From positions 1 through 64,000 of the forward strand of contig NBIV01000085.1 in assembly GCA_003194525.1 (NCBI GenBank): a stretch of 64,000 nt of DNA, written 5' to 3'. Below, piece by piece: positions 1 to 64,000 of this stretch; within the stretch, counting starts at the first letter, position 1; every line of letters begins with the position of its first letter. Below the pieces are notes generated by a model, which saw only the letters and a list, made by a program, of their open reading frames with translations, made no database searches and had not been told where the DNA came from. The translations under genes and the position numbers were made by a program. The DNA is from Gracilariopsis chorda. Lineage: Eukaryota; Rhodophyta; Florideophyceae; Gracilariales; Gracilariaceae.

Positions 1-1236
1 GCGATGCGCTTCGGCTATTCTTTCGTCGTTTTCCGCATTGCTTTTTCCGAATCGCGGTTCAGCCGCTACTCCGCTCGTCTGCGTTCATCTGTGGCGGTTG
101 CTCGCGCCGTTTTCTACTAGAAAAGAATGCTGTGCCCTGCATTTGTGGCGAGAGAGCTGCCACGGCGGTAAGGTGTACGATTTTCCTTCGTACAAAGTGC
201 TTCACCTCCGGTCCCAAAAATAACGCTCCAGCAGTTGTAGTAACGGCCGAAGAACACGCCACGTGATATCTTGTTTGCCATGTCATGCCATTGTGTCTGC
301 GGCTAGTGTGTCGCAGCAACCTACACCTTAATCGTAGTGCCGTGTATGTGTAATGTTAAATAGTTCTCACCATCCTCCGTATCTTTCTACCCTTCCACTA
401 TGCAACCAAGTGTCCAGTTGAAGCCTTTGTTGCATTTCGAGTGTGAATTAAGCCTCTCATTCCTCATAAACTGACTTTACGATGCCCATGGTTCTTGAAA
501 ATCTTTGCGGGATAGATACTAAGTTCTCAATGCTTGGAACGTCAGCGCCATAAGGAATAGGCAACCAAGCTAACAAGAAGCTACTGCGTACGAATCCTCT
601 TTCTGAAATGCATCATAGGTGGCGGGCATAGACGTCATACCACTCTCACTCATGGAGCGTCTTAATGAAGAAGCTTACACAGGACAGCGCACCAAATGAC
701 ATGTATGATTAGGACATCAGATCTGCCAGAGGTATATTATAGATTTGTGCGTGTTCCAAACACCCACTTGGGCTGACCGCTTCGTCATGTTCTACCTTTG
801 CATCAAGAAGAGTAATTTAGAACGTGCTCTTGACAACTCATATGCTCACTCAATCCTGAGGCATGTAACGGTAATGTCCCTGTTGGAGCATTGCGTAATA
901 TCTGAGGAGATGGCTTCAAGGAATACAGTCCGCGGATTCAGATCGTCTGACAGACGTTTTCGCAGTGTGAACAAAAGGAACAGGAAGGAAAACTGACAAG
1001 TGGTGCGATTCACCGCGCGTCTTATGTCGATAAAATCGGCTGGGAGCAAACAAAAACGTAGATGTGGGCCAGCGTTGTGAGTGCTAGGGTTCCAACAGAG
1101 ACGCACAGAATTCATCGGTGCTCGTTGGTGATCTCAAGCAGCATAAAAACGCAGTGACGCCCGGCTCAATGCTTTTCGGTGTGAGAACTCTTGCAACCCG
1201 GCGAAGACGACTAGGACGTCCTCATCAACCAGAGCG
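1..1236. other. Unassigned DNA upstream of the hydrolase gene
   Basis: Only short open frames (under 90 codons) occur on either strand and none shows a recognisable motif. I see no RNA gene, repeat or transposon end. The last ~100 bases before 1237 should hold the promoter and 5' UTR of the hydrolase gene, but no clear TATA box stands out. Confidence 0.5.
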
Positions 1237-2247
1237 ATGTACTCAACACGAATTTGTATTCTAATGTGGGTGACTTTGGTCACAATGGTGTATGGCACAG
1301 AAATCCGTACAACGCCGGAGGGTATTCGATTCGTACGTACGCCATCTTCGCGGTTCAGTAACATAACCGATTTTGATATGACGACGCGTTATGCGATTGT
1401 ATCAGGTTTGCGAATGGCGTACACGGACACGGGATATGCCAAACACGGCACCATTCTTTTGCTGCACGGAGAGCCGGACTGGGCGTATCTTTATCGCTTC
1501 ATGATCCCAGTGTTTGTTCGCAGTGGATACCGTGTCATAGCACCCGACTTGATCGGCTTTGGTCGCTCTGACAAACCCATTAACCGGTCAGCGTATACGT
1601 ATGACTCGCATGTGAAGTGGGTGAAAATGTTCTTAAGAAAGCTTAATCTGAAGGGATTGCACTCATTTCTACAGGATTGGGGAGGCATGATATCGCTAAC
1701 GATTGCGGCTGAGGAAGGTTGGCGGTTTGATCGTCTAGTGATCGCAAACACTATTCTGCCGGATGGAAGTGGAATTGACAACTTTCTGGAATGGCGTAAT
1801 TTCTCGCAGTCTGTTCCGGTGTTCAGCGCAGGACAGATCATCAACTGCGTTACACCGCAAGGGCTGAGTGACGCAGAAATAGCAGCGTACAACGCACCTT
1901 TTCCCAGTGAACTTTATCAAGCTGGAGTAAGACAGTTTCCGATGATAGTGCCACTGACGCCGAGGGATGTGGGCGTCGAACGGTTCATAAGGGTGCGAGA
2001 ACGGATGAGCAAGTGGAAGAAACCGGTGTTACTGATGTGGGGTTTAAGAGATACTGTTCTGACCGAGCGATTCTATAGGGACTTCAGCCAGTTGATTCCC
2101 GGTACGGACGGGCAGCCGCATACGCTTTACGCCGAAGCAGGCCACTTCCTGCAGGAAGACGTGGGTCCATATCGCCGATGCGATGGTGCGCTGGTTGGAG
2201 GACTCGGGCGCCACGCCGAGTTGCCCATCATCGTCTTTCATGCGTAG
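1237..2247 (+). CDS. Haloalkane dehalogenase-like alpha/beta hydrolase with signal peptide
   Basis: A 336-codon single-exon frame. Haloalkane dehalogenases hydrolyse carbon-halogen bonds to an alcohol and halide through an Asp-ester intermediate. Residues 1-20 are hydrophobic (MYSTRICILMWVTLVTMVYG) and look like a secretion signal, unusual for this mostly cytosolic family. The family N-terminal block (RFVRTPSSRFSNITDF) follows. Then come the oxyanion-hole region HGEPDWAYLYRFMIP, the strand-turn APDLIGFGRSDKP and the nucleophile elbow LQDWGG with Asp followed by the halide-binding Trp. Near the C-terminus are PVLLMWGLRD and AEAGHFLQED, which holds the catalytic His. All the usual landmarks are present. 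The last ~28 residues do not match a family C-terminal helix, but the +1 frame from 2162 does (IADAMVRWLEDSG), so a one-base frameshift at about 2161 is likely. No gene neighbours support a pathway. Other hydrolases of the same fold (epoxide hydrolase, luciferase-like) are less likely because of the QDWGG elbow. Family assignment is firm; substrate is unknown. Confidence 0.85.
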   Translation: MYSTRICILMWVTLVTMVYGTEIRTTPEGIRFVRTPSSRFSNITDFDMTTRYAIVSGLRMAYTDTGYAKHGTILLLHGEPDWAYLYRFMIPVFVRSGYRVIAPDLIGFGRSDKPINRSAYTYDSHVKWVKMFLRKLNLKGLHSFLQDWGGMISLTIAAEEGWRFDRLVIANTILPDGSGIDNFLEWRNFSQSVPVFSAGQIINCVTPQGLSDAEIAAYNAPFPSELYQAGVRQFPMIVPLTPRDVGVERFIRVRERMSKWKKPVLLMWGLRDTVLTERFYRDFSQLIPGTDGQPHTLYAEAGHFLQEDVGPYRRCDGALVGGLGRHAELPIIVFHA

Positions 2248-2254
2248 GGACGTG

Positions 2255-2260
2255 AATAAA
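2255..2260 (+). terminator. AATAAA poly(A) signal of the hydrolase gene
   Basis: AATAAA lies 8 bases after the stop codon at 2245-2247. If this is the used signal the 3' UTR is very short. It would lie inside coding sequence if the true protein continues in the shifted frame to 2338. Confidence 0.4.
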
Positions 2261-2571
2261 TCTAGAGACCAACAATGCTTTGTGCCTGAGGCGCTCTCCA
2301 GTGTTTCGCGACGTGCACACGCGGCATACCAAGGGTAGTGGTGCACGGGACACGAATGAAAGGAAGGAAATAACAACGTAAAGGTGAATAGTGTTGCTGT
2401 TTCGGTCTGTTGAGATAAAGGTTACCATGGTATTACATGGTATTAAGGCTAACGTTGGTAATGAGAAAAGCCTACGGTGCAACGCCTTCTAACCCTTTTT
2501 ACCCCTGGTACCGGGGTCGGAGGCTTTTGCTCCTTACCCTTCGTATAGATTCCAATTAGACCAGACAAAGG

Positions 2572-3174
2572 GTGGAAGAAACAACAAAAACGAACGAGAT
2601 CAAGAAAGCGGCTTTAACAAGTGCAGTTGTGAACGGCATGATCCACGTTTCGTGTCAGGCATTCCCCCCCCATCCGTGCCCTAGGTGGAAAAGGCGTAGA
2701 GGGGGTGGAGTCCCTATGAGATTCGATCTCATTTTAAGGACCAATCCCCTCGCCGCTTCCACCCCAGGTGCCACTCACCACTACCCGCCACCGGACAAGC
2801 CATCCCCACTGCCGAACCCCCGCCAGATTGACCATACTTCTCTACCCCCGCTACATCACCCTTTGGACAGCAGTACCCATCATGCCGAACCCCAGGAAAA
2901 CGGCGTCCCTTTGCCTGTTTCTGTTGACCGACAACTGCAGAATACATTGCCGCCGCTATGTGCCTTCCCTGCGATCACTGCCCTCCCGTCTGCAAAAGCT
3001 CCCGCTGCTTGGAGACACAGACTCGCTCCTGCGCTACCTCAACACCGACATCAACTTTGCCTCCGCCCAATCTTCCACTTCCAAACCGCCCCCAAACCAT
3101 ACCCCAATCAGCACTGTACCCCCACAGAAAATACTATGTTGACACAATGCAAGGAAGGAAATTTACTTGTCTAG
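2572..3174 (+). other. C-rich low-complexity tract with overlapping open frames
   Basis: About 500 bases (2660-3130) are strongly C-rich and G-poor on the plus strand, which leaves several frames open at once, the longest 200 codons. The translations are Pro/His/Ser-rich without a domain. Open frames in three registers are expected from the composition alone, so I do not call a gene. It could be an untranslated or regulatory pyrimidine tract. Confidence 0.35.
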
Positions 3175-3793
3175 ACGGGTACTGACTAAAGGTAGAAAGC
3201 AGATGCAGTGGAGCAACATTCTCCAGACTGCAGCAGTTTGCCGCAAATACCAGGCCACTCAATATTCCGCGCACGTATATAGTGGGGGCCTGGGCTATAA
3301 TATTGTTGAGCTTGGTATACTGCTTTTCTATCGTGGTCTCATTTCAGATATGCGACGCAGTATTTCTTCCAACTCCACTAGTTAATCGTTGCACCAACTA
3401 AACTCCCTGATGCTGGAAGGGATTCCATCGCTAGTATCTTGTGCAGTAGTTGCTATAATGACGGGATACGTGTCATCAAACTTCTCAGCCTCCATATCAA
3501 TAAAAAGGTAGTATGGAACAGAATTATTTGACGAGCTAGAATAAATCTGTCATCTTGCGAATGATAGAGGTTTCAACTGGCCGTGCCATCATGATTTTGT
3601 TTAAGAAGACATTAAATGGTATTATGTAGACACAAGATACCCTAAGACGAACAGTGCTGTAGCCGAGGTGGCTTTTCATTGCAGAAAAGGTCCCATGAGA
3701 GGATATTATGAGTTATTACCCAGACCTAGTATGCATAACTAGAGATTATGTGCCTAGACTAATTTTCTATAAAAGCCTGAGGTCGGCGGCCTC
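3175..3793. other. Unassigned DNA left of element 1
   Basis: AT-rich sequence with no open frame above 72 codons and no recognised repeat. The final ~30 bases (3766-3793) next to the LTR resemble the primer-binding-site region of element 1 and may be part of the insertion. Confidence 0.4.
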
Positions 3794-4624
3794 TGTGTTG
3801 CAATGCCCCAAAGAGGAAAAAACACTGAAAGACGTTCGGAAATCTTCTTCTCACGAGGTGAACCCAGTTGGGTAGAGCCCTCCCAGAGGTGTCACGGCGA
3901 AGCCGGTTTGTAAGACCAGGGACACCTGTCGCGACTCGCGCAGGGAGGTGAAGGCGAAGAATCGGTATCCGCGTGAGCGGGGTGTGATCCTCAGTAGAGG
4001 TATGTTTCCACGTAAGTGGGGGTGTGTGAGCGGATGCGCACACGAGGGCCGCGGATAGCGGGAGGTGCTACCCTAAAAAGGGGAAAAGGAAGGGCGAAGA
4101 GGAGGAAAAGAGGACGATGTGAGTCGCGAGAGCGACGAGCAGATACGGCAATGCCGGTGGACAGGACTCCCTATACAGGGCGAAACACCAAATATGATTG
4201 GAACAATTATACTCCCAGTGATGGGTCCCTTTAGATGTGCAAGGGGGTTAGATGTCCCGTGGTTTACGGCGTTTCCCTCCAAGGAGGAGTAGAGTACGCG
4301 CGCAAGCGGCAACAACTAGAGCCAATTCCCCAGGTTGGGGTCCCTTGTTGGGGAAGGTTTACTGGTGCGACGGCAGTGCGCCGTCGCACTAAGTACTAGC
4401 TTCACAGAAATGGGTGTGAAAGTAATAAATAATATTAACTAAAATACTCCACATTTCGTGGCAACATCCACTTACTGTGGCCAACCGCCAATTGACCCAT
4501 AACCGTGTCCCACGTGTCCATTACCCACCATTGTGGGGCGTAGTTCATATACACACTACACAACCGATAATATCGGGAAAGCGTTCAAGTACCAGAATCC
4601 CTCCCTGAGGGCGTTTGCACTACA
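3794..4624 (-). repeat. 3' LTR of element 1 (831 bp)
   Basis: On the element's strand it runs from TGTAGTGC (at 4624) to GCAACACA (at 3794), the TG..CA ends usual for Ty3/gypsy. It matches 12896-13722 along its full length with scattered substitutions. It contains a 10-bp perfect hairpin at 4365-4389 and many 4-5 bp hairpins. Confidence 0.9.
4365..4389. other. 10-bp perfect hairpin in the LTR, conserved in three LTR copies
   Basis: GTGCGACGGC at 4365-4374 pairs perfectly with 4380-4389 around a 5-base loop. The same hairpin occurs in the 5' LTR (13465-13489, one mismatch) and perfectly in element 3 (60996-61020). It may mark an RNA processing, dimerisation or termination site in the LTR transcript; the function is inferred only from conservation. 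Confidence 0.7.
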
Positions 4625-4627
4625 TAT

Positions 4628-4636
4628 CCCCCCCCC
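4628..4636 (-). promoter_or_regulatory. Polypurine tract of element 1
   Basis: On the minus strand a run of nine G followed by ATA abuts the first base of the 3' LTR. This is where plus-strand DNA synthesis is primed. Element 2 has the same arrangement with seven G. Confidence 0.85.
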
Positions 4637-4881
4637 TAAGACGTGAAAACGACTGCAGACGCGGAGGGTTCCCAGACGAAAATGGGTGATAAAAGCGCGT
4701 ACGCTGTCTCCGGTTCTTCTTTCCTGGCATAGCTGGCTATTGTATTATAGTGTTGTGGGGAGCTAGCTGCTCCCTTGAATAAACTTTCCCGTTTTGAACG
4801 GTGATTCTCGTTTGAGTTCCCCGTCTTCGACGGACCTTTCCTTGTTATCCTTTCCTATCGCCCTCCGTTCGCGCGGCAACG

Positions 4882-7800
4882 TTACCCAACTTGGGCATTT
4901 ACCAGCGTGGCTGGAGCTGCAGTTCCCGTTTGACGGTGGTATCGCACGACCTGCGACCGTGGGAGGTGTTCGATTGGCTCCACGTATCCCCACTGGGGTC
5001 ATACCCGTACCAGCGGACGCGGTATTGTAGAATACCATCCTGGTCCCAGGTGTGTCCGACAAGTCGGTGTACTACGAACTCTCGTTCGTAGACCTGCCGG
5101 CCGTGCCGGGTGGTGGTTGTACTTCCTTGCGGAGGCTGCCCGCTGTGCGGTATAATGTCTCTTAGCAGGGTGTTTGGCGATAACTCCGGCGTTGCCGTGC
5201 GCTGTGATAGCGGCCGCTGCTCATGCCGGAAGATATCCCTCAAGAGGGTGTGTGGTTGCCACGGTTTTCACCGGCAAGTCATTCCCTATTGGGGCAGGTT
5301 CATTTCCGCTTTCGCGGTATTGCGGCGAACCGCCAGTCGGCGGGGGACTTGGGCTCCGCCTTCGCGGTTGAGCTCACGAACCGCGAGTTTGCGGGAAGAT
5401 GACCGCTCCTGCGGAATCGGCATTTCCACAATCCCCTGGGGGGTCCCGTGCGACACGGTGATTGGGTGGCAAACCGCCTCCCTGCCAGGCGCACGAGCGC
5501 TCTGCACCATACGTTCCGGCGATGCCGTGGTGTCCCCGGCTACTGACGGGTTGCCTGGGGCTAACTCCGGTACACCGGTATTTTGGTCAAAATTCCCTTT
5601 GGGGGGTGCCGTGCAGGTGCCGATGACACCCTTTTCAGGGCTTGGCCACTAAGTGCGGTGCACCGTCTCCACGCGGAGGAGCAGCGTCCGGTATGACCGG
5701 TTTCGAGCGTGCAATGGCGTGCGCTTTTTCCGACTTCCTCGGTTCTTCGCCGCAGCGTTGCGGGGGTTGGCGCAAATTATTCCCCGGAACGGGGGCTTCA
5801 ATTCTGTCGACGACGGGAGGCGTTTTCCGGCGCTTGCGGGCCAGGGCCTGAAGCTTCGGCTGCGGCTTGGCTGCCTTTTTCCCCAGGTTGGGTGTGGGGA
5901 TTTCCCAGCGGCGCTGGTGTATCTGGGCGCCTCTTCTCCGCAAGGCGCGGGTCTGATCGACCTGATTGAACCGCTTCCGCGGGACTTCCGCCAACGGCGG
6001 CTTAGAGGCATCGCCCTGCTCAGGGGATTGGGGGCAATCGTCACCATACTCCATTATCGGGGATCCTTCCCTGACAGGGGTGTGCGGTAGTTGCGCTTCA
6101 ACTTCCCGTGTAGCACGGTATATTTTCCGCGTTTGTGGCGATTGCCTCCGGGGATGGATCGGGCGATTGCATTTCCGCTGCTGCGGTATTGGAGGGAGGC
6201 TTCTCGTTTTTCCCGTGACAAACGGTGTATTTGCCGCTTTTGCGGGCCTGCGCGTCTGGTTCCTGTTGCACAGCACTGCCGGGGAACGGGGGATTAGTGT
6301 CGCGTCACATACTCCGTGCTCCACGGTCAGTTTTCCGTATCTTACGGTGTGTTTCCCGTTGCGACGGCGATATCGTTCCTCGAAAACGAGTGTTCTCCTC
6401 CCCCTCCTTAGACGGAGCGGCGGGATAAGGGATAACATTCCCGCTTGGCGGGTATAAATGGGCGCCAATGGGGCGGGCGTGGTAGGGGCGGGCGCTGAGA
6501 GGCCCGAATTACCCGACTGAGCCGGTGAATCCGACAGGGTCGGTAGGTCTGAGAGTCCCCGGCTGGGGTATGGTAGTACCATAGGCCTAGTACTCCCGGA
6601 TGATTCCGGTGTTGCAGAGTCCGTAGAAACGGGGTTGCCTGGATCCAGGACTACCTCTGATGAGGGAGGAGGGGCAAGGACAACACGATCACGGGAAAAT
6701 CCGTTCGTGCGTGTCGCCCATCTCTACCACGACAGTGTCGGTGTTCACAGAGATGACCTTGAATGGTCCATCCGCCACAGGCGAGAGTTTATGGCGCTTC
6801 TCCCGTTCCGGGTTGTAGTACTCCTTCCTGATGAAGATGTAGTTATTCGCCCGAATCGGGGACGGTTTTCCTCGCAGGCGAGCATCAAAATCCCGCTTTT
6901 AAGCGGCTTGTTCCCGTGCCATAGACTTCTCGCGCAGCGGGGACCAGCTTGGAAAGCCATTGTTTCCATTTCTGCTGGTAGATACCCACTCATGGGAGGT
7001 TTGTCCAAGGTAGCTTGGGGTTCCAGCGCCACAGGCGGGGGTGTTCTAGATAGAACCAACTCGAATGGCGCAACTCCGGTAGTCCGGTGTACCTGCTTAT
7101 TGTACGCGTAGGTTACTGCATCAGCGTACATGTCCCAGTTCTTTGGGTGGTCTGCGACGCAGGAACGTAACGCCGCGAGTAACGTCCGGTTTAAACCGTT
7201 CAACTTGCCCATTACACTGGGGGTGGTAGGTAGTCGTGAACAAGTTCTTGACATCCAGGATGCGACAAACATCCTGGAAGAACTTGCTCACGAACTGTTT
7301 CCGGTTATTGGAGAGCACCTCCACAGGGGGACCGTAGACAAAAATCCAGTGCGTCACCAGAGCCTGGGCCACCGTGAGAGCGGTTATCCTCCGAAGAGGG
7401 ACAGTCCGTACCAGCTTAGAAAAGCGGTCGGTAATGACAAGTAGAAACTTGTTTCCACGTTTCGTGGTGAGCAGTGGTCCGAGAATATCGAATCGCGATA
7501 AACTCGAGCGGCGCCCTTGCGGGGAATAGTTTCATCTTCTTCGCTATTTTTGCGGAGCTTGACGCGATTCTTCGCGCATTCGCTACAAAACCGCACGGTT
7601 TGCGTACCAATCCACCGCCATGGCGGGCCAATAGAAATCCCTTCGCAGGGTTAGGTAGAGTTTCCTCCCACCTGGGTGACCTCCAATGGGGGCGTAGTGT
7701 GATAGATGTAACACCCGTGACTGCAGGGAATGAGGTACCACAATCTGTGGGCAGGCTTCGACCTTCCTTACGAGGTAGCCTTTGTCGTTTACCCGAAAGG

Positions 7801-10598
7801 GAGATCTTCACCACCGTTTAAGACGGGCACGAATCCTCGTACAGAATGGGTCGCCGAATTGTTCTCGGATCATTTCTTCCGGTGATACCGGTACAAAGTT
7901 TCCCGGTAACGGGTTCTCAGATTCATCTCGCGATGCGAGTAGTTCGTCAAAATCAGCATCCTCGTCCCAGTTTTCTGGCCCAGCCTCGACGGCACATTCC
8001 GGATCATCCGGGTCTATGGCCATGAAACATGGGACTTCATCATCCTCCGTTGGAGTGCTTCCCCACTTGTGGGTAACCGCGACAGAGCGTCGGCTTGGGT
8101 GTTCTGCGCGCGCCCTTTTTATAATTGACTTGAAAGTCATATTCCGCGAGGCGGAGTCTCCAGCGCATGAGGCGTCCCGACGGGTCGGAGATATTCATTA
8201 ACCACCTCAATGAGGAATGATCCGTGTACACGGTTGAAGTGAACTTCCATAAGGTAGGGGCGCAGAGTGGTCATCGCCCATACGACGGCGAGGCACTCTT
8301 TCTCCGATACGGAGTAGTTCCGCTCATGAACATTGAGCGAGCGCGACCAATAACCAATTGGATGTCGTTTCCCCTCTGGGGTGGTTTGAAGAAGAGCACA
8401 CCCGACTTGGTAGTCGCTCGAGCCCGTATCTACGGAGTATGGCAACCCAATTTTTGGGAGATGTAGGATTGGTGCTGATGTGACAGCCTCCTTCAAGGAG
8501 TTAAAAGGCTTCCGATTGCTTCGGGCGTAAATGTTCCCAGCTTTGGGGGTTCCCCTTTCGCAACAACGCGTTCAGGGGCGCCGCAGTATCCGAAACGTTC
8601 GGGATAAACCGTCGATAGACGTTGACCAGCCCCAAAAAGGAGCGCAGTTCCGTTTGAGTACGGGGCTCTTTCGCCTCAACGAGGGATTTGACTCGAGCTT
8701 TCTCGATCGCTAACCGCCCAGGACGGATAATGTGACCCAGATACTTCACAGTATCTGTGAAGAACTCGCATTTCCTCAACTTGAGGGTAATTCCCGCATC
8801 GCGGAGTACGGTCAGCACGTCTCGGACGTGAGTGAGATGGTCGTCCAACGAGTTGGAGAAGATGATAATATCATCAAGGTAGACCAGACAACTCCGCCAC
8901 TTAAAGCGGTTGAGTAGAATATCTACTGCACGCTGAAAGGTGCGGGGGCGTTGGTTAACCCAAATGGCATCCGCTTCGAAGCGGCTAAGTTCCTTCGTGG
9001 CAGGTGAATGTGGTTTTATCGCGATCCTCCTGTCTGACAGGTACTTGCCAGTATCCCCAATTGGCATCGAGGGCCGTGAACACGGTGGCGTCTCCAAGGG
9101 AGTCAATGCACTCGTCCATACGAGGGATAGGGTACGTGTCCCTAACGGTCACGGCATTGAGCCGGCGGTAGTCGACACAGAACCTCCAGGTTCCGTCGGC
9201 CTTCAAAGCCAGTACAACTGGGGATGCCCAGGGTGATTGAGCGGGCTCAATCACACCTGCGCGGAGCATCTTGTCCACTTGGGACTGCTCCTCTTCCTGA
9301 GCTTTCGGACCTGCCCTGTAAGGGGGTTGTGCAACCGGTCGCGCACCGGGGATTAAATCGATCCGGTGTTCCGTTGCATTAATCTCCCCAAGCGAGCCAT
9401 CCCACATTGTGGTGAATTCCCGTAACATGGTACGGAGTTTGTCGCGGTGCGACTCTGGCACGTGGCTGAAGTCCAGCGCTTCAAGTGCTTTTTCCGGATC
9501 AATCCGGTCGTTGCTCGATGGAGCATTGTCCTGTGGAACAGGTGTGGTTCGCAATTCCGAGTTACTCGGTATGTTGGACGCTGAAGTAGCGGTTTCCTAC
9601 CCCTCCTTATACTTGACGTCTTCGGACGGCGGGGCGAACTCCTCAGAAGAGGTGGTAACTCCGAGTACATCGGCGGCTGTCATCTTCGTTGGCAGCATTC
9701 CCATAGGATGGGGGGTTACACTCCCAATTAATTGGGGTTTTACCAGATACTGGGGGTGTTTGCCAAGGTTGGCAACCAATATCCGGAAAGGAACATCCGG
9801 GGAAATAGAGACAATTCCATTAGCCAGCGCCAGCTGGGATTTCTCGTACAACGAGGCGAGGGGTTGTATAACCCGAAGACCGTGTTGACGGGAATTTACC
9901 TGCACCCAGACTTGGGACTCAGGCGGTATAGAAACCGAGGCAGCGACGCGGAGCTTGGTGAACTCGCGGGATGCGGGCGATGGTTCCTGCGCAGCAGGGA
10001 GCGGAACTTGTTTCCGAGAGGACCGCTTTAGAGGGCGGCGAACAATCGAAACCGACGATCCGTCGTCAAGTTCTACACGCCTGAGGCGGGGCCTGATTGC
10101 GTCGACAAATCTGTCGAAGTAATCACATCCCAGTATCACTGGTGCTGCCAATGAACGGCAAACGATGAAGTCCAACTTCACCACAGAGGTACCAAGTCTC
10201 ACGACGAGGTCCACTGTGCCCACCGTTTGTAACGGATTGTTGTTTGCATCCGAAATGTCGGGGACCGCGTTAGAGCGGCTACGAGACCGCACAAGCGGGG
10301 GTAGCAATGATTCCACAACAAAGTTGGGACCTGCACCTGTATCCAGGACGGTGAGAAACCTCACCATAAACTGGGGATCAAGGCCAAGGTCGGCATATAC
10401 CTTATAATTGCGCTTGGCCAAGACCAAGAATCTACCGGGAATCCGTGGGTTTTTACTCCGTATCCACGGGCCAAGCAACACACCGAGGTGCGCAGAGTCC
10501 ACGTCAGCGGGGTCTTTCCTCGAGAAGACTTTCACCGGGGAGCGAGGCGAGGACGCCTCGGGCGCCAACAGCCTCATTCTTGAGGACGCCTCTCCCAA
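4882..10598 (-). pseudogene. pol: Element 1 pol: protease-RT-RNase H-integrase-chromodomain, frameshifted
   Basis: Domains in reading order. The aspartic protease (LDTGAGPNF) lies in the frame 10598-9597. The reverse transcriptase follows, with DYRRLNAVTVRD and an intact YLDDIIIFS catalytic box at about 8870. RNase H comes next (VDTGSSDYQVGCAL; TDHSSLRWLM). The integrase has a NNRKQFVSKFFQDVCRI block in which the usual catalytic Asp is Asn, and a damaged YHPQCNGQVERF. A basic Pro/Arg-rich linker leads to a C-terminal chromodomain (YRVRWYGYDPSGDTW) at about 4980-5090, one base from the frame of its last 30 residues; the stop is TAA at 4882-4884. At least seven frame changes break it, so no functional polyprotein can be made. 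It starts in a different frame from gag shortly after the gag TAA. Confidence 0.85.
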
Positions 10599-10615
10599 AG
10601 GGGAGACTCCCTCAG

Positions 10616-12790
10616 TTAGTTTTCCGCCTTCGGCGGTGGGTTGGTTTCCTCGACAAAGAGTGCTTCATCCCGTTCACGGGGGTTTCTATCTGCATAAGCG
10701 GGGGTTGCAACGGATGGTTGCGCGATCTCCCGAATCGGGGTGTATGACGCTTGCCGCGCACGCGGGGTCTGTGGTAGGGCATGGGAAAAGTCCGTTTTAG
10801 CACGGAGGTAGGAAGCCGTCGGGACGGAACGTTTCTCCTCTGGAGTGAGGGCCTCATAATTTGCCACCACCTTGGCCATATCCTTCAGTGAACAAATACA
10901 CTGAGGAGAGGTATGGCCATGGGCATAGCACAGGTGGCAAATGAGAGCCAATACAGCGACACGCGGATTATTATTCCGAGTATCGGAGAAGCGAACCGCA
11001 GGGCGGGTGTCAGTCCATCCAGGCCGTTGATACCGGGATTGACCGTTTGAAAACGGGAGTCGTTGGGGTTGAAGCCGACTGTTACCACCGTACAAAACGG
11101 GGTCTTCCGTTCCAGTATCACGGGTCATCTCCGTCGTTGACGGTAAATCACTGGTGGTTATCAACACACCATCCTCCTGCACCAAATGCACGGTACCAAA
11201 TCCCTGTCCAGGGTTCCCATCCGCGGTGAGCGGGAGTGAGGAAGCTTCGCTTTCCAGCAACAACGCCTTGGCGGATTTAGACCGATTGTTCGGAGTTCTT
11301 GCACGGAGTGCATCCCCTTCCGCTCGGGCGTGTTGGACCAGCTCGAGATAGGTGATCCTCCGCTTTTCCTCCCGATAACGGGTAAGTAAAATCCGGATTG
11401 CCGGGTCAATACCATCGGTGAACATGGTACTGCGCTCCCCAGCGGGGTATACGTTACCACATCTGTGGAAAGCCTTGTTAAGGCGCACCAAGTAATCGGT
11501 CTTGGTCTCTCCAGCACGCTGGCGTGTATCTCGCAAAGCGAGGATAGCCTGCTGAATAGCGGTGTTTGTGGCGTAGGAGCGCAGTAGATACTGCACAGCC
11601 TCCGGCCAGCAAGTAACTCCTCCCTCGGAGGCACGAGAAGACCCTCTGACAGAGTTGTATTGGTCCTCCGCCATTCCCCGTAAGAAATACGGTAAAGCCA
11701 AATAGGCTTGTCCCTCATTCATACCGAGGATATCGGCCTCCGCTACAAAGCGGGATAGGAAATCCAGTACTAGGACTGGGTCCTATCCAGTGAAATACTG
11801 GTTGCAGAGCGAGAGCTGCATTCGCTTAATGCATTCTCGCACCTTTCCCGTACCACGGGGCGTTCGTCCAAGTGACGAGTCTTCGAGCCGGTAGTACCGG
11901 TATGATAAAAGCTTCCGGTAATCTGGGTTTGTCGGTTTCAATTCCCGGAGACCGGGGTGTCTTCTCCCCTTCTGGCGGGCTGGGACCACACCTTCAGTGG
12001 CCGATGACCGCTTCGAGCGGGAGGAGTAGCCTCGCTTCTTGTCCTCTGAGTCGGAGTCCGAAGAGCTCGAGCTAACCGAATGGTTTTGGGATGAGTCCGA
12101 CGATGTCGAAGAATCGGAGTCCGAATATTTTCGGTGGTGTTTCCGTCGATGACGGCGTTTCTTCTTCCCAGAAAGCTGGTTGTTGTGCGACGCCTCGTTT
12201 ACCGGATCACCCGGGGATGGTTTGTCCATGAGGACGAACTGCTCCAGCGTCTCCAGGTGGGCACGAATCCGATCAAATCGGGCTTCAACTCCTTCGATGA
12301 AGGTGGCAGGTTGTCCCAAACTCTCCAACACGGAGTTGACGTCAGACCGTAAAATACGGAGTTCCTCGGCGATCTCCTTTACGGGGGTTGCCAAGACCAC
12401 CTCTTGGAGTGATTTTAGTTCCCCTACAAGGGTGTCATGGGCGGTCCACAGAGCGTGGACCTGGGATTCCAGGGAAGTCCCCTGGGGGGTGTTATCGCCC
12501 GTTTAACGGGGGTTTGAAGCCACGACAGCGGGAGCGGGCCGGGGTGCCTGGGGCACTGCGGCAACAGCCGGAGTCGATGCTGCATTCCCCTGCAGGGGTG
12601 ATAACGAGAGCAAAAGAAGGTTCCGGGGTTCCCGGTCGGGGGTATCATTCCGCGATGAAGCGGCCCCAGTACGGCTGGAACTTGTCCGTATAAGGATACA
12701 GGGTACGAACCGAACATCGGAGGTGTCCGCGTTGTCGCGGGAGCGACTACGCGTAACCACTGGCTCCGCATCGGAGGGACTTCTCGACAT
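10616..12790 (-). pseudogene. gag: Element 1 gag with CCHC zinc knuckle, frameshifted
   Basis: Starts at ATG 12788-12790 (MSRSPSDAEPVVTRSRSRD). An Ala/Pro-rich stretch and a helical segment around 12250-12400 follow, then a Lys/Arg run and a Ser/Asp-rich charged tract, then the capsid region (11783 down to ~11350) and a CCHC knuckle (CHLCYAHGHTSPQC, CX2CX4HX4C) near 10920. It ends at TAA 10616-10618. Frame changes occur near 12420-12500 and near 11780. The same domain plan is found in element 2 gag and in the remnant at 37508-38930. The product would form virus-like particles that package element RNA. Confidence 0.85.
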
Positions 12791-12874
12791 GAGAAAATAC
12801 CGTTACGACGGGGAACGATCACGGAACTTCCAGTAAATAAAAACAAACCTCGTAAGAGGGAAAACAAAAACCGA

Positions 12875-12892
12875 TTCTAGGTCGGGAGACCA
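12875..12892 (-). promoter_or_regulatory. Primer-binding site of element 1
   Basis: Minus strand TGGTCTCCCGACCTAGAA starts three bases after the 5' LTR. TGG pairs with the CCA end of a tRNA. The identical 18 bases occur in elements 2 and 3. I cannot name the tRNA from memory with confidence. Confidence 0.8.
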
Positions 12893-12895
12893 CTT

Positions 12896-13722
12896 TGTGG
12901 TGCAATGCCCCAAAGGGGAAAAACACCGAAAGAAGTTCGGGATCTTCCTCTCACGAGGTGAGCCCAGTTTGGTAGAGCCCTCCAAGAGGTGTCACGGCAA
13001 AGCCGGTTTGTAAGACCAGAGACACCTGTCGCGACTCGCGCAGGGAGGTGAAGGCGAAGAATCGGTATCGGCGTGAGCGGGGTGTGATCCTCAGTAGAGG
13101 TATGTTTCCACGTTAGTAGGGGTATGTGAGTGGATGCGCACACGAGGGCCGCGGGTAGCAGGAGGTGCTACCCTAAAAAGGGGAAAAAGGAAGGGCGAAG
13201 AGGAGGAAGACAGGACGATGTGAGTTGCGAGAGCGACGAACAGATACGGCAATGCCGGTGGACAGGACTCCCTATACAGGGCAAAACACCAATATGATTG
13301 GAACAATTATACTCCCAAGGATGGGCTTCTTTAGATGTGCAAGGGGGTTAGATGTCCCGTGGTTTACGGCGTTTCCCTCCAAGGAGGAGTACAGTACGCG
13401 CGCAAGCGGTAACAACTAGAGCCAATTCCCCAGGTTGGGGTCCCTTGTTGGGGAAGGTTTACTGGTGCGACGGCAGTGCGCCGTCCCACTAAGTACTAGC
13501 TTCCCAGAAATGGGTGTGAAAATAACAAATAATATTAACTAAAATACTCCACATTTCGTGTCAACATCCTCTACTGTGGCCGACCGCCAATTGACCCAAA
13601 ACCGTGTCCCACGTGTCCATGCCCACCATTTTGGGGCGTAGTTCATACACACACTACACAACCGATAATTTCGGGAAAACGATGAAGTACCAGGAATCCC
13701 TCCCTGAGGGCGTTGCAATACA
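12896..13722 (-). repeat. 5' LTR of element 1 (827 bp)
   Basis: Full-length match to 3794-4624. It runs on the minus strand from TGTATTGC at 13722 to GCACCACA at 12896. It should hold the element promoter. The right flank starts attttctccg. Confidence 0.9.
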
Positions 13723-13914
13723 ATTTTCTCCGACATTTTTTTTATTCTGTTTTCTGCTTGTCTTCTTCTGCCGCTCATCTTCTGTACAACTGCTCACTGT
13801 GTTTCCCACATTCAACAATTGCTTTAGTGTCGTACAGGTTTCGATGTCGCGGGTTTGCCAGTACTCCATTGGTATCGCCGTTCTTTGCACCGATATTGTC
13901 CGTAATAATGCTGT
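13723..13914. other. Flank of element 1; probable tail of the pogo-like transposase
   Basis: AT-rich. On the minus strand it translates to a Lys/Arg/Asn-rich stretch that may be the broken C-terminal tail of the transposase at 13915-14810. Nothing else is recognised. Confidence 0.3.
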
Positions 13915-14810
13915 TTACGATTTTGTTTTGTTCAAGTTGGTCCGATTCTGTTGTATACTTGCATACTCACCCCCGTTTCTCTCCGTAATTACCATAATCC
14001 GGTTGACAACAGACTTGTTTGACTGGCGCTTTTGCACAGCAGGGTGACGAGAAGTGACTTTTTCGCATTTGAATTGTTTTGATTTGTCTACAACTCCTTC
14101 GTTCTGCGCCTCTTTGAAACTTCCCTCTTTCTCAGCCCACTTGCCTTCGAACTGGAAGATACCAGCCACCTTGAATGACGTCTGTATGAGCTCATCAATG
14201 ATGTTTTGCCAGTCATAAACGGCACATTCCAGATTGAAGTTCGCTCCTGTACAATCAAAGCAGCCCTGCCTGCAGAACTCGTCTCTCATCTCTCGCATGA
14301 GCTCTTGAAGGCATGTTATGATTAGTGGGTCACGCGGCTGGAGAGGATGAGACTTGTTTGTGGCATTGATTATGAACCACATCAAGTTTGGAGAGCAACA
14401 TTCAACCCAACCTGGATACTTCCCGGATGAATTGCCGTCGAGGAGAACCAGAAAAGCGTCATCATCTTCGGTATCATTTCATGCCTTATGGTGCACAATT
14501 TGAACAAATGAGTACAAAACAGGGCCCTTATTGAACCCTTCTCCGTTATATTAATGCAGCCATTCAATGGAAACTACCCTGGACTAACAAAGTGCTGTAT
14601 GATTCCAACAGGAGGATGAGATAGATGCCCCGTAACTGGGCTATGCCAGTCATCGTTCATTCGTTTTCTGGTAATGATAATGAATGGTAGAGTAAACTGT
14701 CCAGCGGCATTTGGAGCAAGGACATCAGTTATGTGCTTGCAATGACCATAAGTTGATTTCACACCTCTGTGTCGCCCATTTGTAGTGTGGCTTGACGTAA
14801 ATCCTTTCAC
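13915..14810 (-). pseudogene. Pogo/Tigger-type (DDE_1) transposase fragment
   Basis: Three pieces in two or more frames match the DDE_1 core. 14810-14574 has DVLAPNAAGQFTLPFIII, the strand before the second catalytic Asp in Tc1/pogo transposases. 14480-14390 reads AFLVLLDGNSSGKY with that Asp (codon 14437-14439). About 14340 reads NATNKSHPLQPRDPL, matching the usual SHxLQPxD block with the third acidic residue. The N-terminal DNA-binding domain is not found, and a stop plus frame changes lie between the blocks, so the gene is dead. The tail is Lys/Gln-rich. The family call rests on motif order; PIF/Harbinger is less likely because of the LQPxD block. Confidence 0.6.
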
Positions 14811-14998
14811 GCACCTACCTATGTGAAATCAACTGCTGTTTCTTCCTAATTTTCTACCCGATGTGCATTATAAAGAATTCTCAGGTGCTTGAATTGAACT
14901 TCATCCAGTGCACTGAGAAAGGTTCCAATGTGTTTGTAGTTTTCCGCTGCAAGTTTTGCAAACTCTTTGATCTGTATGCATTTGTACGAGATGTACCT

Positions 14999-15167
14999 GT
15001 TTTGCGCGGCAAGAGCCGAATCGACATGACGTAGCTGACGTAGGACCTGCAGCCAATCCGGTAGTGGGGTCCAAAATGTGAGACTTGGCTTTTAGGGGCA
15101 TATGGGCCCATATAACACCGTTTAATGCACAGCCTATGATAGCGTGGGGTTCAAGATCTGCTGACTT
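14999..15167 (-). repeat. Inverted-repeat arm, left (candidate MULE terminal repeat)
   Basis: The reverse complement of this segment matches 21087-21256 at roughly 85% by eye, including about 40 consecutive identical bases (cattttggacc...tcctac). The arms flank the Mutator-like transposase and Ulp1 genes and point inward, as terminal inverted repeats would. The arm is open in one frame and partly protein-like, so it might instead be a dispersed repeat. Confidence 0.55.
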
Positions 15168-15476
15168 GTAGCCCAACGACTGAGATACAGATACTCCACT
15201 CACTGAGCAAGAAGTCCCCGCATCGTCGAAGAGAATCGAAATAGCGCGCAATATACTATTCAAGAATCCCTCCCCATCACGTGTACGTTGCTTCTCTCCC
15301 TGTCTCTGTCGCTCTTTCCGATGCTTTTCGTTTATTGACGCCGCCAACTCTACTCTATTATGTGTTGTGAAACGCACATCACACCCACTTGGAAGTTCTA
15401 TTTAGGGAGGTTGTTCAACTTTGTTGATAAGATCAGTCAACATTTGTTGTATTTGTAGCAATGTTTTACTTACTTC

Positions 15477-18291
15477 CTATCCTCTGTCGTGCTTTTCGAA
15501 GATGTGTAGTGCTTTTTCTACTGCTTCATTGATTTCGGTTCCCAGTGGTTCTGCGGCTGCGGAATATTGGCTTTGCGAGTGATCGTTAACATCATCGCCA
15601 TTAGTTACGCGCTTTTTCTTTGCAGTGAACCATTCCGTGAAGCTTTCTTTACGCTTCACTATCCTTACATTAGCCTTGTTTGGAGATTTGATTACGGGAA
15701 TACGCCCATTTGCCCACTCTATAACTCCGAAGTCTTGTTCAGGATTGTTACAATGTTCATGTCTTGAAGCTTGTGAGAGGTAGAAGTCTTCCTTCGTTGT
15801 AATTCCGGATGGCCGTTGAAAGCACTTGCCGGAAATGATCTTCGGCATATGGACTGAGACTGGAGGTCACTCGTTTCCTTTGGTACAATAGCGCTTGAGA
15901 ATCAGACCACTTCACGCATGTGCGTACTTCTCTTTCTGAAGGGCATTTTAGAAAATGATCGATATCCTCGTGTGTTTCGCCGCTTTATACAACTTCTGTG
16001 TCCACCTTTTCTTTCATTCTCATCATATCGAGAACCGAAGCTTGTTTTTCGAAGTACACATATGGTCCGGTAATCAAATTGCGTCGAACCTACCTTCCAA
16101 TAGTCATCAAACAGGGCGTGGAGCTCAATTTATTCATCTAAGACTTCCTTGACGTCAGGTTGACGTTCAGCTATTTCTACGAACAGCATGGTACATCTCA
16201 TTATATGTCGATACGGGAAGCCCATAGATGGGGATTTCTGACAGTCGCATCTGACAAGGAGTTCACTATCACCACCGTCTTCGTCATCTATTTCACGCCT
16301 TGCAAAAAGAGCTTTAAAACGTCTTTCTGCGGAAGGTGGAGGGTGTTGCACTTTTTTGAGTAAGTAGACGCTCCAAATGAGCTCGAAACAGGCCAAACCA
16401 CTAATAGAGGCTTCTTCTTAAAGGCTGAGATCATGCCACAGCACTAATAGAGGGTTCTTCTTCAAGGCTGAGCTCAGGCCATTACACCTCTGCTGGACAA
16501 AAAACTGAGGCATTGCAGACCAAATATTTTTGGCGTTCATGACATTCAGCTCTTTGAATTTGCGGAGGCCATAACTTGTATACTCTACAATCATTTTGTC
16601 AAGTATTTCCGGTTGAAGTGGTATCTGACATTCTCTTATAGATCTTGAGTGGGAGCTAACTGGAGAAAGAAAGCGCAAACGAGCTTCGTTTCGTTCAGCT
16701 GCTCTCTTGGTCCTTATCTATTTCATTTGTAGAGGAATATTGGAGAAGTAACCCTTTTTGACAGCATATATGCTCGATATGCAGCATTTGACGATTTTGT
16801 GTATCCTGTACCCTGAAAAAGATAGAGACGTGGAACTGCCACAATTTTGAAGCAAGCTACAAGAAGCTGTGGAAGGCTGATGTATAGATAATTATAACAA
16901 GAAAGTAGTTTCTCAGGAAAGCCTGTAAAGTATCTTCTTTGGAACTCAGTACGCCGGTTGGTGAAAATGCAAAGTGTGCGAGACCTCTGCAGATTGAAGA
17001 GATCCCGAGACATATCTTCACACCACTGCAGACGGCGGATGATTGCGCACCAAGAGATGACGTTCTTCATCTGATTTTTGTTTAGATGCCACTTATCTAA
17101 GCAAATGAACGATGTCCCAAACACTCTTTAAGTGGCTGCAATGCAGGCAGTAATTTGATCCATACAAATAAGTGAACGAGAGATGAGTATCATGGACCTG
17201 AACCGTGTTACCATGTGGACAAAGTCCTCCTCCGTTTCCCTAGCCATGAACCCCATGACTTATATAAGCGTAAAGCCATCATTAGCACTTCCGTTTATCG
17301 TAAACAGAAGAAAGTCGTAAAGATTGGCAATTGCTTTACAATCAACCGATATCCCTGGGACCACTCCAAACCTTTTATAATCTTCAATCCATTTTTTTAA
17401 GCCCAGCAGGCGGAGGTCATCTGATCTTGCGCATCGCACGTAAAGGAGAATTTGTTCTGCGGATCCTCCTCATGAAGAGACATGAGTCTCTCTAGAGGTT
17501 TGGTGCACTCTAAATCCTTCTGATTCCCAACAGACCTGTTGTAGCCTACGATTTGGCGCACAGAACGCACGTGGATAGGGACCCCATACTTGTCGGACAG
17601 ATATCGAACGGTTTTCGCGAGGTTCATATGCAACTTATTCGCCATATGCACGGCTTCAGACCGCATTTTTGGGGATAGAAGCCTAATCAATCCATTAGCT
17701 TTTGCAGTACAGTGATTGTACGTCGCATTTTGGAAGTCAGCTACATAGCATCTACCATCCTCCTTCCCCTGAGGGCTGAGTATCTTTATCGTCAAGGAAA
17801 ATTCGCAAAGCTGCTTCTCATGTCGCTGACGGCATTTCAATATGAATTTCTTCGACACACGATTGTCAACGACGGTCCAACTGCGACAATCAAACTCCAT
17901 GGGTTTCTTACCGACAAAGATAGATGTCCTGAATTTAAGACTGAATCTCAGATAATCATAAATATACCTAGCTTCCTTAACAACATCCTGCCCGGGTGCG
18001 TTCATCTGCAGACTTCAAATGTACGCAATGACAGCCGCCTCGAAAACCTCATCTACATCCAATATCCAATTCTTCGTTTGCTTCCTCTCTTAGAGCAGAC
18101 AGCTTCTCATCGTAAGAGCTGGTGTTGACGGCCTCTCCACTATCTTCGCCAGTGTGAACGACAGTTTCATTAAATCTGGCCTTCTCATCTATTGAGATGG
18201 CTAACCAATCGAAGGGGACGCCCTCGTCTTCGTCCATTGATATAAACTGTTCAATGAGCTCAGAGCCGTCAGCCTCTTCACCGTTATTCAT
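15477..18291 (-). pseudogene. Mutator-like (MULE) transposase with degenerate SWIM finger
   Basis: Reading order on the minus strand. 18291-18049 is an acidic N-terminal segment. 18005-17397 is a basic N-terminal domain with a FAR1/FLYWCH-like pattern (FDCRSWTVVDNRVSKKF; CRQRHEKQLCEF). About 17400-17100 is a region resembling the MULE DDE core. 17124-16723 starts FGTSFICLDKWHLNKN, matching the 'vFP.a..llC.wH..kN' block. 16396-16130 has CDCQKSPSMGFPYRHIM, a SWIM finger (CxC...CxH) whose third Cys is Tyr. 15848-15477 is a Lys-rich tail. In-frame stops and frame changes lie between the pieces, so it is inactive. Transposase assignment is fairly firm from the order DNA-binding, DDE, SWIM. Confidence 0.65.
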
Positions 18292-19959
18292 ATCTTCAAT
18301 CCTATGATCGGCTTCTTCTGCCTGACGTCTGGAAAAAGTGCTAAGAACTTTGCTTCTTTCGACTCTGTCTAGCTCCAGGGATGGCTTTATCTGTGAAGGT
18401 ATCTCGTGGTTTTCGTCTCATAAATTGTCATGAAGCGACTCCTCATTCCTATTGGCAACTTCACTGACGTTACGGACGTCAATATGTTCATTTTTTGACG
18501 CTATATTCCTTTATCTGCGATGAATCTGTATCTCCGTGATCTGTAAACTTTTGTTCACCATCCCCGTCAACTTTCTGCATTTACTTGACGGTGGTTCGTG
18601 ACATAGGATGCAGTATCGGTTTTGGCTTCAAATTCCTGAGGGAAAGACGTTCCATCTTAAGAAGATTGTGGTCATGGATTAAAATTGGGGGTGGTATATG
18701 GGCATAACTCGATTGAGGATGCTTTCTAGACATGAGGATGGGGTTCTGACGAGCCGTGCTCTCGTCACGAAAGACAGTTGTGCCGTTCAAACTCCACTGA
18801 CAACCGGAGCGAAGGGGAAGCATTTCTAGTAAAGGGAATCCCAATTTTCATGGCCATGCTCTCTTACTTTCGTTCGAAAACCCTGAAAGTAATTCAAAAG
18901 TGTCTTCTACATCGCCAAACAACGCTTTACGTTGGTCTCTTCATTTTCATACAGCGGTTCGTGGAAATGATTGAAGCTTAGTACGGTATTCCATCTCACA
19001 GATTTTATACTCCGCAATGACAGCACTCTACTTGAAGGAAAATCTTTGTGCCACCAACAACGAAATCTTGCAGTCAGAATTCAGGCTCATGTAGGGTCTT
19101 TCTTCACTTTATTTTGAGTGTAGCGCATGTAATGAAGACCGTATGCGAACTCTTTCTCGCGATTGATAATTTGTACAAGTTAGATCATGTCTTCTACCTC
19201 CCCAACATATTAAAAACGGTCTTGATTATGATCTCGGCGACGAATACCCATTAGAGACATTGTGAACACTCCATCCATGATTTAATTCATGATCTATTTC
19301 ACCTCAAACGGCGCACTTCTGAGTTCTATTGGAAGTCTAAATCGAAACTTTGTCTCCGATATTCTCCAAGGCATTGGCTGCATATTAGAGTTCTCATACT
19401 CAATCCTTCTCCGTACCTCTTCTTTGATATCCTTTGCATGCTGTCGCTTTAGGGAGAGCAGTAGTATCCTTGATATTAATCTCAGTCAGAATCTTAGAAA
19501 CATACTGAACTTCATTGATGTCACTTTCTCTATCGCGCTCAATCTATTTATGCTGCCCTTCCTCTGCAGCATTTTCTTCCCCAACATCCTGCACTTTAGA
19601 TTCTCCTGCATACTTTCCCTCTTCCGCAGGGCTCCAACTGTCTTCATCATTGACCCTATTCTCCTGTTGATACTTCCCATGATCCACACACTCACTGGCG
19701 TAGCTCAATTTATGAAGCTTCTTTACACGAACAGTAGCCGAGAAGTCCGAGCGTCCTAAAAGTGAATATCGAATCTTCTTCAGAAGAGTTCGACCTTACT
19801 CCCTCAGATTAAAATAATGATCACGTTGATGAGATCTATACGAAGAAACTTGGGTTTCACTAACAACTTCATAAAAGATAGAAGCCATGAATACCTGTAG
19901 TATTCTACTCTTTAATGCGGCTCAGGGATACCGATGAGCTTGACTTCTATTGGAACTGC
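18292..19959 (-). other. Degenerate Glu/Lys-rich stretch between Ulp1 and transposase
   Basis: On the minus strand this translates to broken acidic and basic low-complexity segments (for example EEGKYAGESKVQDVGEENAA near 19600) with many stops. It is probably decayed linker or N-terminal coding sequence. The 156-codon plus-strand frame at 19289-19759 is the shadow of this region. No host gene is seen. Confidence 0.35.
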
Positions 19960-20640
19960 TTTTGTACGTTTGTTTAGGAGCGAATACCCGTTCAGCAGCA
20001 AATTCAGTTGTGAGGGATATTACATAGCAACCACAGCTATAACCGTATCTTTAACGCTTGTATCCTAAATTATCCAATATGCAGTTTCCCTTGGACACAG
20101 CAGCAATGACGTTGCCGTCCAATATGGAATATACGAATACCTCTTTGAAGATCGTCATACCTTCATTCGGAGCAGCGTAGCGCAAACTATCTCCGAAGAA
20201 CACCGTTGGCGTTTCTATTCGCGCACCGGAAGATCCAATATATCGTTTTCCAACAAAAATTCCCAGTGGTTTCTACTAAGACATACAGGAATTACAACTT
20301 TATGAATAGTGCTATCATCGCCAGTGAAGTTTTTCAAGAAGTCGTTTCTCATTTCGTTAAGGAAGTCAGCGTGACTTTTATCATTCTTTTCCGAACGCCT
20401 GTAGTAATTATATAGCGATGCACTGACGCTATCTGGACAAATACAAACACCAGGTTTCGGCGTCATGTCCATCAACGCGGCGTTTATAAGATCAGAGTAC
20501 ATTTGTAACTCTGGAAGAGAGATGTGTACCGCTGAGATGGGGGTCTTGTAAGACATTTCAGTCTTCACGATTGGATGAATATTGCTGTGGACGATAGAAC
20601 AACAATATATAGAATCCGTTACGTTAAAGCCAGTGTTCAA
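19960..20640 (-). pseudogene. Ulp1-type (C48) SUMO-protease domain, disrupted
   Basis: Frame 20640-20215 reads LPELQMYSDLINAAL, then SVSASLYNYYRR and VVIPVCLSRNHWEF, the Ulp1 'dInaal' helix and the catalytic His block (His codon 20266-20268). After a frame change near 20220 the acidic block FFGDSLRYAAP (Asp codon 20189-20191) and the nucleophile block GYSCGCYVIS (Cys codon 20033-20035) follow in one frame, with a TAA at 20051-20053 just before the Cys. All three catalytic positions are still visible, which supports the family call; the frame change and stop make it a pseudogene. Ulp1 enzymes cleave SUMO-like modifiers. Plant Kaonashi-type MULEs carry such domains. It lies on the same strand and 5' of the MULE transposase, so it is probably element cargo rather than a host gene. 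Confidence 0.7.
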
Positions 20641-21086
20641 AGCTAAGTTTCAGTAGAAACTTCCGCAGAAAGTTGAATCATGGGGGTTATCATCGGACGA
20701 TAGGATAGTGTTCAAAACACGGTCATCAAATAAAAAGTAAGATGCATCTGTATTACAAAACGTCACGCGTTACAAATCTTCATGCATCATGATCATTAAT
20801 TTGCATACAAAACGTACCTGAATCAATAATCATTGATAGCAGTAATATCACAAGCTTTTCACAACAAGAAAACAGGATACAATAAGACAAAATGGTTGCA
20901 AATATAAGGCAATACAAGAATATTGGGGGTGATATAATACAAGAACACAGAAGGTGTAGCGAGAACAGAAAGACGCAATACCAGAAAGAAACGATGACGG
21001 CGTTTTGAAATCGGCGTGCTCTTGATGCCGCTGAGAAAAGATATTGACATCTTTTGGGCCATCAATGTGACCAGTATTTGAGGTAT

Positions 21087-21256
21087 AAGTCAGCAGATCT
21101 TGAGCCCTACGCTATCATAGACTGTGCATTACACGGTGCTCTATGTGCCCATATGCCCCTATAAGCTGAGTCACACATTTTGGACCCCACTACCGGATTG
21201 GCTGCAGGTCCTACATCAGCTACGTCGTGACCATTTGGCTCTTGCCGTTTTGCGCA
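21087..21256 (+). repeat. Inverted-repeat arm, right (candidate MULE terminal repeat)
   Basis: Partner of 14999-15167 in opposite orientation, from aagtcagcag to the outer gttttgcgca. Small gaps occur near the outer end. Confidence 0.55.
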
Positions 21257-22102
21257 CGGTGAGTTTGGGTAATATCATCTTTGGTAACACCTTTTCTATA
21301 TCTCTTGCCACTGTCGGCAGCAAACCGTGATAGAACATGTTTAAGATCAGGTTTATTACAGCAAAGTCTCGCTATGCTGCCAAATTCAGTGTGAAATTGA
21401 TAAGAACAGACTGATCTGGCTTATTTACACGCGGTCAACTATCGTAATCTGTTGTAATTGTCAGACGAGAAAGCCCACTGTGGTTGTTTGTAACAAAGCA
21501 TTTACGAAGGCTTTGAACTGTGCCCTTGGATACTAGACTTGCTAGTACTGTTGTGCGGATGGCAGGGCCTGCTTTCAGAGTTTCAAAGGCACGAATACAA
21601 ATCTACAACTGACCAGCACGTCTGTGTACTCGTTTCTGATACTTTGCCTCTTGCTGGCGCATCGAGGGAGGCATTGTGCCTTTTTGACAGATATTCGTGC
21701 TACCCAGCACTGAGGCTCGAGCCGCATTGCGTATGGTCTCCTACTCAGACATGGTGGCATTTGTGGTTGAATTTGAGGGCTTATGCGTACCCATGTACGC
21801 TCTCTCCCCTAGGAGAGCTGTTTAATTTTTTTGCTGCTGCTGATGTCTGAGTCGTGAATGGGGCATTTCGGTTGAGAGCAAAGTGGCGTAAAATCGATCA
21901 AAATATTTCCCTGTTTCTATGGAACCCTTTGAGAAGGGTGCAGAAGTAGCTGCTCAATCGCAAATTTGACAGGTGTCGCGATTTTGGCCAAACGACTTCA
22001 CCAAATTTGGTCTATGTTGCTAGAGTGGGGTGCATTGAAATCTGAAACATGTGTGAACATGAACTTCTAACGGCTTTCTGGTGACAACCAAATCCCATTT
22101 TG
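21257..22102. other. Unassigned DNA between the MULE region and element 2
   Basis: One 103-codon plus frame (21539-21850) has no recognisable motif. The last five bases (TTTTG) are the target duplication of element 2. Nothing else is identified. Confidence 0.35.
22098..22102. repeat. 5-bp target-site duplication of element 2, left copy
   Basis: TTTTG immediately before the LTR; the same five bases follow the right LTR at 32515-32519. Five bases is the standard Ty3/gypsy duplication, which confirms the element ends. Confidence 0.9.
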
Positions 22103-22665
22103 TGTGGTACAACCGCTAGGGGAGCGAGGCCACTCGGTAGCGATGTGGATGTCCACGAAATACCCTGATAATAGGGGTGCCGCTTGCGGCGGCAAGGCCT
22201 AGGGGTGCTTCTGTCCGGGTAACCGGGGTTCGGTCGCGTGAGCACGGGTGTAGCACGGGAATCCGTGTGGGGTGGAAGCTTAGCGGGAGACCGCAAGTTA
22301 TAACTAGTCCGGAGGTCCGGTTAAGGCTCCAGGAACTACGAACTTGGGTTCCGTGGCCCATGATCTTCCAGTTTACTGAGGTGCGACCCTTCCCGTCACT
22401 AAGTACTGCGGAGTGCCGCACTAGCTACAGTAAATAATATTAGAAATATCTAGATAATTCTAAGTAGATGGCCCGTGGCCAGCACCTACTGCGCACATCC
22501 CAAATAAAGTGGAAATCCACGTATGAACCGCACCCGCTCGTGCATCGCTCAGTGTTCCCTTGTGACAACCCTCGGGTTACCGAAAACACGTGTGACGTAT
22601 GAACCGTCGCGTATCGACTTGGTGATTTCCGCACCTCGGATGACCGAGTTACTCCTTGCATCACA
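22103..22665 (-). repeat. 3' LTR of element 2 (563 bp)
   Basis: On the minus strand TGTGATGCAAGG at 22665 to GTTGTACCACA at 22103. It equals 31952-32514 in length. It contains several perfect short hairpins, for example CCGG-GTAA-CCGG and GCGG-GAGA-CCGC on the plus strand. Confidence 0.95.
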
Positions 22666-22668
22666 TAT

Positions 22669-22675
22669 CCCCCCC
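22669..22675 (-). promoter_or_regulatory. Polypurine tract of element 2
   Basis: Minus-strand AACGGGGGGGATA abuts the 3' LTR start at 22665. It is the primer site for plus-strand DNA synthesis and fixes the transcription direction of gag-pol as minus. Confidence 0.85.
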
Positions 22676-22706
22676 GTTAAGAGCGGAGTATATCGGCGAA
22701 TTCGCT

Positions 22707-22713
22707 TATATAA
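22707..22713 (+). promoter_or_regulatory. TATATAA box just upstream of the antisense gene
   Basis: TATATAA ends 10 bases before the ATG at 22724. That is too close for a standard TATA box feeding this ATG unless the leader is extremely short or a later ATG is used. The start could instead come from an antisense promoter inside the LTR. Confidence 0.3.
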
Positions 22714-22723
22714 GGAGCAAACA

Positions 22724-24451
22724 ATGTCGCGGTATCGCAGCATTCGGTCTGCTTCTCCGCCTCACTCCTGTGAAAACCAAGCTCTCATCGAACACGACAC
22801 TGATACCGGCCACCTCAGCGCTTCTGAATTCCAACTAACGATGCAACCATCTGAGAATCCCCAGCAACCCCCTTCGCACCCCTCTGCATCAAACGCCGGA
22901 CCCGTTCCTACCACGGCATCAGTGCCACTGCCTCAGCCTCAGCCTTTGCCATACATACCGGCGTATGTCTCGAATACCGCGGTTATCCGCCCTCCTCAGC
23001 GACGCATCCATCAGTCACTCCCGCACCCTGCGGATTTAGTGGGCATTAATCCCTTAAACCGCCCCGAGGCGTTTGCTAATGCTCCGTGGTTTCATCCACA
23101 AGGGGTGCGCGATGAGGGCCTCCTCGATCAATACCAGGTCGCTGGGCGTCTTTCCGATGGACTCCCGCTTCATGCGGTGTATACTGACGACTGGCTCGCG
23201 CACTGCCCGCTCCCGGACAACGCGATAGCGCGGTATGGCAACGAGCGTATGCACGAAGCGCGGGTGCGCTTCACCAAGCTGGTGTATCAGCGGATACGCC
23301 GCATCATTGGAACAGTCCCTCTGGACGATGCGTGGGAATTCGACACCTGGGTGGCCAGAACCAACGGCGAGGCTTACGCCTACGTAGAGCAACTCGGGGA
23401 TCTCCACACTCGACGTTGGCGAGGGATCCGTGGCGTTTGCCAGGAGGCGCTCTGTTTCCAGCAACCACTTCTTCGCGCGGAGTTCCGCTACTTGCGCAAG
23501 CGCGACATCCCTTTCTGGGAATTCGCTCGTTGGGAGCGACGAACCAGGTCAAGACTGCGGTACCTCGTTCCATATCAAATGGTCGAGGTTGATCGCGTTC
23601 TGGCCTCTGCTCGGCTTGGCCGATACGTTCCAATTCCAGATCACTGGGCTGCAATTGAGGCTCCTCGGGGTTGCCCAGTGGAGATTCCTCCGGTTATTAC
23701 TTACTTAGGCTCTCACCTAGTGAATGATCCCTATTGCGGGCTTTGGATCATGGCATGCACGGAATTCATTGCCAAAATGGCAGTCTTCATCCTGTGGGAT
23801 GCGTACGACACCTACCGGGTGTGGTACATGAGTCCGACGGCTCGGGAGTACGCGAGAAATCTCGATTTGTCTCTGGTGCTTGGCTCTCACGCCAACCAGG
23901 ATGACTTCCGTCACCTTATGAACGTCATGGACCAGATAAACTGGTACTTGGTACCAGCTGATCAAACAGCGCGAGGTAATCGTTCGCGACAGCGCGAGTA
24001 TTCCCCCGGTCGGACGGCTGATGCCAGAGACTTCGTATGGTATGATCCATGGACCCGTCAGCATCTGACATCCGAGCAGGCTCGGTATTTGCGGCAAAAC
24101 CCGCGGGCTCAACCGGCTACCCAGCCAACTGGCTATATTTTCGAGCCGGATGCGGCCGTGATGGACTATATGTCCGAGGATGGAGATGCTGATTACAGCG
24201 AAGAGCCATACGAGATGGATACCGAAGCTCCGATTCCGGAAGAGGACACCACGGTCAACCCGTTACCTGTGATCCTGGGCTACCAGCAGCCTCAGCAGAA
24301 TTCCGCGGATGATGAGTCTGAGCTCGAGCTCTTGAGGAGGTTCCTCGAAGAGGCGGGGGTTCCCTTAACTTCCATTCAGGGGGACCGTCAGCATCTCCTG
24401 GGGTTGCTCCGTGCCAATCTCGGTCAGGATCCGAGTGAGCCGAGCGCTTAA
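22724..24451 (+). CDS. Antisense accessory protein of element 2, unknown family (575 aa)
   Basis: An uninterrupted 575-codon frame on the strand opposite gag-pol, wholly inside the internal domain between the polypurine tract and the end of pol. The frame is open upstream to ATG 22523 inside the LTR (642 codons), but the ATG at 22724 (MSRYRSIRSASPP) lies just outside the LTR and is preferred. Residues ~1-95 are Ser/Pro/Gln-rich. ~100-430 look like a folded, Trp/Tyr/Arg-rich helical domain (DDWLAHCPLPDNAIARYGNE; WEFDTWVARTNGEAYAYVEQ). ~430-575 are disordered with an acidic tract (EDGDADYSEEPYEMDTEAP) and end in a Leu/Glu-rich helix. There is no signal peptide, membrane segment, Cys/His finger or known catalytic motif. 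AATAAA follows 76 bases after the stop, giving a convergent gene pair with pol. Element 1 has no counterpart. I do not recognise the family; it could be a captured host gene or a regulator of the element. Confidence 0.75.
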   Translation: MSRYRSIRSASPPHSCENQALIEHDTDTGHLSASEFQLTMQPSENPQQPPSHPSASNAGPVPTTASVPLPQPQPLPYIPAYVSNTAVIRPPQRRIHQSLPHPADLVGINPLNRPEAFANAPWFHPQGVRDEGLLDQYQVAGRLSDGLPLHAVYTDDWLAHCPLPDNAIARYGNERMHEARVRFTKLVYQRIRRIIGTVPLDDAWEFDTWVARTNGEAYAYVEQLGDLHTRRWRGIRGVCQEALCFQQPLLRAEFRYLRKRDIPFWEFARWERRTRSRLRYLVPYQMVEVDRVLASARLGRYVPIPDHWAAIEAPRGCPVEIPPVITYLGSHLVNDPYCGLWIMACTEFIAKMAVFILWDAYDTYRVWYMSPTAREYARNLDLSLVLGSHANQDDFRHLMNVMDQINWYLVPADQTARGNRSRQREYSPGRTADARDFVWYDPWTRQHLTSEQARYLRQNPRAQPATQPTGYIFEPDAAVMDYMSEDGDADYSEEPYEMDTEAPIPEEDTTVNPLPVILGYQQPQQNSADDESELELLRRFLEEAGVPLTSIQGDRQHLLGLLRANLGQDPSEPSA

Positions 24452-24526
24452 ACGCGATTCGATTGTGATAGCACATGTACCGGTGGCGTCCTGGCCTAGC
24501 ACCAGTATATAGGGCGATCCCTAATC

Positions 24527-24532
24527 AATAAA
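24527..24532 (+). terminator. AATAAA poly(A) signal of the antisense gene
   Basis: Plus-strand AATAAA between the antisense stop (24451) and the convergent pol stop (24630). Its position suits 3' end formation of a plus-strand transcript without running into pol. Confidence 0.55.
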
Positions 24533-24629
24533 CTAGTTAAATAGAACTGTACTGCCTTAGACTGCGCTTCTTCGCCTTTCCTTATTCATGGGTCTCCACT
24601 TCTTTTTTTCCACGCTAACGTGACGGTCC

Positions 24630-27600
24630 CTAGACAACTTGGGAGTCCCCCATGATACCGACGAGAGCGTCACCCAAGTTCGCCGGTAACGGCATTCTCC
24701 TCCAGCGGTGATACCGCACGACATGGGATCGGGAGATATTCTCCATCGGTTCCCATGTGTCCGCTTCAGGCGGGTAATTGTACCATCGAATTCGATAACG
24801 GGGCTTGAGGTCCTCCTCGTCATACGCGTGATCGGCGATTCGGTCCATCACGTATTCTTGCGGAGAGCCGCGCTCGTCTCGCTCTACTGAGCTCCCGTTC
24901 TCCGGGGACTCCCGACTATCCTCCGGCGGAGTAGCGGGACTTTTCAGCTCCTTGGCTGTTTTTGCCGGTGCGGGTTTTCGTTCTCCGCTAAGTGATTTCG
25001 GGCTATTCCCGGTTCGTGTTACTCCCGGCTGGTCCGGACGGTTTAGCGAAGATGCAGCCTCTTCTGCTGCTGTACGCCTGAGGTGTACCTCGCCATGCGA
25101 GTGACTTGGAGTCGAGATAATCTCGGGGTGACTCCTCTGGGGAGTCTTGTCGGCAAGGGCCGGGGTCACGGCGGATCCGTCCGCTGGACGCAGCTTCCTC
25201 TCTTCCACCGTTGTGGGGTCAGCGCTTACGCTCTTTTCCTTTGGAGATGTTCTCCGTTGTAGGGGCAGGTTCGGTGGGCCTTCTTTCTGCTTGCTGTCGT
25301 CAGCGGAATCGTCGTCTTCTTCACGCATTTGTGGTTGCTGTGGGGGCGGATGCTTTCCGTTGGGAGGCGGTTTGGTGTGAGTGACACTCTGGTTCGGCCA
25401 ATCAGAGGCCTTCCAAGATGTGGGCTTGGCCACGGGGTACGGGTGGTCACGTGACGCTTCCCCTGTGCGCAGGATCTGGTTCACATAACCGTCACGCGCT
25501 GATATACAGTGGAGTGTGACACTTACAGTACCATTTGGTGGCGGTTGTGCGCCGGATATACCGGGAGGCGGAACGTCAGACAATTCCGGGCTGCTGATTG
25601 GCTGAGAGATGACACTTGTCGTCGATTCGCCTTGAGTGGCCCCCACTGGCTGTGATGCGGCGGCTTGTACGGTCGTTCCGTCTCGCACGGGTTCAGGGGC
25701 TGTTACCACACGGTCTCGTGAAATTCGTTCGACGTTATCGTCTTCCTTGCGGATAACCACCGTCTCTGAGTCGAGTTCGACTACTTCATATGGACCAGAT
25801 ACTACTGGGGATAGCTTATGTCGCCTCCGGAGTTCACTCCTTCCTTCTCGCGTCGTAGCGTCCGGACGCTCAATACGCACGAACACGTGACCTCCGACCT
25901 GGATATCCGGAATAATGGGGCGTAGTGTGGCATCATAATTCCGTTTATAACGGGCTTGGGCCTTCGCTAGCTCTCTTGCGGCCTGTTCCGCGCGTCGTCT
26001 CAGGTCATCCCTCCACTTGAGGTGGTGTGAAGCTGGTGTCGGCGCCTCCAACTCGCTGTCTTGGTCCAGTCTGACTGGTAGAGCCGGCGGGCAGCGCGCC
26101 AAGACCAGTTCGAAGGGTGCCATTCTCGTCGGCGAGTGAACTTGCGTATTGTACGCGTAGCACAGCGTGTCTGTATACAAGTCCCAATCCTTGGGGTGGT
26201 CCGTCACGTAATGCCGAAGAGCGGCGAGTAGCGTGCGATTGAAACGCTCCACCTGCCGGTTGTCTGCGGATGGTACGTCGTGGTAAACACGTTCTTCACG
26301 CCGAGAATGCGGCATACGTCCTGAAAGAACTTCGCAACGAATTGCTTCTCATTATCTGATATTAGATTCAACGGTGGTCCGTAGACGTAGACCCACTCTC
26401 TGATGAAAGCTTGCGCGATTGCCGCGGCCGTGATCCGCTTCAGCGGGACTGTCCGAGTCAGCTTCGAGAAGCGATCCGTGATTACCAGAAGGTATCTATA
26501 GCCTCGCTTTGTGCAAATCAGTTCCCCTAAGATGTCAATGCTGACGTACTCTAAAGGCGCTTTCGCCAGGAACAGCTTCAGGGGACGTTTCCGTTTCCAC
26601 AGCTTAATGCGATTCTTCGCGCAGGTTGTACACAACTTTGCCGTGGCGTGGCAGTCCATTGCCAATGTTGGCCAATAAAAGTCTTTCCTGAGAGTCCAGT
26701 ATAACTTTGTGCCACCTGGATGTCCAAATAACTGAGAGTAGTGTGCGAGATGCAGTACTCTGCTCTTCAAGACGTGTGGAATCACGATCTGGTCCTGTGC
26801 TTCGACAGTTCGAACTAGCACTCCTTGCTTGTCAAGGCCAAAGGGTAACCCCTCCCCCCCGTTAAGACGGGAGCGTATGGAGGTGCAGAAGGCGTCTGCG
26901 TGTTGCTCACGTAGAAGCTCTTCTAACGAGATACGCTCGAGTTGTTCCGCCGGTGCGGTGTCTGTTGCTTGTGCAATTAGCAAGTCGAGGGTGAAGTCAT
27001 CGTCGTAATCCGTGCAATGTTGCGCGCCGGCATCGGCTTGGAGATGAGGTGAGTCCTCAGCGAAGAGACAAGGGATGTCATCATCGATTTCAGTTTGGGT
27101 TTCTCCCAGTGTTAAGAGCCGTGATAAGGCGTCGGCATGGACGTTGGAGCGCCCCTTTTTGTACTTGACTTCGAAGTCGAATTCCGAGAGGCGTAATCGC
27201 CATCGCATTAAGCGTCCCGACGGTTCGGATATAGAAAGTAGCCATCTGAGACATGAATGGTCCGTATTGACGGTAAAATGCACCCCTTGAAGGTATGGTC
27301 GGAGGGTCGTAAGAGCCCAGACAACCGCAAGGCATTCCTTTTCAGATACCGAGTAGTTTTGTTCCGCTGATTGCAGCGATCTGGACCAATAACCAATAGG
27401 TTTGCGTTCGCCGTCAGGATATTCATGGAAATGGGCACAGCCCACTTGATATTCACTGGAGTCAGTGTCGACCACAAAGGGGAGTCCCAGTTTTGGGAGG
27501 GCCAATACGGGTGCTGTGATCAGCGTCTTCTTGAGCGATTCGAAGGCATCCGTCTCGGCTTCAACGAATTGTTTGAGTTGGACGGGCTGTCCTTTCTTCA

Positions 27601-29548
27601 ATAATGCGTTCAACGGCGCGGCTCTGTGTGAGTAGCGCGGGACAAATCGTCGATAGACGTCACATAACCCCAGAAAGGCACGCAATTGTGTTTGTGTTTG
27701 CGGGGGTGTGGCTTTGCGGATAGCCGCGGTTGCGACTTCGTCCATCTCCAGCTGTCGTGGTTTGATCAAATGACCAAGGTACTTGACTTTATCCGTGAAC
27801 CATTCACATTTCTTTAGCTTCAAAGTAATCCCAGCTGACTGGAGCTTTTTTAGTATCAACTCGACGTCTTCAAAATGGTTCTCCATGTCCTTACTGAAAA
27901 TGATGATATTATCGAGATATACCAAGCAGGTATTCCACTTGTAGGATGACAAGATGATGTCCAGGGCACGCTGGAACGTAGCTGGCGCATTAGTGAGGCC
28001 AAACGGCATGCGTTTGAATCGGTAAAGACCGGCGTGGAACACGAAGGCCGTTTTGTCGCGGTCATCATCCGCGATGGGCACCTGCCAGTACTCGGAATTA
28101 GCGTCCAGCGTAGTAAATACGGTGGCATCACCGAGGCTGTCGATGCATTCATCCATTCGGGGTAAGGGATACGTATCCCTTACGGTCACTGCGTTCAGTT
28201 TCCTGTAATCCACGCAAAAGCGTAATGAACCATCCGTCTTCGGGACGAGCACTACTGGGGAGGCCGAAGCGGATTGTGCGCGCTCAATGACCCCCTTTTC
28301 AAGCATGTCATCCACATGCTGTTGTTCGATTTCTCGCGTTCGGGGTCCAGCTCTGTAGGGATGCTGTGCAATGGGTCTTGTACCCGGCAAGAGATCAATA
28401 TGATGCCCTGTTGCGGCGATTTCACCGAGGTTCCCATCCCACATGGACGAGTATTTCTGCAGTAATCTGCGTAAGCGATCCCGGTACTCCTCCGGTACAT
28501 GGGAGAGGTCCAATTCGTCAACTGACGGGAGCGCTTTAGCTAATTCCCGGTCTCCCGGTGTCGGTACTTGCTCCAGTTCAGCGGAAGTTGACAGCGAGAT
28601 CTCGTCCGGCAGGGATATCCCTAATACTTCCGCTAGGGAAATGTGCGTCGGTATGAGTACCGTGGGATGTGGTAAAGCCACGGCAACCATCTGATTCTCG
28701 TGAAGTTTCACAGGATGATTGGTGAAGTTGCTAATCAACAATCGGAAGGGTCTGTTTGGTTGTACCTGGGCAACGCCGTTGGCGGCGGTAATTCCATTAC
28801 GTTCGTACGTGTGTGATAAGGGTTGAATCACGATAAGTCCGTGGCGTTGTGTGGTTACGGTGACCCACGTCTGAGATTTTGGAGGAAGCTCCACCTGTTC
28901 CGCTACCTTAATCTTTGGAGAGGTTCTCCCACTAGGTCCAGCGTTCTGGGATGGGGGCAACGGCCCTGAATTGGCAGCCGGTTGCAGGGGTCTGCGCACT
29001 ATTGGTACGGTGCTTCCGTCATCCATCTCCACTTGCCGAAGGCGGGGTCTTATTGCTTCCACACAGCGGTCACAGTAGTCACATCCAAGAACAACTTGGG
29101 CAGCCAGTGTCGAGCAGACAATGAACTCCAACATGACGACATGGTTTCCCAAACGGACGACGAGGCGTATGGTACCTAGACATTCTAGAGGATTCTTGTT
29201 TGCGTCCCGGAAATCCGGTAGAGGACCACTTCGAATGCGGGTCCGATCATGAGGGCTGAGTTCAGATACCCTGATAAAATTCGGTCCTGCGCCGGTATCG
29301 AGTACCGCAAGACGTCGCGACAACAAGTGTCGATTTGTGCCGATATCGGCGTATACTTTATAGTTACGTTTAGCCATAACCATAATAGGGTCTGTTCGTC
29401 TCCCAGGGCACTGGTATCGTCGCCATGGTCGACTTAATCCGCAGTCGAACTGCGTTTGACTTCCGTGCGAGCCGGACTTTCCTGGCCTAAGGAGAACCTT
29501 GGGCCTCCATACCGGGGAGCGGGGAGGTCGGTCCCCCTCAGCCGGCAC
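24630..29548 (-). pseudogene. pol: Element 2 pol: protease-RT-RNase H-integrase-chromodomain, nearly intact
   Basis: Frame 29548-26204 (1114 codons) carries the aspartic protease (VLDTGAGPNF, ~residue 84) and the reverse transcriptase (DYRKLNAVTVRDTYPLPR). The RT catalytic box reads YLDNIIIFS instead of YLDD (Asn codon 27908-27910). RNase H (VVDTDSSEYQVGCA; NTDHSCLRWL) follows, then the integrase HHCC finger and its first acidic residues (YVSIDILGEL; SDNEKQFVAKFFQDV). A one-base loss at about 26254-26257 moves the integrase Glu (QVERFNRTL) to frame 26315-24630. That frame continues with a Pro/Ser-rich linker and a C-terminal chromodomain (YRIRWYNYPPEADTWEPMEN), which in this group targets integration to modified histones. 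The frame overlaps the gag end by ~115 bases in the -1 register. Two independent defects make this copy non-autonomous. Confidence 0.9.
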
Positions 29549-31737
29549 AATGGAATCGGACTGTGCCGACTCCCTTGGGGCTCCCCCCGTAAGTTTTCCG
29601 ACTTATTTGGAGCATATGCCGTTACGGCCACTGCGGGCGGGCCGCGAATCTGTCCGGCTTGAGAATGCTCCACATTCTGGGTCGTCGGAATTCCGCCCAC
29701 GCGGTTCGGGTCACCGGCGACGAACGCCTTGGCTTTCCAATACATGGTGGCCGGTACTCTGCTGCGTTCAGCGTCTGTCAGTGACTCATAATTCGAGATA
29801 ACTCGTTCCAAATCTCGAGCAGGTAGAGTACACTCCGCTGCTGAGTGGTGCCTCCTGTAGCACACGTGGCAGATGAGCCCTTCTCGGCGGGGCCGAAATG
29901 CAGCTGCTGAGCGGTAATTTCGGCGTTGGTCCACCCATCCAGGCTTACTGGGCGTGAACCCGCCTTGTGGGGGAACCACTCCAGCCTGACGCTGACGTCT
30001 GATATCAGCTAGGAGGAGCTCGGACTCCTCCGTAGGGGTATCTGTAGTTGGCAACTCCGTCGTCGGAACTGAGGTGTCTGGATAATCCAGGTAATGAAGC
30101 GCTTCTTCCAGCGTGTGGGTTTGGTCCCGTGGCATCAGGGATGACGACCGAGAATCCTCGACGGTCTCAGCATATAGGGCTATGGCCTTTGGTTTAGCCG
30201 AACGAACCGGCGAGTCCTTGGGCTTTACGAATGCCGTTGTACGGCGCTGTTGTCCGCGGGCACGGACCGCATCCCCTTCTGCTTGGGCATATTGGACGAG
30301 TTCCAAAAAGGTCATGCTGGCATGCTTTTCTCGCTGACGAGCCACTAACGATTTGATCACTGGATCTAACCCATCGACGAATAGCGTCATCTTCTCATCC
30401 GTGGAGTGCACGTCCCCGCACCTGGTGGCTGCGTTATTCAGCCTTGAGCTGTATTCTACCTCCTTTTCTCCAGGTTTATGGGTTACATCCCGAAGGGTGA
30501 GGATAGCCTCGCGGATGGCATTGGAGGTTGCGTAACTTTGCAGGAGATATTGCACGCCCTCAGGCCAGTTGGTGACTCCACCTTCGTCGACCGTGAGCGA
30601 GCCGCTCACTGCTCGATACTGTTGTAGGGCAAACCCTGTCAAGAAATGTGGTAGAGCCACCAAAGCCTGCGCTTCGCTCATACCAAGCATGTCTGCCTCG
30701 GTCACAAACCGGTAAAGGAAATCAAAGATTAAGATCGGGTCCTTCCCGTCGAACTTGAGATCACTCATTCCTATCTTCAGTCTCTTGATCTGATCCTTAA
30801 CTCTTCCCGTTTCGCGACTCGTTCGCTTGAGTATGCGTATTTTCAAACGATACAGACGGTAGTCTATAATTCTCCGATAAAGCGGATTAGTACAAGGTAG
30901 CACCTTGAGTCCCTTCTTTGCCGGGCCTCTCTTGTGGCGTATCCAAGCGGATGTTCCGCGGTGCTTAGATTTCTTCCTCGATTTACGAGTGTCATCGTCA
31001 GAGGAAGATTCCTCTGACGATTCCTCTTCAGATTCTTCTGAACTTGATCGGCTCTCCTCGGATTCCTCGGAATCTTCCGAATCTGAATTCAAGGCGGAGC
31101 TCCGCATCTTTCCACGTTTCGATTTCGACTTCTTCGAAAGGGTTTCCACTGGTGTGGGTCGTTCCACCTCCGTCTCGAGCGGGATGTTAACAGCACTCTG
31201 CGTGTGTACCGCTGCTTCCACCCTCTCAAGGCGAGGGTTGACCCGGGTGAGGACTTCCTCGACGTCAACGGGTAGTCCCGATATTACCCCGGAGGCATTG
31301 CCTTGGCGTTCCATGACCTGATTGAGGTCCTCTCGGAGTGTCCGAACAGTAGCCGTGATCTGCGGATCGTGGGCTCAGCTCGCCAAGGCGTGGTGTTCCA
31401 CACGCAGGCGGTCCAAGGCACCAGTCAACGCAGTAATCTGCAATTCCATTTCCGTGAGACGGGTTCGATGGGAGTCGGACTCCTTCTGGAGTCGTTGCAC
31501 CTCTGTGCGTAACTTCTCCTCAGTGGAGGTTCCTGCGGCGTTAGCCGCCATGTTCGCTTCCGGAGCGGGTACTTCAGCCTCTGCTGGGATGACGCCAGTT
31601 GATCGGGCCCTTGATCGTACGGCTTGCCTATAAAGGCGGTTACCGGCTTCAACCGAAGTTCCAAGCCGCTGCGTCGGCGGGGGTTGTGCAGAGGGACCCG
31701 GTTGTCCGGAGCTCGACTGACTTCGAGTCTGGACCAT
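29434..31737 (-). pseudogene. gag: Element 2 gag with one in-frame TGA
   Basis: Starts at ATG 31735-31737 (MVQTRSQ). Residues ~70-118 form a heptad-rich coiled coil (EVQRLQKESDSHRTRLTEME). An in-frame TGA at 31375-31377 interrupts it, after which the same frame runs open to 29434. After the coiled coil come a Lys-rich and a Ser/Glu tract (SEDSEESEESRSSSEESEEE), the capsid region (LKFDGKDPILIFDFLYRF; LPHFLTGFALQQYRAVSG), a disordered region and one CCHC knuckle (CHVCYRRHHSAAEC). The total is 767 codons including the stop. The downstream ATG at 31314 could still give a 626-residue protein with capsid and knuckle. The TGA may be a mutation or read through; nothing in the sequence decides. Confidence 0.9.
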
Positions 31738-31928
31738 CTCCAGTACCTCTGTGCAACCTGTTGCGATATTTTCCCAGTCTTCTGGACGTCCTGTGTAGAG
31801 TCCGGCAGCCGGAGAACAAGTATGAAAATCGAGCTATGGCTCTTTTCAGCCGTCAGACTCGAGATGACTCGGTACTTCCGTAACCGGATTCCAAACGTGG
31901 CAATCCACGAGACAATGATGAAGCACAC

Positions 31929-31946
31929 TTCTAGGTCGGGAGACCA
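31929..31946 (-). promoter_or_regulatory. Primer-binding site of element 2
   Basis: Minus-strand TGGTCTCCCGACCTAGAA begins five bases inside the 5' LTR end and is identical to the sites of elements 1 and 3, although the LTRs of the two families do not align. Confidence 0.85.
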
Positions 31947-31951
31947 ATTGG

Positions 31952-32514
31952 TGTGGTACAACCACTAGGGGCGCGAGGCCACTCGGTAGCGATGTGGATG
32001 TCCACGAAATACCCTGATAATAGGGGTGCCGCTTGCGGCGGCAAGGCCTAGGGGTGCTTCTGTCCGGGTAACCGGGGTTCGGTCGCGTGAGCATGGGTGT
32101 AGCACGGGAATCCATGTGGGGTGGAAGCTTAGCGGGAGACCGCAAGTTATAACTAGTCCGGAGGTCCGGTTAAGTCTCCAGGAAATAGGAACTTGGGTTC
32201 CGTGCCCCATGATCTTCCAGTTTACTGAGGTGCGACCCTTTCCGTCACTAAGTACTGCGGAGTGCCGCACTAGCTACAGTGAATAATATTAGAAATATCT
32301 AGATAATTCTAAGTAGATGGCCCGTGGCCAGCACCTACTGCGCACATCCCAAATAAAGTGGAAATCCACGTATGAACCGCACTCGCTCGTGCATCGCTCA
32401 GTGTCCCCTTGTGACAACCCTCGGGTTACCGAAAACACGTGTGACGTATGAACCGTCGCGTATCGACTTGGTGATTTCCGCACCTCGGATGACCGAGTTA
32501 CTCCTTGCATCACA
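31952..32514 (-). repeat. 5' LTR of element 2 (563 bp)
   Basis: About 98% identical to 22103-22665 by eye. It is followed by the target duplication TTTTG at 32515-32519. It should carry the gag-pol promoter. Confidence 0.95.
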
Positions 32515-32519
32515 TTTTG
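32515..32519. repeat. 5-bp target-site duplication of element 2, right copy
   Basis: TTTTG, matching 22098-22102. Confidence 0.9.
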
Positions 32520-34299
32520 ATCACATCGGACCATAGCGATAAGATTTGCAGACTCCACAGTGCTTTTTGTGCAAAGGAAACATGTAGCAAAACTAATCGT
32601 AAAATGTAGCCAGTTTGAAAACCGAACGCCAAATGTTCCAATTTCATTCTGCCATTTAGATAGATCCAATGCAGATTGAATTCTTATCAACCGTAATGCC
32701 CCACCATTCGCTGTGAACTACATTATCTAAGGCCGTTTAGAACTCCAATACTCAACAGTAGAGTCTAAACCTGATCATTAGCTCTTCAGGTCTATTTGAA
32801 AATGTTTCTGTTCTTCTGGAGCTGGGGGTTTTAACTATGGCAGTACTATGAATTAATCACTATAGCATTTTGAACCATAGAGCAAAAGTTTTTTTTCAAA
32901 TGCTTTCACAGTTTTCGCTTTACTTGCTCTGTAAGTGCTTCGAATGTCACTTTTTGGAGTTTTCCATCCTGCTTGTTATCGTAATATAGCCTTTCTCATT
33001 TTCATGGTATTTAACTAGCAAAAGCGGTTTTGGAGACCATGAGAACTAATCTGGAACAATAAAAGTGCATTTGAAGCGTGCATGGCTGTTTGAGATGATA
33101 AACAGGAGCTGAATGGAGGCCATATGGACATCGAAAATCTTTATTTGTGGTATAGATTTAAAGAGTCCAAATGGAAGTTGTAAGGAGCACAAGTGGTGCG
33201 CAGATGAATTTCTGGCCATACAATTTGCATTCAACTTACAATCCAACGGTAATTCTTTGAAAGCGACTACACGACAATGCAATTCGCACGACATCTAAAC
33301 AAAAGAAACCATTCCGTTTTTTAGCTTGACATGTGCGTAGCGTACAGAGGATTTACGGAGTTCGTTCTCAACGTAAATGGTGAGATTTTTGAGTAATGAA
33401 CCTTAACTGCAGTCGTCTATGTGTAAAAAGTTCTTCTAGTGGGAGGCGTGACGCAGAAGTGGGCAAATAGGCTTTGCCAAGGAAGACAGCAAGTAGCCTT
33501 ATGATCACCATTCGTAGATAAGAAGTCCTCCATGAGCATCTTTGCACGCCATTGGTGACCAACGTCCTCCTGCCACGAACGTATAGCATATCTTGAGAAA
33601 TTACCGCATGTGAATTCGTAATCGAACGGTTATAAAAGTGTGGGAGAAGTGAACGGTTTTATTAACGTATCTCCCGGTATCTTTATCTTCTCCCAGGCGT
33701 AGTTCAAATTGTTAAAAACTGACGAGCATCCGAGTATTGTTCTGCATAGTGCTTGGAGCAGCATGAATAGCATGAAAATCCCCCCACGATGTGCGCAGCC
33801 TTTCCCTGTTGTTCGATGGGCTCAGCGATAGAGCGCTACGTACGACATGTTTTTTCGTTGGAAGAACGAACCGGCTACTAGTTATAGCTACATAGAAGAT
33901 ACCTGAAACGGGTGAAACAGAAGGTTGGCGTGGGCTGCAGATACTTTTAAGCTGTGTTCTTGCACAAAACGAAGCAAAAAATAAAATGGGGGAAATACAA
34001 AATGTTGAAGGATCATGAGAACAACCGAGCCGGTACTGCAGAAAGCCCAAATAGACCTGAAGGTGATGGTGATGCTTATTTAGCCAGAGCGACAAAACAC
34101 AATACTATGTACGACAATTATCTCTCTACAAGATAATAATGGTAACAAGAACGGCTATAACAAACCGGTAAGCACTAGGCCAACACACAGAGTAAAACGT
34201 ATAAAACATCTTGAAAGAAATTTTGTTGGTGGGTATACCCAAACTGAACGCGGTGGGTCTCGGGAATAAGTTAGTTAGTTCCCGCAGGCAATGAAATCA
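32520..34299. other. Unassigned AT-rich DNA right of element 2
   Basis: Only frames below 130 codons, none with recognisable motifs. No repeat shared with the rest of the window was seen. Confidence 0.4.
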
Positions 34300-35050
34300 G
34301 ATCTGAGAAATAGCGTACTTTTCTTTAAGGGCAAAACGGCAGGGCAGGTTTTGTTTAAGAAATATTGGTTCATAGGTACCTCTAAAAAAGTAATACTGTT
34401 GTGCACTATGCTTTTGGTCCACACATTGGTGTCCCTGGGCCGTGCGTCCGGTCACAGCGCAAAAAGACACATGTGAAGCACGCCAGCAGTAAATGAGAGC
34501 TCGCACGATTGCCAAGCGTCCATCTTCTCCGGGTTTCACAGATTCTACCTTTAAAGGTTCCATAACACTAACTCAACTTCATGCTGAATTTGATAAAGAA
34601 TCGCAAGGGTCAGCTTATACCTGAGTGCAATCGATGCCACCTCGGTACGTCATCATTCATGATTCATCTCGTTTAAAGAACATGTGCACTTGCATTGCTG
34701 TAGACATCCCTCTCTCTGGACCAGGGAACATGGCTGCCAAAGCGAGTGAGCCCCAGACAAAAAATTTCATAAGAACGTCAACTCTTCATGGGTGATACCG
34801 ACCTTCTTCCGGTCTAGAGCAGAATGCTAACAAAGACCACAGTCCACAACATTGACACCGGTACTTCATTATCACGATTGAATGCCAAGAACCCCAACCG
34901 GAACAACCCCGAGGCTTGTCCTTCCAGATCTGGTAGTATCTCTCCTTCTTCCCTCTGACTAAGGCGGTAATCTGCGTCTCTGCTGCCTCAGCGTTACGCT
35001 ACGGTAACTATTCTGATACAAATTTGCCCATGCCACACCTTGCGGGGTAG
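34300..35050 (+). repeat. Diverged direct repeat, left copy (old LTR/leader?)
   Basis: Collinear with 39090-39836 over several hundred bases at roughly 60% identity with small gaps. Shared landmarks are gcgtccatct, cccaac...cgaggc/cgtagc and a short Ser/Asn-rich reading frame near the right end. The pair flanks a gag remnant. It may be the LTR plus gag start of an ancient element. Confidence 0.45.
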
Positions 35051-37310
35051 TACAGTCGCTACTAACCATTTCGGGTGGGTTCACAAGGTAATCTTAGCTG
35101 CATGGGATCCGTTTCAAAACCTATCGATGTGTGCCTATTCTGCTCGGTTCCACCAAGCTGAGAGTTTCAACTGGGCAATGCTCCATTCTCACACGCACAA
35201 TTGCGGTCTGCCAAGGAGCGCTACAACTGGTTGTGGTCACTTCCTGCGATTGTAGTGGTCGCAGTTCTTTAGATTCAAACGTCTTAAGGATAGACCTCTG
35301 CCATGGAGAGGACTGGGACAGAGTCCTAGAAATAATGATGCGAATTTTGTCTAGACCTTTCTTTCTTGCTGTCATTCAAGATGTGCTTCCTATCCAATAC
35401 AACTTCGATGTCTCGAGGTATCGCACATTCGGCAGAGTATCCTATGGGGATAAACTGGCTCAGTTTGATACAGATGATTTTGAAACATAGTTGCCAGTAC
35501 CAATTGACTACAATAGGATCTGTTAGGTGACGCTCATAATCCCTGAGAAGTTTCGGATTTTCCGACTTCCTTGAAGGCATGCAGCGTTATCTAGAAACTT
35601 TTGGTCTAAACGCAAGGCGTGTTCCCGACCCAGGTATCTAAGTCTCTATACCCACATTGAAACCGAAAGTTATCTACCGCAACATTCAGGGGTCACATCA
35701 CTTTGCACAGTTACTGCCATGGTAGTGTCAGGTTGAGGTAAGCAAGTGCTGTTTTCCAGAACTGCCTCCCTGTTTGACTTATGAAAGTTCTTTCATCACT
35801 GATGAATCAAAAACCATTTATTGGTCATGATCAATACCCAGTTTTTGGAACCTCACTTATCCCCGCAGAGAAAGCTTCAGCATGGCGGTTTTTTGCATCT
35901 GGGAAGCGTACGATAAATAAGGCCTTCAGTTCTTAGTGCCCATTTTTTGGAGTACTATCAAACAGGTTATCCTGATAGTCTCGTTGGAATTCCAGGAGAA
36001 CGTGGACAGAATGTTATAAATCTTGTTTCTGATTGACAAGGTCAACTGTGATACCATTCCGTAGAATAACTGTGGTCACATTGAAATCTTCGTTATCAGT
36101 ACCCTGGTCGCCGGCATACAACTGTGGGAGATTTTATTTATTATGACCCATATGTGGTTGCAACCGGGTCTCATGGTCACCTATTGGAACAACGCAGTTT
36201 TCCTACCATATTCATTTTTGATGACGATTAAAACCCATCAGTATATATCAATGATCCAATGATGGATGATGAGCGCAATGAGAGTGGCAGACTTAATCAT
36301 GGATCGGTTCTGGAGCCGAGTAGTCCGAACAAAGCTGAAAATTCAAACCAATCGTGTGCTCGCAAGCACTGGAGTTTTATTACTATGATGCGTGTGTCTC
36401 AATCTCGAGAACGAGTAGTGGTCAAAATGGATCCTCATGTCATGGCGCAGGGCGGAAAACTACAACAACCTAGAATTCACGGGGACTCCGGACATGATCA
36501 ATGTTGAGGAGCTCCTAGCTCTTGTGGCAGACTATTTTCACTGAACCAGTCACTCAGGAGGAGTTCCAACGTTCATAAAACTGGTATTTAGCATTCTTAC
36601 ATTCACATCCCAGTGATAGTTCTTGTGATAGCTTCTATAGAAACCCAAACTCGTGATACTTCGCTCTTTCTTTTTTCATTAATTTTCTTCATTTTCCAGT
36701 TCATAGAGTTCTACATCATCAATAACTTAGTTTTTTTGCAAAAATAATTTGGTTTAAACTTTAGTCCGGTATTATCCTAACAACTAAAGGTCATCAACTT
36801 TCTGTTTCATATGTGGGGACCTTCTCCTTCTCCTTTCCTCGACCTTCTCCAATTTGCGACCAAATTCCGTTCTTCAGGGATGTAATAAACTGATTTCTGA
36901 CCGCCAAGGCAGTGTCAAGGGCATCATACCAGTTGATTAGTATGCAAAGTAGGTTAGAGAGGATAACTAATTCAAGTACTGGTTTATGTATTTATTTTAG
37001 ATCGTTAGTGACACTACTCTACTGTAGCAGGGGCAATGACACAAGAGCGGGCTCCAACTTATGCCATGTAGCAGATTACACCTGATATTGAGTCTCACTC
37101 ATCCTTAAGTTCGCTGCAGTGCTCCCACTCCAAGAGCGTTAAAGGAAAGGCCCTGTTCGCGAAGTGTGATACGATTTGGTTTTTACATTCAAAGTTCTGC
37201 TTCAGTTAAGATTATTCAGGCTCTCCTAGCATATTCGCACCGTACGACCAACACTACCCATTGGTTACGGCTGGCGCGCCTGGCTACCTCACACCCATAG
37301 GGGGTTTTTA
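35051..37310. other. Degenerate sequence inside the old gag-bearing remnant
   Basis: Plus-strand fragments such as IYYDPYVVATGSHG near 36130 and NLEFTGTPDMINVEELLALV near 36470-36530 look like decayed coding sequence but match nothing I know. 36540-37300 shows nothing. Confidence 0.3.
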
Positions 37311-37507
37311 TTGCCATCTTCTCTCGGTCACCCAACCTCCACCCTTCAGGTTGAACCCTTGCCATGCGTCCGCCAAAAGTTGTCTAAACAAACTACCAAG
37401 CTAGTAGTGGATACCCAATTTGGTAATACCACATTTGCGTTTCCTGACAAGAAATCTGGAACTTTTCGTAATGGTTTTGGAAAGGATAACCCAGAAAGAA
37501 GTTTATT

Positions 37508-38930
37508 TTGGAACAAAGCTTGGTTTTGGTTATCATTAGAAAGCGATTCATTGAAGCATCAGTTTACGAATTGTATATGTCACAACCGACAACAAGGTCC
37601 AGAAGTTCATCGAGTCAAAGAATGGGCGCCGGCCCTTCCCAGGGATTCGTCGAACCAATAATGGACAACTCAGAGCAATTAATGCAAGGAAATTCCGTAC
37701 AATTCTATGCCAAAGACGGGGAGCAGCCAAAGAAGAATACCGCTCCCTCGATACACAATGTAGTAGTTACCTCGGCCCCAGTGGGGCTAAGATCCGACAC
37801 CACATTCGACCAAATGGTACAAAACAAAGATCATGACAAACCTAAGATGGTGCTACACAAGTGGGTATTTGGATATAATTACCAAGATGGGGATTGATCG
37901 AGCAACTCATGAGCTCGCCAGTCAAGTACCAGCTTTGGCTCTTCAATTCCTTGACCAAGAAAATGGAGAATATCTATACCAAATGATGCAGTGGTCCCTG
38001 CAGTAACACCGAAGGGTGGCCATACAGAGCACCCAAACCGTCCCGGCAATGACAGCAACCCATCAAGGTATTCCACAGGCTCTCTTGATAACGAGGGCTA
38101 TCCAGTAATTCCTCTCTATAAACCGAACGGGTGATAAGCGTCCCAGGTAGTATCGGAAACTGGCAGACCCTCTAACAGACGAGAACCTGGGATATGAATT
38201 CCTTCCGCAATCAACTGGTGGAACCAAGCAGGGAACTGATTGAGGAGACATTTGTGGTAGTGGTTTGTCGAGCTCGGAGGATGAGCTACGACGGAGACCA
38301 AAAGGAAAGAAGAAGCTCAAGAGGAGAAAGAGAAAGGGCCGTGGTTTGGACCCCGACTCCGCGGACTCCGGGACCGATACAGAGAGGTCAGAGGAGGACG
38401 AGCATCTTAAAGATGGAAAACATAGAAAGGAAAGACACCGTGAGAAGTTGGACAAAAGCCGTGAAGCTAAAATTGAACCATATGACTCATCCAATTACAA
38501 AGATTCTGACAAAGATGCGAATATGGAGATAGTTCGCCCGTTTATCGAGCTGCTCACTAAGGCGGTTGATTACAGAGGCTGCATGTTACGGAACGTGGAT
38601 TCTGAGTATATCTCATAGGTAGCCCACAAGATTACCAAACAGTATAAGCGGCTTGTGTTCCAAGTGGGTGAATATACCTTCAAAGTTGATTCACAACCTC
38701 TCATTGCTTATTTAATTGAGAGGGTCCGGATAACTTGTGCCCAGAATGATTTTCAGAGGATACAGCCATGTGCTTGTTTCAATTATAATAGAGGAAGCAG
38801 GCCACATCCCCACCCTATACGACAATGCAAGGGAATACCCTGTCAGTTGATGAGGACTAAATTGTTGGGCAGTCCCCCAAGGAAGGAGGTACTCCCAAGT
38901 TGTTTGCGGCCTGGCTCTCTTTCGAGGTAG
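37508..38930 (+). pseudogene. gag: Old retrotransposon gag remnant
   Basis: The frame 38265-38930 has one TAG (38616-38618). It begins with a Ser/Lys/Arg-Glu tract (KGKKKLKRRKRKGRGLDPDS; TERSEEDEHL) and continues in the same frame into KQYKRLVFQVGEYTFKVDSQ, which aligns with the capsid start of element 2 gag (KRLKIGMSDLKFDGKDP). The segment 37508-37897 in another frame has a Gly/Ser/Gln composition like a gag N-terminus. No pol follows before the repeat at 39090, so the element was non-autonomous or internally deleted. Related to, but far diverged from, elements 1 and 2. Confidence 0.5.
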
Positions 38931-39089
38931 GCACGGCGACAGAGCCCTCCGTAACACACGTCGTTTGGGTGTGAAATTGAGATGTCTTTTGGCTTTACCA
39001 ACGTAGTTCTCACAGGGACACGGGCTACCAGCTGAGTAACATAGTGCACAGGTCCGTGTAAGTGGGGTTCTGGTTCAAGGAGAATCCAA

Positions 39090-39836
39090 AGGGAAAAGTA
39101 AAATGAAGGGCAAACAACCAAGGAAATGGGTACAAACGAACCGGTCGTTCGGGAAACCGCACGACTTACGCATATCCACCTGCCTCTCTGGATAGTGTAT
39201 TCCGCCACACGTGGGATCGACATGTTTGTGTCACTCAAAGCCATGGTTGGCCACGGCGCAACACTACCCGTTTGAACCATGTCAGCCATGCGCAATTTCC
39301 ATACGCTTATCACGCGTCCATCTACTCCAGATATGATAAAAATAACCCATGATGGTTCCAAAAATACCAAAAAGTTTTCATACCTAACTTCACTACAAAC
39401 TTCCAATGGTCCACTCATACACGAGTTGAGCAGATGCCACTTTAGTACTGAATCATTCATCGTCCACCACGCCTTGAGGATGTGCGCATACGCGCTGTTC
39501 TATACATCCTTCTCCCTAAACCAGCCAATATCGCAACAAAAGCAACTGACCCGCAACGAAAAATTGTAAAAAGAACCCAACTTCTCAAGTATAGTACCGT
39601 CCTTCCTCTGTTTCAACGCAAAATGTGACAGAAAATACCGACACTATCGCCTCCGATATTTCATCTTCACCATTGAACTCGGAAAATCCCAACGCACAGA
39701 ACCCCGTAGCTGGTGCTTCCTTATCTGGGAGAATTGGTTTTTTCTTAGTCCTGACTGAGCCAGTTTTCTATGACTCCAATGCGTCAAGGTACCGCTCCAA
39801 TAATCTGCCCAGTACGCAGCCGTGCGTGACCCTACT
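39090..39836 (+). repeat. Diverged direct repeat, right copy
   Basis: Partner of 34300-35050. It includes a 71-codon frame (39625-39840) starting with GTG that is Ser/Asn/Pro-rich like a gag start. A minus-strand 205-codon frame (38843-39460) overlaps it and is probably a chance opening. Confidence 0.45.
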
Positions 39837-41970
39837 CTAAAGGTAGTTTAGTGACGAAGAGAGGTACACCTTGAGGGGCATAAGTAATGCACCGTGCTGC
39901 CTCTATCGCGTGGCAATGTAGTATGCCCTGATCTACAGTAATAATATCTGTTCCTTTGAATGAGTAAATAACTAAATAATAAGTAAAATAGTTAGATAGC
40001 CCTATAGCCCAGAGCACAAAACGTATAGTACTTCTATGCAGGTCTGCCAACGATGTAGTCTCCAGGGGTTGCTCTCTCACACGTAGCGCACCTTCTTTTC
40101 ACTCACACACTTGTGTTTCTGAGCGGCAGGCCTGGACAGGGCACAGCACGACACTGGCGAATCAAACCAACAATAACCAAACCCTGCCAGCCAGCGAGGC
40201 ATTTATGTATACCACACACTTTGAGAATCTACTGCAAAAATACAAGAGAAAGAATAAGTATATGCTTTAATTAACCAAAACTTTTTATAGCCCCACCAAT
40301 AAGATCTCTCTATAATTTACCAAAGTTTCATTAACGGTTTCGTGGTTTAATTTTCGATTCAAGTAAATAGGTTCATGAAGCCTGAGCATACAGGACAAAA
40401 TCTGACGCACATAATATTCTGTAAGCTCTACAAGCATTCAAGCACAAGGATTGGGGTCATCAAAAAAGAGGTTAATACTTGGAAACCCAAAAAAGCAATG
40501 ATTGATGTATGAAGATGTTTTGAGCTTTTCATAGAGTAAAGCAAATGCCCATACAGGTCTAGAAAATAAATAAAAAACAATTTGATAGAAAAGCTAGAAT
40601 GAAAACATGAAAAACAAAACATAGCTATACCATATTGGTTCAATATACATACAAAGATGCTTTCGGGCATTTCACACACCTTGCAACTTCAGATGTTCTT
40701 GTTGCTTCACTATTTCTGAGTTTATTTAGCCTTGTTCTGTAGGTTTTTATTTTCAGGCTTTTGCCTTTTGTTTGTAGCATGTTCAACGTAGGAAAGACTG
40801 GTTTAGATACTGTCCTATTCGAGTAGTAAGCAAAAAGCACATTGTAGCCTGTTTGCTAGATGCAAGTGCGATCAGGTCTTTTTGGCGATATAAACTGGGT
40901 TTCCGGAGTTTAAACAACCAACGGGCACGTGGTTGAATTTGGCATGCTAGGGCTGACCAATATTGGAATGAAACTTTATGTTATTGTATGTTCAGGATAA
41001 AGTGATATGCTGAGACGTGAATGGTTACTCAGTATGCAAGATCCGTACTCCGGTCTTTTAGCTAGTGCTTTTTTGACACTTACTTTATATGAGCTCAGTT
41101 TGAAAATGGTTCATAGTACAAAAACTTAAAACGTTTTAAGAAGACTTTTTTACCGTAGCAATATGAGATAAAAAGGCTGTTAATGCATTGAACAGTTATC
41201 ATATTTGCAGCAGAGAGCTGGAATTTATCTATAAAGGAACGTGGTTTAAAGCCCAACAAATAGCTTTTGACATCGCTGTAAAATAATACTTACCGAAAAG
41301 TATTTTAAGTATTTAGATTAATATGTGTCGGTCGGATTGATTGAAAGGGTTGAGAAATTAGTAATGTAGTTAATTTTGCCAGTATCATAAGGTGTTTTGC
41401 TTTGCAAAATTTCAAGAACGCTTCTATTACTTTCAAAAGTCAAACATACCTAGCTTTCATTTTCTAATCGGGGTTAAAAGTGTCTGCTTTTCCCAAAACA
41501 TTCAGATAAAAGAGCTCAGAAAACTAACATAACATATATTACAAAGCATCTACAATTGTTTCTAAGTAAGATTGAACTTCCTTTATATATTTGAAATCGT
41601 AGAATAGAGGTCTTCTGAAAGCAAGCACCATCAAGTAATAACATGGTTTAATGCTTTGACGGTCGTCCGGTCTCATGTGGGTTCAGCGCGATGGCCAGGG
41701 CAAATAAACTGAAAAGCTTGCTATTGGCACTGAATTAAGAGATTTTCCAACTTCACCTTGAAAACCTGTGGTAGAATGGTAGTATAGTGCAAGCAGATGT
41801 ACTTCAAATACTTTCTGGATTGACCAAACCATCACTTGTAACATCATGGTGGTTGCAAGGCCGTATATGAACAAACAGAACTTGAGTTTAAACATCGTTG
41901 AGCTTCAAAAAGCTTCAAAATTCTTCACGAAGCTCGATTAAGTGTAGTAATAGCTTTGATCTCAGAACGT
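39837..41970. other. Unassigned AT-rich DNA left of the piggyBac units
   Basis: No open frame above 83 codons with a recognisable motif. It could hold a further, very decayed copy of the piggyBac unit, but I could not align one. Confidence 0.35.
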
Positions 41971-42050
41971 GTAAGCACGCCCACTTGACTAGAAGAGAGA
42001 ATAAGGTCACATATGTTAAAGGGGTAGTCTCGACCTAGTTGAAAGAATAT

Positions 42051-43913
42051 CTAGCAAGTCAAACACGCGGGTTGAGTCAGTAGGGGGCTATAGCGAGTTG
42101 AACTTTTGTTTTTGTCACTCATAAAAGAATCCAATTTTACTGCCAAAATGGCATGTTGACGTACCTGCTGACAACAGACAGCACTTCCAAGTGGTAGAGC
42201 CTTGTGACCAATCTCAACCTGAGTTATAGAACAATTTCTTCTAGTACCACCGTGACATATGTAGACATCAACATTCCCTCTTTGATAGGAAACGGAGTAT
42301 GAAAACATGGACTTTGTATTTGCTTTGCAGGCATTTCGTATTCCTTAGTGTAAAGCTTTTGTAGTACTTCCCTTAAGTCTTTTCTGTTTCCTATTCTTCT
42401 GCATTAAATGAACACCAGTTCCCGCTGTTTGCGGTTGATCTTCTGTTTCTTGCAATTGTTCTGCATAACTTGCCATGAATTTGATTCTATCCCACGTATT
42501 GTGCATGAGCTCGTCTGCCAGTTTGCAACAAAATTTATGCTGGCTTTTTGACTGCCTTATTACATTTGATGATTTGTAAAGATTCCAAGCGTCAACAATA
42601 AGTATTGCTAATATAGAGCTGTTGACTCTAAATGGCCATTCTTTCTCTTCAAGTTCTTTCTCTAGCTTAAGATCATCCTGACGACAACTACTGTGCCTTA
42701 CTATCATTGAAAATGTTTTGTAATAATTTTCCCAAACCTCTCGAGTGGGGACTTTGAGCTCAACCATTTTGGAAATAGTGCCCTGTCCTCTCCATTGCTA
42801 GGAGAAATTGGGATTCCAGGGTTGAATATCTCAATGGTAGACATAAGGTACGTCATTTCCCTATCCATCCAGACAATGGCCATTAAAGCATTACTAAAAC
42901 TGTTTCTTTTTGAGATCACATACCTATAATCACCACGATCTGATAGTGTTGTCTCAGACCAATGCTTCATTGAAAAACCACGGATCGCATTCTCAATAAC
43001 TCTAGTAAACCTAAACCTTTTTTCTAGTAGAGCATTCGCCATTTTTACCGAAGCGATAAAAGAATCTGCACAGATTTGTCTTCCAGATTCAAACCAAGGT
43101 TGCATCAAGCGTAGTAAAACTGCAATTTCAATTCCATAATATCATCAAATCCCTGATTTGAAGCTTGAAAGACGAGGTTAAGCTCGATATTAAGCAAAAG
43201 TCCGCTTCTGCCACAGTTCAGTGTCTTCTTCTCTAAGCCGTTTTCAGGCTGTCTATCTAAAGCAGTGTATTGACGAAGACCAACGTCAATCCAACCTCCG
43301 AAAAGCCCATAAAAGCATGACATAATTTCATCAACGCAAAGAGCATGAGAAACCATGACGGACAAATGGCGATGGTCATCAATTGTTTTACAAAAGCAGC
43401 TATGAATCCCCAATGTGCATTTCCGTGCTTATCAAGTGCCCCGTTTTCACTGAAGGTAGTAAAGCTTTTGAGTGCTTGAAACTTGTTTCATGACATCGCG
43501 TTACGAATGCGTACTGGATCTATAAATCGAGAGGTCGGCTTAGAAATCCATAAATCTCTTCGATTTAAAGACCCAAGGCTGTTCATTACAATGAGAACTG
43601 CGAAGAATTGTAAAATTTCACCATCAAATTTTCGAGATAGACCTTTGCGTTCCACAATCATGTTCCTCTTTGCCGTTACTACTTCTGGATTTGATGAAGA
43701 AAACATCCACATAAAGTAGTCTAATGCGCTCATGTTCGGTGGAAGATAACGGTGCAAGATAGAATCTCCAGCTGAACCATCTGCTTTCCATTGATGCAAT
43801 TGCATATAACCAATAAGTGAACTACGCGTCACACTGATGTTACAAGCACGCCCATGAACGTTAATTGATTGTTTGCATGCAGTTGCAGAAGAAAAATGAT
43901 CCGTGTTATGCAA
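42051..43913 (-). pseudogene. piggyBac-type transposase, copy a
   Basis: Minus-strand pieces in order. 43913-43488 is the N-terminal part (LIGYMQLHQW; ALDYFMWMFSSSNPEVV; GEILQFFAVLIVMNSLGSLN). 43413-43105 contains VSHALCVDEIM with the first catalytic Asp and YTALDRQPENG. 43108-42704 has ICADSFIASVKMANAL with the second Asp, RFTRVIENAIRGFSMKHW, and VWMDREMTYLMST with the third Asp. 42767-42345 has RQDDLKLEKELEEKEWPFRV and ILAILIVDAWNLY. 42308-42051 holds a C-terminal CH-type finger remnant (VYICHGGTRRNC). All three catalytic Asp remain but the frame changes at least four times. PiggyBac enzymes cut and paste at TTAA without footprints. Confidence 0.75.
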
Positions 43914-44811
43914 ATGGGCGTTTCTAGACGAGTGAACATTTTGGGTCGGAAGTTGTGACGGTGTAACCGGATTGGAACTGTGTGGCTGTTCTACTTCAAT
44001 CCCGTGACCATGAAATAATTTGAATTTACAAATCGGAAGATTAAACTGCGTGTGGAGATTGGATAGCTTGAAGTTAAATGTGACAAAAGCGGCGTTTTGG
44101 CAGCTGATCCGCTTGGTTTCAAAATATGTGACTGTTCTGTTTAGACTTTTGATTTTCTATAATAATGCGTATTGGCGCTTGCATTCGTACTCAAAGTGCA
44201 CAAAACAAGCTCGAATATGGACATTAGTACCTACGGGACAACGTAGATCAGGTTGATGTGGGCATAGGTGGCGAGATTCTTGACTTTGACGGGTAATGTC
44301 AACAGCTGCCGACGTTGTGGACATAAGAACTCTGCTTCTTGTGCTATGCCACTAAAGATGAATTGATGGAGGTGTAAAAACAAAAAATTATCTTTGAAAA
44401 GTGAAAAGTACTTCTACAAATTTCAGTCAATCAAAAGTGACCTGATATGAGATCAATGTCAAGTAGACACTAGTGTCTGTAAGAACAGTTAAAATGTGGT
44501 CGAATGATTATTTTGTGAATGTTTTAACCTTTTCATACACTCGTGAGGAAGGGTGCTTTTGAATCAAAAGTACGTTTTTGATATCAGGAACCCATTTTTT
44601 CTGGAGCTTTGTAATAAATTAGACGTATTTTACAAGAACATGTGTACGAAATCATTTGGTTCTCTAACGTTTCGTCTTCTGACCTAATATAAACTACTCC
44701 ATTTGACAATTTTCGTTATATAAAAATATTCTGCATAGGTTGTAGGGACTGCAAAAGGCAAAGACATATGGTCAAAATAACCAAAACTGAACGCCAAGTT
44801 GATGGTTTTGA

Positions 44812-44823
44812 CCTCATATGAGG
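44812..44823. repeat. 12-bp palindrome CCTCATATGAGG in unit a
   Basis: A perfect palindrome kept in unit b at 60014-60025, while the surrounding sequence is clearly diverged. It could be a protein-binding site of the unit. Confidence 0.5.
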
Positions 44824-45300
44824 CCTGTGGTCCTATTGACCCTGGTGTCTACTCGACCGAGATGCTCTTCTCATAAGAGACCAGCCGGTCTGAGACAAAA
44901 ACATTAATAATACATTTGACTTCTGGCTCAGAAACAAAGAGCTTTTGCAAAATCTTTGACTTTGACCGCCCAGTTCAATTGAACTGGGGGGTTAAAGTCA
45001 AATATTTAAGGCGCAAACCAGCCACCTTCAACGGCTTGTTTGGGCTTAAATGGTTCAAAAGCTGTAGCAATAGGTAGTTGTAACAGCTCAGTTGGCTCCA
45101 ACCAATTGAGAAGCTGTAGCAAACCGGAGTTCAAACCTCGCTGAGATTTTTCAAACTCTAAGAATCTTTTGGGATCCAGACTGATCCAATCTACCTTAGG
45201 ATTGTTCTGACATCCAGTGAGTTGACCCCTTCGAGTACATCAAGAAACGCACATTTATTTCCCTCCAAACGACTAGCCAATGTTAATGAAAGGATTTGCA

Positions 45301-45755
45301 CTAATGGCGCGAATCAGTGGAGCACGTGTAAGATCTGTCACTCTCCACAGCCTCAGTTTCTATCAGCCCGGTGGAACCCGTCTCATGCGAGGATGTCTCC
45401 GTTGGCCAACGAACAGAGAAATTTTTGCTTTGCCCATTCAGGCGTTGGTCTTCTAATTCCGTGTGCACGGTGTCGAACTTCGGGACTTCGGAGCAAAAAA
45501 TCTCTTCCAAAAAAACCAATTCACATTGCAACGATGCACATCAATGTGGTTCAATGGAGACTGTATTATGACCACATTTTCCAATAATGTGCACAAGCGC
45601 AATAGAACAGCATTCTTACGGTTGCGCAAATGCCAAATTTGTAGGTACTGAACCTCTGTTTGGGATATATCGGCCACGGCTTTAGAATATAATTGAAACG
45701 AAGATGTAGAGTGAAATAAGTTGTAGGGGGCTGCTTGGAGAAAAGTGTTCTGCAA
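45301..45755 (-). pseudogene. Divergent accessory ORF of Helitron A, unknown
   Basis: Two overlapping minus-strand frames, 45755-45453 (YNLFHSTSSFQLYSKAV; NVNWFFWKRFF) and 45531-45301 (VFLEEIFCSEVP; SYTCSTDSR), joined in the -1 direction at a run of seven T. The same arrangement and the same stop position occur in Helitron B (51950-51505). No domain is recognised. It could be a small divergent gene or conserved 5' sequence. Confidence 0.35.
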
Positions 45756-45866
45756 CTTGAGGGTAAATTCTAGCTTTAGTACACAATCTTCAGCACATTA
45801 CAAATTAGGTAAAATAGAAACGTATCCTATTCAAACAACGAAATAAATAACGAAAAGGAAAACCTA

Positions 45867-46002
45867 CGTATACCCTTCTACCAAAAATAGTTATAGTTTA
45901 CGTAGTGCATAAGGAAACTACGCAGTGTGGCAAACGTATACCTTTCAGAAAACTTTTTAATATATTTAGTTTATACGTAGGGTACACAGTTATACAAATA
46001 TA
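45867..46002 (+). repeat. 68-bp tandem repeat, about two decayed units (Helitron A)
   Basis: Starts cgtataccct...aaaaatagttatagtttacg. It corresponds to the five-unit array of Helitron B at 52071-52410. Confidence 0.6.
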
Positions 46003-46292
46003 GAACCCTCTAACGTAAGTAAATCGTACTCCCTATTTATTGATGTGTGAAACCAACACTGAATAAGAATCCAATGCATATGTATTTTGCAAAGTCCTAC
46101 CTATGTAAGCTCTCAATGTACTGCTGGGGTCAGGAAAATCCTGAGACAATGAGGACAGTATTTTTACGTATATATCGTGCAGCAAACTATTTTGCAACAC
46201 CAGTTCTCTACTTAAGAGACAGAGAATGTACATGTTCCATCGAAAGGTGATCACCAAATCTCTCAATATCTTTCCAGTTCCCGCAGTCCGAC

Positions 46293-49200
46293 ATGAGTTC
46301 TTCATCGCATCGACCGCCATCAAGACGTGGTGGACGACGGTCAGAAGCCGCCGATCGTCCAAGAGAGAATATGCAGCCTGTGCACCATTGAGATACAACC
46401 AATGAGCTTGCTCAGGTGGACCTGGGAACTAGAACCGAGCTCTCCCAAAATGGTATGGTACCTCATAACCCTGAAGAAAGTTAGTAGAACTTATCTCATT
46501 TTTCCAACATTCCACGGGAACGGGATAGTACAGTCATGCGTTCGCTGGGAGAACTAGTCAAGTCGTTCACTATGGAGCAAAATATGTCTAGGAAGCAAGG
46601 GCAGAAAAAATTCTTCAAGGCCTTGCACGTTCGAACTATTCATATCCAGAGTACCAACCACTCACTGGCGCACTTTCAGCCTGTTGTGGGACGTGCAACA
46701 CAAACGGCCATCGAGCACTTCGATGTACTCTCAAAGATTCCGGGTGGGTGCTTCGTATTCGTATGTGGAAGTATTGTGGTGCAGTTCTGATTAGTGCAGA
46801 GACCAAAGGCACATGCTGTGGATATAAAAGCTCCAGATCGCTTGAAGTTTCTTTCAGGAAAGTGCGTATCAATTCGCAACTTGAAGACATATATCGCTTA
46901 CGTCCGTTTCAAACGCTACCAACACACTTAAATGTGTTATTTGCGACCGTTGTCACATTCATGTCTATGAAGTACGTTCGTGGTAGAGGTCGGTCATTTC
47001 TTCGACTTCAAGGAAATATGCCTCTTTCTGTTACAAGGCAAGACGTGTGCTACACATATTTGTGGTTGGAAGGTCCTCTCAGTCTTAATTCACGGGATTA
47101 TTCCTCTTCTTTCACGAGAAGAATAGTTTATAACCCCAATATTCGATACTTGGTTCCAAATTTATACGATCTCTTACAACCAAGACCGGATATTGTCCGA
47201 CAGAGATACAGGAATTTGTTCCGACCACACGAAAGTGTTTGGAGGAGATCAAAGGGGATAAGTCTACTCTTGACATCCCTGCAGACGCTGTTCAGAAAGA
47301 AATACTTGTCCGGAGTTATCAAGGTGCCCATGTAGCCCAAATGTACGTGAGCTCCGGTGCAAGAACGCAACCAAAAGACAGCTGAGGCAGACATCTTGTA
47401 ATGAGGGCTTCCGTCGTAGAGCCAAGTAGACTGTTCAGGTCGGAAGCCCCAGTTGCCCAGCTGGTAGGGGGAAGAGAATCCCATCTCATGTCACATGTCA
47501 ACCGAAAATCCTCGACATCAAGTTGTCAAGTACAAGAGTTTGAAGTATGATTAATTGGACGCTGAGAAAGATGCTTTTCCACTGCTCTACCTCTACGGCG
47601 AGAGTCATGCCCCGTATAATACATCACCATATATTTCATCATCCGATGCGAACAACCGAGACAAAAGGAGCCTACCATGGGCAGAACACTCTGAGCGAAG
47701 ACAGTGTGCGGATATTTTGCTGCTGAGCTATGGTAATTTGTTTCAGCAATGGTTGCTTCGTACTAGCAAGAACATTGAGGACTTGAGAATTTGTTACTTG
47801 GAAACAGAAAAGTTGGGAATGGTTGAAGAACGGGTGCTGCGGGCTGAAACCCATACCGGAACAGATGAACTTGGCCCTGCCGGTACACTCTTCCTTCCAG
47901 GTAATCAAAGAAACTCTCCGGCGTACTGGAGACAAAAAAGACTGGATGGGCAAGCAAAGGTCGTTCGACTTGGCTCCCTGACGCTTTTCGTCACAGTCAA
48001 AATGGACGTATGGAAGGAAGAGATGAAAAGGCTTAGTATGGGCTACTAAAACACCGGAACATTTTCTCCACAGGGAGACAGAAGCCGTTCTTTTGATAAA
48101 CTGTATCGCGAGAGTGTACAACAAGTATGGAAATTCAATCATAAAGGATTTGCAGAATAGTTCAGAACAGCGTTTTGGCTTGAAATGCATTGGAATTGCG
48201 ACAAAACTTGAGTTCTAGGAGAGAAATACTCCACATAATCACATTCTTATTTGGTTTGAGAGGGTCGCAATTGAAGATCTTAAGATCATTGACACTTTGA
48301 TCAAAAGCACACTGCCTCGGTGTCACTCGCCTAAGGACCAGGAACTCCGACAATTGCTGAAGAAATTCAATATGCACAGACAATCTCCATACTGCCGTGG
48401 TCTTTCCTCTGATGGTAGGTGCAAATTTGGGTATGATCGACAAGACATTGTGGCTGCGACAACGATAAATGAATACACAAACTGAGTGACCTACCAAAGA
48501 AGAAGGACAGAAGACTTGAATATGGTTCCATACAATCCAGATCTCACGATATAGTACAAGGCTCACATAAATTTTAAGAGAACCCAAGGTGGCAGCGTTG
48601 TAGCAAACGTGATGAAAAATGCACTCAAGGGTGCCAAAAAGCAGGATTTGGTTGTATCAAGTCGAACAGAAAGCCAATGAACTACACAGAATTTCATCTC
48701 TCAAAATGAGATCAGGGCGTACATGAGATCAAGAGTTGTTCGCGTGGTTGAAGCAGCATGAAACGTCTTTGAGTTCAGATATGTCCACATCAATCCAAGT
48801 GTACAGACACCTCACATTCATCTCCGTTAAGATCGACAGGGTTTGGTTCGAAACGCAAGACTGCCTCGACGTCTGAAGTCTTTCCTGCTCGAAATATATT
48901 TCAAAGCACTCTCCCGGCAAATTGATTTGGACTACATGACATACTAAGAGATTGTACGTGTATAAAGTAAGCTAATCCGCTCTTTACCAGAGTCTCCCTC
49001 TACGCAGAATCGAGAAAGTTTACGAATTTACGTCGTGCAATGACCCGAAAATGGTCGAACTGTGACTTGGAATAGATCTGCTTCTCTCACATATCCCGAA
49101 CTCTTTGCTCCTCGAATATTGCTCATGAACTCTGCATTTAGCTCCTTTCATGATCCAAAACGTGTTGGGAGCGAATCTTACTCCACTTATACAAAAACGG

Positions 49201-51120
49201 CAGTAGCCCGTAGACTATATATCCATGGTGATGAGCACGAACCAGCTTTTGATGAGCCGGTAAGATACCATTCTGCTCCTGCTGAGTTGCTTTATGTCGT
49301 CTTCACTTCCTTTTAACAAGGTTAAATTTTAAAACTGTGATTGAAAAGCACGAAAGAGCTCAAACTGTACATATAACCAAGGGAAACAGAGCAAAAAGAG
49401 GAGAAGAAATTCTTCGAAGAATCATTGAGACTACAGAAAGACACGGTGGTCGGCTTCTCAGAAATGATCCCTGCTTTCACCATAATGTATTACAAATTCA
49501 TCTCAGAGAGAGCAAACTGCAATTAGCAGAGGAATGGGCTACAGTACGTCGCAGCTCTTCTTCGAGCTGCAGGAGAAGATAAAAAGAGCGATATAAGGAT
49601 CTGAAGTAAAGCCAGAAGCAAGGTGTTGACAAACTGATGACAGAAATACAATACCGATAGAAAAAGAGAGAGTCTGAAAGACTCACCACACACAGAAGTG
49701 TTTTCTTCTCACAACGACCAGCAGTGACAGGGAAAACGTATCTACTATCTTAGCTGAGAGATATTGGTGGTCGCGAAGGCCTATTAATACAGGTGACAAC
49801 CACCCAAGGTATTTCTGCTGCTCTATATAAAGGCGGAAGAACTCTGCGTAGTCGGTTTAGATTGGGAGCAGATGAAAACGAAGATTCGCAAGGTAGAGAC
49901 CGTCTGGCACTTTTCAAGTACGGACCACGATCACAGAGAGCAGACATAATACAGAAGACTGTTTCGCAGGTAATTGATGAAGCTTCAATGTGCTTGAAAA
50001 TGCTCCTCAAGATTGTGAGCACCGTACTGAAGGACATAAGGAACTCTACGAAAGACTTTGGAGGCATGGTCGTAGTTATGGCAGGCGACTATATGCAACT
50101 GCTTTCAGTGGTTCCAAGAAGGAGAACAGTACTCGAAAGGGATGGAACAATTCGTGTTATTACACTGAGTATCCTACGGGAGCTTCGATGGTACTCTTGC
50201 GAGCATTGGGACAGAAGGTTCAAAGATGTTCGCCTTACAGAACAGATTCGTCAACAATATGATCCGGTTTTTGCGAAAGGTTTGCTCATTCTTGGTCATG
50301 GCAAGTTCCACCATTTGCAAGGCTTCCACTCATTTCTACGTCAGATGTACACGAAACATACAAGTTGCTGTCGAAATGGTTTATGACACGGAGGAAAGAA
50401 GAAGATGTCAAGCTCAACCGATTGATTGTTGCGCCGCCAAATCAATTTGGGGAGGAACATAACCAGAACGCATTGGAGTATTTCCCAGGACGGATGTTTG
50501 ACTTGAAGTCTGCAACGACGATCGTTCCCAACCGAGGGCCAAACAGTGAAAACTTTTACACAAATAGTATCATTGGACCTGAACCGACGTATAATAACGC
50601 TCCAACTGGAGTCCCGCACCACCATTTGAAACTGAAATTGGGTGTTCCTGTTATGGGCATTCGAAATATACTTCATCCGCACTTGCTGAATGGAAAGATG
50701 TTTATCGCTACCAGTACTTCTCACAGAGTAATTAGACTTTTGGGTATTGATGGACATGAGGAAATTCAGCAAATCTTTTTACTGCACCGCATTGACTTGG
50801 TCTTTTAGTTCGCAGATGTGAAAATCAAACATCGATAGTTTCCCATCAGATTGTATTTTGCAGCAACTGCGCATAGAGCGCAAGGACAAACGCTAAAGAA
50901 AATGATAAGTGATTTTCAAACCACTTTTTTTTCGCCGGGTCAGGTCTATGTTGGACTTCCGCGTGTGGAAATATCTGATGATATGTTACTGCTTCAAAAT
51001 GAAGAATAGATGCCACGAAATGCGCAAGATCTCCATCCAATGCCGGTAAGCATCAAAAACTCTGTTCTACAAGACGCTGTAGACTCTAAAGAGGGGCATC
51101 ATCATTTTAAAATAGTTTAG
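46293..51120 (+). pseudogene. Helitron A Rep-helicase, heavily broken
   Basis: Starts MSSSSHRPPSRRGGRR at ATG 46293. Later pieces: a zinc-finger region (46780-46860, CCGYKSSRSLEVSFRK), the Helitron_like_N region (47555-48049, FPLLYLYGE; PAYWRQKRLDGQAKVV), Rep HUH box as H-N-H near 48235, then the helicase N-part (49060-49600), a damaged Walker A around 49720, and later Pif1 motifs (IDEASM near 49975; AGDYMQLLSVVP near 50085). It ends near 51120. Frameshifts and stops are numerous. The order Rep then helicase is the Helitron hallmark. TAA at 48963-48965 matches a stop in copy B. Confidence 0.75.
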
Positions 51121-51166
51121 TTTATGCGTAAACCAAAGTTTGTACGGAAAACTTATGCAAACTTTC

Positions 51167-51195
51167 GGCCGCAGCGCGAAGCGCTCCCTGTGGCC
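51167..51195 (+). other. 3'-terminal hairpin of Helitron A
   Basis: GGCCGCAG (51167-51174) pairs with 51188-51195 with one G-T pair, enclosing a perfect AGCGC-GAA-GCGCT. A 3' subterminal hairpin is the Helitron termination signal. Here it is 24 bases from the CTTG end, longer than the usual ~10-12. Confidence 0.55.
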
Positions 51196-51219
51196 GAAGG
51201 CCAATTTTCCGTTTTCTTG

Positions 51220-51393
51220 TAACAAATTTTTGTAAGAATGCATACAAACCCACTCGAACAACAGAAAGGATACGGTGACATCTTTTAAAGGGGTTGTTTT
51301 GCGATAGAATTATTTAAAACTTGCAAGTTTCATAACGCAGATGGAATCAGTAGAGCGCTTAAGGTAATTGAACTTTTGCGGTTGGCAATATAA
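51220..51393 (-). mobile_element. piggyBac unit b, 3' margin (left of Helitron B)
   Basis: Aligns with 41960-42110 and 60360-60540, including TTAAAGGGG at 51285. It is the small left part of unit b, whose main part continues at 57653 after Helitron B. Confidence 0.55.
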
Positions 51394-51504
51394 CCTACCT
51401 AAGGATTGCTCTGAAAACGAGCAAGTTTCCCCTTTAGAATATATCCATAAACGCAAATTTATTTCCGTCCAAACAACCAGCCAATGGTAATCAGCAGATT
51501 GGCC

Positions 51505-51950
51505 CTACTGTCGCGAATCGGTCGAGCACGTGTATGATCTGTCACTGTCCACAGCCTCAACTTCTATCAGCCCCCTTGAACCCGTCTCACACGGGGATAT
51601 CTCTGACGGCCAGCGAACAGGCAAATTCTTGCTGCGTCTAATCACGCTGTAATCTTCCCATTGCGTGTACACGGTGTCGATTTTTAGGCCAATGGAGGAC
51701 AAACTCTCTTCCAAAAAAACCAATTGACATCGCCACGGTGCATATCAGTGTGCTTCAATGCAGCCTGTATGATGCACATTTTTTCCAATAATGTTCCCAA
51801 GCGCGGTAGAATAGCATCCTTGCGGTCGCGCAAACGGCATAGTTGTAGGTAGCGAATCTCTGGTTGGGACATATAGACCATGGTGTTGGAAAATAGTTGA
51901 AAAGAAGAAGTAGAGTAAAATAAGTTGTAGTTGGCTGCTCGGAAAAACAT
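51505..51950 (-). pseudogene. Divergent accessory ORF of Helitron B, unknown
   Basis: Minus-strand frames 51950-51684 (YNLFYSTSSFQLFSNTM; GDVNWFFWKRV) and 51723-51505 (VFLEESLSSIGLKIDTVY; SYTCSTDSR) overlap at the same seven-T run as in copy A. The C-terminal 12 residues and the stop position are shared with copy A. Function unknown. Confidence 0.35.
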
Positions 51951-52070
51951 TTTCTGCGACTTTAGGGTACGCTCTAGCCTAAGTACACAACCTTCAGCAA
52001 ATTAGACAATAGGTAAAATAGAAACGTAAACTATTCAAACAACAAAATAAATTACGTATAGTACAACCTA

Positions 52071-52410
52071 CGTATACCCTTCTAACAAAAATAGTTATAG
52101 TTTACGTAGCAAATACGTAGGCTGCGCAGTACTGCAAACGTATACCCTTCTGACAAAAATAGTTATAGTTTACATTGCACATACGTAGGCTGCACAGTAC
52201 TGCAAACGTTTAGCTTCGTAACAAAAATAGTTATAGTTTCTGTAGCACATACGTAAGCTGCGCAGTACTGCAAACATATTCCCTTCTAACAAAAATAGTT
52301 ATAGTTTACGTAGCGCATACGTAAGCTGCGCAGTATTGCAAACGTATACCTTTCTAACAAAAATAGGTTTTATCTATGTAGTGCATAAGTAAGACGTACA
52401 GTTCCGGAAA
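52071..52410 (+). repeat. 68-bp tandem repeat, five units (Helitron B)
   Basis: Units start at 52071, 52139, 52207, 52275 and 52343, each with aaaaatagttatagttt and tgcgcagtactgcaaa except the last, which is degenerate. It lies between the divergent ORF and the Rep gene, where a promoter would be. Confidence 0.9.
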
Positions 52411-52734
52411 AGTAGAACGCTGTAACAAGAATAGGAACAATTTATTTGTTGCATACGTAGGTAAATCGTACTCGATATGTATTGACGTCTGAAACGAAGA
52501 ACGAATAACAGAACATTGCATATGTATTTAGTAAAGTACTACGTATGTAAACTATCCAGGTACTGATGGTGTCAGGAACATCTTGAGAAAATGAAGACAA
52601 CATGTATACGTATATGTCAGGTGGGAAACTATTGTGCAACACCAATTCTCTACTTAAGGTGCAGAGACGGTACATGTTCCATCGAAAGGTGATTACCAAA
52701 TCTCTCAACCTCTCTCCGGTTCTCGCAGTCCGAC

Positions 52735-55700
52735 ATGAGTTCTTCTTCGCATCGACCCCCATCACGACGTGGTGGTTGCCGGTCAGGAGCAGGCCGTCGT
52801 CCATGAGAGAATATACAGACCATGCATCAACGAGACATAACCGATGAGCTTGCGCAAATGGACTTAGGAACTAGAACGGAGCTTCCTCAAAATGTTATAG
52901 AACCTCATAACCCTGAAGAGAAATACTTGAAATCTTCTCATTCTTCCGGTATTCAACAGGAGCAAGAAAGGACGGTTATGCGGTTTGCTGGGAGACCTCG
53001 CCAAGGCATTCACTATGGAGCAAATTCTGTCTGGGATGCAAGGGCAGAAAACATTCGTCAAGGCCTCACACGTCCAAGCTCTTCATATCCGGAGTACCAA
53101 CCAATCACTGTCGCACTTCCAGCCTGTTGTGCGACGTGCAACACAAACGGCCATCGAGCACTTCGATGTACTCTCAAAGATTCCGGGTGGATGCTTCGTA
53201 TTCGTATGTGCAAGTATTGTGGTGCATTTCTGATTAGTGCAGAGACCAAAGGCACATGCTGTGGATATAAAAGCTCCAGATCGCTTGAAGTTTCTTTCAG
53301 GAAAGTGCGTATCAATTCGCAACTTGAAGACATATATCGCTTACGTTCGTTTCAAATGCTACCAAAACACTTAAATGTGTTATTTGCGACCGTTGTCACA
53401 TTCATGGATATGAAGTACGTTCGGGGTAGAGGTCGGTCATTTCTTCGACTTCAAGGCAATGTGTCTCTTTCTGTTCTAGGCCAGGACATGCGCTACACAT
53501 ATTTGTGGTTGGGAGGTCCTCTCAGTCTTAATTCAGGGGATATTCTTCCTCTTTCACGAGAAGAATAGTTTATAACCCCAATATTCGATACTTGGTTCCA
53601 AATTTATACGACCTCTTACAACCAAGACCAGATATAGTCCTACAGAGATACAAAAATTTATTTCGACCAGACGAAATTGTTCGCAGGAGATCAAATGCGG
53701 ACGATTGTACTCTGTAAATCTCTGCAGACGCTATTCAGGAAGGAATAGTTGTCTGGAATTATTAAGGTGTCCATGAAGCCCGACTCGAGGTGAGCTCTGG
53801 TGCAGGACCGTTACCAGAAGACAGCCGAGGCCAACCTCTTGCAATAAGAGCTTTCGTCGTAGAGCCAAGTAGACTGTTCAGGTCGGAAGCCCCCGTTGCC
53901 AAGCTGTTAGGCGGAGGAGAATCCCATCACATATCAACCGGAAATTTTCGACGTCGAGTTGTAAAGTACGAGCGTTTGAAGCCTGATTCAATGGAAGCTG
54001 AGAAGGGAGCTTTTCCATTGCGCTAACTATACGGTGAGATTTGTGACCCATATGATACAGCAACATATATTTCATCGAGGGATGCGAGCAACCGAGACAA
54101 AAGGAGCCTAACATGTGCAGAACACTCTAAGCGAAGACTATACACCGATAATATGCTGCTGAACTCTGGTACTCTTCTTCAGCAATGGTTTCTTCGTACT
54201 AACACAAACATTGAATACTTGAGACTTCGTTACTTGGAAAAAGAACAGATGAGAAAGGTTGAAGAACGGGAGCTGCACGCTGGAACCCATACCGGAACAG
54301 GTGAACTTGGTCCTCCCGGTAAACTCTTCCTTACCGGTAATCAGAAAAACTCTCCGGCGTACTGGAGACAAAAACGACTGGATGTGCAAGCAATGGTAGC
54401 TCGACTGGGTACCTTGCCGCTTTCCGTCACAGTCAAAATGAACGTACGGAGGGTAGAGATGAAAAGGCTTAGTATGGACAACGAAAACACCGGAGCATTT
54501 TCTCCACAAGGAGACAGATGCCGTTCTTTTGATAGGTTAGTTCTTATTGCAAGTGTTTACAACCAGCATGCAAATTCAATCATGAAGGATCTACAGAATA
54601 ATTCAGAAGAGCTCTTTGGCTTGAAATGCATTGGGATTGCCGCCAAACTTGAGTTCCAGGAGAGAAATACTCTACATCAGCACATTCTTCTTTGGTTGGA
54701 GGGGGGCGTAATTGAAGATCCTGAGATCATTGACACTTTGATCAAAGCCGGACTGCCTCGGGGTGACTCGACTGAGGACCAGGAACTCCGAAAATTGGTG
54801 AAGAAATTCAATGTACACAGACACTCTCCATATTGCCGTGGCCGTACCTCTGATGGGAGGTGCAGATTCGGGTATGATTGACAAAAAATTGTGGCTGAAG
54901 CAACGATAAATGAGTACACAAATCGAGTGACCTACCGAAGAAGATGGACAGAAGATTTTAAAGTGGTTCTATACAATCCAGGTCTCACAAAGAAGTACAA
55001 GGCTCAAATCAATGTTGAAAGAACCCAAGGTGGCAGCGCCGTAGCATACCTGATGATGTATGCTTTCAAGAGTGCCAAAGAACAGGATTTGGTTGTATCA
55101 AGTCGAACGGAAAGCCAATCAAGTGCACAGAGCGACATGCTTCAAAATGAGATCAGGGCGTACATGAGAGCGAGAGTGGTGGGCGCGGTTGAAGCTGCAT
55201 GGAACCTCTTTGAGTTCAGGCATGTTCGCATCAATCCAACTGTACAGGCACTTGACACACATCTCCTTGGAGAGCGACAGGTTTTGACTCGAAATGTAAA
55301 ACTGCCTAGACGTCTGACGTCTTCCCTGCTGGAAAGATATTTCAGGACACCCTCCCGGTACATGGACTTGGACTACATGACATACTACGAGACTGTACGT
55401 GTATAAGATAAGCTAGCCCGCTCTGTACCAGAGTCTGACTCCACTCGGGATGGGAGAAGTCCACGAATGTACGTAGTGCAGCGATTCGAAAATGATCGAA
55501 CTGTGACTCGAATTAGATTTGGTTCTCCCGCAAATCCCGAACTATTCGCTCTTCGAATACTGCTCATGAACTCTGCATTAAGCTCCTTTGATGATCCGAA
55601 ACGTGTTGGGAGCGAATCCTACACAACGTATAGAGAAGCGGCAGTAGCCCGTGGACTATATATCCATGGTGACGAGTACGAAAGGACTTTTGATGAGGCA

Positions 55701-57544
55701 GTAAGATATCATGCTACTCCTGCTGAGTGGCGTTACTTGGACTTCACTTCCTTTAAAGAAGGCATAAATCATAAAACTTTGATTGAAAAGCACGAAAGAG
55801 CTCTAAATGCAGATATAACCCATGGAAACAGAGCACAAAGAAGAGAAGAACTACTTAGAAGAATCATTGAGATTTCGGACAGACATGGCGGTCGGCTTAT
55901 AAGAAATGATCCGTTCTTTCATCATACTGTATCACAACGTCATCTGAGAGAGAGCGAACTAAAATTAGCAGAGAAACAAGCTGAAGTACGTTGCTGCTTT
56001 TCTTCGAGGTCCATGCGAAGGTTAAAAGAGAGATATGATGATCTGAAAGAAGGCCAGAAGCAAGGTTTTGACAAATTATTGAGAGAAATACAATACCGAG
56101 GTAGAATGGGAGAGTCTGAAAGACGCAACACACACGGAAGCGTTTTCTTCTTACAAGGACGAGCGGGGACAGGGAAGACCTATCTCCTATCTTTGCTGAG
56201 AGATATTGTTGAGCAAGAAGGCTTATTGGTGCAGATGACAGCCACAAAAGGTAGTGCTGCTGCCCTATATGAAGGCGAAAGAACTTTACATAGTTTGCTT
56301 GGATTGAGAGTTGATGACAACAAAGATTCGCAGAGTAGAGAGCGTCGGACACTTTCCAAGTACGGACCACGATCACAGATAGCAGAACTAGTACGGAAGA
56401 CTATTTTGCGGGTAATTGATGAAGCTTCAATGTGCCCAAAAATGCTTTTTGAGATTGTGAACACCGTACTGAAGGACTTAAGAAACTCTACGAAAGACTT
56501 TGGAGGCATCGTGGGAGTTATGGCAGGCGATTATATGCAACTGCTTCCAGTCGTTCCAAGAACAAGAACAGTATACGAAAGGGATGGAACAATTCGTGTT
56601 ATTCCAGTGAGTCTCGTACGGGAGCTTCCATGGCACTCTTGCGAGCTTTGGGACAGAAAAGTAAAAGTTCTTCGCCTACAGAACAGATTCGTCAACAAGA
56701 TGATCCAGGTTTTGCAAAGGGTGTGTTCAGTCTTGGTCGTGGGACGTTTCCAGCATCAGCAAGGCTTCCGCTTATGTTTACGTCAGATGTACACGAAGCA
56801 TACAAGTTGCTTTGGAAATGGTTTACAGCACGGAAGAAAGAAGATGTCAAGCTCAACCAATTGATTGTTGTGCCAACAAACCAATTAGTGGAGGAACATA
56901 AACAGAACGCATTGGAGTATTTCCCAGGACGGATGTTTGACTCGAAGTCTGCAAAGACGATCGTTCCCAACCGAGGGCCAAACGGTGAAAACTTTCACAC
57001 AAATAGTATCATTGGACCTGAACTGACGTATAATTATTCTCCAACTGGAGTCCTGCATTACCATTTGAAACTGAAATTGGGTGTTCCTGTTTTGGGCATT
57101 CGAAATGTACTTCATCCGCACTTGCTGAATGGAAAGATGTTTATCGTTACCAACATTTCTCGCAGAGTGATTCGACTTTCGGGCATTGATGAATATGGGG
57201 AAATTCAGCAAAGCTTCTTACTGCACCGCATTGACGTTGTTTTCGAGTTTGCAGATGTGAAAATCAAACGTCGACAGTTTCCCATCACATTGGCATTTGC
57301 AGCAACTGTGCTTAAAGGGCGAGGACAAACGCTGAAGAAAATGATAATTGACTTTCGAAAAAAAATTTTTTCGCCAGGTCAGGTCTATGTTGGACTTTCA
57401 CGTGTCAGAACATCTGATGATGTGTTACTGCTGCATAGTGAAGACGAAAAGCCTCGAAATGCGCAGGATTTCCATCCAATGCCGGTGAGCATCAAAACCC
57501 CTGTTCTACAAGAAGCTGTAGACTCTGTAGAGGGGCGTCATTAG
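52735..57544 (+). pseudogene. Helitron B Rep-helicase (HUH nuclease plus Pif1 helicase)
   Basis: Start ATG 52735 (MSSSSHRPPSRRGG), with TGA at 52804-52806 in the same frame as 52822-53568. That part holds a Cys-rich finger (CATCNTNGHRALRC; CKYCGAF). The Helitron_like_N region lies at ~53790-54500 (GELGPPGKLFLTGNQKNSPA). The Rep HUH box reads LHQHILLW with His codons 54675-54677 and 54681-54683. The Tyr motif AYLMMYAFK (55047-55061) keeps both Tyr. TGA near 54880 and TAA at 55404-55406 interrupt one otherwise open frame. The helicase (55467 on) has Walker A GRAGTGKT (~56157-56180), Walker B IDEASM (56415-56432) and AGDYMQLLPVVP. After a frame change near 56650 it ends with LAFAATVLKGRGQTL and GQVYVGLSRVRT. 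About six breaks in total. The fused order Rep-helicase identifies a Helitron. Confidence 0.85.
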
Positions 57545-57849
57545 TTTGAAATAGTTTAGTTTATGCGTAAACCAAAATTGGTGCAGGTACCTTATGCCAA
57601 CGTTTCGCCGGGGTGCGATGCGCCACCTGCCGCCAAAAGCCGCTTTTCCTTGTAGCATACATAAGCTTTGACTGTAGCTCCACAATAAACGAGATTGAAG
57701 CTTGTGTTTACGTCTTTGTTTACTTGTTTTATATCATAAATCCGTGGCAGTCATGTAAATGTTCAGAAAACCATTTTCTACAAGTTCCAATATGAAATAT
57801 CCAATATTGAATCATTCTTAAGAACAAAACAGTCAGAAATAATAGAATT

Positions 57850-59665
57850 TTACTTCTTCATTGATTTGCAGATTTGCAGCGTACTTGGTAAAGTGCCATG
57901 GTATCGGCACCATTAATTCTCTTACGCATGCGAATGCCTTGCATCAAATTAATTCCAGTACCAGCTTTTTCGGAGCTGACTCGATATCATCCAAATCTTG
58001 GCTGGTTCGATCTATAAAGACAGTTGTATCCCAGGTATTATTGATCAGTTCGGATGCCAATTTCGTATAGAATGTATTCGAATTGAGGTTACATCGTCCT
58101 GCTTTAGCTGACTTGCATATATTCCACGCTTCAACCATGCAAATTGCCAAAAGCGAGCAATTAACCCTGGAAGACCATTCCTTAACTTCTATTTTCTTCT
58201 CAAGTTTGGGGTCATCTTAGTGGCACAAATTGTGCCCATCAATCATCGAGCAGCACTCATAGTAATCTTTGCATACTTCTGGAATAGGTGTTTCATTCTC
58301 CGAACTCTTGATGATATTGTTTCCTTTCCTCCAAAGATCTCTTAAGACTGAAGTAGCAGAATTTGTGGTTCCATAAGTAGATAGAAGATACGTTTGGTCT
58401 CTGTCCACTCATAATATTGCAATGAGGTTCTTGCTAACTGAATTTACCTTCGATAGAAGCGCAATGGGCTCTCCCCTTTGAGCAAGTTTCAATTCTGACA
58501 AATCTTTGATAAGAAATTCTTTTGTAACATTCTTCACAACCCCGATAAATCTTAACCCCTTTTGCAATACAGAAGTCGCAGTTTGGACAGACGAAAAGAA
58601 TGAATGGGCGCAAACAACCAATTCAGTTCAAAACAAAGGCTCAAATAGTCGCAGAATAGCAGCACTTCCATGCCGATGTTTCTGAGAGAACGAAGATTGT
58701 GAGTTGTTTTCTGAACGCATATTGAATTCAATTCTCAACATAGTACCAATTTCTCCGCAACAAATGGATCTTACGTCACATCTGTTTTCGGGTTTGCGAT
58801 CCAGTGCTGTGTAATGAGGGAGCTTAACGTCAAACCAGTTCTCACCAAACCCGTACCAACGTGACATGTTTTCGTCAACACATAGTGAGTGAGACAAAGT
58901 AACAAATGTTCGGCGAAGGTCATTAAATTCTTTCAAAAAATACGTGACGAGATTCCGACGAGCAACTCCACCTTCGTGACGCTTTCAATCTCCGCCAAGG
59001 ACAATGTAGCTTCTAATAGTCTCAAATCTGTTCTTCGTAACACGTTTTCGAAGGTCAGGGGATGCTAAGTACCGATACTAATACCTTTGACTCCACAAGT
59101 CACGCCTGTCTGAGACTTCTAATCGAGGTGTCAAAACGAGAATGCCCAAAAATTTTAGAATCTCTCCTCCAGTAGTCCTCGAAGAACCTTCATGGCGAAG
59201 ACTATCATTAGTTCTATCCACAATCACTTTCAGAGAAACGTTTGGAAATATCCACATAAAGCAGTTAAATGGCATGAGAATATTGGTAGCGTGACGGGCG
59301 GTGATGAAATCTCCAGCCAGGCCGATGACTCTCCATTGATGCAATTGCACAAATCCATTTAACGGCGTCGAAACATTAGAAATCATCCACTTGTGGTCAT
59401 GGGGGTCCACTGATTTATCGCGTGTAGCTTGAACGTCTGTGAAATTTATGTTCTGCAAAGGTAGAGCAGCTTTACTTACTGTCACGATCGAATCGCTATT
59501 GTTCGGGTCATCGGCAGTGTTGTTTTCATTACAAATGCCAGTGCTGCCTCCTAGAAGTTCGGTTTGTTTCTCTCTGTCGTACACATAACTGCCCTCTTTA
59601 AATTTGCAGAGATGCGAAGTACACTGTTTGGTTTGGCCGGGTAACTCAAACAAACAAGTGATCAT
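57850..59665 (-). pseudogene. piggyBac-type transposase, copy b
   Basis: Pieces in order. 59665-59078 is the N-terminal part (VQLHQWRVIGLAGDFITAR; CFMWIFPNVSLKVIVDR; GGEILKFLGILVLT). 58936-58628 has LSHSLCVDENMSRWYG with the first Asp and YTALDRKPENR. 58621-58409 reads VVCAHSFFSS, where the second catalytic Asp is His (codon 58604-58606), and RFIGVVKNVTKEF. 58408 on has VDRDQTYLLST across a stop. 58150-57944 has AICMVEAWNICKSAK. About 57880-57940 has a basic GTGINLMQ segment also seen in copy a. The C-terminal finger is not found. Dead by frameshifts, stops and the lost Asp. Confidence 0.7.
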
Positions 59666-60013
59666 TGACTAATTTCGGTTGTTTACCTTGACAGTTTCCA
59701 CGTTTCTGATGATAACCTTGATCATAATGGTCTTCCAAATAGATCTGATAAAACTTCTGCAGCTAGAAACTGAGGTCACCAACCCAGCACGTGTCTGAAA
59801 ATGGCTGCCACCCTTACGGCGCATCAGATACAGTTGTTATTGTGATGGTTTTCTGGAAATTGATGGCGTCAAAGTGCTTGAATGTAAACTTTATGAGAGT
59901 ACTGACTGGAACTTAAGATCTGCCGGAGTAGACAAGACATCGAACTACGTAGTGGGCTAAGAATCTTGACAAAATAACCTTGCTTAGAAAATTTGTGAGG
60001 CTATCAATTTTGG

Positions 60014-60025
60014 CCTCATATGAGG
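60014..60025. repeat. 12-bp palindrome CCTCATATGAGG in unit b
   Basis: Same palindrome as 44812-44823. Confidence 0.5.
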
Positions 60026-60584
60026 CAATTGGTCAAATACACACTAGATGCGATGAATAATAGTGTGTGTTGAACCGGTGGGCTGATATCATATGGGATC
60101 ATCGCACAGGCACGCAAAAGTAACAAAAACATTGATATCTGATCCGCATGGCCCCACATTTCAAATTTTGAACTTGAAAAATGGCCAATGGGGCTGTCTT
60201 TGAACTATAAGCACTTGTAGAAGACGAATAATGAGCCATAAAAGCAGCTCAGTGGTCGTCAGGTCAAATGGGAGCAACAAAACATGAGTTTGAACCTCAC
60301 TGAGGTTATTTAAAATCCAAAGCTCCTTCGGAAGCACGACTATTTCTAAATATATTTAAACTCTCAGGACATTTTCAAAACCTACTTGAACATCAGAAAG
60401 AATACGAGGACATCTGTTAAAGGGGGAATTTCGTCATAAAGATTAAATTATCTAGCAAGTCTTAGCAACACGGATTGAATTAGAAGGGGGCTTAAAATAA
60501 AATGAACTTATGGTACACTTTTGCATTCAAACATGGATTTTCAATATAAAACACCTAAGGTTGAAAAGATTGTTGACATCTTTA

Positions 60585-60757
60585 TCAGCTTCTGAACTTC
60601 ATTGCACCGTGACACTCTTCAATTTTTTTTATAAAACAATCTCGATTAGTACCAGTGTGACATAAAAACACTCCTTTTTTCCTTCCTGATATAGCATCCA
60701 GAACATAAAAACTTGGACTTGGTATTAACTTTGCAAGAAGTGCATCGTCCTTGATAT
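60585..60757 (-). pseudogene. piggyBac transposase C-terminal fragment, copy c
   Basis: Minus strand reads IPSPSFYVLDAISGRKKGVF and then LCHTGTNRDCFIKKIEECHG, the Cys/His finger that ends many piggyBac transposases and matches the finger remnant of copy a. The frame runs into the LTR of element 3, which cuts off the rest of the gene. The 3' margin at 60386-60530, with TTAAAGGGG at 60417, belongs to this unit. Confidence 0.6.
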
Positions 60758-60762
60758 AAAGA

Positions 60763-61588
60763 TAAAGTGCAACGCCATCAGGGAGGGATTCTTGGTACTT
60801 GATCGTTTTCCTCATATTATCGGTTGTGTAGTGTGTATATGAACTACGCCACACAATGGTGGGTATGGACACGTGGGACACGGTTTTGGGTCACTTGGCG
60901 TTTGGCCACAGTAGTGGATGTTGCCACGAAATGTGGAGTATTTTAGTTAACACTATTTATTATTTTCACACCCATTTCTGGGAAGCTAGTACTTAGTGCG
61001 ACGGCGCACTGCCGTCGCACCAGTAAACCTTCCCCAACAAGGGACCCCAACCTGGGGAATTGGCTCTAGTTGTTACCGCTTGCGCGCGTGCTCTACTCCT
61101 CCTTGGAGGGAAACGCCATAAACCACGGGACATCTAACTCCCTTGCACATCTAAAGAGACCCATTCTTGGGAGTATAATTGTTCCAATAACATTGGTGTT
61201 TCGCCCTGTATAGGGAGTCCTGTCCACCGGCATTGCCGTATTCGTCCGTCGCTCTCGCGACTCACTTCGTCCTCTCTTCCTCCTCTTCGCCCTTCCGTTT
61301 CCGCTTTTTAGGGTAGCACCTCCCGCTATCCGCGTCCCTCGTGTGAGCATCCACTCACACACCCCCACTTACTTGGAAACATACCCCTACTGAGGATCAC
61401 ACCCCGCTCACGCGGATACCAATTCTTCGCCTTCACCTCCCTGCGCGAGTCGGGACAGGTGTCCCTGGTCTTACAAACCGGCTTCGCCGTGACACCTCTG
61501 GGAGGGCTCTAACCAACTGGGTTCACCTCGTGAGAGGAAGATCCCGAACGTCTTTCGGTGTTTTTCCCCTTTGGGGCATTGCACCACA
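60763..61588 (+). repeat. 5' LTR of element 3 (826 bp)
   Basis: Full-length relative of the element 1 LTRs, ending GCACCACA at 61588. The first bases (TAAAGTGC rather than TGTAGTGC) are mutated, so the exact start is inferred by alignment. Confidence 0.85.
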
Positions 61589-61591
61589 AAG

Positions 61592-61609
61592 TGGTCTCCC
61601 GACCTAGAA
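61592..61609 (+). promoter_or_regulatory. Primer-binding site of element 3
   Basis: TGGTCTCCCGACCTAGAA three bases after the LTR, identical to elements 1 and 2. Confidence 0.8.
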
Positions 61610-61692
61610 TTGGTTTTTGTTTTCCCTCTTACGAGGTTTGTTTTCATTCACCAGAAGTTCCGTGATCGTTCCCGTCGTAACGGTATTTTCTC

Positions 61693-63864
61693 ATGTCGAG
61701 AAATCCCTCCGATGCGGAGCCAGTGGTTACGCGTAGTCGCTCCCGCGACAACGTGGACACTTCCGAAGTTCGGTTCGTACCCCGTATCCCTATACAGACA
61801 AGTTCCAGCCGTGCTGGCACCGCTTCACTGCGGAATGATACCCCCGACCGGGAACCCCGGAACATCCTTTTGCCCTCATTGTCACCCCCACAGGGGAATG
61901 CAGCATCGACTCCGGCTGTTGCCGCAGCGCCTCAGGCACCCCGGCCCGCTCCCGCTGTCGCGGCTTCAAGCCCCCGTGGAAAGGGCGATAACACCCCCCA
62001 GGGGACTTCCCTGGAATCCCAGGTCGGCGCTCTGTGGACCGCCGATGACACCCTTGTAGGGGAACTAAAATCCCTCCAAGAGGTGGTCTTGGCAACCCCC
62101 GCCAAGGAGGTTGCCGAGGAACTCCGTATTTTACGGTCTGACGTCAAATCCGTGTTGGAGAGTTTGTGACAACCCGCCACCTTCATCGACGGAGTGGAAG
62201 CCCGATTTGATTGGATTGGTGCCCGCCTGGAGACGCTGAAGCAGTTCTTCCTCATGGACAAACCATCCCCGGATGATTCGGTAAACGAGGCATCGCACAA
62301 CGACCAGCTTGCTGGGAAGTAGAAACGCCGTCATCGACGGAAACGCCACCAAAAATATTCGGACTCCGATTCTTCGATATCCTCGGACTCATCCCGAAAC
62401 CATTCGGTTAGCTCGAGCTCCTCGGACTCCGACTCGGAGGACGAGAAGCGAGGCTACTCCTCCCGCTCGAAGCGGTCATCGGCCACTGAAGGTGTTATCC
62501 GAACCTGCCAGAAGGGGAGAAGACACCCTGGTCTACGGGAATTGAAACCGACAAACCCGGATTACCGGAAGCTTTTATCATACCGGTACTACCGGCTCGA
62601 AGATTCGTCACTTGGACGTACGCCCCGTGGTACGGGAAAGGTGCAAGATTGCATGAAGCGAATGCAGCTCTCGCTCCGCAACCAGTATTTTACTGGAGAG
62701 GACCCAGTCCTAGTACTGGATTTCCTATCCCGCTTTGTAGCGGAGGCCGATATCCTCTGTATGAATGAGGGACAAGCCTATTTGGCTTTACCGTATTTCT
62801 TACCAGGAGTGGCGGAGGACCAATACAACTCTGTCAGAGGATCTTCTCGTGCCTCCGAGGGAGGAGTTACTTGCTGGCCGGAGGCTGTGCAGTATCTTCT
62901 GCGCTCCTACGCCACCAACACCGCTATTCAGCAGGCTATCCTCGCTTTGCGAGATACACGCCAGCGTGCTGGAGAGACCGAGACCGATTACTCGGTGCGC
63001 CTTAACAAGGCTTTCCACAGATGTGGTAACGGACCCGGTGGGTAGTGCAGTACCATGTTCATCGATGGTCTTGACCCGGCAATCCGGAGTTTAGTTACCC
63101 GTGATCTGGAGGACAAGCGGAGGATCACCTATCTCGAGCTGGTCCAACACGCTCGAGCGGAAGGGTATGCACTTCGTGCAAGAACTCCGAACAATCGGTC
63201 TGAAGCCGCCAAGGCGTTGTTGCTAGAAAGCGAAGCTTCCTCACTCCCGGTCACTGCGGATGGGAACCCTGGACAGGGATTTGATACCGTGCATTTAGTG
63301 CAGGGGGATGGTGTGTCGATACCCACTAGTGATTTGCCGTCAACGACGGAGATGACCCGTGATACGGGAACAGAAGATCCCGTTCTATACAGTGGCAACG
63401 GTCGGGTCCAACCCCAATGACACCCGTTTTCAAACGGTCAATCCCGTTATCAAGGGCCTTGATGGACTGACATCCGCCCTGCGGTTCGCTTCTCCGATAC
63501 TCGGAATAATAATTCGCGTGTCGCGGTGTTGGCTCTCATTTGCCATCTTTGTTATGCCCATGGCCATAACTCGCCTCAGTGTCTCTGCTCACTGAAGGAT
63601 ATGGCCAAGGTGGTGGCAAACTAAGAGGCCCTCACTCCAGAGGAGAAATGTTCCCTCCCGACGGCTTCCTACCTCCGTGCTAAAACGGACTTTTCCCATG
63701 CCGTACCACAGACCCCGCGTGCGCGGCAAGCGTCATACACCCCGATTCAGGAGATCGCGCAACCATCCGTTGCAACCCCCGCGTATGCGGATAGAAACCT
63801 CCGTGAATGGGATGAAGCACTCGTTGTCGAGGAAACCAACCCACCGCCGAAGGCGGAAAACTAA
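61693..63864 (+). pseudogene. gag: Element 3 gag with two stops and frameshifts
   Basis: ATG 61693 (MSRNPSDAEPVVTRSRSRD), then the same plan as element 1: Ala/Pro-rich part, a helical segment (EVAEELRILRSDVKSVLESL), TGA at 62167-62169 and a TAG near 62320 in the same frame, Ser/Asp tract, capsid region (62542-63045: ILCMNEGQAYLALPYFL), then a frame change at about 63040 into MFIDGLDPAIRSL. A second change lies after 63420. The zinc knuckle region is near 63540-63600 and the final TAA is at 63862-63864. It is independently broken from element 1, since the stops differ. Confidence 0.85.
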
Positions 63865-64000
63865 CTGAGGGAGTCGCCCCTTTGGGAGAGGCGTCCTCAG
63901 ACAAGAGGCTGTTGACGCCCGAGGCGTCCTCGCCTTGCTCCCCGGTGAAAGTCCTCTCGAGGAAAGACACCGCTGACGCGGACTCTGCGCACCTCGGTGT
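63865..64000 (+). pseudogene. pol: Element 3 pol, first codons only
   Basis: Similar to the first ~40 codons of element 1 pol (SPVKVLSRKD). It ends at the window edge before the protease motif. It includes the 6-bp hairpin at 63914-63928. Confidence 0.6.

Follow-up and report, generated by a model that had tools for sequence, protein, structure and literature searches.

An antisense accessory gene in chromodomain retrotransposons of the red alga Gracilariopsis chorda and a sister subfamily without it

Ty3/Gypsy retrotransposons with a chromodomain in the red alga Gracilariopsis chorda carry an antisense accessory gene (aORF), whose position and strand do not vary among the copies read. Comparison of these copies demonstrates, at the level of sequence, that the aORF is protein-coding and under purifying selection across the group, diverging in step with pol, and also that one sister subfamily lost the gene by a single common deletion yet amplified. 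The predicted core of the protein matches no solved fold, and the element in which the gene was first noticed is described below together with its relatives in the same genome.

The window, a stretch of 64,000 nucleotides (positions 1 to 64,000 of contig NBIV01000085.1, forward strand), contains on its minus strand a 10,412-bp Ty3/Gypsy LTR retrotransposon with a chromodomain (22103–32514), which is flanked by the 5-bp target duplication TTTTG (22098–22102 and 32515–32519). Its 563-bp LTRs, the 3' LTR at 22103–22665 (TGTG...CACA) and the 5' LTR at 31952–32514, both on the minus strand, differ at 12 of 563 positions (2.1%; K2P 0.022); the first-pass annotation, made from the letters of the DNA, had called the element a young LTR retrotransposon. 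A candidate primer binding site, TGGTCTCCCGACC, lies 5 nt inside the 5' LTR (31934–31946, minus strand), and the 3' polypurine tract (22666–22681, minus strand), with a minus-strand G7 (plus 22669–22675), abuts the 3' LTR. Between these, likewise on the minus strand, are gag (29434–31314; PF03732, E 7.7e-6), pol with RT, RNase H and the integrase zinc finger and core (26204–29548; domain matches), and the C-terminal part of integrase with the chromodomain at ~24723–24854 (24630–26315; PF00385, E 3.4e-9), so that the element reads gag, RT, RNase H, integrase and C-terminal chromodomain. The Ty3/Gypsy traits found are RT, RNase H and integrase in Gypsy order and the integrase C-terminal chromodomain PF00385, and the nearest solved structure to the RT is that of Ty3 RT; chromodomain Gypsy elements also exist outside the chromoviruses, according to the accessible text of PMC12477816. 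The pol and chromodomain frames of the window element are separate at ~26.2–26.3 kb, and in copy L027 the two matches share one frame at the corresponding point.

The aORF (22724–24451, plus strand) is 575 codons long, or 642 when counted from an upstream ATG at 22523, and lies antisense to gag-pol, converging on pol and flanked by the chromodomain end of pol on one side and the 3' polypurine tract on the other. Its length, its coordinates and, through mapping of LTRs and domains, its placement had all been described correctly at first pass, as had an AATAAA at 24527–24532 (plus strand), 76 bases past the stop. As ATG 22523 falls inside the 3' LTR, the likelier start is ATG 22724, which is 58 bp inside the 3' LTR edge and just beyond the polypurine tract. 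AATAAA or ATTAAA is found 76–190 bp past the stop in 9 of the 12 aORF copies listed, and neither occurs within 330 bp after the stop in L009, L010 and L011. C-runs start 33–56 bp ahead of the ATG in 10 of 12 aORF starts listed, with L011 and L012 as exceptions. A TATA-like motif stands just 17 bp before the ATG in the window family, and outside that family none was seen in the 130 bp before the aORF ATG.

Chance antisense frames elsewhere in these elements had been noted at first pass to stay below ~200 codons, and we found no further plus-strand ORF of at least 200 aa within 22103–32514. Across the aORF interval the five remaining frames have 11–31 stops each, with a longest open run of 181 codons, and all three minus frames of the window copy hold at least 11 stops. 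When the 1964-bp stretch 22666–24629 was simulated 5000 times with a first-order model and read on both strands, the longest open run was 383 codons, compared with 594 observed from stop to stop. Chance is excluded because open frames recur in relatives from the same genome that have 39–73% identity in the core.

Searches of 5.8 billion proteins gave 22, 32 and 30 relatives of the aORF protein; those with names are from Agarophyton chilense and Gracilariopsis chorda, and the others are marked 'ena' or 'lgn' and were taken as environmental or read-archive assemblies. Two G. chorda database proteins match the window's assembly at 100% identity, BWQ96_08668 over 290 of 290 residues on contig C205 and BWQ96_03215 over residues 1–491, which makes G. 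chorda (Gracilariales) the very probable host. Genomic context, meaning convergence with pol, was read in the gene's own genome only (91.3-Mb assembly), where at least 80 matches to the window protein are listed from the best 76 of 1523 candidates. Among these listed matches the identities form groups, with the young family at ~94–96%, followed by ~63%, 48–58% and 35–40%. The aORF adjoins a convergent chromodomain end in all 28 loci (L001–L028), which represent 24 distinct copies picked by their aORF matches. Seen from the side of pol, 43 of 104 scored RT matches have a convergent aORF downstream among the matches listed, and none of the 104 has a same-strand aORF within 9 kb among those matches. 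At 92–100% RT identity, which is the window family, 16 of 16 RT matches are paired with a listed aORF match, some of them partial, and at 75–83% identity 8 of 12 are paired among the matches listed. Of 76 listed RT matches at 68–69%, those of a second clade, 31 have an aORF match or gene start (an internally deleted copy on C96 counts among them) and six have the deletion scar described below, while the remaining 39 receive no assignment from the matches listed.

The search for the same ORF in other copies, suggested at first pass, found it in the window family, but stops interrupt seven of 15 near-full-length copies; the other eight, window included, are without a stop (at least 94% identity). 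In the second clade, that of L019, L020 and L024, 62 of 74 scored aORF matches are without a stop, although these are the best-scoring ones and hence biased to open frames. Identities of aORF and pol are strongly correlated (Pearson 0.97 over 171 pairs of 19 loci, pairs that are not independent of each other). Two pairs break this correlation, L011 and L012 (pol 0.89 but aORF 0.62) and L015 and L019 (pol 0.91 but aORF 0.98), which suggests exchange between lineages. Likewise, pol is 88–90% identical but the aORF 62–64% identical between L011/L023 and L012/L013, and going by these alignments the two lineages have likely recombined near the pol end.

We read the expected aORF place for 11 of the 61 RT matches that had no listed aORF. 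A full-length aORF was present in L035 (no stop) and L030 (one stop), two pieces covering most of the gene in L033, a partial aORF at a contig end in L031, a private deletion in L029 and fragments in L034 and L037. No aORF match was found at the expected place in L032, L036, L038 and L039, of which L036 proved to be pol from the L020 clade. Longer stretches around L037, L038 and L039 (L040, L041 and L042, respectively) revealed a 59-residue aORF remnant, integrase matches that are cut short, and a chromodomain end with no match to the aORF. The C96 copy (L029; C96:146600–148700) has a private internal deletion that removes most of the aORF and resembles a deletion between short repeats, because the alignment pieces overlap by 17 bp; its RT sits in an 1885-codon open frame. 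The window itself holds a decayed distant relative of the aORF with internal stops (35215–36297, plus strand; ~26% identity, tblastn E 1e-19), beside which nothing matched the pol of the window element.

Selection was assessed from pN/pS between copies. In the L019/L020/L024 clade the three pairs gave 0.22, 0.13 and 0.25 for the aORF (binomial P 2e-10, 3e-12 and 2e-8, respectively), and values in the alternative frames of this DNA were at least 0.88, bar one antisense frame at 0.18–0.33 that is taken to share third positions with the aORF. The window copy and L009 likewise gave 0.14, with synonymous sites near saturation. However, four young pairs of the window family gave 0.53–0.75, which is not significantly below 1 (P 0.05–0.28), and other frames there gave similar values, down to 0.42; two more close pairs were weak, with 0.78 for L009–L010 and 1.13 for L016–L017. 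Because of this weak signal within the window's own family, selection is established across the wider group and not for the window's young family. The comparison of dN/dS between copies that the first-pass annotation had proposed therefore came out in favour of a gene in the L019/L020/L024 clade (0.13–0.25) and not in the window family, and its view of the frame as coding for an accessory protein is upheld by the relatives and by purifying selection across the group.

AlphaFold predicts disorder for residues 1–96 and 477–528 of the protein and, between them, a mostly helical core of ~380 residues (97–476; 23012–24151, plus strand), which when folded alone reached a pLDDT of 93 and a pTM of 0.91. 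After the disordered linker there is a predicted C-terminal two-helix segment (residues 528–565; 24305–24418, plus strand). Fifty-five positions are kept at 90% or more, counted where the alignment column holds at least 25 letters, and these include ten Arg, nine Pro, six Tyr, six Gly and five Trp. Basic clusters in the core occur only at residues 251–281, and the conservation of arginine may be structural.

No homologous domain had been recognised in the protein at first pass, and the profile and structure searches that followed agree: with a threshold of E 0.01 the aORF proteins hit neither a Pfam nor an NCBIfam family, and none of the relatives from the 5.8-billion-protein searches bears a precomputed Pfam domain. 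Among PDB sequences there was no significant relative (best E 0.28 and 0.15), and Foldseek searches of the PDB, run to E 10 with both the whole and the core model, gave no matching fold. A viral structure library, searched with the whole model, gave nothing useful (best E 0.77). The predicted core possibly represents a new fold, as judged by comparison with the PDB and, for the whole model, with viral models.

A second, older LTR element in the window (3790–13722, outer limits approximate; minus strand) belongs to the L020 clade, and four pieces of it are 89–91% identical to L020 at the DNA level. It is without the segment corresponding to L020 6387–8166 and lacks nearly the whole aORF, of which it retains a 16-codon vestige that ends in TAG. 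When up to three mismatches are allowed, the 25-base scar of this deletion (4708–4732, plus strand) is present at 153 genomic places, with none for the reversed control, and the clade's intact aORF start is present at 295 (control 0), where both counts depend on the mismatch limits and the 295 may include copies broken downstream, such as the C96 copy with its private deletion. By these two pattern counts the deletion subfamily makes up about a third of its clade. The junction was spanned at 94% or more by 40 of 40 scored matches, the best of 872 candidates, window included. Six of 100 scars listed lie 3.2–3.3 kb from a scored RT match on the opposite strand, and of these RT matches three sit in 1875-codon open frames and one in a frame of 1800. 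In addition, seventeen scar–gag pairs have the gag 5.6–5.9 kb off on the opposite strand; on C66 one gag lies close to a scar on the same strand and is probably part of a different element.

We take presence of the gene to be ancestral because the deeper groups examined carry the aORF. As the gene-less subfamily has multiplied, the aORF is not needed in cis, and its product would therefore act in trans or else restrain the element; loss of the gene in a thriving daughter group also speaks against an essential role. Copies lacking the ORF had been named beforehand as evidence that would count against a gene, and they do exist as this one sister subfamily, but not in the window family, where all 16 RT matches at 92–100% are paired with a listed aORF match. 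Two further observations concern the second element: a 368-aa frame in its gag region (10616–11722) scores at least 111 matches across the genome at 93–100%, its own among them, and matches no Pfam family at E 0.01, and an inverted piece related to the element is present at 60762–64000.

We give about even chances to an explanation in which the aORF is a genuine gene of the element, transcribed antisense from the 3' LTR, whose soluble product modulates the element in trans, with gene-less copies either served or escaped. Transcription would start within the 3' LTR or at its border, from an antisense promoter, as suggested by the distance of the aORF ATG from that LTR (58 bp), and the gene's own poly(A) signal would end the transcript before it reached pol. 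The product would be soluble and act in trans; its conserved helical core, rich in arginine, may bind nucleic acid, or a protein of the element or host, and the product may modulate expression or integration of the element. Gene-less elements could then be served in trans by their gene-keeping siblings or be freed from restraint, and we weight trans supply above escape from a brake because the aORF has been retained over deep divergence. That an antisense gene of new fold controls the element in trans, with the gene-less third of the clade being cheaters or escapees, is put forward as a tentative proposal.

If the protein were instead a copy-number brake, the gene-less daughter group would be an escape lineage, and this would suit both the spread of the common deletion (153 scars, compared with 295 intact starts) and the long gag-pol frames beside some scars; it nevertheless seems unlikely to us, as retention over deep divergence (39–73% core identity) is easier explained by a benefit to the element and gene-less copies are still fewer. 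The first-pass annotation had also raised a captured host gene, which an ancestor of these elements would have taken up. Capture has precedents among retroelements (PMC7264820, accessible text), and the core does form a compact domain of ~380 residues. However, no homologue was recognised outside such elements among database matches whose context is unreadable, neither as a Pfam or NCBIfam family at E 0.01, a level at which distant host relatives could escape detection, nor as a precomputed domain on the relatives, and capture is in our judgement improbable.

The hydropathy maximum of the protein is 1.75, at residues 339–357, which is slightly over the usual cut-off of 1.6 for membrane segments and lies inside a core helix that bears charged residues. 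Such a peak, together with a site between pol and the 3' LTR where env-like genes of other elements are placed (PMC7264820, accessible text), could point to a structural or entry-like protein, an antisense analogue of env or capsid for cell-to-cell spread of particles. The charged helix argues against this, as does the orientation, since env would stand in sense orientation after pol and the aORF runs the opposite way, and the aORF profile is not similar to the element's own gag or integrase end; we hold such a function to be quite improbable. Finally, that the antisense RNA matters rather than the protein, pairing with gag-pol RNA and feeding small-RNA silencing with the frame as a by-product, would fit the overlap of the convergent genes on the genomic RNA and a similar role proposed for plant antisense aORFs (PMC7264820, accessible text), but neither purifying selection at the amino-acid level nor a confidently folded, conserved core is expected of a pure RNA function, and we consider it very improbable.

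Returning to the explanation by a trans-acting element gene, antisense accessory genes are already known as a kind from Grande, RIRE2 and Retand, and what is new here is an unmatched protein family in red-algal chromodomain elements and a sister subfamily that is without the gene through one common deletion. The Pfam scans of the aORF gave no match to the domains of Retand (transposase 28) or PvRetro13 (SMC), and the TRP28 domain of Retand, PF04195, was without a match at E 0.01 in 35 members and was not among the 12 weak families seen in 44 aORF members at E 1. Likewise, HBZ of HTLV-1 is a bZIP protein, while no bZIP family was matched by aORF proteins in the Pfam scans and the aORF core is predicted to be a large globular domain. 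The likeness to HBZ and APH-2, the antisense genes of HTLV-1/2, which use a 3' LTR promoter (PMC7264820, accessible text), is in position only.

Plant antisense aORFs, as far as the accessible text of PMC7264820 describes them, share with the present gene its place and orientation and the occurrence of many copies with divergent relatives; here, however, the host is a red alga, the integrase has a chromodomain and there is a large gene-less daughter group. As in the aORF-3R positional class, the gene is antisense and stands between pol and the 3' LTR, and most copies of the window family have it (16 of 16 RT matches at 92–100% are paired with a listed aORF match); the second clade has 295 intact starts and 153 gene-less scars. 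Retand is described as a non-chromovirus in the same text (PMC7264820); the integrase end of the window element bears the chromodomain PF00385. ORF3 of LTR elements in bdelloid rotifers is also an extra gene beside gag and pol, but the ORF3 types that the accessible text reports are enzymes or env-like proteins (PMC5408684), and the aORF has no known domain. A search of accessible literature, mostly outside subscription journals, found no red-algal retrotransposon reported to carry an antisense gene. According to the accessible text of an older survey (PMC3350952), retrotransposon chromodomains were not seen in any of three red algae, whereas that of PMC3605345 states that chromoviruses occur in red algae.

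In their accessible parts, a review and a plant survey call the role of antisense accessory genes in LTR elements open (PMC7264820, PMC11963269). The present case is far from plants and has a confidently predicted core without a solved-fold match, and because gene-bearing and gene-less sister groups occur in one genome, the role of the aORF can be tested by comparison.

The window has several other features. Two Helitron-like direct copies (45188–50692 and 51392–57544, plus strand), ~6.4 kb apart, are 77–92% identical in pieces, and frames of the second copy match Helitron_like_N and PIF1 helicase. A tandem array with a 68-bp unit (51992–52459) lies near the start of the second copy. In addition, an alpha/beta hydrolase frame at 1237–2247 (plus strand) is probably a host gene.
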